From an uncultured Schlesneria sp. (GTDB taxonomy: Bacteria > Planctomycetota > Planctomycetia > Planctomycetales > Planctomycetaceae): DNA of 52,824 nt. The notes below the pieces were generated by a model. The model had not been told where the DNA came from. It did not search any database and worked only from the letters and a program-made list of their open reading frames with translations. The stretch is from positions 1-52,824 of the forward strand of contig CAIOKO010000023.1 of assembly GCA_903858935.1 (NCBI GenBank), read 5' to 3'. Of this stretch, positions 1 to 52,824 are shown piece after piece (the first letter of the stretch is position 1; each line of letters opens with the position of its first letter). The position numbers were made by a program, and so were the translations under genes.

Positions 1-1116
1 ATGCAGTTTATCTTTAACAATCGTGTATTGCGGGAGAGTATCAACCCAGGCCGCGAGTGATTCTCGTCGAACAACAAGGCCATCCAGAACATAGGCCATA
101 CTGACAAAACTATCGCGGACAAAACCGACTTGCGGTTCAATCACACCGCCATTCCCTTCTCCGCCAATCAACGCCGTCACCTCTTGCATCTTCGCAACGA
201 CATTCGCTTCACCAACATGCGAACGATGAAACTCGCATCCGTATTTCGCAGCCAGATCCGCCGTGACTCGGCTTGTCGATCCATTAACGACAACGGGCCC
301 CTTCTTGCGGGACAAGACGTGGTCAACAGCGAGACCTAAAGTCAATTCTTCGCCGATGTACCGACCGGTGTTATCGACAATCGCCAATCGGTCTGCGTCG
401 GGATCTTGAGCAAACCCGACATCCGCTCCGCTGGCCACAACGGCCGCCATTAAAGTCGTCAGATTATCCTTCAGCGGTTCGGCAGGATGTTCAAATTGAC
501 CATCGGCAACACCTCCCATTACGACGACGTCACAACCGAGTTCGCGAAGCAATTGCGGGCCCAAAACGCTCCCGGAACCATGATTACAGTCGAGCACAAC
601 TTTGAACTTCTTTGCTCGAATTGCAGCAACATCAACGAGCTTGAAAACTCGCCGTTGATGTTCGCTGTTCGGATCAGTAACCATCTGAACTGAACCCAAA
701 CCGGACCAGGATCGATAAGAAGGTGAACCGTTAATCACAGCCAGCAATCGTTCGCCCGTTGCCTTATCAAAGACTGAACCTTGCGGAGAAAACGGTTTAA
801 GTCCATTCCACTCAATCGGGTTGTGGCTCGCCGTAAGCTGTAATCCCCCTGCGGCACCGAGCGCTGTCACCATCACACCACAAGTTGGTGTCGACGCGAT
901 ACCCAGATCGAGCACTTTGCACCCGGTCGCCATGAGTCCTGCAACAACAGCGTGATGCAACATCTCGCCCGTGGAACGACCGTCGCGAGAAAGGACTACG
1001 GTCCCGCCATTGACGATCGTCCCCAAAGACGCAGCAAATCGAGTGACATATTCCGGATCTAATCCGTCTCCAACAACGCCGCGCAAGCCCGAGATACTGA
1101 GAATCCGTTCCGACAT
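1..1116 (-). CDS. Phosphoglucosamine/phosphomannomutase (GlmM/ManB-like), C-terminus cut by window edge
   Basis: Cytoplasmic alpha-D-phosphohexomutase that interconverts the 1- and 6-phosphates of glucosamine or mannose for cell-surface sugar precursors. The start at 1116 (ATG) gives MSERILSISGLRGVVGDGLD, typical of the family. Visible motifs are the phosphoserine loop TASHNP (Ser about residue 97), the metal-binding loop DPDADR (about 238-243) and the sugar-binding GGEGNGG further on. 372 residues are present; the family usually has about 450, so the last domain lies left of the window. It is the last gene of a minus-strand run with the PLA2-like and transporter genes, 13 bases after the PLA2-like stop. 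The bacterial GlmM role is most likely, but substrate cannot be settled from sequence, since this shorter motif pattern is shared with ManB-type enzymes. Confidence 0.88.
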   Translation of the reverse strand, partial: MSERILSISGLRGVVGDGLDPEYVTRFAASLGTIVNGGTVVLSRDGRSTGEMLHHAVVAGLMATGCKVLDLGIASTPTCGVMVTALGAAGGLQLTASHNPIEWNGLKPFSPQGSVFDKATGERLLAVINGSPSYRSWSGLGSVQMVTDPNSEHQRRVFKLVDVAAIRAKKFKVVLDCNHGSGSVLGPQLLRELGCDVVVMGGVADGQFEHPAEPLKDNLTTLMAAVVASGADVGFAQDPDADRLAIVDNTGRYIGEELTLGLAVDHVLSRKKGPVVVNGSTSRVTADLAAKYGCEFHRSHVGEANVVAKMQEVTALIGGEGNGGVIEPQVGFVRDSFVSMAYVLDGLVVRRESLAAWVDTLPQYTIVKDKLH

Positions 1117-1129
1117 TTAGTTTCCTTGC

Positions 1130-1474
1130 CTATCGATACATGCTGCCGCCGAATAACCGAGCGGTGTTGTAATAGAACCGGGCCTTCCGGTAACAGGCTC
1201 GCGGGTTGGAAGAGCAATCACAAGCCGCTTGCATGTTACAGAGAAACTGACGATCACACTCACTCCGCGAGAAACCACTTCCTGTATAACAGGCATCGTG
1301 CGCGGCACATGCGGGACGGAAATCGGCCCCGTAAAAACCCTGAGGAATCAGGCGGTTTCCACCTGCAGGACTCCCAGGTCCACATGGACGCCAAGGGGGA
1401 CACTCCGCCTGCACAGTTAAACAATTCGCGAGAAAAACCAACGCAACAATCGACGCCATTTGAATCGTTCGCAT
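1130..1474 (-). CDS. Small secreted phospholipase A2-like protein
   Basis: A 114-residue exported protein with the phospholipase A2 fold signature. Residues 1-23 are a signal peptide (hydrophobic core, ending VQA before Glu24). The active-site helix reads ACAAHDACY, with His59-Asp60 as the expected catalytic pair flanked by cysteines, then SECDRQFLCNM and ACYRKARFYYNTARLFGG, which fit the second helix and the C-terminal pattern of bacterial PLA2s. A glycine-rich CGPGSPAGG stretch precedes the active site, where the calcium loop should be. It is cysteine-rich, consistent with disulfides outside the cytoplasm. The ATG at 1474 is preferred over an upstream start because GAGGTGA lies about six bases before it. 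It follows an LplT-like transporter on the same strand, suggesting a shared role in phospholipid turnover. Enzymatic activity is inferred from motifs only. Confidence 0.75.
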   Translation of the reverse strand: MRTIQMASIVALVFLANCLTVQAECPPWRPCGPGSPAGGNRLIPQGFYGADFRPACAAHDACYTGSGFSRSECDRQFLCNMQAACDCSSNPRACYRKARFYYNTARLFGGSMYR

Positions 1475-1641
1475 CTTCTCACCTCGAAATAGTTGGGTCA
1501 CCACAAATCGAAGCTCCCAAAATCTTTGGGGGCACTCCCTTCAAGACCGGGATCGTGGCAGTTCAGGCAAACATTTTCAAGTTTCGCAAACTTTCTCATT
1601 CGACTCGTCGGGTCGATTTCAAAAATATCAACATCCGTGAT

Positions 1642-3108
1642 TTATTGAGTCGAGGCCCCAATCTGTACTTCTGGCGGGCGGTAGAACAAGGCGACAGGGA
1701 GCATCAGCGCTGCGGCAAGGCCAAAGAGAGAGGCGTAAGGCAGCATCAGCCAGTCGACAAGTACGATCCGCCCCAAAGAACAAACGCCGCCCGCTGAGGC
1801 AATTCCGATCCAATTAATCAAATTGTTTGCACCAATGATACGTCCCTTTTGCTCCACGGGGGCTGTTGATTGAAGATAGACTTGCAGAGGAACACTATAG
1901 AACCCGGCAAACAGCCCGACAGAAATTAAAGCCAATGCGCATCCAAAGGGCCCAAGGATCGTTCCCCGATAAAATCGCTCGGTTGCGTTAGTGACTCTCT
2001 GTGGTTCAGGGTCACCCTGTTTCGCGGAGTTTTTCCGATCGTTATCTGACAATTCTGTGCTCGTGTGATCGGTATGAACGACGTCGACCTTCGCTTGAGT
2101 CGCAGATTTGGCCCGCTGTTTCAAGTCGCGGATTTCTTCCCGGACTGCGTTCCAGCCCGGGCCGGGTAGCGCCAGTAGCAACAGACTTAACGTAATCCCC
2201 CACGCCCCGGTTCGGACGATCCAACCTCGAACACGATCTTTCGACAATATCCCGGCAATCACACAACCCATGGCAATTCCCACCCCAGTCGTCGCAGCCA
2301 GGATTCCAGTGATCAAATCATTAAAATGGAACTGTTCTTTCCCCAGGGCATTGATGGCCGGGGGATAGATTGTCCCACCCACGAACCAGAAGACGGACGA
2401 CATCAACAGCACGCCAAAGAGTTTTGGTCGATCTCGCAACAGACTTCGTGTCTCCGGAGCAATCAGCAGGTACGATGCGTCGAATTTCAAGCTCGGCTGA
2501 GCCACCGGTGTTGAACGAACCGCCAGCGACGTTAACAAGCCCATGATTGAAATAACCAGACAGGGTAGGCTCGCTAACCAAAGTGTGTCCGGAAAAAAAT
2601 ACTTCGCAGTCCCGGCTGCGGTCAGCCCGAAGATGATCGCAAGAAATGTCGCCATCAGCATCATCCCATTCGCACGCGGCAAGTCTTCTGCACGAAGCAT
2701 CTCCGGCAGGATGCCATATTTTGATGGACCGAAGAACGCACTGTGAGCCCCCATCAAACACAGGACCGCCAGGAGAAAAGGGAGGCTATGAGTCACAAAC
2801 CCAATCATTCCGAGCAGCACGATCACGACTTCGGCCAGCTTACACAGGACGATGATCGTCCGTTTGCTAAATCGGTCGGACAGGTATCCTGCATAACCAG
2901 AGATGGCAATAAACGGGATCGAGAACACCACGATCCCTAATCCCTGCAAGTCCCGACCTCCCTGACTTGCCTGATCAAGACAATCAAGCATCACAAGCTG
3001 CTTGAATAGATTGTCGTTGAAAGCTCCGAAAAACTGTGTCAGATTGAGCCCCCAGAATCCTCGATCCTGCAACAGTGGCTGTCGGTCGTCATGAACTTGA
3101 GTGGTCAT
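1642..3108 (-). CDS. MFS transporter, LplT/Aas-type lysophospholipid transporter-like
   Basis: A 488-residue inner-membrane protein of the major facilitator superfamily. The N-terminal LTQFFGAFNDNLFKQ matches the signature of LplT and of the transporter half of Aas-type fusions, which flip lysophospholipids into the cytoplasm for re-acylation. SDRFSKRT (loop 2-3) and FGPSKYGILPE are also typical. About twelve hydrophobic segments are visible. A hydrophilic insert rich in Lys, Asp and Thr occupies about residues 322-379 between the two halves, longer than usual. No acyltransferase or AMP-ligase domain is fused, unlike many homologues. SD-like AGAAGG lies upstream of ATG 3108. The next gene on this strand is the PLA2-like protein, 167 bases on. 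The substrate is inferred from the family, not shown. Confidence 0.82.
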   Translation of the reverse strand: MTTQVHDDRQPLLQDRGFWGLNLTQFFGAFNDNLFKQLVMLDCLDQASQGGRDLQGLGIVVFSIPFIAISGYAGYLSDRFSKRTIIVLCKLAEVVIVLLGMIGFVTHSLPFLLAVLCLMGAHSAFFGPSKYGILPEMLRAEDLPRANGMMLMATFLAIIFGLTAAGTAKYFFPDTLWLASLPCLVISIMGLLTSLAVRSTPVAQPSLKFDASYLLIAPETRSLLRDRPKLFGVLLMSSVFWFVGGTIYPPAINALGKEQFHFNDLITGILAATTGVGIAMGCVIAGILSKDRVRGWIVRTGAWGITLSLLLLALPGPGWNAVREEIRDLKQRAKSATQAKVDVVHTDHTSTELSDNDRKNSAKQGDPEPQRVTNATERFYRGTILGPFGCALALISVGLFAGFYSVPLQVYLQSTAPVEQKGRIIGANNLINWIGIASAGGVCSLGRIVLVDWLMLPYASLFGLAAALMLPVALFYRPPEVQIGASTQ

Positions 3109-3405
3109 CTTGCCGGGCCTTCTGACAAGTTTGTCAATTCAACGAGATTTTGCGATCCATTGAGCAGGATTCTTGCAGGATGTTGTGAATGAGGATAGCC
3201 ATTCTTGTGAATCTCGATTGTCAAACTTTAGAACACCGGTTTACGATGCTGCATCGATAAAAATGTCGCGGGCATGACCCGCCACGCAATGGGAGTCTGA
3301 GGCCTGAAACGATCCGCTTTTTCGAAGTGTCTTGTTTGGTGAATCGGAGAGTGCGGTCCCCTTCTCCGTTTACATTAGGAATTCGCAGCCGCGAGCAGTG
3401 AAAAC

Positions 3406-5313
3406 ATGTCAATTCAAATTCCCTGTCCGAACTGCGGTCGAGAGCTCAAGCTTCCTGACCGTAGCTTGCTCGGTCGAAAGGGCAAATGCCCCAAATGTGC
3501 TCATACGTTTATCCTCGAAGAACCACCCGTAGTGGCACTGGAATTGGCAAATCCGGAACCCGTCGCTTCCGTGACAAACGCCCCTTTGAAAGCGACAGGT
3601 ACGCCCGTATTTTTTGACCTCAACCAACCGACAAAGCCGAGCCAGCCCACTTCGCAAGGACATGTGACGTCCGCTATGGGCAGCTCCCCAGTTCTGGCTG
3701 ACCTCGATCAAGTCGTTAAACCAAAAGGAACCGCAGAACGACTGAAAGAACAACAGAGAAAAAACGCACGACAACGCAATATTGGATTGGCAATCGCTGC
3801 GGTGGCGGCTGCGTTGATTGGTGGGTTCGTGATATTCGGTTCGAAATCAGTGGATAAAAACGCTGTTTCGAAAACCGCAGAAAAACCAGCTGGAACCGAC
3901 CCCGAACATGTCGAAGATTCCGGCCAGACTCCGGCGACGGGTTTTGCGAATCCGAAGTCGCCCACCAAAGGGAAACCAATTCAACTGCAGTATATTCCGT
4001 TTGGAACGCAGGTCGTGCTGAATCTTCATCCGGCCGAACTCTGGAAGCCCGGTAGCCCGGGTGAAGAAATCCGTTATTGTGTTCCCCCGCTTGCCAAACT
4101 CGTCGAAACTGTCCTGAACGACTTGTTCCAGCGAAAGCCCGAACAGGTCGAAGAATTATTGATCTGCCTGCTTCCAGGAATACGAGGCAGCCTGCCCGAT
4201 GTTGCAGCCGTCGCTCGTCTGGTTGACGAACAAAAACAAAGCCAGCTGATTGATCAGCTAGGCCAGTATCTTGAGGTGGATGGGCAATCGGTGTACACGA
4301 AAGGGGATCGTACTTATATGATCGTCGATCTGAAGACACTTGTCGTCTGCCCCAAAAGCCAGACTCAGGAAATGGTCGAGGCGATCAAGAAGCGACACCC
4401 CGTTGAGCAAATCGATCCGCTGCTTCCAATGACGGATCGTGATCGACATATCACTGCGATTTTTACGCCAATCACGCTCGGCCTGCAGGAAGCGTGGTTT
4501 CCTGAAAACGTTCGTCCGTTCGTCAAAAACTCGCTTGACTGGCTGGGTGAAGAAGTCGAGACGGTTTCATGGAGCTTTCACATGACCGACGAACAATTTT
4601 ATTCAGAAATTCTTTTACACGGAAAAGGAAGTTCCGGAAAGAATTCGTCAAAGAAACTCGAGCAAGACATTAAAGTGAAGCTGGCACAACTGGCAGAAAG
4701 TCTTCTCACGCAAGTCGAACAGATGAATCCGCGAGAGCAAGGCAAGCGAATGGTGATTGGTCGCCTTCCAGCGATGGTCGAAGTCTTTTCGCTGGCGACG
4801 ATCATTAATCACGGACCGCAATACGTGCAGCTCATCACCCCACTACCCGACCGAGCCGCTCCGAACCTGGCCTTGGGAACGCTACTCGCCTGGGACGAAT
4901 CGACAAGAACCGATTTTTCAAAAGCCAGAGCAAAACCGCCCACTCAAGAAGGCCCATCGGTACCTGACTTAATTGCAGACCGGTTGAAAATGAAAATTGA
5001 CGTCGATTTCCGAAACACTGAAATGCACGAAGCATTTGCGTATATCGGGGGTGAAATCAAAACATCGATCATGCTTGACGGCGACGCGCTCAAACTTGGT
5101 GGTTTCACGAAAAACATCAAACAGACGTTCAAAATGGATGCCGCAAGAGCTCAAGACATTTTCATCGAGATCATTAAAGTATGTAAGGGTCTAGGACCTA
5201 AACCAGAGGCCACGATGGTAATTGTTGTCGACGAATCAAAGAAAGACATCTTGGTGACCACGCTTGCAACCGCAAACGAAAAAGGGCTAAAGCCGTTCGA
5301 TCTTTCAAAATAA
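3406..5313 (+). CDS. Zinc-ribbon, single-TM protein with C-terminal STN-like domain
   Basis: A 635-residue membrane-anchored protein of a planctomycete type. Residues 7-31 hold a zinc ribbon with two CPxC knuckles (CPNC and CPKC), resembling the MJ0042 finger. A low-complexity segment follows, then one transmembrane helix at about 125-146 preceded by Lys/Arg-rich sequence, so the ribbon should face the cytoplasm and the rest the periplasm. The large middle region (about 190-520) is not recognised. The last 120 residues (IDVDFRNTEMHEAFAYIGGE and onward) look like the short secretin/TonB N-terminal (STN) fold, a repeated beta-alpha module. The next gene, 36 bases downstream, has the same order of parts. 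Function is unknown; a role sensing or organising an envelope process is inference. Confidence 0.7.
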   Translation: MSIQIPCPNCGRELKLPDRSLLGRKGKCPKCAHTFILEEPPVVALELANPEPVASVTNAPLKATGTPVFFDLNQPTKPSQPTSQGHVTSAMGSSPVLADLDQVVKPKGTAERLKEQQRKNARQRNIGLAIAAVAAALIGGFVIFGSKSVDKNAVSKTAEKPAGTDPEHVEDSGQTPATGFANPKSPTKGKPIQLQYIPFGTQVVLNLHPAELWKPGSPGEEIRYCVPPLAKLVETVLNDLFQRKPEQVEELLICLLPGIRGSLPDVAAVARLVDEQKQSQLIDQLGQYLEVDGQSVYTKGDRTYMIVDLKTLVVCPKSQTQEMVEAIKKRHPVEQIDPLLPMTDRDRHITAIFTPITLGLQEAWFPENVRPFVKNSLDWLGEEVETVSWSFHMTDEQFYSEILLHGKGSSGKNSSKKLEQDIKVKLAQLAESLLTQVEQMNPREQGKRMVIGRLPAMVEVFSLATIINHGPQYVQLITPLPDRAAPNLALGTLLAWDESTRTDFSKARAKPPTQEGPSVPDLIADRLKMKIDVDFRNTEMHEAFAYIGGEIKTSIMLDGDALKLGGFTKNIKQTFKMDAARAQDIFIEIIKVCKGLGPKPEATMVIVVDESKKDILVTTLATANEKGLKPFDLSK

Positions 5314-5349
5314 ACGCTTTTTCAAGAGTCCTCAATCGGCCTTAATTCC

Positions 5350-6267
5350 ATGCCCGGTCGTTGCTCATGCCCTGATTGCGGTACAATCCTGCGGATTCGC
5401 GATCGCACCTTCGTCGGCCGACGAGTGAGTTGCCCGGAATGTAAGACTGCTCTCAAAATCTCGAGTCAGAATGAACATGGTGATTTTGTCGTTCGACAAT
5501 TGACGCCGGATGAACTTGCCACTTCCGACCAGAGTAGTCGCGGTAGCAGTCGTCGCACTAAAACCAGTCCGCACGATAAAATTCTTGTGCCGACGGCACC
5601 GGCTCGCTCATTCATCGGCAAACTGATTGATTCACCGCTGACAGCGGCATGGTTGCTCGCCGTTGCGATCTCGGCATTGGTTGCCGTATTGGTACTTGCA
5701 CCGAAACATCGATTCGCTGCACGCCCGACTCCTGTGATCAATAAAAATGACGTCGCTAACGATCAATCCAATGACAACTCGCGGGAACAATTACAAACCG
5801 CCGAACCCGTGGCGGACTCATCGATTGAAAGTCAATCGCCAGACAAGAAAAGCGAGAGCAACCCGGTAACGATCAGCGTCTCGGCACTTGAACCCTCGAA
5901 TATCGATGGCCCCCTGACGAGCCTTCCCGTTTCCGTTTCACCCGAAATAAAGCAGGAACAACCCGCCGCTGTTGTTCCTCCGCGTCCTCCTCGAAAGGAC
6001 GTCAAAAAAAATTTGGTGTTTGAGTTTGAGGAATATAAGCAAACGAGACCGGTCAGTCGGCGCGACCTGCTGGCAACCCTGCAAGAACACCTCGATGCAC
6101 CCATCGAATTTGACAAAGAGGAACTCGGCGCGGACGAACTCGACAAAAAAGTCACGTTCGAGTTTGATAAAAGAATATCGCTTGGCGACGTCATCAAAGC
6201 AGTCACGGAACCCGCAGGCTGGCGAGTTGAAATTGAACCAACCGGGCTGCGAATCCGGCGGAATTAA
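5350..6267 (+). CDS. Zinc-ribbon, single-TM protein with STN-like C-terminus (short paralogue)
   Basis: A 305-residue shorter relative of the preceding gene. Residues 5-31 contain the zinc ribbon (CSCPDC and SCPEC), residues 97-117 form the only transmembrane helix, and residues 120-215 are a polar linker rich in Ser, Asp and Pro. The C-terminal 85 residues (VSRRDLLATLQEHLDAPIEF onward) are STN-like, with the alternating strand-helix pattern ending in GWRVEIEPTGLRIRR. The 36-base gap, shared strand and shared architecture indicate co-transcription with the longer protein. No convincing Shine-Dalgarno is seen before ATG 5350, so translation may be coupled. Function is unknown. It may bind the same partner as the longer protein, which is an inference from architecture alone. 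Confidence 0.68.
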   Translation: MPGRCSCPDCGTILRIRDRTFVGRRVSCPECKTALKISSQNEHGDFVVRQLTPDELATSDQSSRGSSRRTKTSPHDKILVPTAPARSFIGKLIDSPLTAAWLLAVAISALVAVLVLAPKHRFAARPTPVINKNDVANDQSNDNSREQLQTAEPVADSSIESQSPDKKSESNPVTISVSALEPSNIDGPLTSLPVSVSPEIKQEQPAAVVPPRPPRKDVKKNLVFEFEEYKQTRPVSRRDLLATLQEHLDAPIEFDKEELGADELDKKVTFEFDKRISLGDVIKAVTEPAGWRVEIEPTGLRIRRN

Positions 6268-6305
6268 TCGTTAATTGTGCGCCGAACCGCGTGGAGAATG
6301 CCCCG

Positions 6306-7694
6306 ATGCTAACCCTGCTTGATGCTCATCCACGTTATCACCGTCGGGAAATGCTGAGGATCGGCGCGTACGGGCTTTCAGGACTTGCTTCCGCGAATTG
6401 GCTGACGAGTCCTTTGATTGCTGGCCCGAAGGGACTGCCTATTTCGAACAAATCAGTCATTCTGCTCTTCCTTCATGGCGGCCCGAGTCAGATCGAAACG
6501 TTCGATCCGAAGATGACCGCTCATAGTGGCATTCATAGTGCGACAGGTGAAATTCAAACCGCTTTACCCGGGATTACGTTCGGTTCGTCATTTCCTCAAC
6601 TCGCGAAACGAGCCGACCAATTCAACATCGTTCGATCGTTTGTACCGGGTGACGCCAATCACGACATCAAGCCGGTCGTCTGTAAAGAAACGTCTGGCTC
6701 GAACATCGGTTCATTCTACTCTCGGGTCGCTGGGGCCAATCGGCCGGGAACCGGGATGCCAACCAACGCCTTGCTGTTCCCTCAGTCAGTTGACGCGACA
6801 ACTGGCCCGGCGATCAATTCTTTCGGGAAATTTGAGTCCACCGTCACGGTCGGCAATGGGTTTGCCCCATTCGTACCCGGGACCGGTGGTGACGTGCAAC
6901 AGAACCTGGAACTGAAAGTCTCGATCGATCGATTGGCTGATCGAAGGGCATTGCTTTCAGAACTTGACCGCCAGCGTTTTCGCATTGATGAACGCGGTCA
7001 ATCGGAGCGTGCCGACCCGCTGCAGACGCAAGCCTTCAGCACGCTGCTCGGTGGAGTTGCCGGTGCCTTTGACCTGTCCAAAGAAGACCCCGGAACGATC
7101 GCTCGTTATGACACGGCACCACTGGTCAGACCCGATCACATCAATAAAAAATGGAATAACTACAATCATTATGTCGACAATGCAAAATCGCTGGGAAAGC
7201 TGCTGCTTCTGGCAAGAAGACTCTGTGAAGCAGGCTGCGGATTTGTGACGGTGACGACCAGCTTTGTCTGGGACATGCATTCCGATGTAAACAATGCACC
7301 GGTCGAAGAGGGGATGCGATACATGGGTCCGCCGCTCGATCATGCGATCTCCGCATTTCTGGACGACATTACGTCACGCGGCTTGAGTGACCGAATCCTG
7401 CTGGTCGCAACGGGAGAAATGGGACGAACTCCGCGAATCAATCCGAACGGCGGACGTGACCACTGGGGCAACCTCGGCCCATTACTCTTGGCAGGCGGAG
7501 GCCTGAAATCAGGTCAAGTGATCGGTCAATCCAGCCGTGACGCTGGCGAGCCTTCCTCAGAACCAATCCGTATCAAAAACCTGGTCTCAACGATGCTTCA
7601 GACACTGATTGATCCAAGCGAACTTCGCCTGATGCCTGGTGTCCCTCGTGAAATCATCGCGGCGGCAAACGCCCCACCAATTCCCGGGGTTTGA
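6306..7694 (+). CDS. DUF1501 family protein, Tat-exported
   Basis: A 462-residue member of the DUF1501 family, related to the alkaline phosphatase/sulfatase fold and abundant in planctomycetes, where it is often paired with cytochrome-containing DUF1549/1553 proteins (absent here). HRREMLRIG near the N-terminus, followed by a hydrophobic stretch, is a twin-arginine signal, so the protein is exported folded. Family motifs include LLFLHGGPSQIETFDPK near the start and GEMGRTPRIN followed by GRDHWG near residues 375-390, the region of likely metal ligands. ATG 6306 is chosen because GGAG sits nine bases upstream; an in-frame GTG at 6291 would add five residues and lies over that site. It follows the two zinc-ribbon genes on the same strand. 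The substrate is unknown for the family. Confidence 0.88.
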   Translation: MLTLLDAHPRYHRREMLRIGAYGLSGLASANWLTSPLIAGPKGLPISNKSVILLFLHGGPSQIETFDPKMTAHSGIHSATGEIQTALPGITFGSSFPQLAKRADQFNIVRSFVPGDANHDIKPVVCKETSGSNIGSFYSRVAGANRPGTGMPTNALLFPQSVDATTGPAINSFGKFESTVTVGNGFAPFVPGTGGDVQQNLELKVSIDRLADRRALLSELDRQRFRIDERGQSERADPLQTQAFSTLLGGVAGAFDLSKEDPGTIARYDTAPLVRPDHINKKWNNYNHYVDNAKSLGKLLLLARRLCEAGCGFVTVTTSFVWDMHSDVNNAPVEEGMRYMGPPLDHAISAFLDDITSRGLSDRILLVATGEMGRTPRINPNGGRDHWGNLGPLLLAGGGLKSGQVIGQSSRDAGEPSSEPIRIKNLVSTMLQTLIDPSELRLMPGVPREIIAAANAPPIPGV

Positions 7695-7798
7695 TTTCTT
7701 TCGCGATCATCAGTATGAGATTGGGACGACTCAAAGCGGGGCTCGGGCAGACGCCCTATCTGATGCGCAGTTGCGCATGAATCAGCCGGAGAAACAAA

Positions 7799-8080
7799 AT
7801 GAGTGATCAGGGCGATGAGTACGATGCCATCGAATCTGAATTGAATCACTTCATTGGACCGAAGTTGGTAGGTTTAGCGGTCGTTGGCTACATGAGCCTG
7901 GCTCTCATTAATGAGTTACTTTGGGGATTGATTACGGCGATTGGATTTGTATTACTCACCGGTTTTTTCATCGCTCGTTTTATTCTCAACGTTCAGGGGC
8001 GAATGAACATCTCGATCGTCTCTGTCGTCATTGGATCAAACATTCTCGCTCTTGTCTGGTCGATATCCAAAATCCATTAA
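7799..8080 (+). CDS. Small hypothetical membrane protein
   Basis: A 93-residue protein not recognised. GGAGA lies six to seven bases before ATG 7799, supporting the start. An acidic N-terminus of about 20 residues precedes three hydrophobic stretches (about residues 23-39, 42-60 and 70-86), so it is probably an inner-membrane protein with two or three helices. It stands alone, 104 bases after the DUF1501 gene and before a long gene-free stretch. There is no motif from which to infer a function. Confidence 0.55.
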   Translation: MSDQGDEYDAIESELNHFIGPKLVGLAVVGYMSLALINELLWGLITAIGFVLLTGFFIARFILNVQGRMNISIVSVVIGSNILALVWSISKIH

Positions 8081-8675
8081 CGTTGCGGATGAACTTTCCG
8101 ATCCAGCTTTCTGTCGTCAAATTCAACCGTCCACCCCAAAGTCTGTTTCTATCACAAGAATGACGAAACGTTTATCAGGTTTGAAAGAACACTTTCGTTG
8201 GACTTTTGAACTCGTCAAATCGAGCAACTCGCATTCTTTCCATTTGACTTTGATCAGATGCGACTTCAAATCTTTGTATAGAGAATGTTTATACAAGGCC
8301 ACGTGTCTTCAATCAGTCGCATGACACAGTGCAGCCCTGCGACTTGTTTTTACTCCTGACCAACGAAACGAGCGTGTTTCTATGATAAACGAAGTATCCA
8401 CCACCATTGTCAATTATTCACACATCGGGCGCTCGTCGTTTTTCTTTGCTAATCATCAATTGACTGAAATTGTTATTTGGCGAGAATTTGCTGACGGAGG
8501 CTTCTTCGAATACATCGGCGTTGGTGAAAGAATTTTAACCGTTCCATGCTGGCTGCACTCTAAATCAACCTGCAATCCCTGACATCAATCGGGGCAGCAG
8601 TTTGATCGCGTGCAGTTGGTGCAAATATCCAACCGCGGCCGCCGTCCCGGAATTCACTTGTCATGGAGGACACGC
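8081..8675. other. Gene-free stretch, no supported gene
   Basis: 595 bases between the small membrane protein and the cyclopropane synthase. Short open frames occur (for example 66 codons at 8382-8582) but lack a ribosome site and any recognisable product. The one structured element is an inverted repeat, TTGTATA at 8274-8280 and TATACAA at 8290-8296. The region is somewhat AT-richer than the flanking genes and probably holds the promoter of the downstream gene, which I could not place. Confidence 0.4.
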
Positions 8676-9911
8676 ATGAAACTGTTATCCACGTTGCTTC
8701 GCCGATTCGTCCAACGAGGTACCCTGCGTGTCATCGATGTGTCTGGAAAACTGCACACATTTTCCGGAACCCCTTCAGAACCCGCAGTGACCATCCGTTT
8801 ACACAATAAATCTCTTTATACCAAGCTCTTTTTCAACCCGGAATTATATGTGGGCGAAGCCTACATGAATGGAGAATTAACGTTTGAAGATGGCTCGGAG
8901 TGTTTTGACTTACTGAATCTGTTTTCGAACAACCGTACAGGGCTGACGGGGCATCCGATTCAAACGATGTTGCGGCATTCGTGGCGATGGCTGCGGCGGC
9001 TTCATCAACACAATCCTATCGGCAAAGCACTGAAAAACGCGTCCCATCACTATGATCTTTCGGACGATTTCTATCGCCTGTTCCTGGACGAGGACATGCA
9101 ATACACGTGTGCTTACTACCGCAGCCCTGATGACACACTCGAGGAAGCTCAACTCAATAAGAAACGTCATGTTTGCGCCAAATTAAAAATCGAAGACGGC
9201 ATGAAGATTGCCGAATTGGGCTGTGGTTGGGGTGGCCTGGCGATCCATATCGCGCAGAGCGCAGATGTCGAAGTGACTGCGGTCAATCTCTCGATCGAAC
9301 AGATTCGTGTCGCGCGTGAGCGGGCCCGGCGATTGGGACTTGAAAAACGCGTCCATTTCGAGCACATGGACTACCGCGATCTGAAAGGAACTTACGACCG
9401 AGTTGTCTCGGTAGGTATGTTGGAACACGTCGGGGTTGGACACTATGACGAGTTCTTTCGGAAATTCCGCAGCCTGCTAACGGAAGACGGTATCGGACTT
9501 GTACACAGCATCGGACGCAATTCCCCTCCCGCTACTGCCAGCCCTTTTGTGCGCAAATATATTTTCCCGGGAGGATATGCGCCCTCACTTTCAGAAATTT
9601 TCGCGCCGGCCGAACGTCAACGAATCTGGGTCGCCGACTGTGAGGTTCTTCGTCTGCACTATTACTATACGCTTCGTGACTGGCGCAAGCGATTCATGGC
9701 GAATTGGGATAAAGCGGCGGCGATCTACGACGAACGCATGTGTCGCATGTGGGAGTTCTATCTGATCTCCGCCCAACTGGCATTTCTGACGGGATCAGAG
9801 ATGGTCTTTCATCTGGTGTTAGCGAACAAGCGAGACGCGGTTCCGATCGTGCGTGATTACATGGTCGACGACGAGCGTGCCGCAAGTGAGGTTTATTTGC
9901 CTGCCGCATAG
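8676..9911 (+). CDS. cfa: Cyclopropane-fatty-acyl-phospholipid synthase
   Basis: A 411-residue S-adenosylmethionine-dependent enzyme that adds a methylene bridge to unsaturated acyl chains of membrane phospholipids. Motifs include HYDLSDDFYRLFLDEDMQYT (the family hallmark), the SAM-binding ELGCGWGGLAIHIAQ near residues 180-195, and SVGMLEHVGVGHYDEFF with catalytic-region residues conserved in CmaA/Cfa enzymes. The N-terminal 100 residues form the usual lipid-binding extension. ATG 8676 is chosen because GGAGGA lies about seven bases upstream; an earlier frame start at 8610 would add 22 atypical residues. The length is close to E. coli Cfa. It sits alone on the plus strand. Genuine cyclopropanation rather than another acyl methylation is likely but not certain, as planctomycetes have several relatives. 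Confidence 0.92.
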   Translation: MKLLSTLLRRFVQRGTLRVIDVSGKLHTFSGTPSEPAVTIRLHNKSLYTKLFFNPELYVGEAYMNGELTFEDGSECFDLLNLFSNNRTGLTGHPIQTMLRHSWRWLRRLHQHNPIGKALKNASHHYDLSDDFYRLFLDEDMQYTCAYYRSPDDTLEEAQLNKKRHVCAKLKIEDGMKIAELGCGWGGLAIHIAQSADVEVTAVNLSIEQIRVARERARRLGLEKRVHFEHMDYRDLKGTYDRVVSVGMLEHVGVGHYDEFFRKFRSLLTEDGIGLVHSIGRNSPPATASPFVRKYIFPGGYAPSLSEIFAPAERQRIWVADCEVLRLHYYYTLRDWRKRFMANWDKAAAIYDERMCRMWEFYLISAQLAFLTGSEMVFHLVLANKRDAVPIVRDYMVDDERAASEVYLPAA

Positions 9912-10419
9912 AAAGCCAGACAAGGGACGCCTTGGATTCGTATTTATCTTATGATCCTGTCTATAGACGTTCCACTGGATTTCATCGGATGCATTTTCAC
10001 CAGCGTGCGGAATTTTATCGATCCGAAATCGGATTCGATTGTCGACCCACGCGGTGCCTTGATTGAATTGCGCTCTCAGCCCCCCCACTGGAATCGACAA
10101 GGACCTTGGGGGACTTCGTTTTTCTCTGCTTGATCTGAGCCGATAGATGCTTCTTGCGTATCACCTCGCCCGCCAGATCATGGGCACATCGGAGACTTTT
10201 TTTCGCTTTTCTGACAAGCCACATTGAATCGGTCTTCGTGATTTGCCGGCGACATCTGGCAGAAACATAGAAATTCCCGCCGCGCGATGAGAATTTCGAG
10301 AGGTCGCTTTTTGCCACAAGTTTTCAACGGGACCTGGTTGCTAACGAAGCTCACAGAATTGTAGAGTCGGCGATCTCCCTGTCCGTTCCCAAGAAAACCT
10401 ATCAATGGAAGGCGAAAAT
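9912..10419. other. Gene-free stretch between cfa and the sulfatase
   Basis: 508 bases in which I see no gene. Open frames on both strands are short, lack ribosome sites and give no recognisable protein. Runs of C and G (for example near 10080 and 10110) are present but no clear terminator or repeat. It presumably contains the sulfatase promoter. Confidence 0.35.
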
Positions 10420-12252
10420 ATGAAAGCCATTCTCTGCTGCCTGACTTTCATGCTTGTCGTCAGGACGCCATTTGTCAGCGCGGACGACCGTCCGAATATT
10501 CTCTGGCTGACTTCGGAAGACAACAGTGTCGATTGGGTTGGATGTTATGGAAACCCATACGCTGAGACTCCGCACATTGACAAGCTTGCTTCAGAAGGAT
10601 TTCGATACCTGCACTGTTACGCCAATGCGCCCGTTTGTGCCCCGTCGCGAAGCGGCTGGATCACCGGAGTCTACGCGCTTTCGACCGGCACTCACCAGAT
10701 GCGTAGCCGGTATCCAATTCCACACGAGACGATCAAGTACTACCCTGACTTGCTCAGGCAAGCGGGATACTACGTCGGAAACGTGACTAAAACGGATTAC
10801 AATATCGGCGGACGAGCCGATGGTAATGCATGGGATACTAATAAAGTCGACTGGAATGACCTGCCCCGGCGACAACCGTTTTTCATGGTGATCAACAGCA
10901 CGAAATCGCATGAATCGACGGCATTCGGTGACATCGAAAATACGACTCACAGCCCTGATAAGGTGCGACTGGCGAAATATCACCCGGATATCCCTGAGAT
11001 CCGCAAGAATTACGCACACTACCACGATCAAGTCAAAAAGATGGACGCCGACATCGGTAAGGCATTGGCCGAACTGGAAAGAAGCGGCCTCGCTGAAAAC
11101 ACGATCGTGATTTACAATTCCGACCACGGCGGGGTTTTGCCCCGCAGTAAACGCTGCTTATACAACAGTGGTACGCATTGTCCGCTGATCGTGAGAATCC
11201 CTGAAAAATTCAAGCACCTTCGTCCCGCTGAACCTGGAACAACGATCGACCGGTTGGTCAGCTTCATCGACATGCCCAAAACATGGCTGAGGCTGTGCGG
11301 TGTCGAAAGTCCCACATACATGCAAGGGAAAATCTTTCTTGGCCCGGACACTGAATCTCGGGAGTATCATGTCAGTTTTCGCGGCCGGATGGATGAACGA
11401 ATTGATAACTCACGCGCGATCCGTGATCGGCGGTTTCTTTACATCCGTAACTACATGCCCGAGGTACCGTGGGGGCAACATCTGAACTACCTGTGGACGA
11501 TGAAGGCGACACGAGCGTGGGAGCAGTATCACCAGGCTGGCAAGACTGACAATATCACCGGACAATTTTTCAGAAGCAAGCCGATGGAAGAACTGTTCGA
11601 TACCGACGCCGATCCAGACAACGTGAACAACCTTGCGGTCCAGCCCGAATATGCCAACGAACTCGAGCGGCTGAGCAAAGCTCTGGATGCCTGGCAATTG
11701 GAATATTTCGACGCGGGATTAATTCCTGAAACGGAATTGCTCCGGCGTTCACAGGCGAGCAAAAAGACAAATTACGAACTTGTGCGAGATCCGTCGCTGT
11801 ACGATTTGAAGGGTTACCAGCAGACGGCTGCACTGGCGATGAAACAAGACCCGGCAAACCTGCCAACATTCTACCGAAACCTCAGCCACTCCGATTCCGG
11901 GATTCGGTACTGGTCAGTCATTGGCTGCTTTCAGCTGCAAGGACGTACGAAGCTGGATCACAAATTGATCCGCACTTGTCTGAACGACGATTCCGACCAT
12001 GTGCGGGCGATGGCGGCGTGGACTCTGTACCGAGACGGCGAAATACTGGAAGCACAACAATGCTGGAATCAATTACTCAGCAACAGTTCCTATGCATCTC
12101 TGGAGGTTTTTAACATCATTGACTGGATCGGCGACGGGCACGCTCCTTATGTCCAGGCCATGCGTGCGTGCCACTATGACCACGGAGAATACATTGACCG
12201 AATGAAGTCCTACTTTGGCGTGAGCGATGTCGCAGACACCGAGAAAAAATAA
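10420..12252 (+). CDS. Sulfatase with C-terminal HEAT-like segment
   Basis: A 610-residue exported sulfatase of the alkaline-phosphatase superfamily, hydrolysing sulfate esters, probably of polysaccharides. Residues 1-22 are a signal peptide. PNILWLTSEDN is the metal-binding start, and CAPSRSG at residue 73 is the C-x-P-S-R motif whose cysteine is converted to formylglycine, with further ligands in IYNSDHGG. The closing 130 residues (from about 480) look like HEAT/armadillo-type helices (SDSGIRYWSVIGCF, DSDHVRAMAAWTLY), a fusion frequent in planctomycete sulfatases. GGAAGG seven bases upstream fixes the ATG at 10420. Activation needs a formylglycine-generating enzyme; a distant FGE-domain protein at 32875 is exported and may not be that enzyme. 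The natural substrate is unknown. Confidence 0.92.
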   Translation: MKAILCCLTFMLVVRTPFVSADDRPNILWLTSEDNSVDWVGCYGNPYAETPHIDKLASEGFRYLHCYANAPVCAPSRSGWITGVYALSTGTHQMRSRYPIPHETIKYYPDLLRQAGYYVGNVTKTDYNIGGRADGNAWDTNKVDWNDLPRRQPFFMVINSTKSHESTAFGDIENTTHSPDKVRLAKYHPDIPEIRKNYAHYHDQVKKMDADIGKALAELERSGLAENTIVIYNSDHGGVLPRSKRCLYNSGTHCPLIVRIPEKFKHLRPAEPGTTIDRLVSFIDMPKTWLRLCGVESPTYMQGKIFLGPDTESREYHVSFRGRMDERIDNSRAIRDRRFLYIRNYMPEVPWGQHLNYLWTMKATRAWEQYHQAGKTDNITGQFFRSKPMEELFDTDADPDNVNNLAVQPEYANELERLSKALDAWQLEYFDAGLIPETELLRRSQASKKTNYELVRDPSLYDLKGYQQTAALAMKQDPANLPTFYRNLSHSDSGIRYWSVIGCFQLQGRTKLDHKLIRTCLNDDSDHVRAMAAWTLYRDGEILEAQQCWNQLLSNSSYASLEVFNIIDWIGDGHAPYVQAMRACHYDHGEYIDRMKSYFGVSDVADTEKK

Positions 12253-12388
12253 TCGCTTCCCACAAAAAAGTGGAATTCTCGTCTGCGAATGCTTAATCTA
12301 CTGCTGGAAACATCACAAATCATTTTCACTTCTCAGCCTGAGTCTCTCGAACGGATTCTCGGTTTGATTTCCGCATCGGGAAGTTGAC

Positions 12389-13660
12389 GTGCCCAGTTCG
12401 TCATTGATTAGAAAAAGGACTTTCCGCAGGCGAATTCTCGTCGCATTGCTTTGCCTGTTTACAGGCATCGCAATGGTCTATTTTTGGAGCGACTTTTGCC
12501 TTTGGCGCACAGAAGCTAATTTGACCCGGCGAAATCACATTGCTGCAGAAAACTGGCTGAAACGCAGCCGCTGGTTCAGCCCGGGTTTGGATCAGCGAAC
12601 GTGCCTGCTGCAACTTCGTGTTGCTCGGCGCTCAGGTAACTTTCGAGAAGTTGAACGACTGTTAAATCAAGCATCAAAACTGGGCGTGGCTCGTAAAGAG
12701 CTGGAGCGAGAACGCTGGTTGGCCATGGCGCAGACAAATCAATTCGACGCAATGCAGTCCCATTGGAACGATTTGCTGAAAGATGCTCGCGACGATGAGC
12801 CGGAAATTGCTCGAGCCCATTACACGTGGGCGATGATCTACCATAACCACGATCTCGCCAAGTGGACGCTGGAACTCTGGCACCAGGATTATCCCAAGGA
12901 CCCCGAGCCGATGCTGCTATTGGGGCGCTACTATCAATCGATGACAAGTTGGGAAAGCTCAGAAAAAGCCTATCGCGAGGCCCTGTCGATTGCTCCTGAG
13001 AATGAGGAGTGCCAACTGTCACTGGCAAAAGTCCTGCAAATCCGCTTGAAAACAGATGAAGCAATTCCAATGTTTCAGAAATATCTGCGCCAGCATCCGA
13101 ACGACGCGGCGGCGGTAAGAGGCCTTGCCGAAAGCCTTGCCACTCGCGGTGAAGTGGACAAGGCAATCCAGATGCTTCAAGACACTTTGAAGATTCATCC
13201 CGATGACTTCATGATTCAGAAGTCTTGCGGTGAATTAATGCTTTCCAAAGGAGATACTGTCGGGGCTGCTGCGATTCTGGAAAAGGCCTATCGTCTGATT
13301 CCCGAACATGCGAACCTGGCCAACTCGCTCGCTCGCGCCTGGAAAGCCTGTGGGCGTGCAGCGGAAGCAGAACCTCTTTTCGCGTTTGTCGCGGAGTCGC
13401 AACCAAAGCTCATCGAAATGGGGGCGATGGAAAAACAGTTGAGAGATCAACCTAACAACCTTGAACTGCGAATGAAGATCGCCGAAATCGTGGCCCGGTT
13501 CGTTTCTCGTCGCGATGCCGTCCGCTGGTACGAAAACTTGCTGTTGATCGCGCCGAATTACAAACCAGCACATCAGGAACTGGTCAAGCTCTACCAGTCA
13601 CTCGGAGAAGATAAACTGGCAATGCGTCACGCGAATGGACTTGAACAGGATTCGAAATGA
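12389..13660 (+). CDS. TPR-repeat protein with N-terminal membrane anchor
   Basis: A 423-residue protein starting at GTG 12389. Residues 15-33 are a transmembrane helix or uncleaved signal after a run of Arg/Lys, and the rest is built from tetratricopeptide-like helix pairs (clear from about 180 on, for example SSEKAYREALSIAPENEECQ and DKAIQMLQDTLKIHPDDFMI). The repeats should be outside the cytoplasm and bind partner proteins. Its stop overlaps the start of the next gene by four bases (ATGA), so the two are translationally coupled and probably form a complex. The same pairing, in reverse gene order, recurs at 17157-20224. No enzymatic motif is present. Confidence 0.78.
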   Translation: MPSSSLIRKRTFRRRILVALLCLFTGIAMVYFWSDFCLWRTEANLTRRNHIAAENWLKRSRWFSPGLDQRTCLLQLRVARRSGNFREVERLLNQASKLGVARKELERERWLAMAQTNQFDAMQSHWNDLLKDARDDEPEIARAHYTWAMIYHNHDLAKWTLELWHQDYPKDPEPMLLLGRYYQSMTSWESSEKAYREALSIAPENEECQLSLAKVLQIRLKTDEAIPMFQKYLRQHPNDAAAVRGLAESLATRGEVDKAIQMLQDTLKIHPDDFMIQKSCGELMLSKGDTVGAAAILEKAYRLIPEHANLANSLARAWKACGRAAEAEPLFAFVAESQPKLIEMGAMEKQLRDQPNNLELRMKIAEIVARFVSRRDAVRWYENLLLIAPNYKPAHQELVKLYQSLGEDKLAMRHANGLEQDSK

Positions 13661-15396
13661 TGACTGGTTGCGTGCAAACCAGATGGCCGTTGAGATTGTT
13701 GTGCAGCATCGCGGTGGTCAGCGTGATCTCAGGCTGTTCGCCAACACACCCAATTCAAACCAACGATGGTTCGACGAAAACCAGCGATGTCCGCAACTTC
13801 GAAAAACCGCCTGGAGCAAATATTCAATTTGTGAACATGGCAGAATCGAGCGGTGTGACGTGGATTGCACGCAACGGAGAGGAAAGCAAAAAATCCGCCT
13901 TACTTCAAATGGTTGGTGCAGGTTGCGCTATCGACGACTATGACTGTGATGGGAAACTCGATCTCTTTTTTGCTGGAGGCGGAGTATTTGGCAAGGGGCG
14001 TGAAATCCTGCCAGTCCCGTTTGGTTTGTATCGTCAACATTCGCCATGGAACTATGTTTCCGCATCCAAAGCGGCGGGGTTAGACCCGATTCGTCACTAC
14101 AATCATGGCACGTACACAGCGGACATTGATAACGACGGATTTCCTGACCTGCTGATGACAGGTTGGAATGGACTTCAATTGTTCCAGAACCATGGAGATG
14201 GAACTTTCGAAGATGTCACTCAATCCAGTGGCTTAACCGATTCTCTGTGGAGTACCGCAGCTGGATGGGGAGACTTTAATCGAGACAACGTATTGGATCT
14301 TTACGTCGGTCATTACACGGACTGGTCGCTTGATAACGATCCTGTCTGCGTTGACCCGACGAACAAACAGCGAAATCTTTGCGCTCCAACGGACTTTCAG
14401 GGACTGCCCTGTACGGTTTATCTCAGCAACGGCGACGGAACATATCGTGACGCCAGCGTTGAATTAGGAATCCATGAAATTGGCAAAGTTCTGGGTGTCG
14501 TCATCGCTGATCTCAATGGTGACCTTCAGCCCGATCTTTATGTGGCAAATGACGCGCTACCCAATCACCTTTATGCTTCGCAACCTTCAGGGAATTACCG
14601 AGAAGTCGCGATTGAGTATGGAGTGGCGCTGGGTGAGACCGGTGTTTCTGACGGCAGCATGGGTGTCGATCTTGGTGACCTGGACGGCGATGGCAAAATC
14701 GACATCTGGGTGGCGAACTACGAGCAACAAAGCTTTGCCCTCTATCGTAATTTGGGGAACGAACTTTTCACCCATGCGAGTCGCCCACTTGGGATCACAG
14801 CCGTTGGAACATTAGCAGTCGGATTTGGAACGGTGATTTTTGACGCGGACGGTGACGGATTTTCTGACATTTTCTGTTCGAACGGCCATGTGTGGGCTCC
14901 AGGAAGTGCGACAGAGCGTCGTCAACGCCCCTATTTTTTTCGGAGTGATCGTGGCAACAAATTCTATAACATCGCGACGGATTTGCAGGGTTATTTCAAT
15001 GAACTTCATCTGGGCCGAGGTGCTGCCTGTGGTGATCTGGATGGGAACGGGACTCCAGACCTCGTTGTCACTCACATTAACGAACCCGTAGCACTCTTGA
15101 GAAATGACACTTCCATCGCAAATTGGCTGGAGGTCAAATTGGTAGGACGCGTCAGCAATCGATCGGCAATTGGTGCCAGCGTCTCTGTCAAAGGTAAACG
15201 TGCGAGTCAGATTGGAATTGTCAAAGGAGGCGGAAGCTATCTGTCCACGAGTGATCGAACATTGTTTTTCGGTCTTGGCGACGAGCATTTCGTCGAATCG
15301 CTCGTAGTCCGATGGCCATCGGGCAGAACCACTGAACTTACTGAAGTCGAGTCAGGCCAAAAAATCCTGTTGATCGAGGAAAGAGACGGTCGCTGA
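13657..15396 (+). CDS. CRTAC1-family lipoprotein (FG-GAP/VCBS repeats plus ASPIC/UnbV)
   Basis: A 579-residue exported lipoprotein. The N-terminus has a signal with lipobox VISGC near residue 27, followed by a Ser/Thr linker. At least seven repeats of the D-x-D-x-D-G-x-x-D type are seen (DYDCDGKLD, DIDNDGFPD, DLDGDGKID, DADGDGFSD and others), which form a calcium-stabilised beta-propeller as in integrin FG-GAP repeats. The C-terminal ASPIC/UnbV domain is recognisable from SAIGASVSVKG and VRWPSGRTTELTEV. The family is known for binding and surface roles but has no assigned reaction in planctomycetes. It is coupled to the preceding TPR gene by an ATGA overlap. A second copy lies at 17157. Confidence 0.9.
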   Translation: MMTGCVQTRWPLRLLCSIAVVSVISGCSPTHPIQTNDGSTKTSDVRNFEKPPGANIQFVNMAESSGVTWIARNGEESKKSALLQMVGAGCAIDDYDCDGKLDLFFAGGGVFGKGREILPVPFGLYRQHSPWNYVSASKAAGLDPIRHYNHGTYTADIDNDGFPDLLMTGWNGLQLFQNHGDGTFEDVTQSSGLTDSLWSTAAGWGDFNRDNVLDLYVGHYTDWSLDNDPVCVDPTNKQRNLCAPTDFQGLPCTVYLSNGDGTYRDASVELGIHEIGKVLGVVIADLNGDLQPDLYVANDALPNHLYASQPSGNYREVAIEYGVALGETGVSDGSMGVDLGDLDGDGKIDIWVANYEQQSFALYRNLGNELFTHASRPLGITAVGTLAVGFGTVIFDADGDGFSDIFCSNGHVWAPGSATERRQRPYFFRSDRGNKFYNIATDLQGYFNELHLGRGAACGDLDGNGTPDLVVTHINEPVALLRNDTSIANWLEVKLVGRVSNRSAIGASVSVKGKRASQIGIVKGGGSYLSTSDRTLFFGLGDEHFVESLVVRWPSGRTTELTEVESGQKILLIEERDGR

Positions 15397-15783
15397 AATG
15401 CCGATGTGTCATGCAATTCTCGCCTTGAAGCACGAGCAACACCCACAATAATGCACACATGAACACATTATCGATTTCAAACAATCCACTTTGATCAACT
15501 TTACCGATAAATTCAGCAATTCAAGCGGATTTAAGTTTGACAGCATTATTTACGTTGAGTTAGCTTCTACACAATTCCGAAGCGAGAATTCGGAACGCCG
15601 AATCAATATCACATCAAACTTTGTCAGCATTTCTCTCGTTGAAGAATTTACTTCAAGGAAGGAAGTCTGTTCGGCGGGTCAGTCATTTAATCAATTGTTT
15701 TCGAGTAACGTGGCCTGCAGAGTTTGACGTTTTGGTGATCGGATTCAAAAGTTTGTATTTTTATTTTTTGAGGAGGGTTTCTG
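15397..15783. other. Gene-free leader region of the DUF1559 gene
   Basis: 387 bases without a supported gene; it is AT-rich, as expected for a promoter and leader. The only clear signal is the strong ribosome site GAGGAGGG at 15770-15777, six bases before ATG 15784. I saw no terminator for the upstream CRTAC1 gene. Confidence 0.4.
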
Positions 15784-16875
15784 ATGGCGAAGTCGAAAGT
15801 GCGTGGATTTACCCTGATCGAACTGCTGGTTGTGATTGCAATCATCGCAGTTTTGATCGCGTTGTTGCTGCCAGCAGTGCAGCAGGCTCGTGAGGCAGCT
15901 CGCCGCACGCAGTGTAAAAACAATCTGAAGCAAATCGGATTGGCCTGTCATAACTATCATGACACAGCAAAGCAGTTCCCACAGAACTGGTCCGGTCGAG
16001 GAGCATCAGAAGCGATTCGCGGCGACTGGCAGAACGCTTTCGGAGATTTCGGATGGATGGTGATGGCGCTTCCATACTTCGATCAGGCTCCTCTCTACAA
16101 CCAGTTCAACTTCAATGACAACAACGGCGGTCCTGGTGGTCCAAACCGTTATCCTGGTAGCACCGCTGACAACAACAGTCGTGGTTGGACTTCGCAGCAG
16201 AACACCAATGCAGCGACAACCATCCTTCAAGCTGTCATGTGTCCAAGCAATCCTCAATCCGCGAAGCAGTACGCTGGCGTTGCCGGTTGCTCCGGTGGAA
16301 ATACCTACAACAACACTCCAGTTGGTCGTTCCGATTATGTGGGAAGCCTGGGATTCGAACGGGCTGACTGGCAAAACTGCCTTGCCTCAGATCAAGGCGG
16401 AAAAGGGATCCCTCTCCCATGGAGCAACACAGACAACATTCCTGGTACGGTCCATAATGGCTGGGGCGAAGGAAACGGCGGAAACTCGACCGGCCCGGCA
16501 TACCTGGGGTTGATGAACGGCTGTTTCAGCTGTTCGGGTACTTGCAAAATCAGCGATATCGTCGACGGAACTTCGAACACGATTCTCGTCATGGAAGACC
16601 ACCACTGGTCACAAGGTCCTTCGCAGCCGAGCCAAGTTGCCGGAACCGTTGGTTGGGCTGGTCCGATGCAGGTCGCTTCGACCGCTCACCTGGTTAACCA
16701 GAAGTATGGTTATCCCGACGGAAATCAATGCCATGGTATCAGCAGTACTCACGTCGGTGGTGCTCACATCCTGATGGCTGACGGATCTGTCCGATTTCTT
16801 TCTGAGAACATCGGTGTGACTGTGTTGCAAGCAATCTCGACCCGTGCAGGTGGCGACATCGCTGGCGATTTCTAA
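15784..16875 (+). CDS. DUF1559 prepilin-like protein
   Basis: A 363-residue member of the planctomycete-expanded DUF1559 family. The N-terminus [20 protein letters not shown] is a classical type IV prepilin signal: cleavage after Gly8, Phe at +1, Glu at +5, then a hydrophobic helix. [17 protein letters not shown] and [15 protein letters not shown] are the family hallmark, and [20 protein letters not shown] is the typical C-terminal motif. It should be processed by a prepilin peptidase and assembled or displayed at the membrane. An unusually strong ribosome site and the perfect terminator right after it suggest a well-expressed single transcript. It sits between two CRTAC1/TPR pairs. The role of this family is not established. 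Confidence 0.93.
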
Positions 16876-16915
16876 GATCGCTCAGTACAAAAATCGTCAA
16901 TGATTCAATTGAATT

Positions 16916-16953
16916 CTCGTCACCGGCAGTGATGCCGGTGACGAGACTTTTTT
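16916..16953 (+). terminator. Rho-independent terminator of the DUF1559 gene
   Basis: A perfect 13-bp stem, CTCGTCACCGGCA at 16916-16928 and its complement at 16933-16945, closes a GTGA loop and is followed by a run of six T (16948-16953). It lies 41 bases after the DUF1559 stop, so it should end that transcript before the second CRTAC1 gene. Confidence 0.9.
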
Positions 16954-16981
16954 CGTATGGGTTCGAAAAAACGACACCATC

Positions 16982-17056
16982 GTGAACTCGGAAATTCATT
17001 AGCCCGACGCGCAAGCGAGGGGCTTACTGAGTTCACAATCATTTGAGCGTCGGGCT
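16982..17056. repeat. Interlocked inverted repeats (pseudoknot-like palindromic element)
   Basis: Two inverted repeats interleave. GTGAACTC at 16982-16989 pairs with GAGTTCAC at 17029-17036, and AGCCCGACGC at 17001-17010 pairs with GCGTCGGGCT at 17047-17056, giving the order A-B-A'-B'. The AGCCCGACGCGCAAGCGAGG segment resembles a short repeat I associate with planctomycete intergenic regions (memory, not checked). It lies between the DUF1559 terminator and the second CRTAC1 gene. Confidence 0.6.
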
Positions 17057-17156
17057 GATCTGTTAATGTGGTCCAGGGGACTTCGGTTTAACTCCCGATT
17101 GAAAAACGATTTTGTGTCGAATCTCAGAAAATTTACGGTCAATCCGGGCTAACACC

Positions 17157-18956
17157 GTGGTCAGCCAGAAACCTTTCCTGATGGGCTTGCTGCTTTGCGT
17201 GTTCACAGGCTGTGGGCAAAACGGCAGTTCGAGCACGCAGGACACCCGACCGGCTGAAATCAAACCAGTTAAAGCCACAAACTCACAGATAGACCTTTCC
17301 AAAGATAAGGATGCCTCGGCCGAAATTCCGTCCGTGGTTTCGCCACGTGTCGCAACAAAGCCCGTCAGCCGTCTCACAACGTTTCCACATTTCGAAGATA
17401 TTGCGGAAAAGATCGGCGTCTCATTCACCTACCTGAACGGAGCCTCGGGTAAGTCTCTGATGGTGGAATCAACCGGAGGAGGAGCCGGGTGGTTCGACTT
17501 TGATGGTGATGGACTATTGGATCTTTACCTTTGCCAAGGTGGAAATCCTGCCAGTGAAAACCGTCCATACGAACCACTGGATCAGCTTTTTCGCCAGATT
17601 GAGCCCGATCGTTTTGTGGCGGTCACCGAGTTCGCTGCGGTGTTTGAACGCTCTTACGGTCAAGGTGTCGCGATTGCCGATTTTGACGACGATGGATTCG
17701 ATGATGTGTACATCACCAACGTCGGTCCAAATGCGCTATTCAAAAACCAGGGGGACGGAACGTTTATTGACGTCAGCTCCGAGGCTGGTGTCGCCAATCC
17801 CCTCTGGAGCAGCAGTGCCGCCTGGGGAGATCTCGATGGCGATGGTGATCTGGACCTCTATGTTTGTAATTACGTTGACTATGATCCCTATCATCCGATC
17901 CCCTGTGGAAATGGGGGTAAGCCGGGAACATGCCATCCCGAAACCATGGATGCTGTCCCCGACGAATGTTACTTTAATCGAGGGAACGGAACCTTCCTTC
18001 CTGAAGCCCAGTCGAGGGGTCTCTTCGGACCACTCAATAAGGCATTGGGTGTCGTGATTGCTGATATGAATAACGATGGCATGCCCGACGTTTACGTCAC
18101 AAACGACACAACGCCCAACTTTCTGTTCATCAATCAGGGAAGTGGTCAATTCGTCGAATCAGGAACGCAACTTGGATGTTCAGTCAGTCGTGATGGCCTG
18201 CCTCAAGCCAGCATGGGGGTTGCATTGGGCGACTTCGATCAAAACGGCTGGCTGGACCTTTACTGCACGCATTTCACGCAGGAATCGAACACCCTTTACA
18301 AGAATCTTGGACCTACGGGTTTTCAGGATGTGACGGGAATCGTTGGACTGCACGCACCGACACTCAAGTACCTTGGGTTCGGCACGATCATGGCGGATTT
18401 CAATCAGGATGGTCATGAGGACATCTTCGTCTCGAATGGCCACATTGACGACTGGCGTGAAAGTGGAAAACTTTGGCAGATGGAACCGCAAATCTTCAGT
18501 TACGAGGGTCCTCGATTTGTGGATTGTGGCCCGATGGCCGGCGACTTTTTCAAAAAGACTGTCATTGGTCGAGGAGTCGCCCGAGCAGACTTTGATAACG
18601 ATGGTGACTGGGATCTGGCGGTGGTCCATCAGAACACACCGACGGCAATTCTGCGAAACGATTCGTCACGGGGAAATTGGTTAAAACTAAGATTTGTCTG
18701 TACGACAAATCGTCGAGGCTGGGGAACCCGCGTTCGCCTTCGACAGGGTGATCGAAATTTGGTCCAGGAGATGGCGGGAGGAACCAGCTATGCGTCCGCT
18801 CACGAAGCAGCGATCATCTTCGGATTGGGTGAAAATTCCGCTGCGGTGCACTTGGAAATTCGCTGGCCTGACGGAGAATTGCAGTCAATCGACGACGTGA
18901 AGACGAATCAGGAACTGGTTCTCAGACAACCTCGCAAAGAAGACTTGCGGAATTGA
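17157..18956 (+). CDS. CRTAC1-family lipoprotein (second copy)
   Basis: About 599 residues with the same architecture as the gene at 13657. A signal with lipobox VFTGC precedes a polar linker, then FG-GAP/VCBS repeats with acidic calcium loops (DFDGDGLLD, DFDDDGFDD, DLDGDGDLD, DMNNDGMPD, DFNQDGHED, DFDNDGDWD), then an ASPIC/UnbV domain (GWGTRVRLRQGDRN, EIRWPDGELQSIDDV). The start is uncertain: GTG 17157 gives a compact lipoprotein signal, the frame is open from TTG 17112, and ATG 17181 would leave the signal too short. No good ribosome site is visible for any. The stop overlaps the next gene by four bases (TTGA), coupling it to a TPR protein. A surface or periplasmic binding role is inferred. 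Confidence 0.88.
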   Translation: MVSQKPFLMGLLLCVFTGCGQNGSSSTQDTRPAEIKPVKATNSQIDLSKDKDASAEIPSVVSPRVATKPVSRLTTFPHFEDIAEKIGVSFTYLNGASGKSLMVESTGGGAGWFDFDGDGLLDLYLCQGGNPASENRPYEPLDQLFRQIEPDRFVAVTEFAAVFERSYGQGVAIADFDDDGFDDVYITNVGPNALFKNQGDGTFIDVSSEAGVANPLWSSSAAWGDLDGDGDLDLYVCNYVDYDPYHPIPCGNGGKPGTCHPETMDAVPDECYFNRGNGTFLPEAQSRGLFGPLNKALGVVIADMNNDGMPDVYVTNDTTPNFLFINQGSGQFVESGTQLGCSVSRDGLPQASMGVALGDFDQNGWLDLYCTHFTQESNTLYKNLGPTGFQDVTGIVGLHAPTLKYLGFGTIMADFNQDGHEDIFVSNGHIDDWRESGKLWQMEPQIFSYEGPRFVDCGPMAGDFFKKTVIGRGVARADFDNDGDWDLAVVHQNTPTAILRNDSSRGNWLKLRFVCTTNRRGWGTRVRLRQGDRNLVQEMAGGTSYASAHEAAIIFGLGENSAAVHLEIRWPDGELQSIDDVKTNQELVLRQPRKEDLRN

Positions 18957-20224
18957 TAACGAACGCCCCAGTGAACAACGAGAACAAAGTGGACGCATCG
19001 TTTGCCCGTCCTGACATTGAACATCCGACACCAGCGAGGCCGCTTACCGGAACTCGTCGCTGGTGGATTCTTCCGCTGGCAATCCTGATTGCTGCTGCCG
19101 TTCCGATCGGTTACCTGTTTCAAACGGTCATGCATAACCGGGCAATCGCGGCCTACGAACAACAGTGCCAGGATTTGAAGCTTAAAAAAAACTGGACTGA
19201 ACTGGCAAAAGTTGCGGAATCCTGGTCCAAAATTGAACCCGGGACCGCCGATCCATGGCTCTATCGCGGTGAGGCAGCGGAAGAGCTGAGCGATTGGAAG
19301 TCGATGATTCAACATCTTGATCGGATTCCTCGGACCGACTCACGAGCCGTACCGGCGTTGTTAAAAAAATCGATCGTTGAATTCGAAAAGTTGAATCGAC
19401 CTTTTGATGGGGCCAGGACGTGTGATCAAGTTCTCGAGCTGAATCCGCAAGTGACAGCGGCGCACAAGCAGACCGTCTTTTTTTACATGATGACCCTGCA
19501 GCGGAAAGAAGCCCTGCGTCGGGTCCGTCGTGCAATTCGACTGAGCCGTGAATCCCCCGAAACTTATGTCTTTCTGGTCAGCGTCAGCTGGCTCAATCCA
19601 GCCTCACTTTATCACAATAACACGATCTGGCTCGAATCAGATCCGGAAAGCGAGATTTTTGAAGTCGCGCGTGCGATGCCCGTTTACACCACGCTGGCAA
19701 AGAACGATCCGAAACATGCTGCGGTGGTGGAACATATCCCGACGGCTGAAAAATTGCTGGAAAAATACCCGCATAATCCAGAGTTACTGTCGTTTTTTAT
19801 CAGCCTGAGTATTTCGAATGGCGAACTGGAGCGGGTTCAAGAACTGGTGCAAGCTTTTCCGCGGGATATCGGAGAGACAGATCCTCGATACTGGCGAGCA
19901 CGGGCGTGGTGCGAAGAAGCACTTGGGGATGTCGACCAGGCAGAAAAATCGCTGCGACGCGGATTTGCTCTGGACCCGTATTGGTGGGTCATTCACTTTC
20001 AATTACATGACCTGCTGCGGCGACAACAGCGGCTTGATGATGCCGCCTATTTCTTTAAAGTCTATAAATTGTCCAAGGACTTGAGTACTGAAATCACAAG
20101 TCTGAATAAATCTCCTGAAAGCCTCGACGAGCAAAATTTTTGTCGAAAATTGCTGGTACTGGCGGAGTTGATCGAAGATGATGAAGTTGTCAACACGTTG
20201 AAACGGCGTGTCGTAACACAATGA
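18953..20224 (+). CDS. TPR-like membrane-anchored protein (partner of second CRTAC1)
   Basis: A 423-residue protein, the same length as the TPR protein at 12389. A polar N-terminus of about 35 residues precedes one transmembrane helix (about 38-58, WWILPLAILIAAAVPIGYLF), followed by helical repeats with TPR-like spacing (SWSKIEPGTADPWLYRGEAAE, SLRRGFALDPYWWVIHFQLH). TTG 18953 is used because it overlaps the upstream stop as TTGA; GTG 18971 is the next option. In this module the CRTAC1 gene comes first and the TPR gene second, the reverse of 12389-15396. The repeats should project into the periplasm. No catalytic motif is seen. Confidence 0.75.
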   Translation: MITNAPVNNENKVDASFARPDIEHPTPARPLTGTRRWWILPLAILIAAAVPIGYLFQTVMHNRAIAAYEQQCQDLKLKKNWTELAKVAESWSKIEPGTADPWLYRGEAAEELSDWKSMIQHLDRIPRTDSRAVPALLKKSIVEFEKLNRPFDGARTCDQVLELNPQVTAAHKQTVFFYMMTLQRKEALRRVRRAIRLSRESPETYVFLVSVSWLNPASLYHNNTIWLESDPESEIFEVARAMPVYTTLAKNDPKHAAVVEHIPTAEKLLEKYPHNPELLSFFISLSISNGELERVQELVQAFPRDIGETDPRYWRARAWCEEALGDVDQAEKSLRRGFALDPYWWVIHFQLHDLLRRQQRLDDAAYFFKVYKLSKDLSTEITSLNKSPESLDEQNFCRKLLVLAELIEDDEVVNTLKRRVVTQ

Positions 20225-20324
20225 ATCTCATCAAGTTTGTTTTGCGGGCGAAAACCGAATGCTGTCACCAGGCAGCGTTGAGGAGTCGTTCGCTTTGTCT
20301 CGTTTTATCGAAAGGAAGTTTGAA

Positions 20325-20804
20325 ATGCGTCGATTCAGCAGCCTGGTTCTGATTTGCTTATGGGGATGTTCATCCGGAGGCCCAGCGCCGCTTCCTCTTT
20401 ACCCGGTGACAGGGAATCTTAAAGTTGATGGCAAACCGCTCGAGGCAACGGCCGTGTCATTGATGCCTGTCGACGCAACGTCCAAAGCCAAACCGGCCGT
20501 CGGCACTACGGACAAAGAAGGCAATTTCAAAATTGCAACAAATGGGGATCGCGGTGCCGCAGCCGGTCCGTATAAGGTCGTGCTCGGTGGGGCCACCGTG
20601 GAAGATTCGAGCACATCCCTAGAGAAGTTGACGCCAGCACAGCAGGCTGCAGAAGTCTCAAAAAGACAGGGAGATCTCGTCAAGAACAAAGGAATGCCCC
20701 TTTCGAAGAAGTACAAATTCCCCAGCGAATGGGCTGATCCAAAAACCTCTCCGAAAACATTTGAAGTGACGACGGGAACGAACGTACTCAATATCGACAT
20801 CTGA
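20325..20804 (+). CDS. Small lipoprotein, carboxypeptidase-regulatory-like (transthyretin-like) fold
   Basis: A 159-residue lipoprotein of a type that commonly accompanies DUF1559 genes in planctomycetes. The signal ends in LWGC (lipidated Cys near residue 15) and is followed by SSGG. YPVTGNLKVDGKPLEATAVS and GTTDKEGNFKIAT are typical of the beta-sandwich found in carboxypeptidase regulatory-like domains, and AAAGPYKVVLGG closes it. GGAAG before ATG 20325 supports this start over the frame start at 20259. It lies 100 bases after the TPR gene and 113 before the cytochrome. It probably stays in the periplasmic leaflet as a structural or binding protein. Confidence 0.8.
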   Translation: MRRFSSLVLICLWGCSSGGPAPLPLYPVTGNLKVDGKPLEATAVSLMPVDATSKAKPAVGTTDKEGNFKIATNGDRGAAAGPYKVVLGGATVEDSSTSLEKLTPAQQAAEVSKRQGDLVKNKGMPLSKKYKFPSEWADPKTSPKTFEVTTGTNVLNIDI

Positions 20805-20917
20805 AACGATTTCGTAGCAAGATCATATGCACGAGGTTGCGCATATCGCCTGACAACAAACCACGTCCAGAATCTGGAAACAGGTAATTCGGTCGGCAGT
20901 TGAAATTGAAGTCGGCA

Positions 20918-22840
20918 ATGACGCATCGAGACGAGGCTCCCATCGAGACGACATCTGGTGGCAAAAAGGCAGCCACGACGACGATCCGACTTGTCGTCGT
21001 GGCCATCCTTCTCACGCTCATTGGTGTCGTGTTCTGGAGAGGGCGCGTAACTTCGCCCCCCCTGAAGGAAAGTATTCCAGCGAATTCATTGACGGTGGCG
21101 AATCAACAAATCGACAACGACCTTCCCGTTGTCGTTAAACCGACACCTCCTCCCGAAGGCTATATCGGAAGTCAAGCTTGTGCAGATTGCCATCCGCAGA
21201 TTGCCGAGCGTTATAACCGGTCGGCGATGGGAAGAACGCTGGCAAAGATTGACCAAACGCCGCCCCCTCATGAAGACTACGACACAAATACGTCGTTCAA
21301 CCGGGGAAATCGTTCGTACCGCGTTGAGAAAAACAATAACCGAGTCTGGCATCATGAATCGGTTTCCGATGACGAAGGAGTGATCTACGACCAGGGAGAA
21401 GAGATCCAATATGCCATGGGGTCGAATACGAGAGGCCGCTCGTACCTGATCTGGCGCGATGGAGCGATGTTCATGTCCCCCATTTCCTGGTATGCCAAAG
21501 ATGGATGGGATCTGTCCCCCATGTATCTGCCAGATCGCCATGTTCGCTTCAGCCGTCGGATTACTGACGCCTGTATCGTCTGTCATAGTGGACGAGTCTC
21601 GCATCAGACAGGACGTGAGCATTTTTTTCCCCAGCCGGTATTTCATGAAGAATCGATCGGTTGCGAACGCTGCCATGGGCCTGGTCAAAACCACGCGGAT
21701 TTTCGACGCCAAATCAAACCGGATGGGATTGATCCGATCCTGTCCCTTTCTGAGTTGCCACCCGCGGAGCGAGACGCGGTCTGCTTTCAATGTCATTTTC
21801 AGGGTGAAGAACGGATTTTACGTTATGGACGAACGGAAACCGATTTCCGGCCAGGGATGAAATTCAGCGATGTCTGGGCGGTTTTCATGAAAGGGAACGG
21901 TACAGACGGCGGAGCCACGATGGCAGTCTCGCAAGCCATGCAGATGCACACGAGCCGTTGTTATCAGACAAGCGGCGCTCGCCTCGGCTGCGCGTCGTGC
22001 CATGATCCTCACGAGTCACCAGATGCTGTTCATCGTGTCGACTTTTTCAACGATCGGTGTCTTCACTGCCACAAAGAACAAGGGTGCTCACTTCCCATCG
22101 AGAAACAGACGGCTGAACCTGCCAGCGGGTCATGCATCCACTGTCACATGCCTCGTCTCAACGCCAGCAACATCCCTCACACGAGTCAAACGGATCACCG
22201 GATTTTGCGGGACCCTGATCGTTTGAAATCCGCAAAGACCGGCAACGAATACACGATGTTCGAGGAAGCAGGAGCGATGATTCCTGAGATCGAGCGAGTT
22301 CGCGTCAAAGGCCTGATGTACTCACTGGTCGCCGAGAAAAAAGGTGATCGTAAATTCGCCGAGGAGGCGCTCAAGCTTCTGGAACAGGCCCAGAAGTCGA
22401 TGCCTGATGATGAATCAATACAACAAGCTCTGGGTGGGGTCTTGACCATGTCAGGCCGCATGCAAGCTGCGGAATCCCTGTCTAAAAAAACGATCAAACA
22501 ATTTCCGCTTAACGAAGTCGCGTTATTGCGTCTGGCAAATGCGGCTCACGATGCAGGACACTATCTCGAAGCGGAAGAATTGTTTAAGCCGTTAATGCAG
22601 CTGAATCCCTGGATGGCAGTGACACATGGACGTCGCGCTCATGCCCTGGGGATGCTGAATCGGTTTGACGCGGCGTTCGAAGAAGCGGAACAGGCTTTGA
22701 AACTTGATCCGACCATCCTGCCGCTCTACGGCTGGCTCAGCCAGGCCTACGCCAGTCGTGGAAATCGCGAGAAAAGCCAGTACTACAAACATCAGGCAGA
22801 GCGACTCGTCAAACGCCTGGCACCTTCGAAACCACAATGA
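20918..22840 (+). CDS. Seven-haem c-type cytochrome with C-terminal TPR repeats
   Basis: A 640-residue membrane-anchored cytochrome. A transmembrane helix near residues 23-42 anchors a periplasmic region containing seven CxxCH haem sites (CADCH near residue 88, then CIVCH, CERCH, CFQCH, CASCH, CLHCH and CIHCH near 406), with further His residues as possible distal ligands. From about residue 460 to the end are TPR-like repeats (FAEEALKLLEQAQKSMPDDE, RFDAAFEEAEQALKLDPTIL). This fits the cytochrome c554-like multihaem group fused to a protein-interaction module. ATG 20918 is preferred to TTG 20900. It closes the CRTAC1/TPR cluster, suggesting the cluster handles electrons or a redox-active surface substrate, but that is inference; no specific donor or acceptor can be read. 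Confidence 0.88.
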   Translation: MTHRDEAPIETTSGGKKAATTTIRLVVVAILLTLIGVVFWRGRVTSPPLKESIPANSLTVANQQIDNDLPVVVKPTPPPEGYIGSQACADCHPQIAERYNRSAMGRTLAKIDQTPPPHEDYDTNTSFNRGNRSYRVEKNNNRVWHHESVSDDEGVIYDQGEEIQYAMGSNTRGRSYLIWRDGAMFMSPISWYAKDGWDLSPMYLPDRHVRFSRRITDACIVCHSGRVSHQTGREHFFPQPVFHEESIGCERCHGPGQNHADFRRQIKPDGIDPILSLSELPPAERDAVCFQCHFQGEERILRYGRTETDFRPGMKFSDVWAVFMKGNGTDGGATMAVSQAMQMHTSRCYQTSGARLGCASCHDPHESPDAVHRVDFFNDRCLHCHKEQGCSLPIEKQTAEPASGSCIHCHMPRLNASNIPHTSQTDHRILRDPDRLKSAKTGNEYTMFEEAGAMIPEIERVRVKGLMYSLVAEKKGDRKFAEEALKLLEQAQKSMPDDESIQQALGGVLTMSGRMQAAESLSKKTIKQFPLNEVALLRLANAAHDAGHYLEAEELFKPLMQLNPWMAVTHGRRAHALGMLNRFDAAFEEAEQALKLDPTILPLYGWLSQAYASRGNREKSQYYKHQAERLVKRLAPSKPQ

Positions 22841-22862
22841 GTTTGATGAGTTTCCCTGAGCA

Positions 22863-23036
22863 TCAAAAAGCCGCCCCTTCCGTGCGGTACCGCCTCCAGT
22901 AGAAAGCAATCGCGAGCAAACCGTTAACGGCACTTAAAAGAATCGTTGGCGCGAGAGCACTTTCTCGCGAAGCCTTGCCGAACGGACATTTCCTCCCGAT
23001 ACTGATAACGTGAGCGGTTGGATTCGTGATCGCCAT
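22863..23036 (-). CDS. Possible small membrane protein (57 residues)
   Basis: An open frame of 58 codons on the minus strand. ATG 23036 is preceded, in its own direction, by AAAGGA with an eight-base spacer. The first 25 residues are polar, and residues 29-47 (APTILLSAVNGLLAIAFYW) could form one transmembrane helix, followed by RRYR. It lies between the cytochrome and the large TPR gene, opposite to both, and its start is 53 bases from the start of the TPR gene. There is no homologue I recognise, so it may be chance. Confidence 0.3.
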   Translation of the reverse strand: MAITNPTAHVISIGRKCPFGKASRESALAPTILLSAVNGLLAIAFYWRRYRTEGAAF

Positions 23037-23089
23037 GCTTCACATCCTTTCGTCGCTTGCAATTCCCACTGAAATCAAAGGACCAACCG

Positions 23090-26000
23090 ATGAAGACCCG
23101 GTTGTTAATGTGGCCAGTCTGGCTGTTGTTGATTGCATTCTCGACACGCCCGCTTGTGGCAGAAGAACCGTACCTGGAATTTCTGCAGGGGCTGCGTGAA
23201 CGAAATTATTTCGATTATGCCCTGTTCTACCTCGATCAACTTGCACAACGACCGAACTTGCCTGCAGAGATGCGGCAACTTATTCCTTATGAAAAAGCAG
23301 TCACGCTGCGCGAAAACGCCAAAACGCTACGCAACCCCGAAAAGCAGCTTGAACAGCTCGATCAAGCGCTGGCGTTTCTTGACCAGTTCGTACAGGAAAA
23401 CCCCGATCACTCTTATAGTGGCGACGCAAACTCCGATCGGGCTGAAATTCTGAGGCAAAAGGGTGAGGTCGAAATATTCCGGTCAAAATCTCCCGCAAAT
23501 CAGGGGAGCAAAGCGGATTTTCAGCGACGCGCACGTGAATTGGTGCAAAAGGCACGTGACGTCGTGAAGCTCGCATTCGACCAGCACGAAGCGGCTTTCA
23601 AAAAGTTCCCGCCTTATATCGATGAACAAAAAGAGCCTAAGCTTCATGCCGATCGAGTACGTGTTGAACGTAGCATGATTCTTGAATCTTTGAGTCTGGG
23701 AAAATGTACCTACGACGAAGCGCAGACCTACGATCCTTCAGCTCCACAGTTCAAGCAACTGCTGAACCAGGCAGCGGATGAATTCGAAAAGATGCATCAA
23801 AGGTATCGCAGCCAGATGGGAGGGCTACATGCCCGGGCATGGCAGGGAAAATGTTTTGAAGAACAGGGAGATTTACAGAAGGCACTCGGGATATACAACG
23901 AATTGCTCGACCACCCGGGTGACGATCCCCTGCTCCAGAGCCTGAAATCACAGACGCTGCAATTTAAACTGATCTGTTTATATGCACGAAACGACTACCA
24001 ATTGATCGTCGACCTGGCAGACGACTGGCTGAAGAAGAACGCAAGCGAGTCCAGAACATCGGTTGGCCTGGGAATTCAGTGGGAGCAAGCTCGCGCTCTC
24101 GATGCGTTAGGCGACAATCGAAATCTTCCCAAACCAGATCAAGAACGGTTCTGGCGACAGGCTCGTACGACCGCCCAGCAGATCAGCCGTTTTCCAGGCG
24201 AATACAAAGACGTCTCACTGTCGTTGGTACAGCGACTGCAGGTAAAGCTCGGTGGTAAAGAAAAGAAGCCCGAGGACTTCGAGACGGCGTTTGGACTGGG
24301 ACGTCAATCCTTCAATTCGGCTCAAGAAGTCAAAAAAGAGTTGGACGCGGCAGTCAGGACACAAAAACCTGCCGAAGAAATGGTGCGGTTGAAGCAAGAC
24401 TGGTCAAACGAGCTGAACGACGCCGCGAAAAACCTTGAACTGGCCATGGTGTTGACCAATCGCCGCGACAACGCAAAAGATGTGGCGACGGCTCGACTGC
24501 TACTCGCCTACACGAATTTCTATCTCCATCGCAATTATGAGGCAGCGATTCTGGCACAGTTTGTGGCTCGCACGACAAGCGATGACGAAGGAAGTGTCGC
24601 GCTGGACGCGGCCCACATGGCCATGGCAGCCTTTGTTCAAGCGTACAACGACAACAAGGTCGAACCGGATAAAAAGCAGGATGAAATGCGGCTGACGATT
24701 AAGGCTGCCAATCTGATCGCAAGTCGCTGGCCCGAAAGTGACAAAGCTAACGAGGCTCGGATGACACTCGGTTCATTGTACACGTCTGCAAAAAAGCCGG
24801 TCGAAGCGGCTGAATGGTTCAGTAAGGTTCCCGAGAACGACGCAAAATATCCTGAAGCACAATTGGCCGCCGGGCAGGCTTACTGGCTTGCTTTCGGTTC
24901 CTCTGTTGGAATGCCGCAAGACTCGCGACCAAGCCCCGAAAAACTTGCAGAATGGAAAGCTGCGGCAGACCGGTACTTGCGATCCGGTATCGAAAAACTT
25001 TCCGCAACTCTGCCAAAAGAAGGGACAGTGCCACTGGAACTCGTCAGTGCAAAGATCTATCTCGCGGAAATCCTGCTCAGCCAGGGAAAAGAGACTGACG
25101 CAATCAAGATGCTTCAGGACGACCCTCAATCTGTCATTAAGGCGATTGCGGTCGCCGACGAATCTCAACGACCTGAAAAGGGAATCCACGGTCGTTTGAT
25201 CGCCAAAACTGTTTACAAGTTGCTGTTACGGTCATATATCGGCCTGGGTCCGGACAAGCTCAATGATGCCCGGGCAACAATGAAGATTCTTGAAGCGATC
25301 GCATCAGGAGATCCCAGTTCAGACCTGACTCACCTCTATGTTGACCTGGGAAAAGGGTTAAAGACTGAATTGGAACGGTTTCGCAGTAACGGTGAAACAG
25401 AACGCTTTAACAAGCTGATGGAAGCCTTCGAGACTTTTCTTGACGACATGTACAAGAAACAGGAAGGCCAGACGCTGGGATCGCTAAGCTGGATCGGAGA
25501 AACCTATTTTGCCTTGGGTGAAATCTCAACGGATGCTTCGAAAACCGCCAGTTATTACGACCGGGCCGCTTCGGCCTTTAACGGGGTTTTGACCCGCGCA
25601 CAGGCCGATTCGGCATTTGCCACCGCCGATCAATTGCTGAACGTGAAAGTTCGACTGGTTCGATGCAACCGTTTGAAAAAGGACTTCAGCACTGCCGAAA
25701 AGCTGCTCAACGAAGTCCTTAAGGCTCGAGGTAACGATCTGCGAACTCAGATTGAAGGTGCCTATGTCTTTCAAGACTGGGGATCAAACGGTGACAACAA
25801 GAAGTTTGTCACCGCGATTGCAGGTAACAAAGAAATCGGGTTGTGGGGTTGGGGAGGAATCGCAAAAAAGATTCAACAACAGAAGAATTTCTCGGAACGG
25901 CCAGACCTGGTCGACAGTTTTCTTGATGCACGCTACGGCGTTTCACTTTGTCGTTTCCGATATGGCAAAGAGCTGGCCCCGAAAGAAAAACAAAAGGCAC

Positions 26001-26632
26001 TGGATGTCTGCGCAATGGAATTGGTCGGATCATCTTCCATTATGAAGACTCTGCCCGATGACAAACGTGCGAAGCTCAACGAACTCTATCGTGATGTCAT
26101 GCGAGAATCAGGCAAGCCAGTTACCGATCTGCCGTGGTCCGTAGACGCTCCATTGGAACAAACGAAGTCAAAAGAAACGATTGATTCCGAGGATAAAACA
26201 CTTGAAACGGAGAAGACGAAACCAGCGAGTCAACCGGAAACTGTCACCCAGAAAAAAGCACAAGAGCCGAAAAATAATGACACTTTGGCATTCACCGTCT
26301 TCCTTCTGAGTCTCCTTTGTGGAGCTGGCGTAATTGGCTGGGTATTTTTTAAGGGAGGCAAGAAGGCCGCCAAGCCGAAAACGATCAGCCGCAAAGAAGA
26401 ACCGGTATCATTCTCGGGCATTGCTGTAGAAAAACCGCAAGCGGCATCCTTTTCTGCACCGATTGCTCCCAGACCTCGACCAAAACCATCAGCTTCGACC
26501 GGCACTGGCACAACTGCAGCTCAACCAGCAGCACCGAAACCTGTTACGAAATCACCGTCACGAACTGAAGGAGCAACGGCACCAGTGCCGAAGCCTCGGC
26601 CGAAACCACCGACGCCTCCTGCGGCGGATTGA
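23090..26632 (+). CDS. Large exported TPR-repeat protein with C-terminal TM anchor
   Basis: A 1180-residue protein. Residues 1-24 are a signal peptide (ending LVA), and about 1040 residues follow of TPR-type helical repeats (for example LEQLDQALAFLDQFVQENPD, GDLQKALGIYNELLDHPGDD). One transmembrane helix at about 1066-1087 and a cytoplasmic tail of Lys, Ala and Pro close it. The large repeat domain should therefore be periplasmic, with a short tail inside. AAAGGA lies upstream of ATG 23090. It heads a plus-strand run with a second TPR protein, a TolQ-like channel and two TolR-like proteins, which suggests it recruits cargo or organises that energised complex. It has no enzymatic motif. Confidence 0.8.
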   Translation: MKTRLLMWPVWLLLIAFSTRPLVAEEPYLEFLQGLRERNYFDYALFYLDQLAQRPNLPAEMRQLIPYEKAVTLRENAKTLRNPEKQLEQLDQALAFLDQFVQENPDHSYSGDANSDRAEILRQKGEVEIFRSKSPANQGSKADFQRRARELVQKARDVVKLAFDQHEAAFKKFPPYIDEQKEPKLHADRVRVERSMILESLSLGKCTYDEAQTYDPSAPQFKQLLNQAADEFEKMHQRYRSQMGGLHARAWQGKCFEEQGDLQKALGIYNELLDHPGDDPLLQSLKSQTLQFKLICLYARNDYQLIVDLADDWLKKNASESRTSVGLGIQWEQARALDALGDNRNLPKPDQERFWRQARTTAQQISRFPGEYKDVSLSLVQRLQVKLGGKEKKPEDFETAFGLGRQSFNSAQEVKKELDAAVRTQKPAEEMVRLKQDWSNELNDAAKNLELAMVLTNRRDNAKDVATARLLLAYTNFYLHRNYEAAILAQFVARTTSDDEGSVALDAAHMAMAAFVQAYNDNKVEPDKKQDEMRLTIKAANLIASRWPESDKANEARMTLGSLYTSAKKPVEAAEWFSKVPENDAKYPEAQLAAGQAYWLAFGSSVGMPQDSRPSPEKLAEWKAAADRYLRSGIEKLSATLPKEGTVPLELVSAKIYLAEILLSQGKETDAIKMLQDDPQSVIKAIAVADESQRPEKGIHGRLIAKTVYKLLLRSYIGLGPDKLNDARATMKILEAIASGDPSSDLTHLYVDLGKGLKTELERFRSNGETERFNKLMEAFETFLDDMYKKQEGQTLGSLSWIGETYFALGEISTDASKTASYYDRAASAFNGVLTRAQADSAFATADQLLNVKVRLVRCNRLKKDFSTAEKLLNEVLKARGNDLRTQIEGAYVFQDWGSNGDNKKFVTAIAGNKEIGLWGWGGIAKKIQQQKNFSERPDLVDSFLDARYGVSLCRFRYGKELAPKEKQKALDVCAMELVGSSSIMKTLPDDKRAKLNELYRDVMRESGKPVTDLPWSVDAPLEQTKSKETIDSEDKTLETEKTKPASQPETVTQKKAQEPKNNDTLAFTVFLLSLLCGAGVIGWVFFKGGKKAAKPKTISRKEEPVSFSGIAVEKPQAASFSAPIAPRPRPKPSASTGTGTTAAQPAAPKPVTKSPSRTEGATAPVPKPRPKPPTPPAAD

Positions 26633-26750
26633 AACTTAGAAAACTCTGATCGCTGGTATCACGGCGTTGCCGGCAAAAAATGGGACCGATAAGCCTGATA
26701 TGTCCCATGAGACCTGTAAAATTGATCAACATAGAAATAAAGGGACCGCA

Positions 26751-27812
26751 ATGAGGACGTATTTCCGCGATGTGTGCTTCGTAACGGCCACGATTGTCGC
26801 ACTTCCAATGAACTCGCTGTTTGCCATCGACATCATCACGAAGAAGAGTGACGGGAAACGTGTGAATGGCAATATTTCGGCGATGTCGAAAACCGAACTG
26901 ACGCTGAAAAAGAACCAGGGGGAACCTGAGGTTGTCAGTGCCAATGACATTGCTGCGATCGAGTGGGAAGGAGGCGGTGGTGAATTGAAGCTGGGATACA
27001 GCGACGAAAACGGAGGACGATACGATTCCGCCACTCAACGGATGCTGAAAGCGAAGGCAGATGCCAAATCGCCGAGTGATTTTCTGAGGGGCGAGTTCGA
27101 CTATATCATTGCACGAATCGCAGCCAGACAGGCTTTGGCCGATCCTGAAAAACGTCAGCAGGCGATTCAAAAGTTGCTGGCGGCTCAAAAGGGATATCCT
27201 GAACACGTTCGCTTTTATGAATCGGTATTACTGCTCAGTCAAATTCAATTGGCCGAAAAGGATTTTGCCGGGGCACGTTCGACGCTGGAAAAATTATCTC
27301 AGGCCCCCTGGAATGACCTGAAGCTCGCCGCACGGATTGCAGAGTCGCGGGTGCTGGTTGCGGAAGGAAAAATTGACGAAGCGATCACTGGATTTGAATC
27401 GATCGTCGCATCGGCAGGAGATACTCCTGGCGACATTTCACGAAAATTCGAAGCCATGCTCGGACATGCGCGAGGCCTGATCGCGCAAACAAAATTTGAC
27501 CAGGCGCTTAAGATTCTCGACGTCGTCACGGAAAAGGGTCCCGTCGAAGATTCCGCCGTACAGGCTGAAGCCTATATCCTGCAAGGACAGGCACTACAGG
27601 GACTGGGACGAACAAAAGAAGCGGCTTTAGCATATTTACATGTCGACATCCTTTTCCCCAAAGAAGCGGGATTCCACGCCGAAGCGCTCTACCAAATGAG
27701 TAATCTCTGGAAGCTGGTACAACACCCGGATCGAAGCGCCGATGCAGCAGGGAAACTGGTTCAAATCTATCCCAATAGCGAATGGAGAAAGAAATTGGTT
27801 GGGACTGAGTGA
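26751..27812 (+). CDS. Exported TPR protein
   Basis: A 353-residue secreted protein. Residues 1-24 form a signal peptide (ending LFA). Residues 25-85 are a beta-rich segment with IITKKSDGKRVNGNISAMSK, like the small DUF-type beta domain seen before TPRs in planctomycete proteins. The remainder (from about 110) is TPR-like: ADPEKRQQAIQKLLAAQKGY, AAGKLVQIYPNSEW. AAAGGGA precedes ATG 26751, 118 bases after the large TPR gene. It is probably a periplasmic soluble partner of the downstream TolQ/TolR-like complex, by position. No catalytic motif. Confidence 0.75.
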   Translation: MRTYFRDVCFVTATIVALPMNSLFAIDIITKKSDGKRVNGNISAMSKTELTLKKNQGEPEVVSANDIAAIEWEGGGGELKLGYSDENGGRYDSATQRMLKAKADAKSPSDFLRGEFDYIIARIAARQALADPEKRQQAIQKLLAAQKGYPEHVRFYESVLLLSQIQLAEKDFAGARSTLEKLSQAPWNDLKLAARIAESRVLVAEGKIDEAITGFESIVASAGDTPGDISRKFEAMLGHARGLIAQTKFDQALKILDVVTEKGPVEDSAVQAEAYILQGQALQGLGRTKEAALAYLHVDILFPKEAGFHAEALYQMSNLWKLVQHPDRSADAAGKLVQIYPNSEWRKKLVGTE

Positions 27813-28033
27813 GGAAATTACCGTTGCTCAGAAACCCCTGAAGTGAATGGAGAAAGACAAGGTTAAACGGAGGTGGATCGCCCCTGTGCTCGCATTGGAA
27901 TTTCGCGTTCCCGGCATAATCCTCTGGCATCGGAAGCAATGGATACTTAGAATCGCGAAACTGGTCTGATCGCGTCGGACAGGTTACGGATGACTGCTGA
28001 GACGAAGGAGTGTTTCACGTGAAGGGAATTACA

Positions 28034-28909
28034 ATGAACCAGACAGGTGTTCGTAGCCGATTTTGGCGTTTGGTTCTTGCCGTGCTGGTTGGATGGATGT
28101 CGCTGGGAGTGACAGAATCGGTCTCGCAAGCTCAGGACGATGCACGACCGGCAATCCGGGACGATATCGGCAGATTGGGGGCCGACGGGACTGTTTCCGA
28201 TGTGAGAAAACCACGAGACTCCCTGGGATGGATGATTCGTGCGTCAGGCATCTTTGGATTTCTCATTCTGCTGGTCGCGTTTACGATGGTCGCGATCATC
28301 ATGATGATCGCCCTGCAACTTCGCCGCGACAACTATCTTCCTGCTTCATTCATTGAAGAGTTTGAACAGCAGCTTCTGGCGAAAGACTATCAGGGAGCCT
28401 ATGAATCGGCCAAAGGGAGTGATTCGTTTATCGGTCGAATCCTCGCCGCCGGAATGGGAAGGCTGTCGCGCGGCTATGACGAGGCTGTCGAACAGATGCA
28501 GCAGGTCGGTGAGGACGAGTCGATGTCAATGGAACACAAGATCGGTTATCTGGCACTGATCGGCTCGATCGCTCCAATGCTTGGGCTGCTTGGGACGGTT
28601 CAAGGGATGGTAATGGCCTTTCAGGTGATTGCAAACTCGTCAACGTCACCGAAGCCCGCAGAACTTGCCGACGGAGTCGCAACCGCTTTGTTTACAACAC
28701 TCGAAGGCCTTGTTGTGGCAATCCCGGCAATCGTTTTCTATTCGTTGTATAAAAACCGTCTGGCTCGATTTCTAATGGAATGTGGATTCGTCGCCGAGAA
28801 CCTGATGAAGAATTTTCAGAATATCGGAAAACCAATCGCTCCTGCAGCCGTCAGCCGAACAGGTGGTGGCTCACCCGTAACGGTTCCGGCCGCGCCGCAT
28901 TTCCACTGA
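28034..28909 (+). CDS. MotA/TolQ/ExbB-family proton channel protein
   Basis: A 291-residue inner-membrane protein. The N-terminus has a signal-like hydrophobic stretch (about 12-30) ending SQA, then a second helix at about 75-98. The family core follows: a cytoplasmic region with GRILAAGMGRLSRGYDEAVE, then LIGSIAPMLGLLGTVQGMVM, the most conserved TolQ/ExbB segment, and a last helix ending in VATALFTTLEGLVVAIPAIV. Such proteins make a pentamer around TolR/ExbD and use the proton gradient to drive movement of a partner. AAGGGA upstream supports ATG 28034. The next two genes encode the matching ExbD/TolR-type partners. Whether this is a Tol-type, Exb-type or novel motor is unclear, as no TonB or Pal gene is adjacent. 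Confidence 0.92.
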   Translation: MNQTGVRSRFWRLVLAVLVGWMSLGVTESVSQAQDDARPAIRDDIGRLGADGTVSDVRKPRDSLGWMIRASGIFGFLILLVAFTMVAIIMMIALQLRRDNYLPASFIEEFEQQLLAKDYQGAYESAKGSDSFIGRILAAGMGRLSRGYDEAVEQMQQVGEDESMSMEHKIGYLALIGSIAPMLGLLGTVQGMVMAFQVIANSSTSPKPAELADGVATALFTTLEGLVVAIPAIVFYSLYKNRLARFLMECGFVAENLMKNFQNIGKPIAPAAVSRTGGGSPVTVPAAPHFH

Positions 28910-28934
28910 TCGTAACAGTGGGCTTTGTGACGTA

Positions 28935-28987
28935 GCATGGGTGCTAGCCCGTGCCGCACGACAGTTTAAGCGGGCTGATGCCCACGC
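28935..28987. repeat. REP-like doublet in inverted orientation
   Basis: Two imperfect hairpins in the gap before the ExbD gene. GCATGGG (28935-28941) and CCCGTGC (28948-28954) form the first, and GCGGGC (28970-28975) with GCCCACGC (28980-28987) the second. The reverse complement of the second unit matches the first over most positions, so this is one repeat unit present twice in opposite orientation, as in bacterial REP/BIME elements. It sits inside a likely operon. Confidence 0.55.
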
Positions 28988-29017
28988 AACAAAAGCTGAC
29001 AACGATGGAGCGTTCAG

Positions 29018-29494
29018 ATGAAAATGCGTAAGATCGAGATGGGGGCTATGGAGCCTGATATGACTCCGATGATCGACATTGTCTTTCAACTGCTCACGTT
29101 CTTCATGATTGCCATCAGTTTTGAAAGCACCAAAGCGGACGAACGCGTTAAGCTACCCGTGGATACCCTCGCCAAACCCCCAGTCGTGAAGCCGGAACAC
29201 GAACTCGTCCTGAACTTTGGATATCAGCGGCACCCTTCAGGTGAGCGCAGGAAATCGAGACCCGAAGTTTTCTACAACGAACGTTACGTCGATGTTTATG
29301 ATATCGCTCCCGAACTCGAACAAGAAAAGCGGGTCATGGAGCGTGTTCACGGACAAAACATCATTAAAGATGTGACCGTTCTAATCAGGGCCGACTCAGA
29401 AATTCCGATGGGACTTGTTCAAGAACTTATCAGGAAGTGTCAGGACGCGGGCTTCAGCAAATTCTCGCTTCGCGCCACTTCAGAGGAGGCCTGA
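29018..29494 (+). CDS. ExbD/TolR-family protein (first)
   Basis: A 158-residue inner-membrane protein. Its single N-terminal helix contains DMTPMIDIVFQLLTFFMI, with the conserved Asp of ExbD/TolR that carries protons during motor action. The remainder is a periplasmic domain (KLPVDTLAKPPVVKP onward), ending IRKCQDAGFSKFSLRA. It is positioned after the TolQ/MotA-like gene and ends two bases before the next ExbD-type start. ATG 29018 was used with a modest upstream purine-rich site. Two paralogues in tandem, as here, are common in planctomycetes and likely form a mixed or dimeric partner to the channel. Confidence 0.9.
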   Translation: MKMRKIEMGAMEPDMTPMIDIVFQLLTFFMIAISFESTKADERVKLPVDTLAKPPVVKPEHELVLNFGYQRHPSGERRKSRPEVFYNERYVDVYDIAPELEQEKRVMERVHGQNIIKDVTVLIRADSEIPMGLVQELIRKCQDAGFSKFSLRATSEEA

Positions 29495-29496
29495 CG

Positions 29497-29997
29497 ATGA
29501 AGCTGCAAAATCGTTTGAGTGGGCCGACTAAGGTCCAAATCCCGATGGTTCCGATGATCGACATTGTCTTTCTGTTACTGATTTTCTTCATGCTGAATCT
29601 GAAAATTGTTTCCCCTGAAGGGAATTTTAATATCAATTTGCCCATCAGTGCGCCGACCGCTGCAGCTGCCGAACTCACCCCGCCCGAGATCAAAGTCAGT
29701 ATGGTTTCTGATCGCCAGGGAAATCTGATTCAACTTACTTTGGGCTCCAAAAACCTTGGAAACGACGAAATGGCGTTTGAGCAGTTGAATAAAGAGATCC
29801 TGAAAATCATTGGCAGACCAGGAAACCCCTTGGCCAAGGATATCGAAGTTGAAATCGATGCCGACTACGAAACCCAATACAAGTACGTCGTTAAAGCAAT
29901 TTCAAAATGTACCGGCAGGCTGGATCCAGGTTCCAAACAGGTGGCTAGATACGTCGAAAAAATCAAGTTCGCACCACCGCACAAACCAAAAGCGTGA
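29497..29997 (+). CDS. ExbD/TolR-family protein (second)
   Basis: A 166-residue paralogue of the preceding protein. [20 protein letters not shown] is the conserved proton-carrying helix with its Asp, followed by a periplasmic domain ([20 protein letters not shown] onward). The gene starts two bases after the preceding stop with GAGGAGG inside the end of that gene, so the pair is translationally coupled. The upstream open frame starting at 29437 is not used, because the ribosome site clearly serves ATG 29497. This gene ends the five-gene unit started by the large TPR protein. Confidence 0.9.
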
Positions 29998-30175
29998 TGC
30001 TTGACGATGATGTGGATGGGCTAACGTTTGCCGTAACTGATCGCAGTCCAAGGACTAAATTTCAGTTTCCCGCGACACAAGTACATGTCAGCAAACTGCT
30101 TAGTCTTTTCCAGAAACTATTCTGTTGGGAAGATTTTCCCTGCCTATTTATCCAGGCATTGAGCGGGTTACCCGT

Positions 30176-30203
30176 TTGCCTCGTGACGCGGCGACGATAT
30201 AAT
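30176..30203 (+). promoter_or_regulatory. Candidate sigma-70 promoter for guaA
   Basis: TTGCCT at 30176-30181 and TATAAT at 30198-30203, separated by 16 bases. The -10 box is a perfect consensus; the -35 box matches four of six. It lies about 58 bases before the chosen guaA start and within a gene-free stretch. Inferred from sequence only. Confidence 0.45.
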
Positions 30204-30260
30204 CGGCCCCTTCCCCCTGTTTCTATGCAGGGAGCGCCACACACACAATGGTTTTTCCTA

Positions 30261-31838
30261 ATGACTGCCTTGGCCGATTCTCGCAATGTCACCGCGAAGA
30301 CAGAAGAACTGATTCTTGTACTCGATTTCGGCGGACAAACCGCCCAACTGATCGCTCGGCGCATTCGTGATCAGAATGTGTTCTGTCAGCTGGTCAGACA
30401 TGATCTTTCTCTCGAACGGATCCGCGAACTGAACCCGAAGGGGTTGATCCTGTCCGGCGGCCCTGCAAGTGTCTACGAAACAAACTCTCCCAAGGTCGAT
30501 CCTCGACTTTTTGAATTGGGAATCCCTGTATTGGGAATCTGTTATGGGCTGCATCTGACTTGCAAGCTGCTCGGTGGTCAGGTGACACCGGGATCCAAAC
30601 GCGAGTTTGGAAGAACCGAGTGCCGGATATTGCAGCCTGATCCGTTGTTAGCCGGACTCCCTCAGTCGAGCACGGTCTGGATGAGTCACGGCGACCACGT
30701 TGAAGATGCCGAGACTTCCTTCATACGGTTAATGGACACGTCAACGTGTTCATATGCAGCGGTGAAACACCGTGAAAAGCCAATCTATGGGCTGCAGTTC
30801 CATCCAGAAGTCACACATTCAGAATACGGCAGCCAGTTGCTTGCCAACTTCGTCAAAGCGGTGTGCGGGTGTCATGGCACGTGGAAAATCAGCTCGCTGA
30901 TCGATCGTGAAGTAGCCTCCATTCGATCACGTGTCGGTAACAAACGTGTGATCTGTGGGCTATCCGGGGGGGTTGATTCGTCTGTCGTAGCCGCGATTTT
31001 ATATAAGGCCATTGGCTCTCAGCTTTCGTGTATCTTCGTGGACAACGGACTTTTGCGAAAAGGGGAATCCGACAAGGTTCGCGATCGTTTTCAGAATCAC
31101 TTCAAGACAGATCTGCATGTTGTCGATGCGAAGGATCGCTTTCTCGATGAATTGAAAGGGGTCACCGATCCTCAACTGAAGCGAAAAATCATCGGGCGCG
31201 TCTTCATCGAAGTCTTTCGTAAAGAGGCTGAATCAATCCCCGATGCACATTTTCTCGCTCAAGGAACTTTGTACCCGGACGTGATTGAATCGGGTGCCGA
31301 TGCCGACGGTCCCGCCGCAACCATCAAGGCACATCACAACGTGGGCGGCTTGCCTGAGCAATTGGGTTTTGAGCTGATCGAGCCATTACGCGATCTTTTT
31401 AAGGACGAAGTCCGTCGCATGGGACTTGAACTAGGATTAACAGACGAACTCGTCTGGCGACATCCGTTCCCTGGCCCCGGACTGGGCGTGCGATGTCTTG
31501 GTGAACTAAGTGCCCCAAGGCTCGCAAAACTGCGCGAAGCTGACGCAATCGTGATGGAAGAATTGCGACTCGCCGGACTTTATCGCACAATTCAACAGGC
31601 ATTTGCCGTATTGCTGCCGGTACACACCGTCGGGGTCATGGGAGACGGCCGTACGTATGAAGAAGTTGTCGCTGTTCGAGCCGTTTCAACCGATGACTTT
31701 ATGACGGCGGACTGGTTCCCTATGCCGCATGATGTCTTGCAACGGATTTCAACACGGATCATCAATGAAGTTCGTGGAGTCAACCGGGTCGTTTACGATA
31801 TCAGCTCAAAACCTCCGAGCACGATTGAGTGGGAATAG
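30261..31838 (+). CDS. guaA: GMP synthase (glutamine-hydrolysing)
   Basis: A 525-residue cytoplasmic enzyme that amidates XMP to GMP with glutamine and ATP, the last step of guanine nucleotide synthesis. The N-terminal glutamine amidotransferase domain has [10 protein letters not shown] and GICYGLHL (catalytic Cys94), with its His-Glu in FHPEVTHSE. The ATP pyrophosphatase domain has the P-loop SGGVDSS at about 235-241, and the C-terminal dimerisation domain ends PPSTIEWE. The length equals that of E. coli GuaA when ATG 30261 is used. The frame is open back to 29994 but the upstream part is unlike GuaA, and ATG 30225 is a second option. No strong ribosome site is visible before 30261. It converges with apbE with a 12-base gap. 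Confidence 0.96.
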
Positions 31839-31850
31839 GCGTCTCGAAAC

Positions 31851-32874
31851 TTACTTCGATTCGTAAGACTGAAACGACCTGGATTCACTGACGCGGGGTC
31901 CATCGTCGGTTGCGTGGACGATCAGGGCTTCGACACGATCACGACCTTCGATCAACTTAAGTCCTTTTTGGGGTCCGAGAACGCAAATTGCCGTCGCCAG
32001 CGCATCGGCAGTCGTCCCGTCCCCGGCAAGCACCGTCACACTGCTTCGCTCAGTCAGGCCGAGTCCGGTGTGAGGATTGACAATGTGCGAATATCGCACG
32101 CCATTGATTTCAACAAACTGAAATGCATCTCCTGATGTGGAAATAGCGCAATTCGTCAGCAGCAACAGACGGCTGACGGTACCATTCGGCCGGTCAAGCG
32201 GCGCAACGCCAACCTTCCAACCCGATGTTTCAGGAGGGGCATCACCGGCGACAATATCTCCTGCTACTGCAACCAGAGTTTTTTTATGCCCCTTTTCGCG
32301 GAGCAGTTGGCTGACGCTCTGGGCGATGAACCCCTTAGCAATTCCGCCAAAGTCGAGTCGCATTCCCTGCCGCTTTAATTCGACGGATTGGGTCGCCTCA
32401 TCCAGTTTGACAAGCTCCCAGCCAACAAGTCCTTTCGCAGCGAGAAGTTCGTCGTTATTCGGGAGAATTTTGAGTTTTCGAGCCCGACGCCATAATTGAA
32501 CCAATGGTCCGACGGTGACGTCGAACGCACCATCCGACTTTTCAGAGACCTCTAACGATTGTCGAAGGACTTGAAAGAGTTCCGGGCTGACTTTGACAGC
32601 CCGACCTGACCCGGCACTCTCGCAAAGCCGCATTGTTTCGCTGTCATTTTTGTAATCGCTGAAAATTTGATCGAGTTCTTTTACCCGCCTGAACGCAGCT
32701 TTGGCGGCATCATTTGCGACGGTATCTTCGGGAGCGTATAGTGTTATCTCAACAATCGTTCCGAGATGTGGTTCAGCAAATGTGAAGCGCTCCAGTGACT
32801 GAGCGGGCGCCCAACTTGACATCCAGATCAGGTTAACGATCACGGTCCCCAACAGTTTCCACCTTCGAGTTGCC

Positions 32875-32876
<2 letters not shown>
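31851..32876 (-). CDS. apbE: FAD:protein FMN transferase (ApbE-like)
   Basis: A 341-residue exported protein that attaches FMN covalently to a threonine of partner flavoproteins outside the cytoplasm, using FAD. Residues 1-25 are a signal peptide without a lipobox. Family motifs are FTFAEPHLGTIVEITLYAPE at the start, RLDFGGIAKGF (FAD pocket), VAGDIVAGD, and SHIVNPHTGLGLT with the metal-binding Asp/Thr region TTADALATA. ATG 32876 is preferred because AGGTGA lies five bases upstream; an in-frame GTG at 32885 would add three residues. Its start codon overlaps the oppositely directed FGE-domain gene (shared CATG). No obvious flavinylation target lies next to it. Confidence 0.93.
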
Positions 32877-33975
<1,099 letters not shown>

Positions 33976-34063
33976 TTATTTTGCTCCGTTTTCTGCCGGG
34001 CGTTGAATCGACATGATTCAACGCCCACTTTTATCCGAGAACCTAACAACCAAGGAGTCGAGC

Positions 34064-35410
34064 ATGAGTTCATCCGATCAACCCCATGACAGCGCATCGC
34101 GTCGTGACTTTTTGAAAACGTCGGCGTTAGTCGGCGCTGGAGCGGCATTGGTGGTGCCGACCGGCTTCAGCAGCAGCCTGTTCGCCAGCGGCGACGATAC
34201 GGTCAAGGTTGGCCTGGTAGGTTGCGGCGGACGTGGAACAGGCGCTGCAGGGCAGGCTCTGTCGACGAACGGCAATGTCAAGCTCACCGCCGTCGGCGAC
34301 GCATTTCCTGAAAATGCTCGGGGTGTTGTTGACGCGGTCAAGAATGGACTCGGTTCCAAGGGTGATCGCGTTCAGGTTAAGCCTGAAAATATCTTCGACG
34401 GTTTGGACGCCTATCAAAAGGTGATTGATAGCGGTGTCGATCTTGTTATTCTCGCTACTCCTCCCGGCTTCCGCCCAATCCATTTTGAGTACGCCGTCAA
34501 AGCAGGAAAGCACGTCTTCATGGAAAAGCCGGTCGCGGTCGATGCACCCGGTGTTCGACAAGTGATCGAAGCAAATAAGATCGCCAAAGAAAAGAAACTG
34601 AAAGTGGGTGTTGGCCTGCAACGACACCATCAGGCTGGCTACCTCGAAACGATCAAGCGGATCAAAGATGGAGCCATTGGTGACGTTGTTGCCATGCGAG
34701 CCTACTGGAATGGCGGCGGCGTATGGGATCCTCGCAAGACTCGTGAGCAGTGCAAGACCGAAATGGAATACCAGGTTTTGAACTGGTACTACTACAACTG
34801 GTTAAGTGGTGACCACATCTGCGAACAGCACATTCACAATCTTGACGTGATTAACTGGATCAAGGGTGGCAAAGACAAAGAGGCCGCTTACCCCGTCAAG
34901 GCAAATGGCATGGGTGGCCGACAGGTCCGTATCGACAAGAAATACGGAGAAATCTTCGACCATCACTTTGTCGAGTACGAATACAGTGACGGCAGCCGCC
35001 TATCCAGCCAATGCCGACATATTCGCGGCTGCTGGGACAGTGTTTCCGAATCCGTAACAGGGACCAAAGGGACTTCAAACCCTTCAGGCAGCATTCACGG
35101 TCCTGGAATCAACTGGAACTTCAGCGAAAAGCAGAAAGACCCTTACCAGGTCGAACATGATGACCTGTTCGCAGCCATCCGAAAGGGAACGGAGTACAAC
35201 GAAGGTGACAACGGAGCATACAGCTCGATGACTGCAATCCTGGGCCGTTTGTGTACCTATTCGGGTAAAGAAATCTCCTGGAACGATGCCATCAACTCAA
35301 ATATCAGCCTGGCACCGAAGAGCTACAAGTGGGACGCTGAACCACCTGTCAAAGCCAACGCTGACGGCGTCTATCCGATTGCGGTTCCCGGACTCACACG
35401 GGTTCTCTAA
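34064..35410 (+). CDS. Gfo/Idh/MocA-family oxidoreductase, Tat-exported
   Basis: A 448-residue protein. SRRDFLKTSALVGAGAALVV is a classical twin-arginine signal, so the protein crosses the membrane folded and with cofactor. KVGLVGCGGRGTGAAG is the NAD(P)-binding fold start, and VFMEKPVAVD is the catalytic loop of the family. AAGGAG precedes ATG 34064, which fixes the start 17 codons after the open frame begins. Exported members are a planctomycete speciality and are thought to act on sugars or inositol-like compounds, but the substrate is unknown. A strong hairpin follows the gene. Confidence 0.92.
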   Translation: MSSSDQPHDSASRRDFLKTSALVGAGAALVVPTGFSSSLFASGDDTVKVGLVGCGGRGTGAAGQALSTNGNVKLTAVGDAFPENARGVVDAVKNGLGSKGDRVQVKPENIFDGLDAYQKVIDSGVDLVILATPPGFRPIHFEYAVKAGKHVFMEKPVAVDAPGVRQVIEANKIAKEKKLKVGVGLQRHHQAGYLETIKRIKDGAIGDVVAMRAYWNGGGVWDPRKTREQCKTEMEYQVLNWYYYNWLSGDHICEQHIHNLDVINWIKGGKDKEAAYPVKANGMGGRQVRIDKKYGEIFDHHFVEYEYSDGSRLSSQCRHIRGCWDSVSESVTGTKGTSNPSGSIHGPGINWNFSEKQKDPYQVEHDDLFAAIRKGTEYNEGDNGAYSSMTAILGRLCTYSGKEISWNDAINSNISLAPKSYKWDAEPPVKANADGVYPIAVPGLTRVL

Positions 35411-35450
35411 TCGACCAGCGCATTTGGCACTGAGTGTGATCTAAGAATAA

Positions 35451-35482
35451 GGCCCCACCAATTTTGATTGGTGGGGTCTTTT
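35451..35482 (+). terminator. Rho-independent terminator after the Gfo/Idh/MocA gene
   Basis: CCCCACCAAT at 35453-35462 pairs perfectly with ATTGGTGGGG at 35467-35476 around a TTTG loop, extended by a G-T and a G-C pair. TCTTTTCATTTT follows. It is 40 bases after the stop codon. Confidence 0.82.
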
Positions 35483-35495
35483 CATTTTGAGTTGT

Positions 35496-35526
35496 TTTCT
35501 CGTTCCCAAGCTCCCGCTTGGGAACG
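35496..35526. repeat. 31-bp palindromic repeat, copy 1
   Basis: Arms CGTTCCCAAGC (35501-35511) and GCTTGGGAACG (35516-35526) pair perfectly around TCCC, preceded by TTTCT. The identical 31-base block recurs at 35676-35706, so it is an interspersed REP-like element. Confidence 0.85.
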
Positions 35527-35675
35527 AGCGTCTTCGAAGCTCCGCTTCGCCATTCGTCTGGCGACCATGCAGCTCGTGGTTTCATTGCATTTCGACGGAA
35601 TCGCATCACCAGTCGTCTACCCGATCCGGAAGTAGAGCTTTGGAGAAGTGCGTTCCCAGGCTGGAGCCTTAGACG

Positions 35676-35706
35676 TTTCTCGTTCCCAAGCTCCCGCTTG
35701 GGAACG
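35676..35706. repeat. 31-bp palindromic repeat, copy 2
   Basis: Identical to the block at 35496-35526, with arms at 35681-35691 and 35696-35706. A degenerate third unit (CGTTCCCAGGCTGGAGCC) starts at 35651. Sequence downstream of both copies (TCGAAGCTC and on) is also similar, so the repeated unit may be longer than 31 bases. Confidence 0.85.
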
Positions 35707-35878
35707 CACCTCGTCGAAGCTCTGCGTCGCAACCGGCAGAGGCCTAACCAGAATTATTCAATCGACGGCAGCGTGCAAGAAGACTTTGCGTCACACCAAG
35801 CAGATAATTTTGCAATCCGCCCAACGCGAACCGCATGGCCCGACTCCGTACGTGAATTGCCACCCCGAAATGCCCGCG

Positions 35879-36451
35879 TTATTTTTTGTCCGCAGACGAT
35901 TCCGCCAACGCTTTTTTGATGGCTGATTCCATCTCGTTTATGGAATGATCTCCGAACCCGACTTCATGAAAAACGATCTGATTCTGACGGTCGATAACCC
36001 ATAGTTGGGGGATTGTGTCAACCTCCAATTCTGACAAAGTCTTCGTCGCACCGTAGCCATTCGGCCATGGTATTTTCAGCGATGATACGAACTGACGACT
36101 CATGTCGATCGACCTGGAATCAAGTCCCTCAGAAGTCAGCCCTACGAAGACGACTCCTTGATCTTGGTATTTGTTGTGTAATTCAATGACATAGGGCGTG
36201 ACCGCTCGACAGGGACCGCACCAGAAAGCCCAGGCATCCACCACAACGACCTGCCCCTGCGTTGTCGGTCCTGGTCCATTGATCCAGCCAGTCGCTTCAA
36301 TGCGTGGAAACTGACGGCCAACTTGTGGCGAGACAGGGGGAACCATCGCGGATCGAAGCAGCAGTGCAAAACCGATTGCCAAAACACCCACCGCACTGAC
36401 GGCGATCAGAAATCCACTGGGACCACTCTGGGGAGGAAGCTCGTCTTGCAT
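35879..36451 (-). CDS. TlpA-like thioredoxin-family protein
   Basis: A 190-residue membrane-anchored redox protein. One helix at about 13-33 anchors it; the thioredoxin fold follows, facing the periplasm. The redox motif is WCGPC (Cys78 and Cys81) within VVVVDAWAFWCGPC, and the cis-proline region appears as DTIPQLWVIDRQNQI. Such proteins reduce or oxidise disulfides of exported proteins, commonly for cytochrome c maturation; here the partner is unknown. It starts five bases after the M32 peptidase stop on the same strand, so the two likely share a transcript. No clear ribosome site before ATG 36451, which fits coupling. Confidence 0.88.
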   Translation of the reverse strand: MQDELPPQSGPSGFLIAVSAVGVLAIGFALLLRSAMVPPVSPQVGRQFPRIEATGWINGPGPTTQGQVVVVDAWAFWCGPCRAVTPYVIELHNKYQDQGVVFVGLTSEGLDSRSIDMSRQFVSSLKIPWPNGYGATKTLSELEVDTIPQLWVIDRQNQIVFHEVGFGDHSINEMESAIKKALAESSADKK

Positions 36452-36456
36452 AAGGG

Positions 36457-37974
36457 TTATAAACCATAGAGTGCAGAATATTTCGATCGCAAATGAGCGA
36501 TCAATGGGACGTGAGAAAGGGATTCACCCGTGACGACTTCGACAAGTCGCTTCGCGCGGAATCGTTTTCCATGACGATGGATCTTCTCATTCAACCACCC
36601 TTTTAAAGGCTTAAAATGTCCCCGTGAAAAGGATTCGTCCAGATTTCCCAAGTCCCGTCCCGCAGCGACAAATAACTGGGCGGCATACATGTTGCCGAGT
36701 GCGTAGGTGGGGAAATAACCCAGCAAACCGGCACTCCAGTGAATGTCCTGTAAACAGCCGTTTGAATCGTTCGGGACTGTCAGCCCAAAGTACTTTGTAA
36801 CCTTCTCGTTCCACACTCCGGGAACATCAGCCGGTTTCAGTTCACCCGAGACGAGTTGCTGCTCAATTTCAAACCGAAGCATGATGTGCAGGTTGTACGT
36901 CACCTCATCTGCCTCGACCCGAATCAGCGACGGACGAACATCGTTGATCGCAAAATAGAATTCATCCAGTGAAACATCACCAAGCGCCTTCGGAAAAGCG
37001 GTCTGAGCAGTGGGAAACAGGTACTGCCAGAATGATCGACTGCGACCGACAAAGTTTTCCCACAGACGTGATTGTGATTCATGAATTCCCAGCGATGTTG
37101 CCTGTCCAATTCCTAAACCAAAACTTTCAACGGGCAAGCCCTGGTCATAAATTCCATGGCCAGACTCGTGTAACACTCCGAAAAATGCAGAATTGAAATG
37201 ATGATCGCTGTAGCGCGTGGTGAGTCGACAATCGCCTGGTCCGATTCCGGTGCAAAACGGATGAGCCGACTCATCAATTCGACCTGCCTCAAAGTTAAAC
37301 CCAATCGCTTTCGATGCTCCTTCAGCCAGAACAATCTGTGGTGTTTTGGGATAATGTCGTGACAGAATTTCGATGTTTGGTCGATGCGACGAATGCTGAA
37401 TAGCGGCGACAAGCTTCACAAGCTCGTCACGTAACGGCGAAAACACGCGCTCGACTTCTGCAGCGGTCATCCCTGGTTCGTAGTCGTCCAGCAGGGCATC
37501 GTACGGAACCCCATTTCCAAAACCAACCGCCTGAGCTTCTTCTCGCTTCAGGCCAATCATCTTGTCCAGCCAGGGAAGAAAATCGTTGAAATTCGAATCT
37601 TCGCGAGCCGCAACCCACGCCTGTTGCGATAGCGTCGTTGTTCGAGAAATCTCTTCAACCAATCGCCTCGGCAACTTCGTCTGACGGTCATAGGTTCGAC
37701 GCGCTTCGCGGACGTTGACAGCCAGATCACCATCGGCGTCACCCAATTCACCGCTTTGCTCCAAATCGGAAAGCAATTCGCCAATGCGAGGCGAAGTGGA
37801 CCGCTCATGAGCCAGCCCAGCCAGAAATCCCAATTGTTCAGCACGATGAGCCGAGCCAAGCTTGGGCATGTAAGTTTGCTCGTCCCAACTGAGCACGCTT
37901 CCGCAGGAACTCAGTAAAGCCGCTTCACGAAGTAGTCGAGTCAGTTCGGTGTAAAGTTCGTCCGTGCGAGACAT
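36457..37974 (-). CDS. M32-family metallocarboxypeptidase (Taq-type)
   Basis: A 505-residue cytoplasmic zinc carboxypeptidase that removes C-terminal residues from peptides. HESGH at about residues 269-273 is the HExxH zinc motif, and GIHESQSRLWENFVG just after provides the third ligand region typical of M32. The C-terminal QDIHWSAGLLGYFPTYALGN is also family-specific. The length matches the usual 500. AGGAGGA precedes ATG 37974; an open frame back to 37992 adds six residues. There is no signal peptide. It is followed by the TlpA-like gene after five bases. Confidence 0.95.
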   Translation of the reverse strand: MSRTDELYTELTRLLREAALLSSCGSVLSWDEQTYMPKLGSAHRAEQLGFLAGLAHERSTSPRIGELLSDLEQSGELGDADGDLAVNVREARRTYDRQTKLPRRLVEEISRTTTLSQQAWVAAREDSNFNDFLPWLDKMIGLKREEAQAVGFGNGVPYDALLDDYEPGMTAAEVERVFSPLRDELVKLVAAIQHSSHRPNIEILSRHYPKTPQIVLAEGASKAIGFNFEAGRIDESAHPFCTGIGPGDCRLTTRYSDHHFNSAFFGVLHESGHGIYDQGLPVESFGLGIGQATSLGIHESQSRLWENFVGRSRSFWQYLFPTAQTAFPKALGDVSLDEFYFAINDVRPSLIRVEADEVTYNLHIMLRFEIEQQLVSGELKPADVPGVWNEKVTKYFGLTVPNDSNGCLQDIHWSAGLLGYFPTYALGNMYAAQLFVAAGRDLGNLDESFSRGHFKPLKGWLNEKIHRHGKRFRAKRLVEVVTGESLSHVPLIAHLRSKYSALYGL

Positions 37975-38207
37975 GAGTCCTCCTGAATTCAATAACTGAA
38001 GTAACGCATATTCTCACAGCCACGCACGTCACACAAGGACAACGCGACGTTCAAAGTCGCCAACTCAATTCAATTTTCGAATGTTGAACAATGAACACTT
38101 CGTTTACGTGCGTGATTCTTCCAATTGCTCGGCAGGCAAAGGTGTCGTAAGATTTTATCTCTGACGGAGATTGAGCACTGGGAGATATGTTCGCAGTATG
38201 CTCGTCT

Positions 38208-38227
38208 AACACTGGTTTCAACACTGG
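38208..38227 (+). promoter_or_regulatory. Direct repeat upstream of the DUF433 gene, possible operator
   Basis: AACACTGG occurs at 38208-38215 and again at 38220-38227, a 12-base period, ending just before the antitoxin ribosome region. Antitoxins usually autoregulate through repeats here. This is speculative. Confidence 0.25.
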
Positions 38228-38234
38228 ATAAAAA

Positions 38235-38492
38235 ATGAACGAAACCGATCTACTTCGCCGAATTACTGTGAACCCCGAGATTTTTGGCGGCAAGCCCATT
38301 ATTCGAGGCCGTCGGCTCGCCGTTGAACATATCCTCGGCATGTTGTCGGTTGGCGATTCTGCAGAAACAATCGTCGAAGGATATCCGTGGTTGGAACTCG
38401 CTGACGTTCAAGCCTGTTTAGTCTACGCCCGCCGTCATATCGGCCATGAACGAATCGAGCCGTTGGAAATTCTCAGCGGATCGGTTTCGTGA
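38235..38492 (+). CDS. DUF433 antitoxin
   Basis: An 85-residue protein of the DUF433 family, which pairs with PIN-like DUF5615 toxins. RRITVNPEIFGGKPIIRGRR with VEHILGMLSVGDSAETIVEG and the closing WLELADVQACLVYARRH are the family pattern, a winged-helix DNA-binding fold that would repress its own operon. It overlaps the next gene by four bases (GTGA at 38489-38492), so the pair is coupled. A weak GGA lies before ATG 38235. Confidence 0.85.
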   Translation: MNETDLLRRITVNPEIFGGKPIIRGRRLAVEHILGMLSVGDSAETIVEGYPWLELADVQACLVYARRHIGHERIEPLEILSGSVS

Positions 38493-38841
38493 AAGTCCTT
38501 CTCGACTCATGTGTCTGGGGCGGCGCAAAAACGCTACTGGGGTGTACTACGACGTTTTGTGGACCGGAGATCGAGACGAAGACCCAGGTGACCTGGCAAT
38601 CTTGAAAGAAGCCTTTCTTGATGAGCGAGTCCTCGTCACATTGGACAAGGACTTTGGCGACTTGGCCATTTTATGGAGCGTGCCGCATCGTGGTATTCTC
38701 CGACTCGTGAATATTCCCGCTCGGCAACAAGGATTGTTTATCAATCACGTTCTGTCAGTTCATGGGGCCGAATTCATGCTGGGTGCGATTGCCACAGTCG
38801 AGTCCAACCGTATTCGAATTCGACCACCTGATGCCCCTTGA
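38489..38841 (+). pseudogene. DUF5615 PIN-like toxin, frameshifted
   Basis: The toxin partner of the DUF433 gene, broken by a frameshift. From GTG 38489 the frame reads VKVLLDSCVWGGAKTLLG, the typical toxin start with its first acidic residue, then runs into a stop within about 25 codons. The next frame, from about 38537, reads YYDVLWTGDRDEDPGDLAIL and on to RVLVTLDKDFGDLAIL, the rest of the PIN-like core, ending at 38841. Adding one base at the GGGG run near 38538-38541 would join the parts into a normal-length DUF5615 protein. The cause may be loss of function, sequencing error, or a -1 slip at the nearby A run. The downstream frame alone (from ATG 38446) is not a natural start. Confidence 0.75.
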
Positions 38842-38978
38842 GAAACTCCGGGGCCCCAGCTCTTAATAGGTTGAACAAACGCCCTGCGACGAATCTGCAG
38901 GGAGCAAATCGAGCGGAAATCATTTGTGAGCTCAAGTCGATTGCAAGCCAATACACGTCGGAGGTCACTCGTTTTCTA

Positions 38979-39956
38979 ATGAATCTGTATCACATCCACC
39001 CAGTAACGGATAATCCTCTTTTTGAGGGGCTTGCTCTCGAGTCGAATTCAACCGTCCTTAAAACGTGGCCAATCGATTGGAAGCACCATATTACGACCTG
39101 GGAAACAATACCGCTCAAGGGGATTTGGCCGATCCGACAGGTTGTGGGAAATTTACGGCAATTTAATGACTACCCCTGCGTCAACCTGACATTTCCGGCC
39201 TTTAGTCAACGTGCAGTCGATCTGCTGCGTGACGTTCTGGAAGCAAACGGCGAACTGTTACCTGTTCGGCACAAACTCGGTATCTATTACGTTTTCAATT
39301 GCACTTGTCTGGCGAATGTCATCGATCTCTCGAAGTCAAAGACCAACAGCGGAGTTCCAGACATCGGCAGCCTGATTCTCAACGAAGAGAAGTTGAGCGA
39401 TCTGGTGATCTTCAAAGACAGGGCATTGCCAGTCTATCAGTTGTGCACGCAGAGTTTCGTTGATCGGGTGGCGTCGGCTGGCCTTCAAGGTTTTATTTTT
39501 ATTCCCGTTTGGCCGCTTCCGCCCGGCATGACTTATCATTCTGAACGATACAGACTCTGCAAGCTGGCGGAACAGTGGAAACCGAATTCTCTGGGTACTC
39601 TGGACATTACGGGCAACACAGTTGTGCTGCGGCTCTGTTGCCGACGGAAGAAAGTAGCAAAGGACGAAATAGCGGCAGCAGAAGGCATCATTTCGCACCT
39701 TGAGAAGTCGCTTTATGATCCCTATCAAGCGCAGCCGGAATCGTACTTTGGAAACGTTGAAGGTACTGATGTTGTGGATTTCGAAATTCGGGTGTTCATT
39801 TCAACGCCTGACTGCGACCGGCTGTTAACTCGTCTTATGCCAAGTCTTCAGGAACTTTCCTGGCCGGGAGAGTTCTATGTCGTGAAACGGCGTGGCGAAT
39901 TCATGGATGGACAGGCAGTAGAGGAGTACGTTCGCGTGGGGAAACTCGTCCAATGA
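38979..39956 (+). CDS. DUF1629/Imm43-like immunity protein
   Basis: A 325-residue protein. The segment FPAFSQRAVDLLRDVLEANG, PVRHKLGIYYVFNCTCLANV and VYQLCTQSFVDRVASAGLQG follows the DUF1629 (MXAN_0049-type, Imm43) pattern, a family of immunity proteins for polymorphic toxins. No toxin lies beside it, so it may be an orphan, which is common. ATG 38979 is preferred over the open-frame start TTG 38838, although the nearest GGAGG is 14 bases upstream. It appears cytoplasmic. The C-terminal 100 residues are not recognised. Confidence 0.6.
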   Translation: MNLYHIHPVTDNPLFEGLALESNSTVLKTWPIDWKHHITTWETIPLKGIWPIRQVVGNLRQFNDYPCVNLTFPAFSQRAVDLLRDVLEANGELLPVRHKLGIYYVFNCTCLANVIDLSKSKTNSGVPDIGSLILNEEKLSDLVIFKDRALPVYQLCTQSFVDRVASAGLQGFIFIPVWPLPPGMTYHSERYRLCKLAEQWKPNSLGTLDITGNTVVLRLCCRRKKVAKDEIAAAEGIISHLEKSLYDPYQAQPESYFGNVEGTDVVDFEIRVFISTPDCDRLLTRLMPSLQELSWPGEFYVVKRRGEFMDGQAVEEYVRVGKLVQ

Positions 39957-39999
39957 TTTCCGTTTAGGGGAGAAATAGCCGTACCCCCAAGTCCGACAC

Positions 40000-40686
40000 C
40001 TAACTTTGGCGGAACTCCTGGATCAAGTTACAGATATCAACGTTATTCAACGCGTAATCATCACACGTCGCGTGTCCTGAATCACGAATTTCCGGATCAG
40101 CCCCGTTTCTCAGTAGCAGCTCGCACATAGGGACATCTTCACATAGTGCAGCAATATGCAATGCAGTTGCCCCCTGCTCATCTTGAGCGTTGATATCCGC
40201 CCCCTGATTGATAAGTTGCTCTGCCCACGAAATCTGTCCCAGATGCGCGGCTTTCATTAAGTCTGTCTTAAGAGGATGGTTTGCATACAGGTAAAAATTC
40301 TTAGTGAATGGGGCCAGTTCGCTCCGACGTTTCCACTTTTGACGCCGAATGTGAGCAAGGTCACCCGCCGCTAATGCGAAGAATAATGAGGCTAATTCAT
40401 CGCGTGGCAGATCACGCAGATAAACGATGTCAGATGGAGAGTTGACGTTTACGAACGAAACCAGGCCACTGACTCTTGCAGCAACGCTCCAACCGTCAGC
40501 ATCCATTACGAAAACCGTTTCATGCTCAAAATCTGGACGCGGATTCTCCTCAGCACCCAACTCAAAAACAATTCGGCGGATTGCCTGATCAAGACCTGGG
40601 GCATTCGCGTCGAAACGACAAATGAGTCCGTACCGTCCGTAGACATCAATGGTTCTAAGATTAATTGCGTTGTTATCTAAGTTCAT
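40000..40686 (-). CDS. Ankyrin-repeat protein
   Basis: A 228-residue protein. The first 130 residues are not recognised and have no signal peptide. From about 145 there are two to three ankyrin repeats: TDLMKAAHLGQISWAEQLIN, GADINAQDEQGATALHIAAL and NGADPEIRDSGHATCDDYAL, so it probably binds another protein. It lies in opposite orientation between two plus-strand genes of the accessory island. Similar N-terminal plus ankyrin proteins occur near polymorphic toxin loci, but this link is inferred. Confidence 0.7.
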   Translation of the reverse strand: MNLDNNAINLRTIDVYGRYGLICRFDANAPGLDQAIRRIVFELGAEENPRPDFEHETVFVMDADGWSVAARVSGLVSFVNVNSPSDIVYLRDLPRDELASLFFALAAGDLAHIRRQKWKRRSELAPFTKNFYLYANHPLKTDLMKAAHLGQISWAEQLINQGADINAQDEQGATALHIAALCEDVPMCELLLRNGADPEIRDSGHATCDDYALNNVDICNLIQEFRQS

Positions 40687-40934
40687 TCCCGAAATGCTCC
40701 CGCTTCACTCCGGATGGCGCGTCCCCCTGGTCTTGGCAAAGCGCTCAGATCACGGTGGAAACATCGGATTCATCCAATGGTCAGTCGTCGTGCAGATTAA
40801 CACGGTCATTCCAGATGAAACCAGTGCGCTTGCCAAATCGTCTCGCACGGCGATGATGACCAGTACCCATTTACACGACCAAATAATCAACCAGTCTCAA
40901 ACATCCCGAACGCAATTCCGAGGGGGCTCTTTCC

Positions 40935-41342
40935 GTGAAATTCGAATTGAATCCTGACTCGAAATTGTTGTCCCAGCTTGAATCGACAGATTGGTTCCAG
41001 AATGTCGGCACTCCAATTGATAATGCGCATTTTCATGTCGTGAAGACTTGGGATGAGGGCTTCAAGTTGATTGAGCACGAAGTTCGGAGATGGTGTTCTA
41101 TTGAGGCTAGGAACGCGCTCTACAATCAATTGTCAGCAAATCACCACAATCGATTCAGCGTTTGGAACGATATTGCCGGCGCGCTCACTCGACCGGTTTC
41201 TGAAATCGTCATTCGAGCAACCGCAGTTCCCGGAATTCCGGAATTCCCCAAATCTGCAAGGGAATGGTTTCATGGCATGTTGATCGGTGCTTTTATGGAA
41301 GAGGAATATGCAGACTGCATTCAAGTGAATCTGTTTCGCTAA
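40935..41342 (+). CDS. Hypothetical protein
   Basis: A 135-residue protein I do not recognise. GTG 40935 has GAGGGGG about nine bases upstream. The sequence is polar, without signal peptide or transmembrane segment, and rich in Trp and charged residues (ESTDWFQNVG, FHVVKTWDEGFKLIEHEVRR). Its position after the DUF1629 and ankyrin genes suggests a possible orphan immunity protein, but no family match supports it. Confidence 0.55.
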   Translation: MKFELNPDSKLLSQLESTDWFQNVGTPIDNAHFHVVKTWDEGFKLIEHEVRRWCSIEARNALYNQLSANHHNRFSVWNDIAGALTRPVSEIVIRATAVPGIPEFPKSAREWFHGMLIGAFMEEEYADCIQVNLFR

Positions 41343-41695
41343 TTGACAGATTTGTTGTGTGCCGGCCGCTTACGTTGCGGTTGGTACTGTCGTGCAGCGG
41401 AGGACTTTCCGGATAAATCGCCGATTATCGTTTACTGAGCATTTTTATCTGATTAACTGTCGACATACGACTGATTTGCTCTCAGGATGCGAACGGATTC
41501 ACGGTCGGGACATTCTTTGCTGGCATTATCGGATGGGAACGGGCCTATTTCATGATCAACTTCCAAACGTTCAGAAACGACTCATCAAATTCTATTGACA
41601 CGCGACATAAAATATCCTCTTAATATGTCGCAGCCTTGTTCTGTGGAAGTAGCCAGCGCTTTTTTATCGTTTCACCCTAAGCCAGCGGCGCGGGC

Positions 41696-41721
41696 AGGTC
41701 GGCGTTCAGCCGACCTTTTTT
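41696..41721 (+). terminator. Hairpin with T run
   Basis: AGGTCGGC at 41696-41703 pairs with GCCGACCT at 41709-41716 around GTTCA, followed by T to 41721. It could end transcription from the left, though the nearest plus-strand gene ends 350 bases away. Confidence 0.45.
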
Positions 41722-41869
41722 GAGCGTCGCTAGGTTTCGGCTTAGATGACACGCCCGCGAATGAAGGCTCGCGGCTCGTTTATTGCTCCGAAACATTACT
41801 TCTCTTCGCGGCGCGGTTAACCTCTGCGATTTGTTGACGAGGGGGCTCGACAAACATAGTCCAAAGAAT

Positions 41870-41889
41870 CCGAGGATTAACATCCTCGG
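41870..41889. repeat. Palindrome CCGAGGAT
   Basis: CCGAGGAT at 41870-41877 pairs perfectly with ATCCTCGG at 41882-41889, leaving TAAC as loop. There is no T run, so it is more likely a REP-like element than a terminator. Confidence 0.45.
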
Positions 41890-41933
41890 CTCGCCTGGGT
41901 TTTCAGAACTTTGAGAATTTGATGGGAGCGCTA

Positions 41934-42204
41934 GTTGCCCATCCATGGTTGCCTAAGGATTGCCATTGTTGCCCGACAAAGTTGCCTAAACATTTTGAGA
42001 CTCGAATAACAAAGAAGTCCATGGAAATCCCAATGTTGACCAAAACCGTCCAGAGTTGCCCATCGACAGTTGCCCATCGACAGTTGCCTTCGCTGCGCCA
42101 TTGTTGCCCAGCATCGTTCGCCAATGTTTTCCATACCTGAAATTTCGAAACTGCCCTGGAAATCGCCAATGTTGCCTAAGACATCACATAGTTGCCCGTC
42201 GTTC
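41934..42204. repeat. Diverged 135-bp tandem repeat built on GTTGCC
   Basis: The hexamer GTTGCC recurs ten times at 41934, 41948, 41968, 41981, 42055, 42069, 42083, 42103, 42171 and 42191. Three of them (41934, 41948, 41968) are repeated exactly 135 bases later (42069, 42083, 42103), as is TGGAAATC (42022 and 42157), so the region is two diverged copies of a 135-bp unit. A shorter 14-bp unit, AGTTGCCCATCGAC, is directly repeated at 42054-42067 and 42068-42081. Confidence 0.75.
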
Positions 42205-42384
42205 TCGAACAGAAATTTCAAAATGGAAGAATTTCACCTCGGAGGACGCGGATGGGCACTGATCGGAGAAGAGAAGTCAGTGGAAAAAAAGAGAATTGGC
42301 GTGACCTCTTTCGCCTTACCGCGTTAAACTCAGTGGCAGCAGAATTCGAACGGGTGGGAACTTTGGACGGAAGGAAGAGGTGTT

Positions 42385-42603
42385 ATGACGACATTACTCG
42401 AGCGAGCATTCGAAGAGGCAGCGAAACGCTCGGTGGCCGAACAAGATCTCTTAGCATCCCGCATGCTCGCTGAACTGGAGGCGGAAGACGACTTTGATCG
42501 AGCGATCGCAGCGTCCACAAACAAGCTCGAACGCTTGGCGAATGAGGCTTTGATCGAGCTTCGGGCTGGGAAGACCGAGGAATTGGACCCGGACCGATTA
42601 TGA
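42385..42603 (+). CDS. Type II antitoxin-like protein
   Basis: A 72-residue acidic protein directly before a RelE/ParE-type toxin. It contains no clear DNA-binding motif, but its charge, length and helical character (LLERAFEEAAKRSVAEQD, EDDFDRAIAASTNKLERL) fit small antitoxins of planctomycetes. AGAGG upstream of ATG 42385 serves as ribosome site. Its stop overlaps the toxin start (ATGA at 42600-42603), the usual arrangement. Family not settled. Confidence 0.7.
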   Translation: MTTLLERAFEEAAKRSVAEQDLLASRMLAELEAEDDFDRAIAASTNKLERLANEALIELRAGKTEELDPDRL

Positions 42604-42869
42604 ACTCTCGCACAACGCGACAGTTTCGCTCGCTATTTTCAGCCCTCCCAGCCCACGTCCAGCGACAGGCTCGCGAGGCATATCGATTGTTCCGAGCCGA
42701 CACAACCCACCCCGGTCTGCGATTTAAGCAGGTCCACGGTGATCCGCCAATATATTCAGCTCGCGTCGGCATCAGCTATCGGGCTGTCTGTGTGCGTGAC
42801 AGGAACAACTTGGTGTGGTTTTGGATCGGATCGCACGCTGCATATGACCAATTCCTCGCCCAACTTTAA
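42600..42869 (+). CDS. RelE/ParE-family toxin
   Basis: An 89-residue protein of the RelE/ParE/HigB type, probably an mRNA interferase or gyrase inhibitor. RQFRSLFSALPAHVQRQARE, GLRFKQVHGDPPIYSARVGI and SYRAVCVRDRNNLVWFWIGS match the family strands, including the conserved Arg positions, and AYDQFL closes it. It overlaps the antitoxin by four bases and ends 34 bases before uvrB. The target is not deducible. Confidence 0.78.
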   Translation: MNSRTTRQFRSLFSALPAHVQRQAREAYRLFRADTTHPGLRFKQVHGDPPIYSARVGISYRAVCVRDRNNLVWFWIGSHAAYDQFLAQL

Positions 42870-42903
42870 GCCCCGACTTGTCAGTTGTTGAAAGCATTGT
42901 CCC

Positions 42904-44970
42904 ATGCCTGAATTTCAGCTTGCCAGCCCATTCAACCCTGCAGGAGATCAGCCGAAGGCGATTGAGTCACTTGTGCGAGGCCTGCGTGAGGGGAAAAAAG
43001 ATCAGGTTCTGCTGGGAGTCACGGGGTCGGGCAAGACTTTTACAATGGCCAACGTCATCCAGCAGATGCAGCGTCCCGCGCTGATTCTTTCGCACAATAA
43101 GACTCTGGCGGCGCAACTCTACGGTGAGTTCCGTGATTTCTTTCCCAACAATGCCGTCGCCTATTTCGTCAGTTACTACGACTATTACCAGCCCGAAGCG
43201 TACATCCCTCAGCGAGACATCTACATCGAAAAGGACTCGTCGATCAACGAAGAGATCGACCGTCTGCGACTGCTTGCCACAAGCGCACTGGTCAGTCGTC
43301 GTGACGTGATCGTCGTGGCCAGCGTCAGCTGTATCTATGGGTTAGGCTCGCCGAAAGACTACCTCGAAATGATGGTGCCACTCACAGTGGGTGGAACAAT
43401 CGACCGGGATGACCTTCTTCGAAGACTTTGCGACATCCAATATTCTCGAAATGATATCGCGCCCGCTCGAAGTAATTTCCGCGTCCGAGGCGACGTGGTC
43501 GAAGTCTGGCCCGCGTACGAAGAATTTGCCTATCGCATCGAACTTTGGGGGGACGAGGTCGAAAAGTTGTCCATCATCAATCCCTTAACCGGTGAGGAAG
43601 CTCAACGTCTGAATGACATCTACATCTACCCCGCCAAACACTACGTGCTGCCGGATGATCGGATCACTGATGCAACGCGCGAGATTGAGAGCGAACTCAA
43701 TTCACAACTGGAAAAGTTTCAGAATGAGGGGAAGCTAATTGAGCGGCAACGACTGAATGCGCGAACCCGACATGATCTGGAATTATTACGCGAGATTGGA
43801 TTCTGCCCGGGAATCGAAAACTACAGCCGCGCGTTGTCAGGTCGGAAACCAGGAGAACCCCCTTTCACGTTGCTCGACTTTTTTCCCGAAGATTTCCTGC
43901 TGTTCGTGGACGAATCGCATGTCAGCGTCCCTCAAATTCGAGCGATGTTCAATGGAGACCATGCGCGCAAAACGACCCTTGTGGAACATGGTTTTCGGCT
44001 ACCAATGGCCCTCGACAATCGGCCGTTAAAATTCGAAGAATGGAACACACGACGAAAGCAAACCGTTTTCGTCTCTGCGACCCCATCCGATTGGGAAATC
44101 GAACAGACGGGAGGCGAAGTTGTTGAACAGGTGATTCGACCAACCGGACTGCTCGACCCAACGATCTCGATCCATCCAGCCAGAGGGCAAGTCCAGCACT
44201 TGTTGGAGCAGATTAAACAGCGAACGGCCAAGGGCCAACGAACTCTGGTCACAACGCTGACAAAGAGGCTGTCTGAAGACCTGACGAAATATCTGACCGA
44301 AGAAGGGATCAAATGTGCATGGCTTCATTCGGAACTGGATGCATTTGAACGAGTCGAAGTTTTGAGAAGTTTGCGGGAAGGGAAATTTGATGCCGTCGTC
44401 GGCGTGAATCTGCTGCGGGAAGGGATCGACGTGCCGGAAGTCTCGCTCGTCGCGATTCTGGATGCGGATAAGGAAGGTTTTTTGCGAAGCGCCACAAGTC
44501 TGATCCAGACAATTGGGCGATCCGCACGCAACGTGAATGCAGAGGTCGTGCTGTATGCTGACCGTGTCACCGACAGCATGCAGCAGGCGCTCGATGAAAC
44601 AGGCCGACGCCGTATCCTGCAAACGGAATACAATCAGCGACATGGGATAACACCTGAAACAATCAAAAAAGCGATTCGCCGAGGGATCGAGGAAGAGATC
44701 GAGGCAAAACGCATCACCCAAAAGGTGATCGGCGTCGAGAGCGAGAGCCAGTACGTCACGCAGGAGTACCTCAGTGAACTCGAAGCTGAAATGCTTGCCG
44801 CCGCCGAATCGCTGGAATTCGAGCGCGCCGCGAAATTGCGAGATCGAATTGTTCAATTAAAGCAGCAAATCGGAAAACCCGTACCATCGGATGACGAATC
44901 GTCAAATTCGAAATCGAAGGGAGGACGCGGGCGCAAAAGAAGTCAAAGAAAGCCAAACCCACACCGATAA
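42904..44970 (+). CDS. uvrB: Excinuclease ABC subunit B
   Basis: A 688-residue protein of nucleotide excision repair that receives damaged DNA from UvrA, opens it and recruits UvrC. Walker A is GVTGSGKT at residues 38-45. The damage-verifying beta-hairpin is at about 93-121 ([16 protein letters not shown]). Helicase motifs [17 protein letters not shown] and [20 protein letters not shown], and the C-terminal UVR domain ([20 protein letters not shown], binding UvrC), complete it. The C-terminal tail is Ser, Lys and Arg-rich. Length and start match the family. It appears monocistronic. Confidence 0.97.
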
Positions 44971-45003
44971 CAATTTACTCGACCAGAACTTCTCACAAAG
45001 CTT

Positions 45004-45033
45004 TTGACGGACGTTTCATTGGTTTGTTACACT
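45004..45033 (+). promoter_or_regulatory. Candidate promoter for the kinase gene
   Basis: TTGACG at 45004-45009 and TACACT at 45028-45033, 18 bases apart. The first matches five of six of the -35 consensus and the second four of six of the -10. It would give a leader of about 145 bases before ATG 45186. Inferred. Confidence 0.35.
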
Positions 45034-45185
45034 GACTGGACAATTACACATCCGACAAAGCCCTTTCGACGGTCGATTAATCCGTGGAAAGCTCCCATGA
45101 ATATCGAATCGAATCGCCAACATCGCCCGCAGTTTTGCGCGAAAACCATCGCGGAAGATTCGAGCGGTAAGACGGGAGGATCGAA

Positions 45186-48100
45186 ATGAGTGCCGAATCC
45201 GATGCCCCGACCAAAGCCATTGATGTCAACCAGCCATTGAGTACGCTCGGGAAATACCAGATCGAGCGTAAACTTGGTCAAGGTGGCATGGGAACGGTTT
45301 ATCTTGCGCGCAATACCGATCTTAAAAAGCTGGTGGCACTCAAGGTTTTGCCGCGTGACAAAGCCAAAAATCCGATTCTGGTCCGACGGTTCAAGGCCGA
45401 AGCCCAAGCGGCTGGACAACTTGAACATCCCAACATCGTTTCTGTCTACGATACCGGTGAGGCAGATGGCTTTCTTTATATCGCCATGGAATACGTCGAA
45501 GGGATCGATTTATTCGAGCAGGTAAGACGCCGAGGGGTGATTCCGGTTAAGCGCTCGATCGAAATCATCAAGCAGGTTGCTTCCGCTCTGCAACACGCTT
45601 TCGAACATAATATTGTCCACCGCGACATCAAGCCGTCGAACCTGCTTTTGCGACACGATGGCGTCGTCAAAGTCACTGACCTGGGTTTGGCGAGATCAAT
45701 TGATGATACGCTCGAAACGAATATCACTCGGGCAGGAACGACGGTCGGAACTGTCGACTACATGGCCCCTGAGCAGGCGCGTAGCAGCAAATCGGCCGAC
45801 GTCCGAAGCGATATCTATTCGCTCGGATGCACCTGGTATCAGATGCTGACGGGCGAACCTCCCTATGCCGAAGGAAGCTTGACGAACAAGTTGCAGGCAC
45901 ACGCGATCAAGCCCCTGCCCGACCCTCGTGAAAAGAATGAAAATATTCCGGAAGGTCTGATCGCTGTTTTACAACGGATGACCGCAAAAAAGCCTGCTGA
46001 TCGCTATCAGACACCCGCTGAATTACTGGAAGATCTCGCAAATTCCAAATTGACTAAAGCAGCCTTCTCAAACGAAATATTCAGTGACCTCAGTGACTAT
46101 GACGTCGATGCGCTGCAATCGGTCGAAGAAGAACTTGACGACAGTGAGGATGACGATCCGGCGGAAGAAGAACGTCCGAAGCGACGAAAATCTCGCGCCG
46201 CAGATGAAGATGGATATGACGAAACGCCAACAGCGAAAAATCGTCGAAAAAACCGTTCACGCATCGAACAGGACGACGATTCCGAAGAAGCACCAGACGC
46301 CGCGCCGCGCCGAAAAAACCGCAACGTTACTCCAGATACCAATCTTGATGAAGAGACCCAGCCGATCAGGTCGAGACTCAAGCCATCATCGAAATCTCGC
46401 ATTGATGACGACGATGAAGACGACGATCAGCCTCGAAGCTCACCAAAACGAATCACATCTGCGACTGACGATGAGGAAACAGATGGACCGTCTAAGTCGA
46501 AACGCAAACGGAGTTCCAACGCGCCCGAGGAAGACTCTGCCCCAAGAGTAAAGTCCGCGAAAGGCTCAACAAGCGCCGATGGGCGTGAAAGCAACGCTGC
46601 CAAATATGCCCCTAAGCCTCTTCCACCCAAACGAGAACCGGTCGACTCAACGAATGACAACCGGATCAAATTCAGCCTCGAACCACTCAAATTTATCGGA
46701 ATCGCAGCAGGAGTTCTCGCAGCGGTCGCTGGCCTCGGGTGGCTGATTGTTCAATGGAGTGGTCAGGTTGAAACCACAAATAATCCATTTGCTAACAAAA
46801 CCGTCCCGTCGCAGGAACCTGTGGTTATCACACCGCCGACGATCAAGCCTCCAGAAAACAAAGACAAAGAGGGTGACGCCGCCGTTTCGGTCACGGTCGT
46901 CGAACCTGCAAAACAAGCAACCTCTGCTACGGATCGGGTTGTCACCAGCGAATACGACATCACGAAACAAGCTTTGCCGGCATGGGCCAGTTCTGTGTCT
47001 GCTGATCCAGCCGATCTTCCTGTCTTCACTGCTGGTCCAGGGGTACCGTCAGCAACCCATTTTTCCAGCCTGGATGAGGCACTTCTTGCAACTGATCGAG
47101 CTGGTGGAATTGTCAGGCTAATTGGAAACGGACCCTTTGTTCTTAGTCGTGTTGAGATCTCGAATGCAAAAAAAATCGTCGTGACGGGAGCAACACCTCA
47201 GGATCAGCCTCTGATAATTGTCCGATCTGGTGAGTCAGGTTCCTCGCTGGGAATTGCAGTCAATAATGGAACATTGGAATTACGTGGTCTTCATTTTGCC
47301 CTCGATCGATCCACTTCAAATGACTCAACGCTGACAAAGATCATTTCTGTGACCGACGGTCAGCTCTTCGTGAGAAAGTGCTCATTTACGGCAAATGGAA
47401 ACGACGTTACCGATGCCATTGCAATCGAATTTACCAGCAAGCAAGATTCACAGAATGTTCCCGTTATTGAACCCCATTTGCTTCTGGACCATGTCACCGT
47501 ACGCGGAAATGGCTTAATCGGATTGCAAATCAATCGGACAATGGCAGATGTCGTTGTTCAGGATTCGCTCATCGTCACCGGGACGGCTCCTGCGATCAGC
47601 GTCACAGGTAAACTTCTTGGCGGGCTCGCTGACTTGGTCGATTCAAAGCCTCGACGAACGATTCGGGTCTTCAGGTCGACTCTCTGCGGTCGAAAGCAGG
47701 TTTTTGAACTTTCCGCCGAAAATTCGTTAAAGCCTCCAACGACGGCCGTCTTGCTTCAGGATTCGATTTGCACGGCTGAAGGGGCTGGCAATACTGCGGT
47801 GATTGTTTCAGCAATTCATTGGCCGATTGTCACATCCACCACAGCAGGATGGCTGACAAATTTAAACTGGTCATCAAAGGCTTCGCTGTACATCGGATTT
47901 GAACGACTTCTGGACTTAGTCAAATCCTCGTATGAAGTCCGTACGTTAGAACAATGGCAACGAGTCTGGCACAATTCAGAACCCGCGCAATTTCAAAGGT
48001 TTACGTGGCCGGAATCGGTGATTGCCGAAATCAGTTCCGTTCAACCACAGGAATTCGACACGTCAAAACTTCCCTTTCAAGAAATGAAGACATCGAAGGG

Positions 48101-49439
48101 TCACTTGCCCGGATGCATGACCAGCCAACTGACCGTTCCCGGCATCATTTCTCAGCCGAGGATCACCGCGCTGGGACTTCGACCAAAGCTTCCGACTGCC
48201 ATCTTAAAACCGGCAGATAGTCGACCAACCAGAAAGGTCAATCTGCAGAAAGAGGATCTGGGCGTCATCATTAACAAGAATGATTGGCAGAATGACACGG
48301 TGTTTGAAGCGACCGGCGCTGGTGTGCACGCGATGCAGCCTGTGAGAATCATCGGCAAATCGCTGAGAATCATCTTCAGGCAAGCAGATGGACCTCCACT
48401 GAAGATTCTTCCCAAAGTTCAAGACGCCAAATCAAGAACCGAAAATGCCGGGTTATTTACGATCGAGAAAGGGACACTGGAATTACAATCGGCACTCCTT
48501 GAAGCACCGCAAACCCCAAAGGGTGGCGCGGCAACCCCGTGGCTGATTTATGCGAGAAACGCGAATGTGATCCTGCGTGGATGCCAACTGAGCGGTCCTA
48601 CGCTGCAGGATCTGGATCAGCATCTCGGTCTCATCGATTGGTCCACAACCAATAACACGCCAATTGCCGGCTATGAACCGAATTTCTTGTCGGTCAACGA
48701 TTCGATGTTGATGAGTACCGGTGTGGGAATTCGATTTCAATCCGCCACGGGAAGGCTGTTTGTTCGCAACAGCATTGTTGCCGTCCGTGGTTATGGTATT
48801 GACCTTCAGCCAATTCGGACCGGAACAAACCTTTTACCGGTCGTCGATTTGGAACATATTACTTTTTCGACAACAAAGGCCGCATTTCGGGTTGAAGCGG
48901 CAACAGGAACCGACCCCATCACGACCCCCATGCGGATTTTTGCAGACTCGTGCGCAGTGGTGGCACCTCTCGAATTCAAACCCGGCGAAACTTCCGAATC
49001 CACAATCATCGAATGTGCAGGTCCCGTCCTTGAACAAGCACAGATCGAATGGTGGGGAACTTCAAATGGTTTTTCGAAAGAGGTGAAATCGTTCGTGGTC
49101 CAGTCAGGTAAAGAGCCTGTCACAACCGCAGCAGGTTGGGCGAGCACATGGGGCGAACCGAACGACGTCAGGTTGCTGACGGGTTCCAAAGGGGTGCTGC
49201 TCAGTAAGGCCTTACCGAATAAATGGACCCTGTTGAAGCCCTATTCGTTCCTTCTTGACCTGCACTCACCCAGCGCCAGCTGGGCTGAGGGGGGGCGTCC
49301 GATCGGAGCAGACATTCGCTCTGTCGAAGAATCGATCGTCGCCAAGAAGGCTTCAATCGACAAACAGCCCGCAAACGGTCAAACAACAAAACCAAGCGGG
49401 GCACCGACCGTTGGCGGGAAAAAGAACGTCGGTTTTTAG
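45186..49439 (+). CDS. Receptor-like Ser/Thr protein kinase with large extracytoplasmic region
   Basis: A 1417-residue membrane kinase. Residues 23-290 are a Hanks-type kinase: GQGGMGTV (31-38), Lys53 in ALK, HRDIKPSN (catalytic Asp147) and DLG at 165-167 in place of DFG, then GTVDYMAPEQA. Residues about 305-500 are a charged, disordered linker. One helix at about 502-524 (FIGIAAGVLAAVAGLGWLIV) separates it from about 890 external residues, which look like repeated parallel beta-helix turns (ISVTDGQLFVRKCSFTANGN, TLELRGLHFALD), typical of right-handed beta-helix sensors or adhesins. GGGAGG precedes ATG 45186. It is likely a sensor phosphorylating cytoplasmic targets on an external signal. Its substrates are unknown. 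Confidence 0.92.
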   Translation: MSAESDAPTKAIDVNQPLSTLGKYQIERKLGQGGMGTVYLARNTDLKKLVALKVLPRDKAKNPILVRRFKAEAQAAGQLEHPNIVSVYDTGEADGFLYIAMEYVEGIDLFEQVRRRGVIPVKRSIEIIKQVASALQHAFEHNIVHRDIKPSNLLLRHDGVVKVTDLGLARSIDDTLETNITRAGTTVGTVDYMAPEQARSSKSADVRSDIYSLGCTWYQMLTGEPPYAEGSLTNKLQAHAIKPLPDPREKNENIPEGLIAVLQRMTAKKPADRYQTPAELLEDLANSKLTKAAFSNEIFSDLSDYDVDALQSVEEELDDSEDDDPAEEERPKRRKSRAADEDGYDETPTAKNRRKNRSRIEQDDDSEEAPDAAPRRKNRNVTPDTNLDEETQPIRSRLKPSSKSRIDDDDEDDDQPRSSPKRITSATDDEETDGPSKSKRKRSSNAPEEDSAPRVKSAKGSTSADGRESNAAKYAPKPLPPKREPVDSTNDNRIKFSLEPLKFIGIAAGVLAAVAGLGWLIVQWSGQVETTNNPFANKTVPSQEPVVITPPTIKPPENKDKEGDAAVSVTVVEPAKQATSATDRVVTSEYDITKQALPAWASSVSADPADLPVFTAGPGVPSATHFSSLDEALLATDRAGGIVRLIGNGPFVLSRVEISNAKKIVVTGATPQDQPLIIVRSGESGSSLGIAVNNGTLELRGLHFALDRSTSNDSTLTKIISVTDGQLFVRKCSFTANGNDVTDAIAIEFTSKQDSQNVPVIEPHLLLDHVTVRGNGLIGLQINRTMADVVVQDSLIVTGTAPAISVTGKLLGGLADLVDSKPRRTIRVFRSTLCGRKQVFELSAENSLKPPTTAVLLQDSICTAEGAGNTAVIVSAIHWPIVTSTTAGWLTNLNWSSKASLYIGFERLLDLVKSSYEVRTLEQWQRVWHNSEPAQFQRFTWPESVIAEISSVQPQEFDTSKLPFQEMKTSKGHLPGCMTSQLTVPGIISQPRITALGLRPKLPTAILKPADSRPTRKVNLQKEDLGVIINKNDWQNDTVFEATGAGVHAMQPVRIIGKSLRIIFRQADGPPLKILPKVQDAKSRTENAGLFTIEKGTLELQSALLEAPQTPKGGAATPWLIYARNANVILRGCQLSGPTLQDLDQHLGLIDWSTTNNTPIAGYEPNFLSVNDSMLMSTGVGIRFQSATGRLFVRNSIVAVRGYGIDLQPIRTGTNLLPVVDLEHITFSTTKAAFRVEAATGTDPITTPMRIFADSCAVVAPLEFKPGETSESTIIECAGPVLEQAQIEWWGTSNGFSKEVKSFVVQSGKEPVTTAAGWASTWGEPNDVRLLTGSKGVLLSKALPNKWTLLKPYSFLLDLHSPSASWAEGGRPIGADIRSVEESIVAKKASIDKQPANGQTTKPSGAPTVGGKKNVGF

Positions 49440-49581
49440 TCCTGAACTCCTGTGCCACGGCTTGCCCGTCTTCGGCCAGGCAGTGCTCTTATGTGTCAGA
49501 AAGAGAAGACGCCCTTCTCCAAAGAAGTCCGATGCCGTGACACAGAGTCTTATACTGATAAGTTTGACAGAACACTCGCAG

Positions 49582-51333
49582 TCATTTTTCCCCCTGGTTC
49601 ACCCAGTCATCAACTAACCGCTCAAGGACATCCAGCGGTACGGCACCGTTTCGAAGCACGACGTCGTGAAAATCTCGCAGGTCAAATTTTGCACCAAGCT
49701 TCTTCTCAGCCCGTTGACGAAGCTCTTTGATTTTCAGTTCACCAATCTTGTAGGCCAATGCCTGACCTGGCCAGGCAATATATCGGTCAATTTCGTTTGT
49801 GATATCAAGTTCACTCTTCGCCGCATTCGCTTTGAAATACTCAATTGCCTGCGTGCGTGACCATCCCTTTGAATGGATCCCTGTATCGACGACCAGGCGA
49901 ACGGCCCTCCACATTTCATAAGTGAGCTGGCCAAACTTCGAATAGGGGTCGTCGTAAAGCCCCATTTCACGGCCAAGACTTTCGCTATAAAGACCCCAAC
50001 CTTCGATAAATGCAGTAAAATGAGTGTGTTTCCGGAATTCTGGCAAATCATTCAACTCTGTTGCCAGGGCAATTTGCAGGTGGTGACCCGGCATCGCTTC
50101 GTGAAGCGACAATGCCGCGATTTCATATTTGGGGCGCGTTTCTGGTTTATAGAGATTGACGAAATACGTACCTGGACGCGATCCATCGGCAGAGGGTGGC
50201 CGATAATAAGCGGTGGTTGTGTCTGGTGCCATGTGAGCTGGAATTGCCTCAATCCCATAGCGAATACGTGGCAATTTCTTGAAAATTTTCGGCAATTCCG
50301 GGTCGACCCGTTTGCCAAAAGCAATGTACGCATTCATCAGATCGCCTGGATCGGTGAAATAAAACTGAGGAGCCGTCCGTAAATGCTCGAAAAACTCGTT
50401 GAGTGAACCTGTGAATCCAACGTGCAGTTTGATTTGTTCCATTTCATTCCGAATGCGTTTCACTTCGGTCAGCCCGATTTCGTGAATTTCATGCGGCGAC
50501 AGTTTTGTGGTCGTATGCTTTCGAGCAAGGAATGAGTAAAAGTCTTGGCCGCGCGGCAATCGCGAGGCTCCAACGTCCTTAAGACATGCGGGAAAATATT
50601 CTCGCTCAAAGAATCCCAGAAATTTTCGGAAAGCAGGCACAATCTTCTCACGAATCGCAGCCTGCGCTTCACGCTGTAATCGGTCTCTATCTGACGGTTC
50701 AATATCTTGTGGAAAGGACTTGAATGGCTTGTAAAACAGGCTTGTACTCGGCTCCTCGACGATCTGACGCTTGATTTGAGCCGGAACGCGCTTCATGACA
50801 ATCTGGGGTTGGACCATCTTCGCTTCGACGCCGGCTCGCATTAACGCGATCGTCTGGTCCATGTAGACAGAAAACGCATTTAATCGCGCGAGCCAATCTT
50901 CATAGTCATTGACGGTATGAAAGGCGATTGCGTCGGCCAGTGAATTTTCATCCTGGATCCCCTCGCGTTGATTGAGAGGGACCAGATGCCACTGAAACGG
51001 AAACTCTTCAAGATCCACTTCCAGTTGTCGACGGAACAGATCCAGATTCAGCTGATCGGCCGGCGAGAGCTTTGACGAATCGATCTCGAGCAGTTGAACG
51101 AGCAATGCTCGTTCGTGTTCGTTTCTTTTCGAAATCGCCAGTAAACTCATATCTGGCCAGCGGTCGTTGTACCTCTGATCCCCCAGATAGGACGCCATCG
51201 TCGGAAATTCTTTGAGCTGAACCTGCCATTCGGTTTCAAACAGCTTGTGCAACCGTTCGGTCGGCGATTGTGACTGCGCGATCGCAGGAATCTGCAGGAG
51301 AACCAGGGATAAGACACACAGATAAAAGCGCAT
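49582..51333 (-). CDS. DUF885-family exported metallopeptidase-like protein
   Basis: A 583-residue exported protein. MRFYLCVLSLVLLQIPAIAQ is a signal peptide, which fixes ATG 51333 even though the frame is open to 51465. DUF885 proteins resemble zinc peptidases. HEAMPGHHLQ near residues 411-420 is the expected metal-binding motif, followed by AFIEGWGLYSESLGREMGLY. TGIHSKGWSRTQAIEYF and the C-terminal PGQALAYKIGELKI are also typical. It is divergent from the serine hydrolase gene, with a 102-base gap. Peptide substrate is inferred, none is known here. Confidence 0.88.
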   Translation of the reverse strand: MRFYLCVLSLVLLQIPAIAQSQSPTERLHKLFETEWQVQLKEFPTMASYLGDQRYNDRWPDMSLLAISKRNEHERALLVQLLEIDSSKLSPADQLNLDLFRRQLEVDLEEFPFQWHLVPLNQREGIQDENSLADAIAFHTVNDYEDWLARLNAFSVYMDQTIALMRAGVEAKMVQPQIVMKRVPAQIKRQIVEEPSTSLFYKPFKSFPQDIEPSDRDRLQREAQAAIREKIVPAFRKFLGFFEREYFPACLKDVGASRLPRGQDFYSFLARKHTTTKLSPHEIHEIGLTEVKRIRNEMEQIKLHVGFTGSLNEFFEHLRTAPQFYFTDPGDLMNAYIAFGKRVDPELPKIFKKLPRIRYGIEAIPAHMAPDTTTAYYRPPSADGSRPGTYFVNLYKPETRPKYEIAALSLHEAMPGHHLQIALATELNDLPEFRKHTHFTAFIEGWGLYSESLGREMGLYDDPYSKFGQLTYEMWRAVRLVVDTGIHSKGWSRTQAIEYFKANAAKSELDITNEIDRYIAWPGQALAYKIGELKIKELRQRAEKKLGAKFDLRDFHDVVLRNGAVPLDVLERLVDDWVNQGEK

Positions 51334-51435
51334 GCGGAAAATCCATGAGTTGCTGAACGGAACAAACTCGTCATATGTTACAAACATTCGTAGCGAGCAT
51401 GGAGGCGCGGCTGAGAATTCATTACGGGACCAGAC

Positions 51436-52563
51436 ATGACAAAGGCAACTCGAACCATTCATCATCGGCGGTGGCAGAATGTCGTCGACACTGCCGCAGG
51501 CTGGTGTGAATCGAACATCCTTCCCTGCGTAGCGATCGTGACGGGAACAGCCGAGACGATCTCAGGACGGATCCATTCCGGTCGACAGTCAGCCGACAAA
51601 CCCGAACCGCTGCGTGAAGACGCTATTTTTTTAATCGCCTCGATTACAAAGCCGGTTGTCGCGATGGCGGCATTAAAATTGATCGAGAACGGTCATCTCA
51701 CGCTGGCGGATCGGGTCGTCGATTTCATTCCCGGGTTCGGTCGTGAAGGGAAATATGGAATCGAAATCAGGCATCTACTGACGCATACGTCCGGACTGCC
51801 GGACATGCTGAGCGATAATCTTGAACTGCGACAATCCCACGCAACACTTGGCCGGTTCGTTGAACGGACTTGCCAGGAACCGCTGGCGTTTCCGCCCGGT
51901 CGCGGTGTTCAATACCAGAGTATGGGTTTTGCCATTCTGGGGGAAATCATTGCCCTGGTGACAGGCAAAACCTGCGCCCAGTATCTGCACGACGAATTCT
52001 TTCAACCGCTCGGTATGAGCGACACATCCTTGGGAGCAACGGACGATTGGTTCGGCGGCACATCAGCTCGCGCGTTCCGGATTCCCAATGCCATCGTCCC
52101 GGAGGCTCATACCAGTGGCACTGACTGGAATTGGAATAGTCGTTACTGGCGACAACTCGGTGCCCCCTGGGGAGGCCTTTTGACTTCGGCGAATGACCTG
52201 GCGACATACGCTCAGTTTATGTTGCGCATGGGAACAACACACGACGCAAATCGATTGTTGTCTCCTGCAGCAATCGATGCAGCCACGCGGAACCAGCTTC
52301 AATACATGCGTGACGTTCCCGACGAAGAACGACGATGTCGCCCCTGGGGTCTCGGCTGGCGATTAAACTGGCCCGCACACAGTGCCAATTTTGGTGACCT
52401 GCTTGGCCCCCGCACGTACGGACACTGGGGAGCAACTGGAACTGTTCTTTGGATTGATCCCGATGCAGGTTTTTTCACATTGATCCTGACAACCCTGCCT
52501 CAGGAACCATCAGGTAAATATCTGGCAAGGCTTTCAAACGCTGTCGCTGCAGCTTGGGAATAG
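51436..52563 (+). CDS. Serine hydrolase, class C beta-lactamase fold
   Basis: A 375-residue cytoplasmic or non-classically exported enzyme of the beta-lactamase/esterase fold. SITK at 69-72 carries the nucleophile Ser69 and Lys72, YQS is the second motif and HWG (TYGHWGATG) the third. FIPGFG and LLTHTSGLP are standard for the family. No signal peptide is visible at the N-terminus. ATG 51436 starts just after the divergent DUF885 gene. These enzymes act as esterases, peptidases or lactamases; the sequence does not decide. Confidence 0.9.
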   Translation: MTKATRTIHHRRWQNVVDTAAGWCESNILPCVAIVTGTAETISGRIHSGRQSADKPEPLREDAIFLIASITKPVVAMAALKLIENGHLTLADRVVDFIPGFGREGKYGIEIRHLLTHTSGLPDMLSDNLELRQSHATLGRFVERTCQEPLAFPPGRGVQYQSMGFAILGEIIALVTGKTCAQYLHDEFFQPLGMSDTSLGATDDWFGGTSARAFRIPNAIVPEAHTSGTDWNWNSRYWRQLGAPWGGLLTSANDLATYAQFMLRMGTTHDANRLLSPAAIDAATRNQLQYMRDVPDEERRCRPWGLGWRLNWPAHSANFGDLLGPRTYGHWGATGTVLWIDPDAGFFTLILTTLPQEPSGKYLARLSNAVAAAWE

Positions 52564-52686
52564 GCGTTTGTCTTTACCCGCGTTCGCCGGGCGAATTTCG
52601 ATTTCTATAGAATCGCCTTGAGGAGGCGTACTTGCCCTGTAGGGCAATACCAGGTTTAACAAAGCACCCACCCCACCGCCCCTGCG

Positions 52687-52824
52687 TGTATAGACTGGAC
52701 ACATAGGTGGCGCGCGTTCGGGGACATGGGTAACACGTAGGTGATGTGAGAAGATCCCCTGTGAAAGGGGGATGTCATGTCTTGGAAGTCATCAATAATG
52801 GTTCAGCGAGCAGAGTTTGTGAGG
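52687..52824 (+). mobile_element. Left end of an IS481-like insertion sequence (cut by window edge)
   Basis: The left end begins at TGTATAGACTGGACAC, the TGT-type terminus of IS481 elements. GGACACATAGGTG and GGACATGGGTAACACGTAGGTG follow within 60 bases, the repeated short sites seen near the ends of this family where transposase binds. A transposase start follows at 52777. The right end is beyond the window. Confidence 0.7.
52777..52824 (+). CDS. IS481-type transposase, N-terminus only
   Basis: The first 16 codons read MSWKSSIMVQRAEFVR. This matches the usual MPWK-x-MxxRxxFV opening of IS481-family transposases (helix-turn-helix domain). AAGGGGG is five bases upstream. The DDE catalytic domain lies beyond the window, so whether the gene is complete is unknown. 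Confidence 0.7.
   Translation, partial: MSWKSSIMVQRAEFVR

Follow-up and report, generated by a model that had tools for sequence, protein, structure and literature searches.

A planctomycete cluster of paired TPR and CRTAC1-type proteins, a DUF1559 pilin and a seven-haem cytochrome that looks like an undescribed envelope module

Human CRTAC1 is a secreted protein. Its solved structure (PDB 9etn) aligns with residues 183–611 of CRTb (E = 9.1e-23), one of two CRTAC1-type proteins encoded at the locus described here, but CRTb is a bacterial candidate lipoprotein encoded within a gene cluster. Bacterial integrin-type beta-propellers (PMC3192720) share the FG-GAP calcium propeller with this locus, whereas the UnbV_ASPIC domain and a TPR partner distinguish the present cluster from those in the cited passages. 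Pilins that combine N_methyl and SBP_bac_10, as here, are expanded in planctomycetes: passages on Tuwongella immobilis count 91 such proteins, often flanked by genes for proteins with type I or II signal peptides (PMC8567305), and those on P. limnophila place 68 DUF1559 pilins in the largest paralogue group (PMC10632474). The passages of PMC8567305 name no CRTAC1, TPR or cytochrome partners, whereas here the pilin has specific partner families and four of the components co-evolve. In HZS-like alpha/beta-gamma clusters of Planctomycetota and others, as described in part of PMC12758564, CRTAC1 proteins stand beside multihaem c554-type proteins; our locus has instead a seven-haem-TPR cytochrome and a pilin, and, judged by families and PDB names, the ten proteins of positions 10405–27809 scanned with Pfam include neither HZS-like subunits nor a second cytochrome, FG-GAP being the sole propeller type. 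Porin-multihaem conduits (MtrAB type and Verrucomicrobia porin-MHC clusters; PMC5615132, in the passages cited) are comparable in that the CXXCH region of our cytochrome aligns partly with chain 6r2q_A, but here there are seven haems and TPRs, and Pfam found no beta-barrel porin family among the same ten proteins. As far as the literature listings and passages show, this cluster has not been described as a system, in agreement with the original prediction.

The window (the whole stretch analysed, 52,824 nucleotides) carries the seven genes in the order TPR1-CRTa, pilin, CRTb-TPR2, transthyretin-like (TTR) protein and cytochrome (CYT) at positions 12389–22840, exactly where they had been predicted (Table 1). 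Pfam and NCBIfam assignments and coordinates bear out the predicted composition and single strand, and both TPR/CRTAC1 pairs are joined, as expected, by four-base overlaps (ATGA at 13657–13660 for TPR1/CRTa and TTGA at 18953–18956 for CRTb/TPR2).

Table 1 Features of the cluster in the window
Feature	Position	Strand	Evidence
TPR1, predicted membrane-anchored TPR protein, CRTa partner, 423 aa from GTG	12389..13660	+	Pfam TPR_19
CRTa, CRTAC1-type (FG-GAP propeller + ASPIC/UnbV), candidate lipoprotein	13657..15396	+	Pfam, lipobox
DUF1559/SBP_bac_10 pilin-like protein, N_methyl + H-X9-DG	15784..16875	+	Pfam, NCBIfam
Intrinsic-terminator-like hairpin behind pilin gene	16915..16946	+	14 pairs, 9 GC, then CTTTTTT
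CRTb, CRTAC1-type candidate lipoprotein, cytochrome-linked clade	17112..18956	+	Pfam, lipobox, 9etn match
TPR2, predicted membrane-anchored TPR protein, CRTb partner, 423 aa from TTG	18953..20224	+	Pfam TPR_19
Small transthyretin-like protein, possible lipoprotein	20259..20804	+	weak TTR-52 match, atypical box LWGC
CYT, predicted membrane-anchored 7-haem c-type cytochrome, C-terminal TPRs	20900..22840	+	CXXCH, Pfam

Both CRTAC1-type proteins have five FG-GAP_3 stretches followed by UnbV_ASPIC (CRTa: 62.7 bits; CRTb: 59.6 bits; cut-off 23.4), the domain order of the CRTAC1/ASPIC-UnbV family. Pattern matches give candidate calcium sites of the DxDxDG type (five in CRTa, seven in CRTb) and lipoboxes (ISGC and FTGC, respectively), the patterns from which the predicted lipid anchoring is read. 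The two proteins are 36% identical, yet fall into different clades of the CRTAC1 tree: CRTa groups with L040, L104, L215 and L228 in a starred group of five, and CRTb, represented by its identical copy L039, belongs to a clade of 39 rows. The partner proteins TPR1 (TPR_19, E = 1.5e-21; hydrophobic segment at residue 16) and TPR2 (E = 1.2e-10; segment at residue 38) show no significant similarity to each other (best E = 0.049 over 41 columns). The pairs had been described as mirrored; since neither CRTAC1 protein is the other's closest relative and the TPR proteins are not recognizable paralogues, we reject a mirrored duplication, and the locus looks like two different modules joined. The equal length of the TPR proteins stands as annotated but not as a signal, because the GTG and TTG starts are automatic and proteins of the same types elsewhere range from 394 to 470 aa. 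TPRs lie in the same chain in eight of the 15 CRTAC1 proteins of this genome (six chains combine TPR, FG-GAP and UnbV by Pfam), and TPR and propeller therefore probably act together. The 181-aa protein behind TPR2 matches TTR-52 weakly, below the cut-off (E = 0.0023); it is small, as predicted, but its designation as a lipoprotein fared less well, the lipobox pattern test being negative.

The pilin exceeds the cut-offs for PF07596 (169.6 bits), N_methyl (34.1 bits) and the C-terminal H-X9-DG motif (36 bits), the three marks of the DUF1559 (SBP_bac_10) family. No secretin, ATPase or platform protein of type II secretion or type IV pili was found by Pfam among the ten proteins. The hairpin begins ~40 bases 3′ of the pilin gene. 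Terminator-like sites are as numerous in the region as in shuffled sequence (13 vs. 12.6), so that only the strength of this hairpin and a comparison among gene classes count: by our own hairpin rule, on greedy gene calls, hairpins of this kind stand behind 31 of 93 pilin genes, two of 154 CRTAC1, one of 46 TPR and one of 63 cytochrome genes. The hairpin weakens the case for one seven-gene operon and probably splits the cluster, which would then not be a single transcription unit. A promoter scan was uninformative (three sites vs. 7.0 in shuffles).

The neighborhood is conserved in related genomes. The order TPR1-CRTa-pilin-CRTb-TPR2-TTR recurs from the window in L040, L215 (genus g16) and L271 (genus g6), and the same six genes are rearranged in L228 and L272, from two genomes of the window's genus. 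Pairing is not random: TPR1 with CRTa and TPR2 with CRTb are fixed across loci, the former as a same-strand pair in L040, L104, L215, L228, L271, L272, L275, L276 and L277 (in L278 and L279 the two types lie on opposite strands), and the TTR-like protein likewise stands behind TPR2 in L040, L215, L271, L272 and L274. The cluster ends in the cytochrome in the window, as predicted, but not everywhere: CYT is absent from the fetched stretches with the same-order block in G025 and G047 (L215 and L271) and with the rearranged block in G049 and G052 (L228 and L272), and the whole genomes G047 and G049 have no CYT match at E = 1e-20. CYT is therefore not obligatory, and we reject it as a constant member of the block. 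Among 100 genomes of the order, CRTb occurs in 45, TPR2 in 43 and both in 42 (Fisher tests were made without correction for relatedness); 53 of 58 CRTb-type matches have a TPR2-type match within 10 kb, 58 of 66 TPR2-type matches lie as close to a CRTb-type one, and a close CYT match stands within 10 kb of 43 of the 58. Conversely, 41 of 81 close CYT matches, some at contig ends, have no CRTb-type match within 10 kb, and 15 genomes have a close CYT but no CRTb match.

The trees of CYT, CRTb, pilin and TPR2 agree with one another and little with that of UvrB. Partial Mantel correlations given UvrB were 0.46–0.62 (22–23 loci per pair; 0 of 2000 permutations as high), and with this control we reject the species tree as the sole cause of the agreement. 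Each locus contributed one CRTb (that nearest CYT), the nearest pilin and the nearest TPR2-type protein, and the set is confined to CRTb-clade loci with CYT within 8 kb (excluding, e.g., L228). UvrB was recovered in 24 of 25 genomes, with partial sequences used for G088 (414 aa) and G094 (562 aa); G004 (UvrB not recovered), G045 (a near copy of the window genome), L107, L112, L124, L126 and the near-duplicates L043, L046, L051 and L091 were dropped beforehand. The CRTAC1 clades, Mantel tests, hairpin counts, CYT-tree label test and part of the evidence on neighborhood and pairing rest on greedy gene calls, which missed CRTb in L215 and in L201/L076, one pilin in L215, CYT in L201/L076, and the CRTAC1 gene in L186.

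The predicted fusion of a seven-haem cytochrome to TPRs is confirmed by seven CXXCH sites in CYT (residues 94, 225, 255, 295, 364, 387 and 412), which make it a multihaem c-type protein, and by C-terminal TPRs (Pfam); a hydrophobic segment lies at residue 27. The seven sites align in all 80 CYT-type proteins of a sample chosen for having seven, and so do the additional His 265, 371 and 433 (80/80) and His 427 (79/80). Against PDB, the haem-domain profile matched 41 sequences at E up to 1, including 6r2q_A and c554, MccA and NrfA chains. We take 6r2q_A to be MtrA of the MtrCAB complex, although the PDB match listing labels the chain cystathionine beta-synthase. The best 60 matches of the whole-CYT profile are of TPR type only. 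NCBIfam scores against decahaem families (DmsE: 50.1 of 192.2 bits; GSU2203: 61.6 of 325 bits) place CYT in neither MtrA/DmsE nor GSU2203. A five-haem protein gave a single weak PDB match, cytochrome c552.

Neighbor counts on all ORFs of nine genomes bear on several alternatives. Of 97 CRTAC1 genes, 68 (43 of 66 loci; chance expectation about 0.15) have a DUF1559 gene no farther than 6 kb away, and at most 26 have CYT or some other multihaem protein as close; TPRs are fused to CRTAC1 in 41, with an adjacent same-strand TPR gene in 28 more. That the genes are chance neighbors from very abundant families is scarcely credible, although this genome has 64 DUF1559 and 15 UnbV genes, given the frequency of pilins beside CRTAC1, the order kept over genera and the agreement of the trees. 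It is very improbable that the TPR proteins are NrfG/CcmH-like chaperones aiding haem attachment to the neighboring apocytochrome: TPR1 exceeds the cut-off for TPR_CcmH_CycH (54.9 vs. 42 bits), but TPR2 lacks that match, TPR1 reaches 26.8 of 306 bits against curated NrfG (NCBIfam), no haem lyase family was found by Pfam among the ten proteins, and TPRs accompany CRTAC1 far more often than multihaem genes do.

A surface-attachment or macromolecule-capture apparatus is possible, if somewhat unlikely; in it, the pilin and integrin-like propellers would bind glycans or surfaces, and CYT would be a recruited accessory that might, e.g., serve in folding or sensing, or carry out oxidative chemistry on the captured polymer. 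The prevalence of pilins over multihaem genes near CRTAC1 is consistent with this, as are the dextran-binding pili-like fibres of planctomycetes (PMC5394234, where the cited passages leave the fibre protein unnamed) and two Acidobacteriota loci with outer-membrane barrels bearing CarboxypepD_reg. Two CRTAC1 clades argue against it and suggest a dedicated redox link of their own: the clade of CRTb is largely tied to the seven-haem protein, and in another of 10 rows, eight adjoin a different multihaem protein. Alternatively, though we think this improbable, CYT might be a periplasmic redox enzyme: it would belong to the c554/NrfA/HAO superfamily and convert a small N- or S-compound, and CRTAC1 would be a subunit or a maturation factor, by analogy with hydrazine-synthase-like clusters, where a CRTAC1 gene is likewise found. 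In other bacteria, CRTAC1 genes do flank or separate the HZS-like alpha and beta-gamma genes (PMC12758564, in part), and by alignment CYT has five conserved candidate distal His for its seven haems; however, positions 108 (Ser in CYT), 151 and 345 (Gln) vary within the family, unlike a conserved active site, Pfam finds no propeller domain in CYT, and no chain named hydrazine synthase is among the 41 PDB matches.

Our preferred reading, on which our judgment is evenly balanced, is that two conserved envelope modules and a cytochrome make up the cluster, as follows: module A would be TPR1-CRTa, module B pilin-CRTb-TPR2-TTR, and CYT a frequent partner of module B. The TPR protein, in the inner membrane and facing the periplasm, would hold the CRTAC1 calcium propeller much as natural TPR-CRTAC1 fusions do. 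The pilin, probably in excess since the hairpin would stop part of the transcripts, may form, or sit at the tip of, a short pseudopilus that carries the propeller and TTR proteins. Anchored CYT would dock on this assembly, perhaps through its own TPRs, and pass electrons between a periplasmic pool and whatever propeller or pilin holds. To us the cluster looks like an envelope module not described before, often but not necessarily accompanied by a redox partner; whether redox or attachment, its function is something we infer. A bolder and doubtful extension is a new envelope electron-transfer machine, in which a type IV-pilin-like filament, calcium-propeller/TPR scaffolds and a dedicated seven-haem cytochrome would make pilus-linked redox contact with no porin conduit, the CRTAC1-cytochrome core being reused with TonB-type barrels in Acidobacteriota. 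If true, planctomycetes would have a redox link to surfaces or polymers by way of a pilus. In these bacteria the paralogues of DUF1559 pilins number from tens to roughly a hundred; a defined subset of them is now tied to specific co-evolving partners, and the question of what the pilins are for becomes testable. CRTAC1 proteins, in turn, now have links with TPR scaffolds and with multihaem cytochromes of two distinct kinds, both bearing TPRs.

In counts on all ORFs outside the Planctomycetota, 12 of 24 Acidobacteriota cases have CRTAC1 no more than 6 kb from CYT (with a pilin in 0 of 24), and so do 0 of 11 from Bacteroidota, Fidelibacterota, Rhodothermota, Ignavibacteriota, Gemmatimonadota and Pseudomonadota. 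In the CYT tree, proteins with CRTAC1 near and no pilin are hardly clustered (21 changes vs. 23.1 in shuffled labels; 52 of 500 shuffles as low).

The seven genes that the original prediction placed on one strand are there: a first TPR and CRTAC1-type pair (TPR1, CRTa), a DUF1559 pilin, a second pair in opposite order (CRTb, TPR2), a small transthyretin-like protein (TTR), and a cytochrome with seven CXXCH motifs and C-terminal TPRs (CYT). The four-base overlaps in both TPR/CRTAC1 pairs (ATGA and TTGA) are also present, and conservation across genera was observed for the six-gene block preceding CYT, found in the window, L040, L215, and L271 (see table). Together these genes form a real, conserved, and co-evolving planctomycete envelope module, which is not a mirrored duplication and of which the cytochrome is a frequent yet dispensable partner. 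Both overlaps are retained in L040, as is that of the single pair in L104, a locus of the window's genome; they are absent from L215 and L271. Of 100 genomes searched in the order, 10 have TPR1-type genes (E = 1e-60). TPR1 and CRTa are not restricted to loci with CRTb: in L104, L276, L278, and L279, the retrieved stretch has TPR1, CRTa, and a pilin but no CRTb, and in L278 and L279 TPR1 and CRTa are on opposite strands. The large TPR gene downstream in the window (see table) is likewise next to the cluster in L039 and in L040; in the other loci compared it is unlabelled.

Loci and features in the window and in related genomes (genus code g1 includes the window's genome, G000, and G088; the whole of G000 is 7.93 Mb)
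Locus or feature	Genome (genus)	Coordinates	Description
L040	G069 (g1)		Full order TPR1-CRTa-pilin-CRTb-TPR2-TTR, one strand
L215	G025 (g16)		Full order, one strand
L271	G047 (g6)		Full order, one strand
L277 and L039	G045		Same block genes, contig end between them
L272	G049 (g1)		Rearranged: TPR1-CRTa pair behind TTR
L228	G052 (g1)		Rearranged: second module inverted
	G081 (g37)		TTR-TPR2-CRTb on one contig, TPR1-CRTa on another
Hairpin	G000 (g1)	window (contig C23) 16915-16946	14 pairs and T tract behind pilin gene; also in L040
Downstream genes	G000 (g1)	window 23057-29997	Large TPR protein, then second TPR protein (only TPR genes scanned); further downstream genes presumably of TolQ/ExbB and ExbD type
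ORF	G000 (g1)	window 31851-32885	Presumably ApbE-type flavin transferase
L098	G000 (g1)	C3:12500-32400	1060-aa seven-haem TPR protein, three CRTAC1 genes, pilin, small protein
L103	G000 (g1)	L103:4098-9285 (C73)	CRTAC1 of separate clade beside second cytochrome kind

The two pairs had been described as mirrored, and an origin by mirrored duplication is ruled out. CRTa and CRTb are 36% identical and fall into different groups in a FastTree phylogeny of 174 CRTAC1 proteins, which returned warnings on long branches: CRTa clusters with L040, L104, L215, and L228 in a starred group of five, and CRTb, for which the identical copy in L039 stands in the tree, belongs to a clade of 39. TPR1 compared with TPR2 gave no significant similarity.

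CRTb-type genes (E up to 1e-140; 58 matches) occur in 45 of the 100 genomes, and TPR2-type genes (E up to 1e-25; 66 matches) in 43. TPR2 lies within 10 kb of 53/58 CRTb matches and CRTb within 10 kb of 58/66 TPR2 matches, and the two co-occur in 42 genomes (Fisher's test: 2e-23, relatedness uncorrected). CYT (E up to 1e-20) was found in 62/100 genomes; counting only its 81 strongest matches (E up to 3.2e-93; 53 genomes), CYT is within 10 kb of 43/58 CRTb matches and CRTb within 10 kb of 40/81 CYT matches, while 15 of the 53 genomes lack any CRTb match. Of the CRTb matches, 15 have no such CYT nearby; these include L283 and L285, where the contig end shows the start of a CYT-like gene, and L284, which has a shorter, more distant seven-haem protein. 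Among nine genomes with UnbV genes fetched almost completely, plus some G002 and G007 loci, and with weak UnbV matches of about 1240 aa excluded in most of the nine, CYT lies within 6 kb of 6/7 CRTb-clade genes vs. 6/89 others, the window's CRTa being one of the latter six. Two CRTb-type genes were added later, one with CYT (L201) and one without (L215). In L107, pilin-CRTb-CYT stands twice in tandem with identical pilin and CRTb scores, a recent duplication or an assembly artefact.

Pairwise tree distances of the cluster parts were correlated (0.50-0.62; 24-29 loci, no species control). To separate this from shared species history, we used UvrB as a species marker (22-23 loci): raw correlations were 0.46-0.60, those of cluster parts with UvrB in the same genomes were 0.01-0.25, and partial correlations given UvrB remained at 0.46-0.62 (0/2000 permutations as high). 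The parts have thus moved or duplicated together rather than merely tracking the species marker.

Beyond the order, CYT relatives keep some of this company (all ORFs within 6 kb). In 60 picked stretches of the window's order (most strong CYT matches, some weak, contig-end cases partly excluded), CRTAC1 was near in 45/65 and a pilin in 42/65. In the best 79 loci among the matches listed, the counts were 16/41 and 19/41 for further named Planctomycetota records and 12/24 and 0/24 for Acidobacteriota, and CRTAC1 was near CYT in 0/11 from six other phyla. On the CYT tree, loci labelled "CRTAC1 and pilin near" cluster (19 changes vs. 36.5 in shuffles, 0/500 as low); no clear clustering is seen for the label "CRTAC1 without pilin" (21 vs. 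23.1, 52/500 as low). The haem domain at E = 1e-40 was found in 24 genomes in a draw of 199 from the phylum. Ten Acidobacteriota loci have the seven-haem cytochrome near CRTAC1 without a pilin (L140, L146, L151, L152, L158, L160, L169, L171, L176, and L179), most with TPR proteins near as well. Two scanned Acidobacteriota neighbourhoods hold further TPR proteins and an outer-membrane barrel with CarboxypepD_reg, close by in L152 and L169, which we take to be of the Oar type. CYT relatives were also present in L134, L181, and L177, from records titled Kuenenia and Shewanella, which may be misassigned bins.

The association of CRTAC1 with pilins and TPRs is general. For 97 CRTAC1 genes from nine genomes, the neighbours within 6 kb include a DUF1559 gene in 68 cases, a TTR gene in 43, CYT in 16, and a different multihaem protein in 10. 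TPR is part of the same chain in 41, and another 28 adjoin a same-strand TPR gene. Counted per locus, a pilin is present in 43/66, the fraction expected from pilin density being at least about 0.15. In the window's genome, 8/15 CRTAC1 are fused to TPR according to models of our own, or nine if a distant 1,253-aa protein is counted, and Pfam confirmed TPR, FG-GAP, and UnbV in one chain in all six fused proteins checked. These fused chains are the strongest indication that the propeller and TPR work as a single unit. Another, second type of cytochrome (five CXXCH in L103; L103 and L195 both with C554 domain and TPR) adjoins CRTAC1 of a separate clade in several genomes (L103, L186, L195, L208, L214, L222, and L226); in 8/10 rows of that clade the immediate neighbour is a protein with four or more CXXCH but distinct from the seven-haem type, the domain scan of these neighbours covering L103 and L195. 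In the accessible part of the literature, which included PMC3174227, PMC10632474, PMC2754498, PMC4807772, PMC5394234, and PMC5615132 and had most subscription journals outside coverage, we found no description of the pilin/CRTAC1/TPR/cytochrome combination. The nearest cases there are signal-peptide genes flanking planctomycete pilins (PMC8567305) and a CRTAC1 gene next to HZS-like ones (PMC12758564).

All seven CXXCH align in 80/80 CYT proteins, a set picked for seven. His 265, 371, and 433 are present in 80/80 and His 427 in 79/80; positions 108, 151, and 345 are variable, so that, judged from the alignment, the window's CYT would have five conserved candidate distal histidines for seven haems. 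PDB profile matches were 6i5b_A (which we take to be OcwA), 6r2q_A (presumably MtrA of MtrCAB), 6qvm_A, and c554, MccA, and NrfA chains; no NCBIfam multihaem model matched the window's CYT at cut-off. By pattern tests, as distinct from signal-peptide predictors, a lipobox pattern is present in 11 of 24 CYT of cluster loci and in 20/24 CRTb; of the other 13 CYT, 11 show a hydrophobic segment alone and two show neither feature.

Strong terminator-like hairpins often stand behind DUF1559 pilin genes even where same-strand cluster genes come next. By our own rule they occur 3′ of 31/93 pilin, 2/154 CRTAC1, 1/46 TPR, and 1/63 CYT genes, and in 0/50 shuffled pilin flanks. This placement hints that the pilin could be produced in larger amounts than the products of the genes that follow the hairpin.
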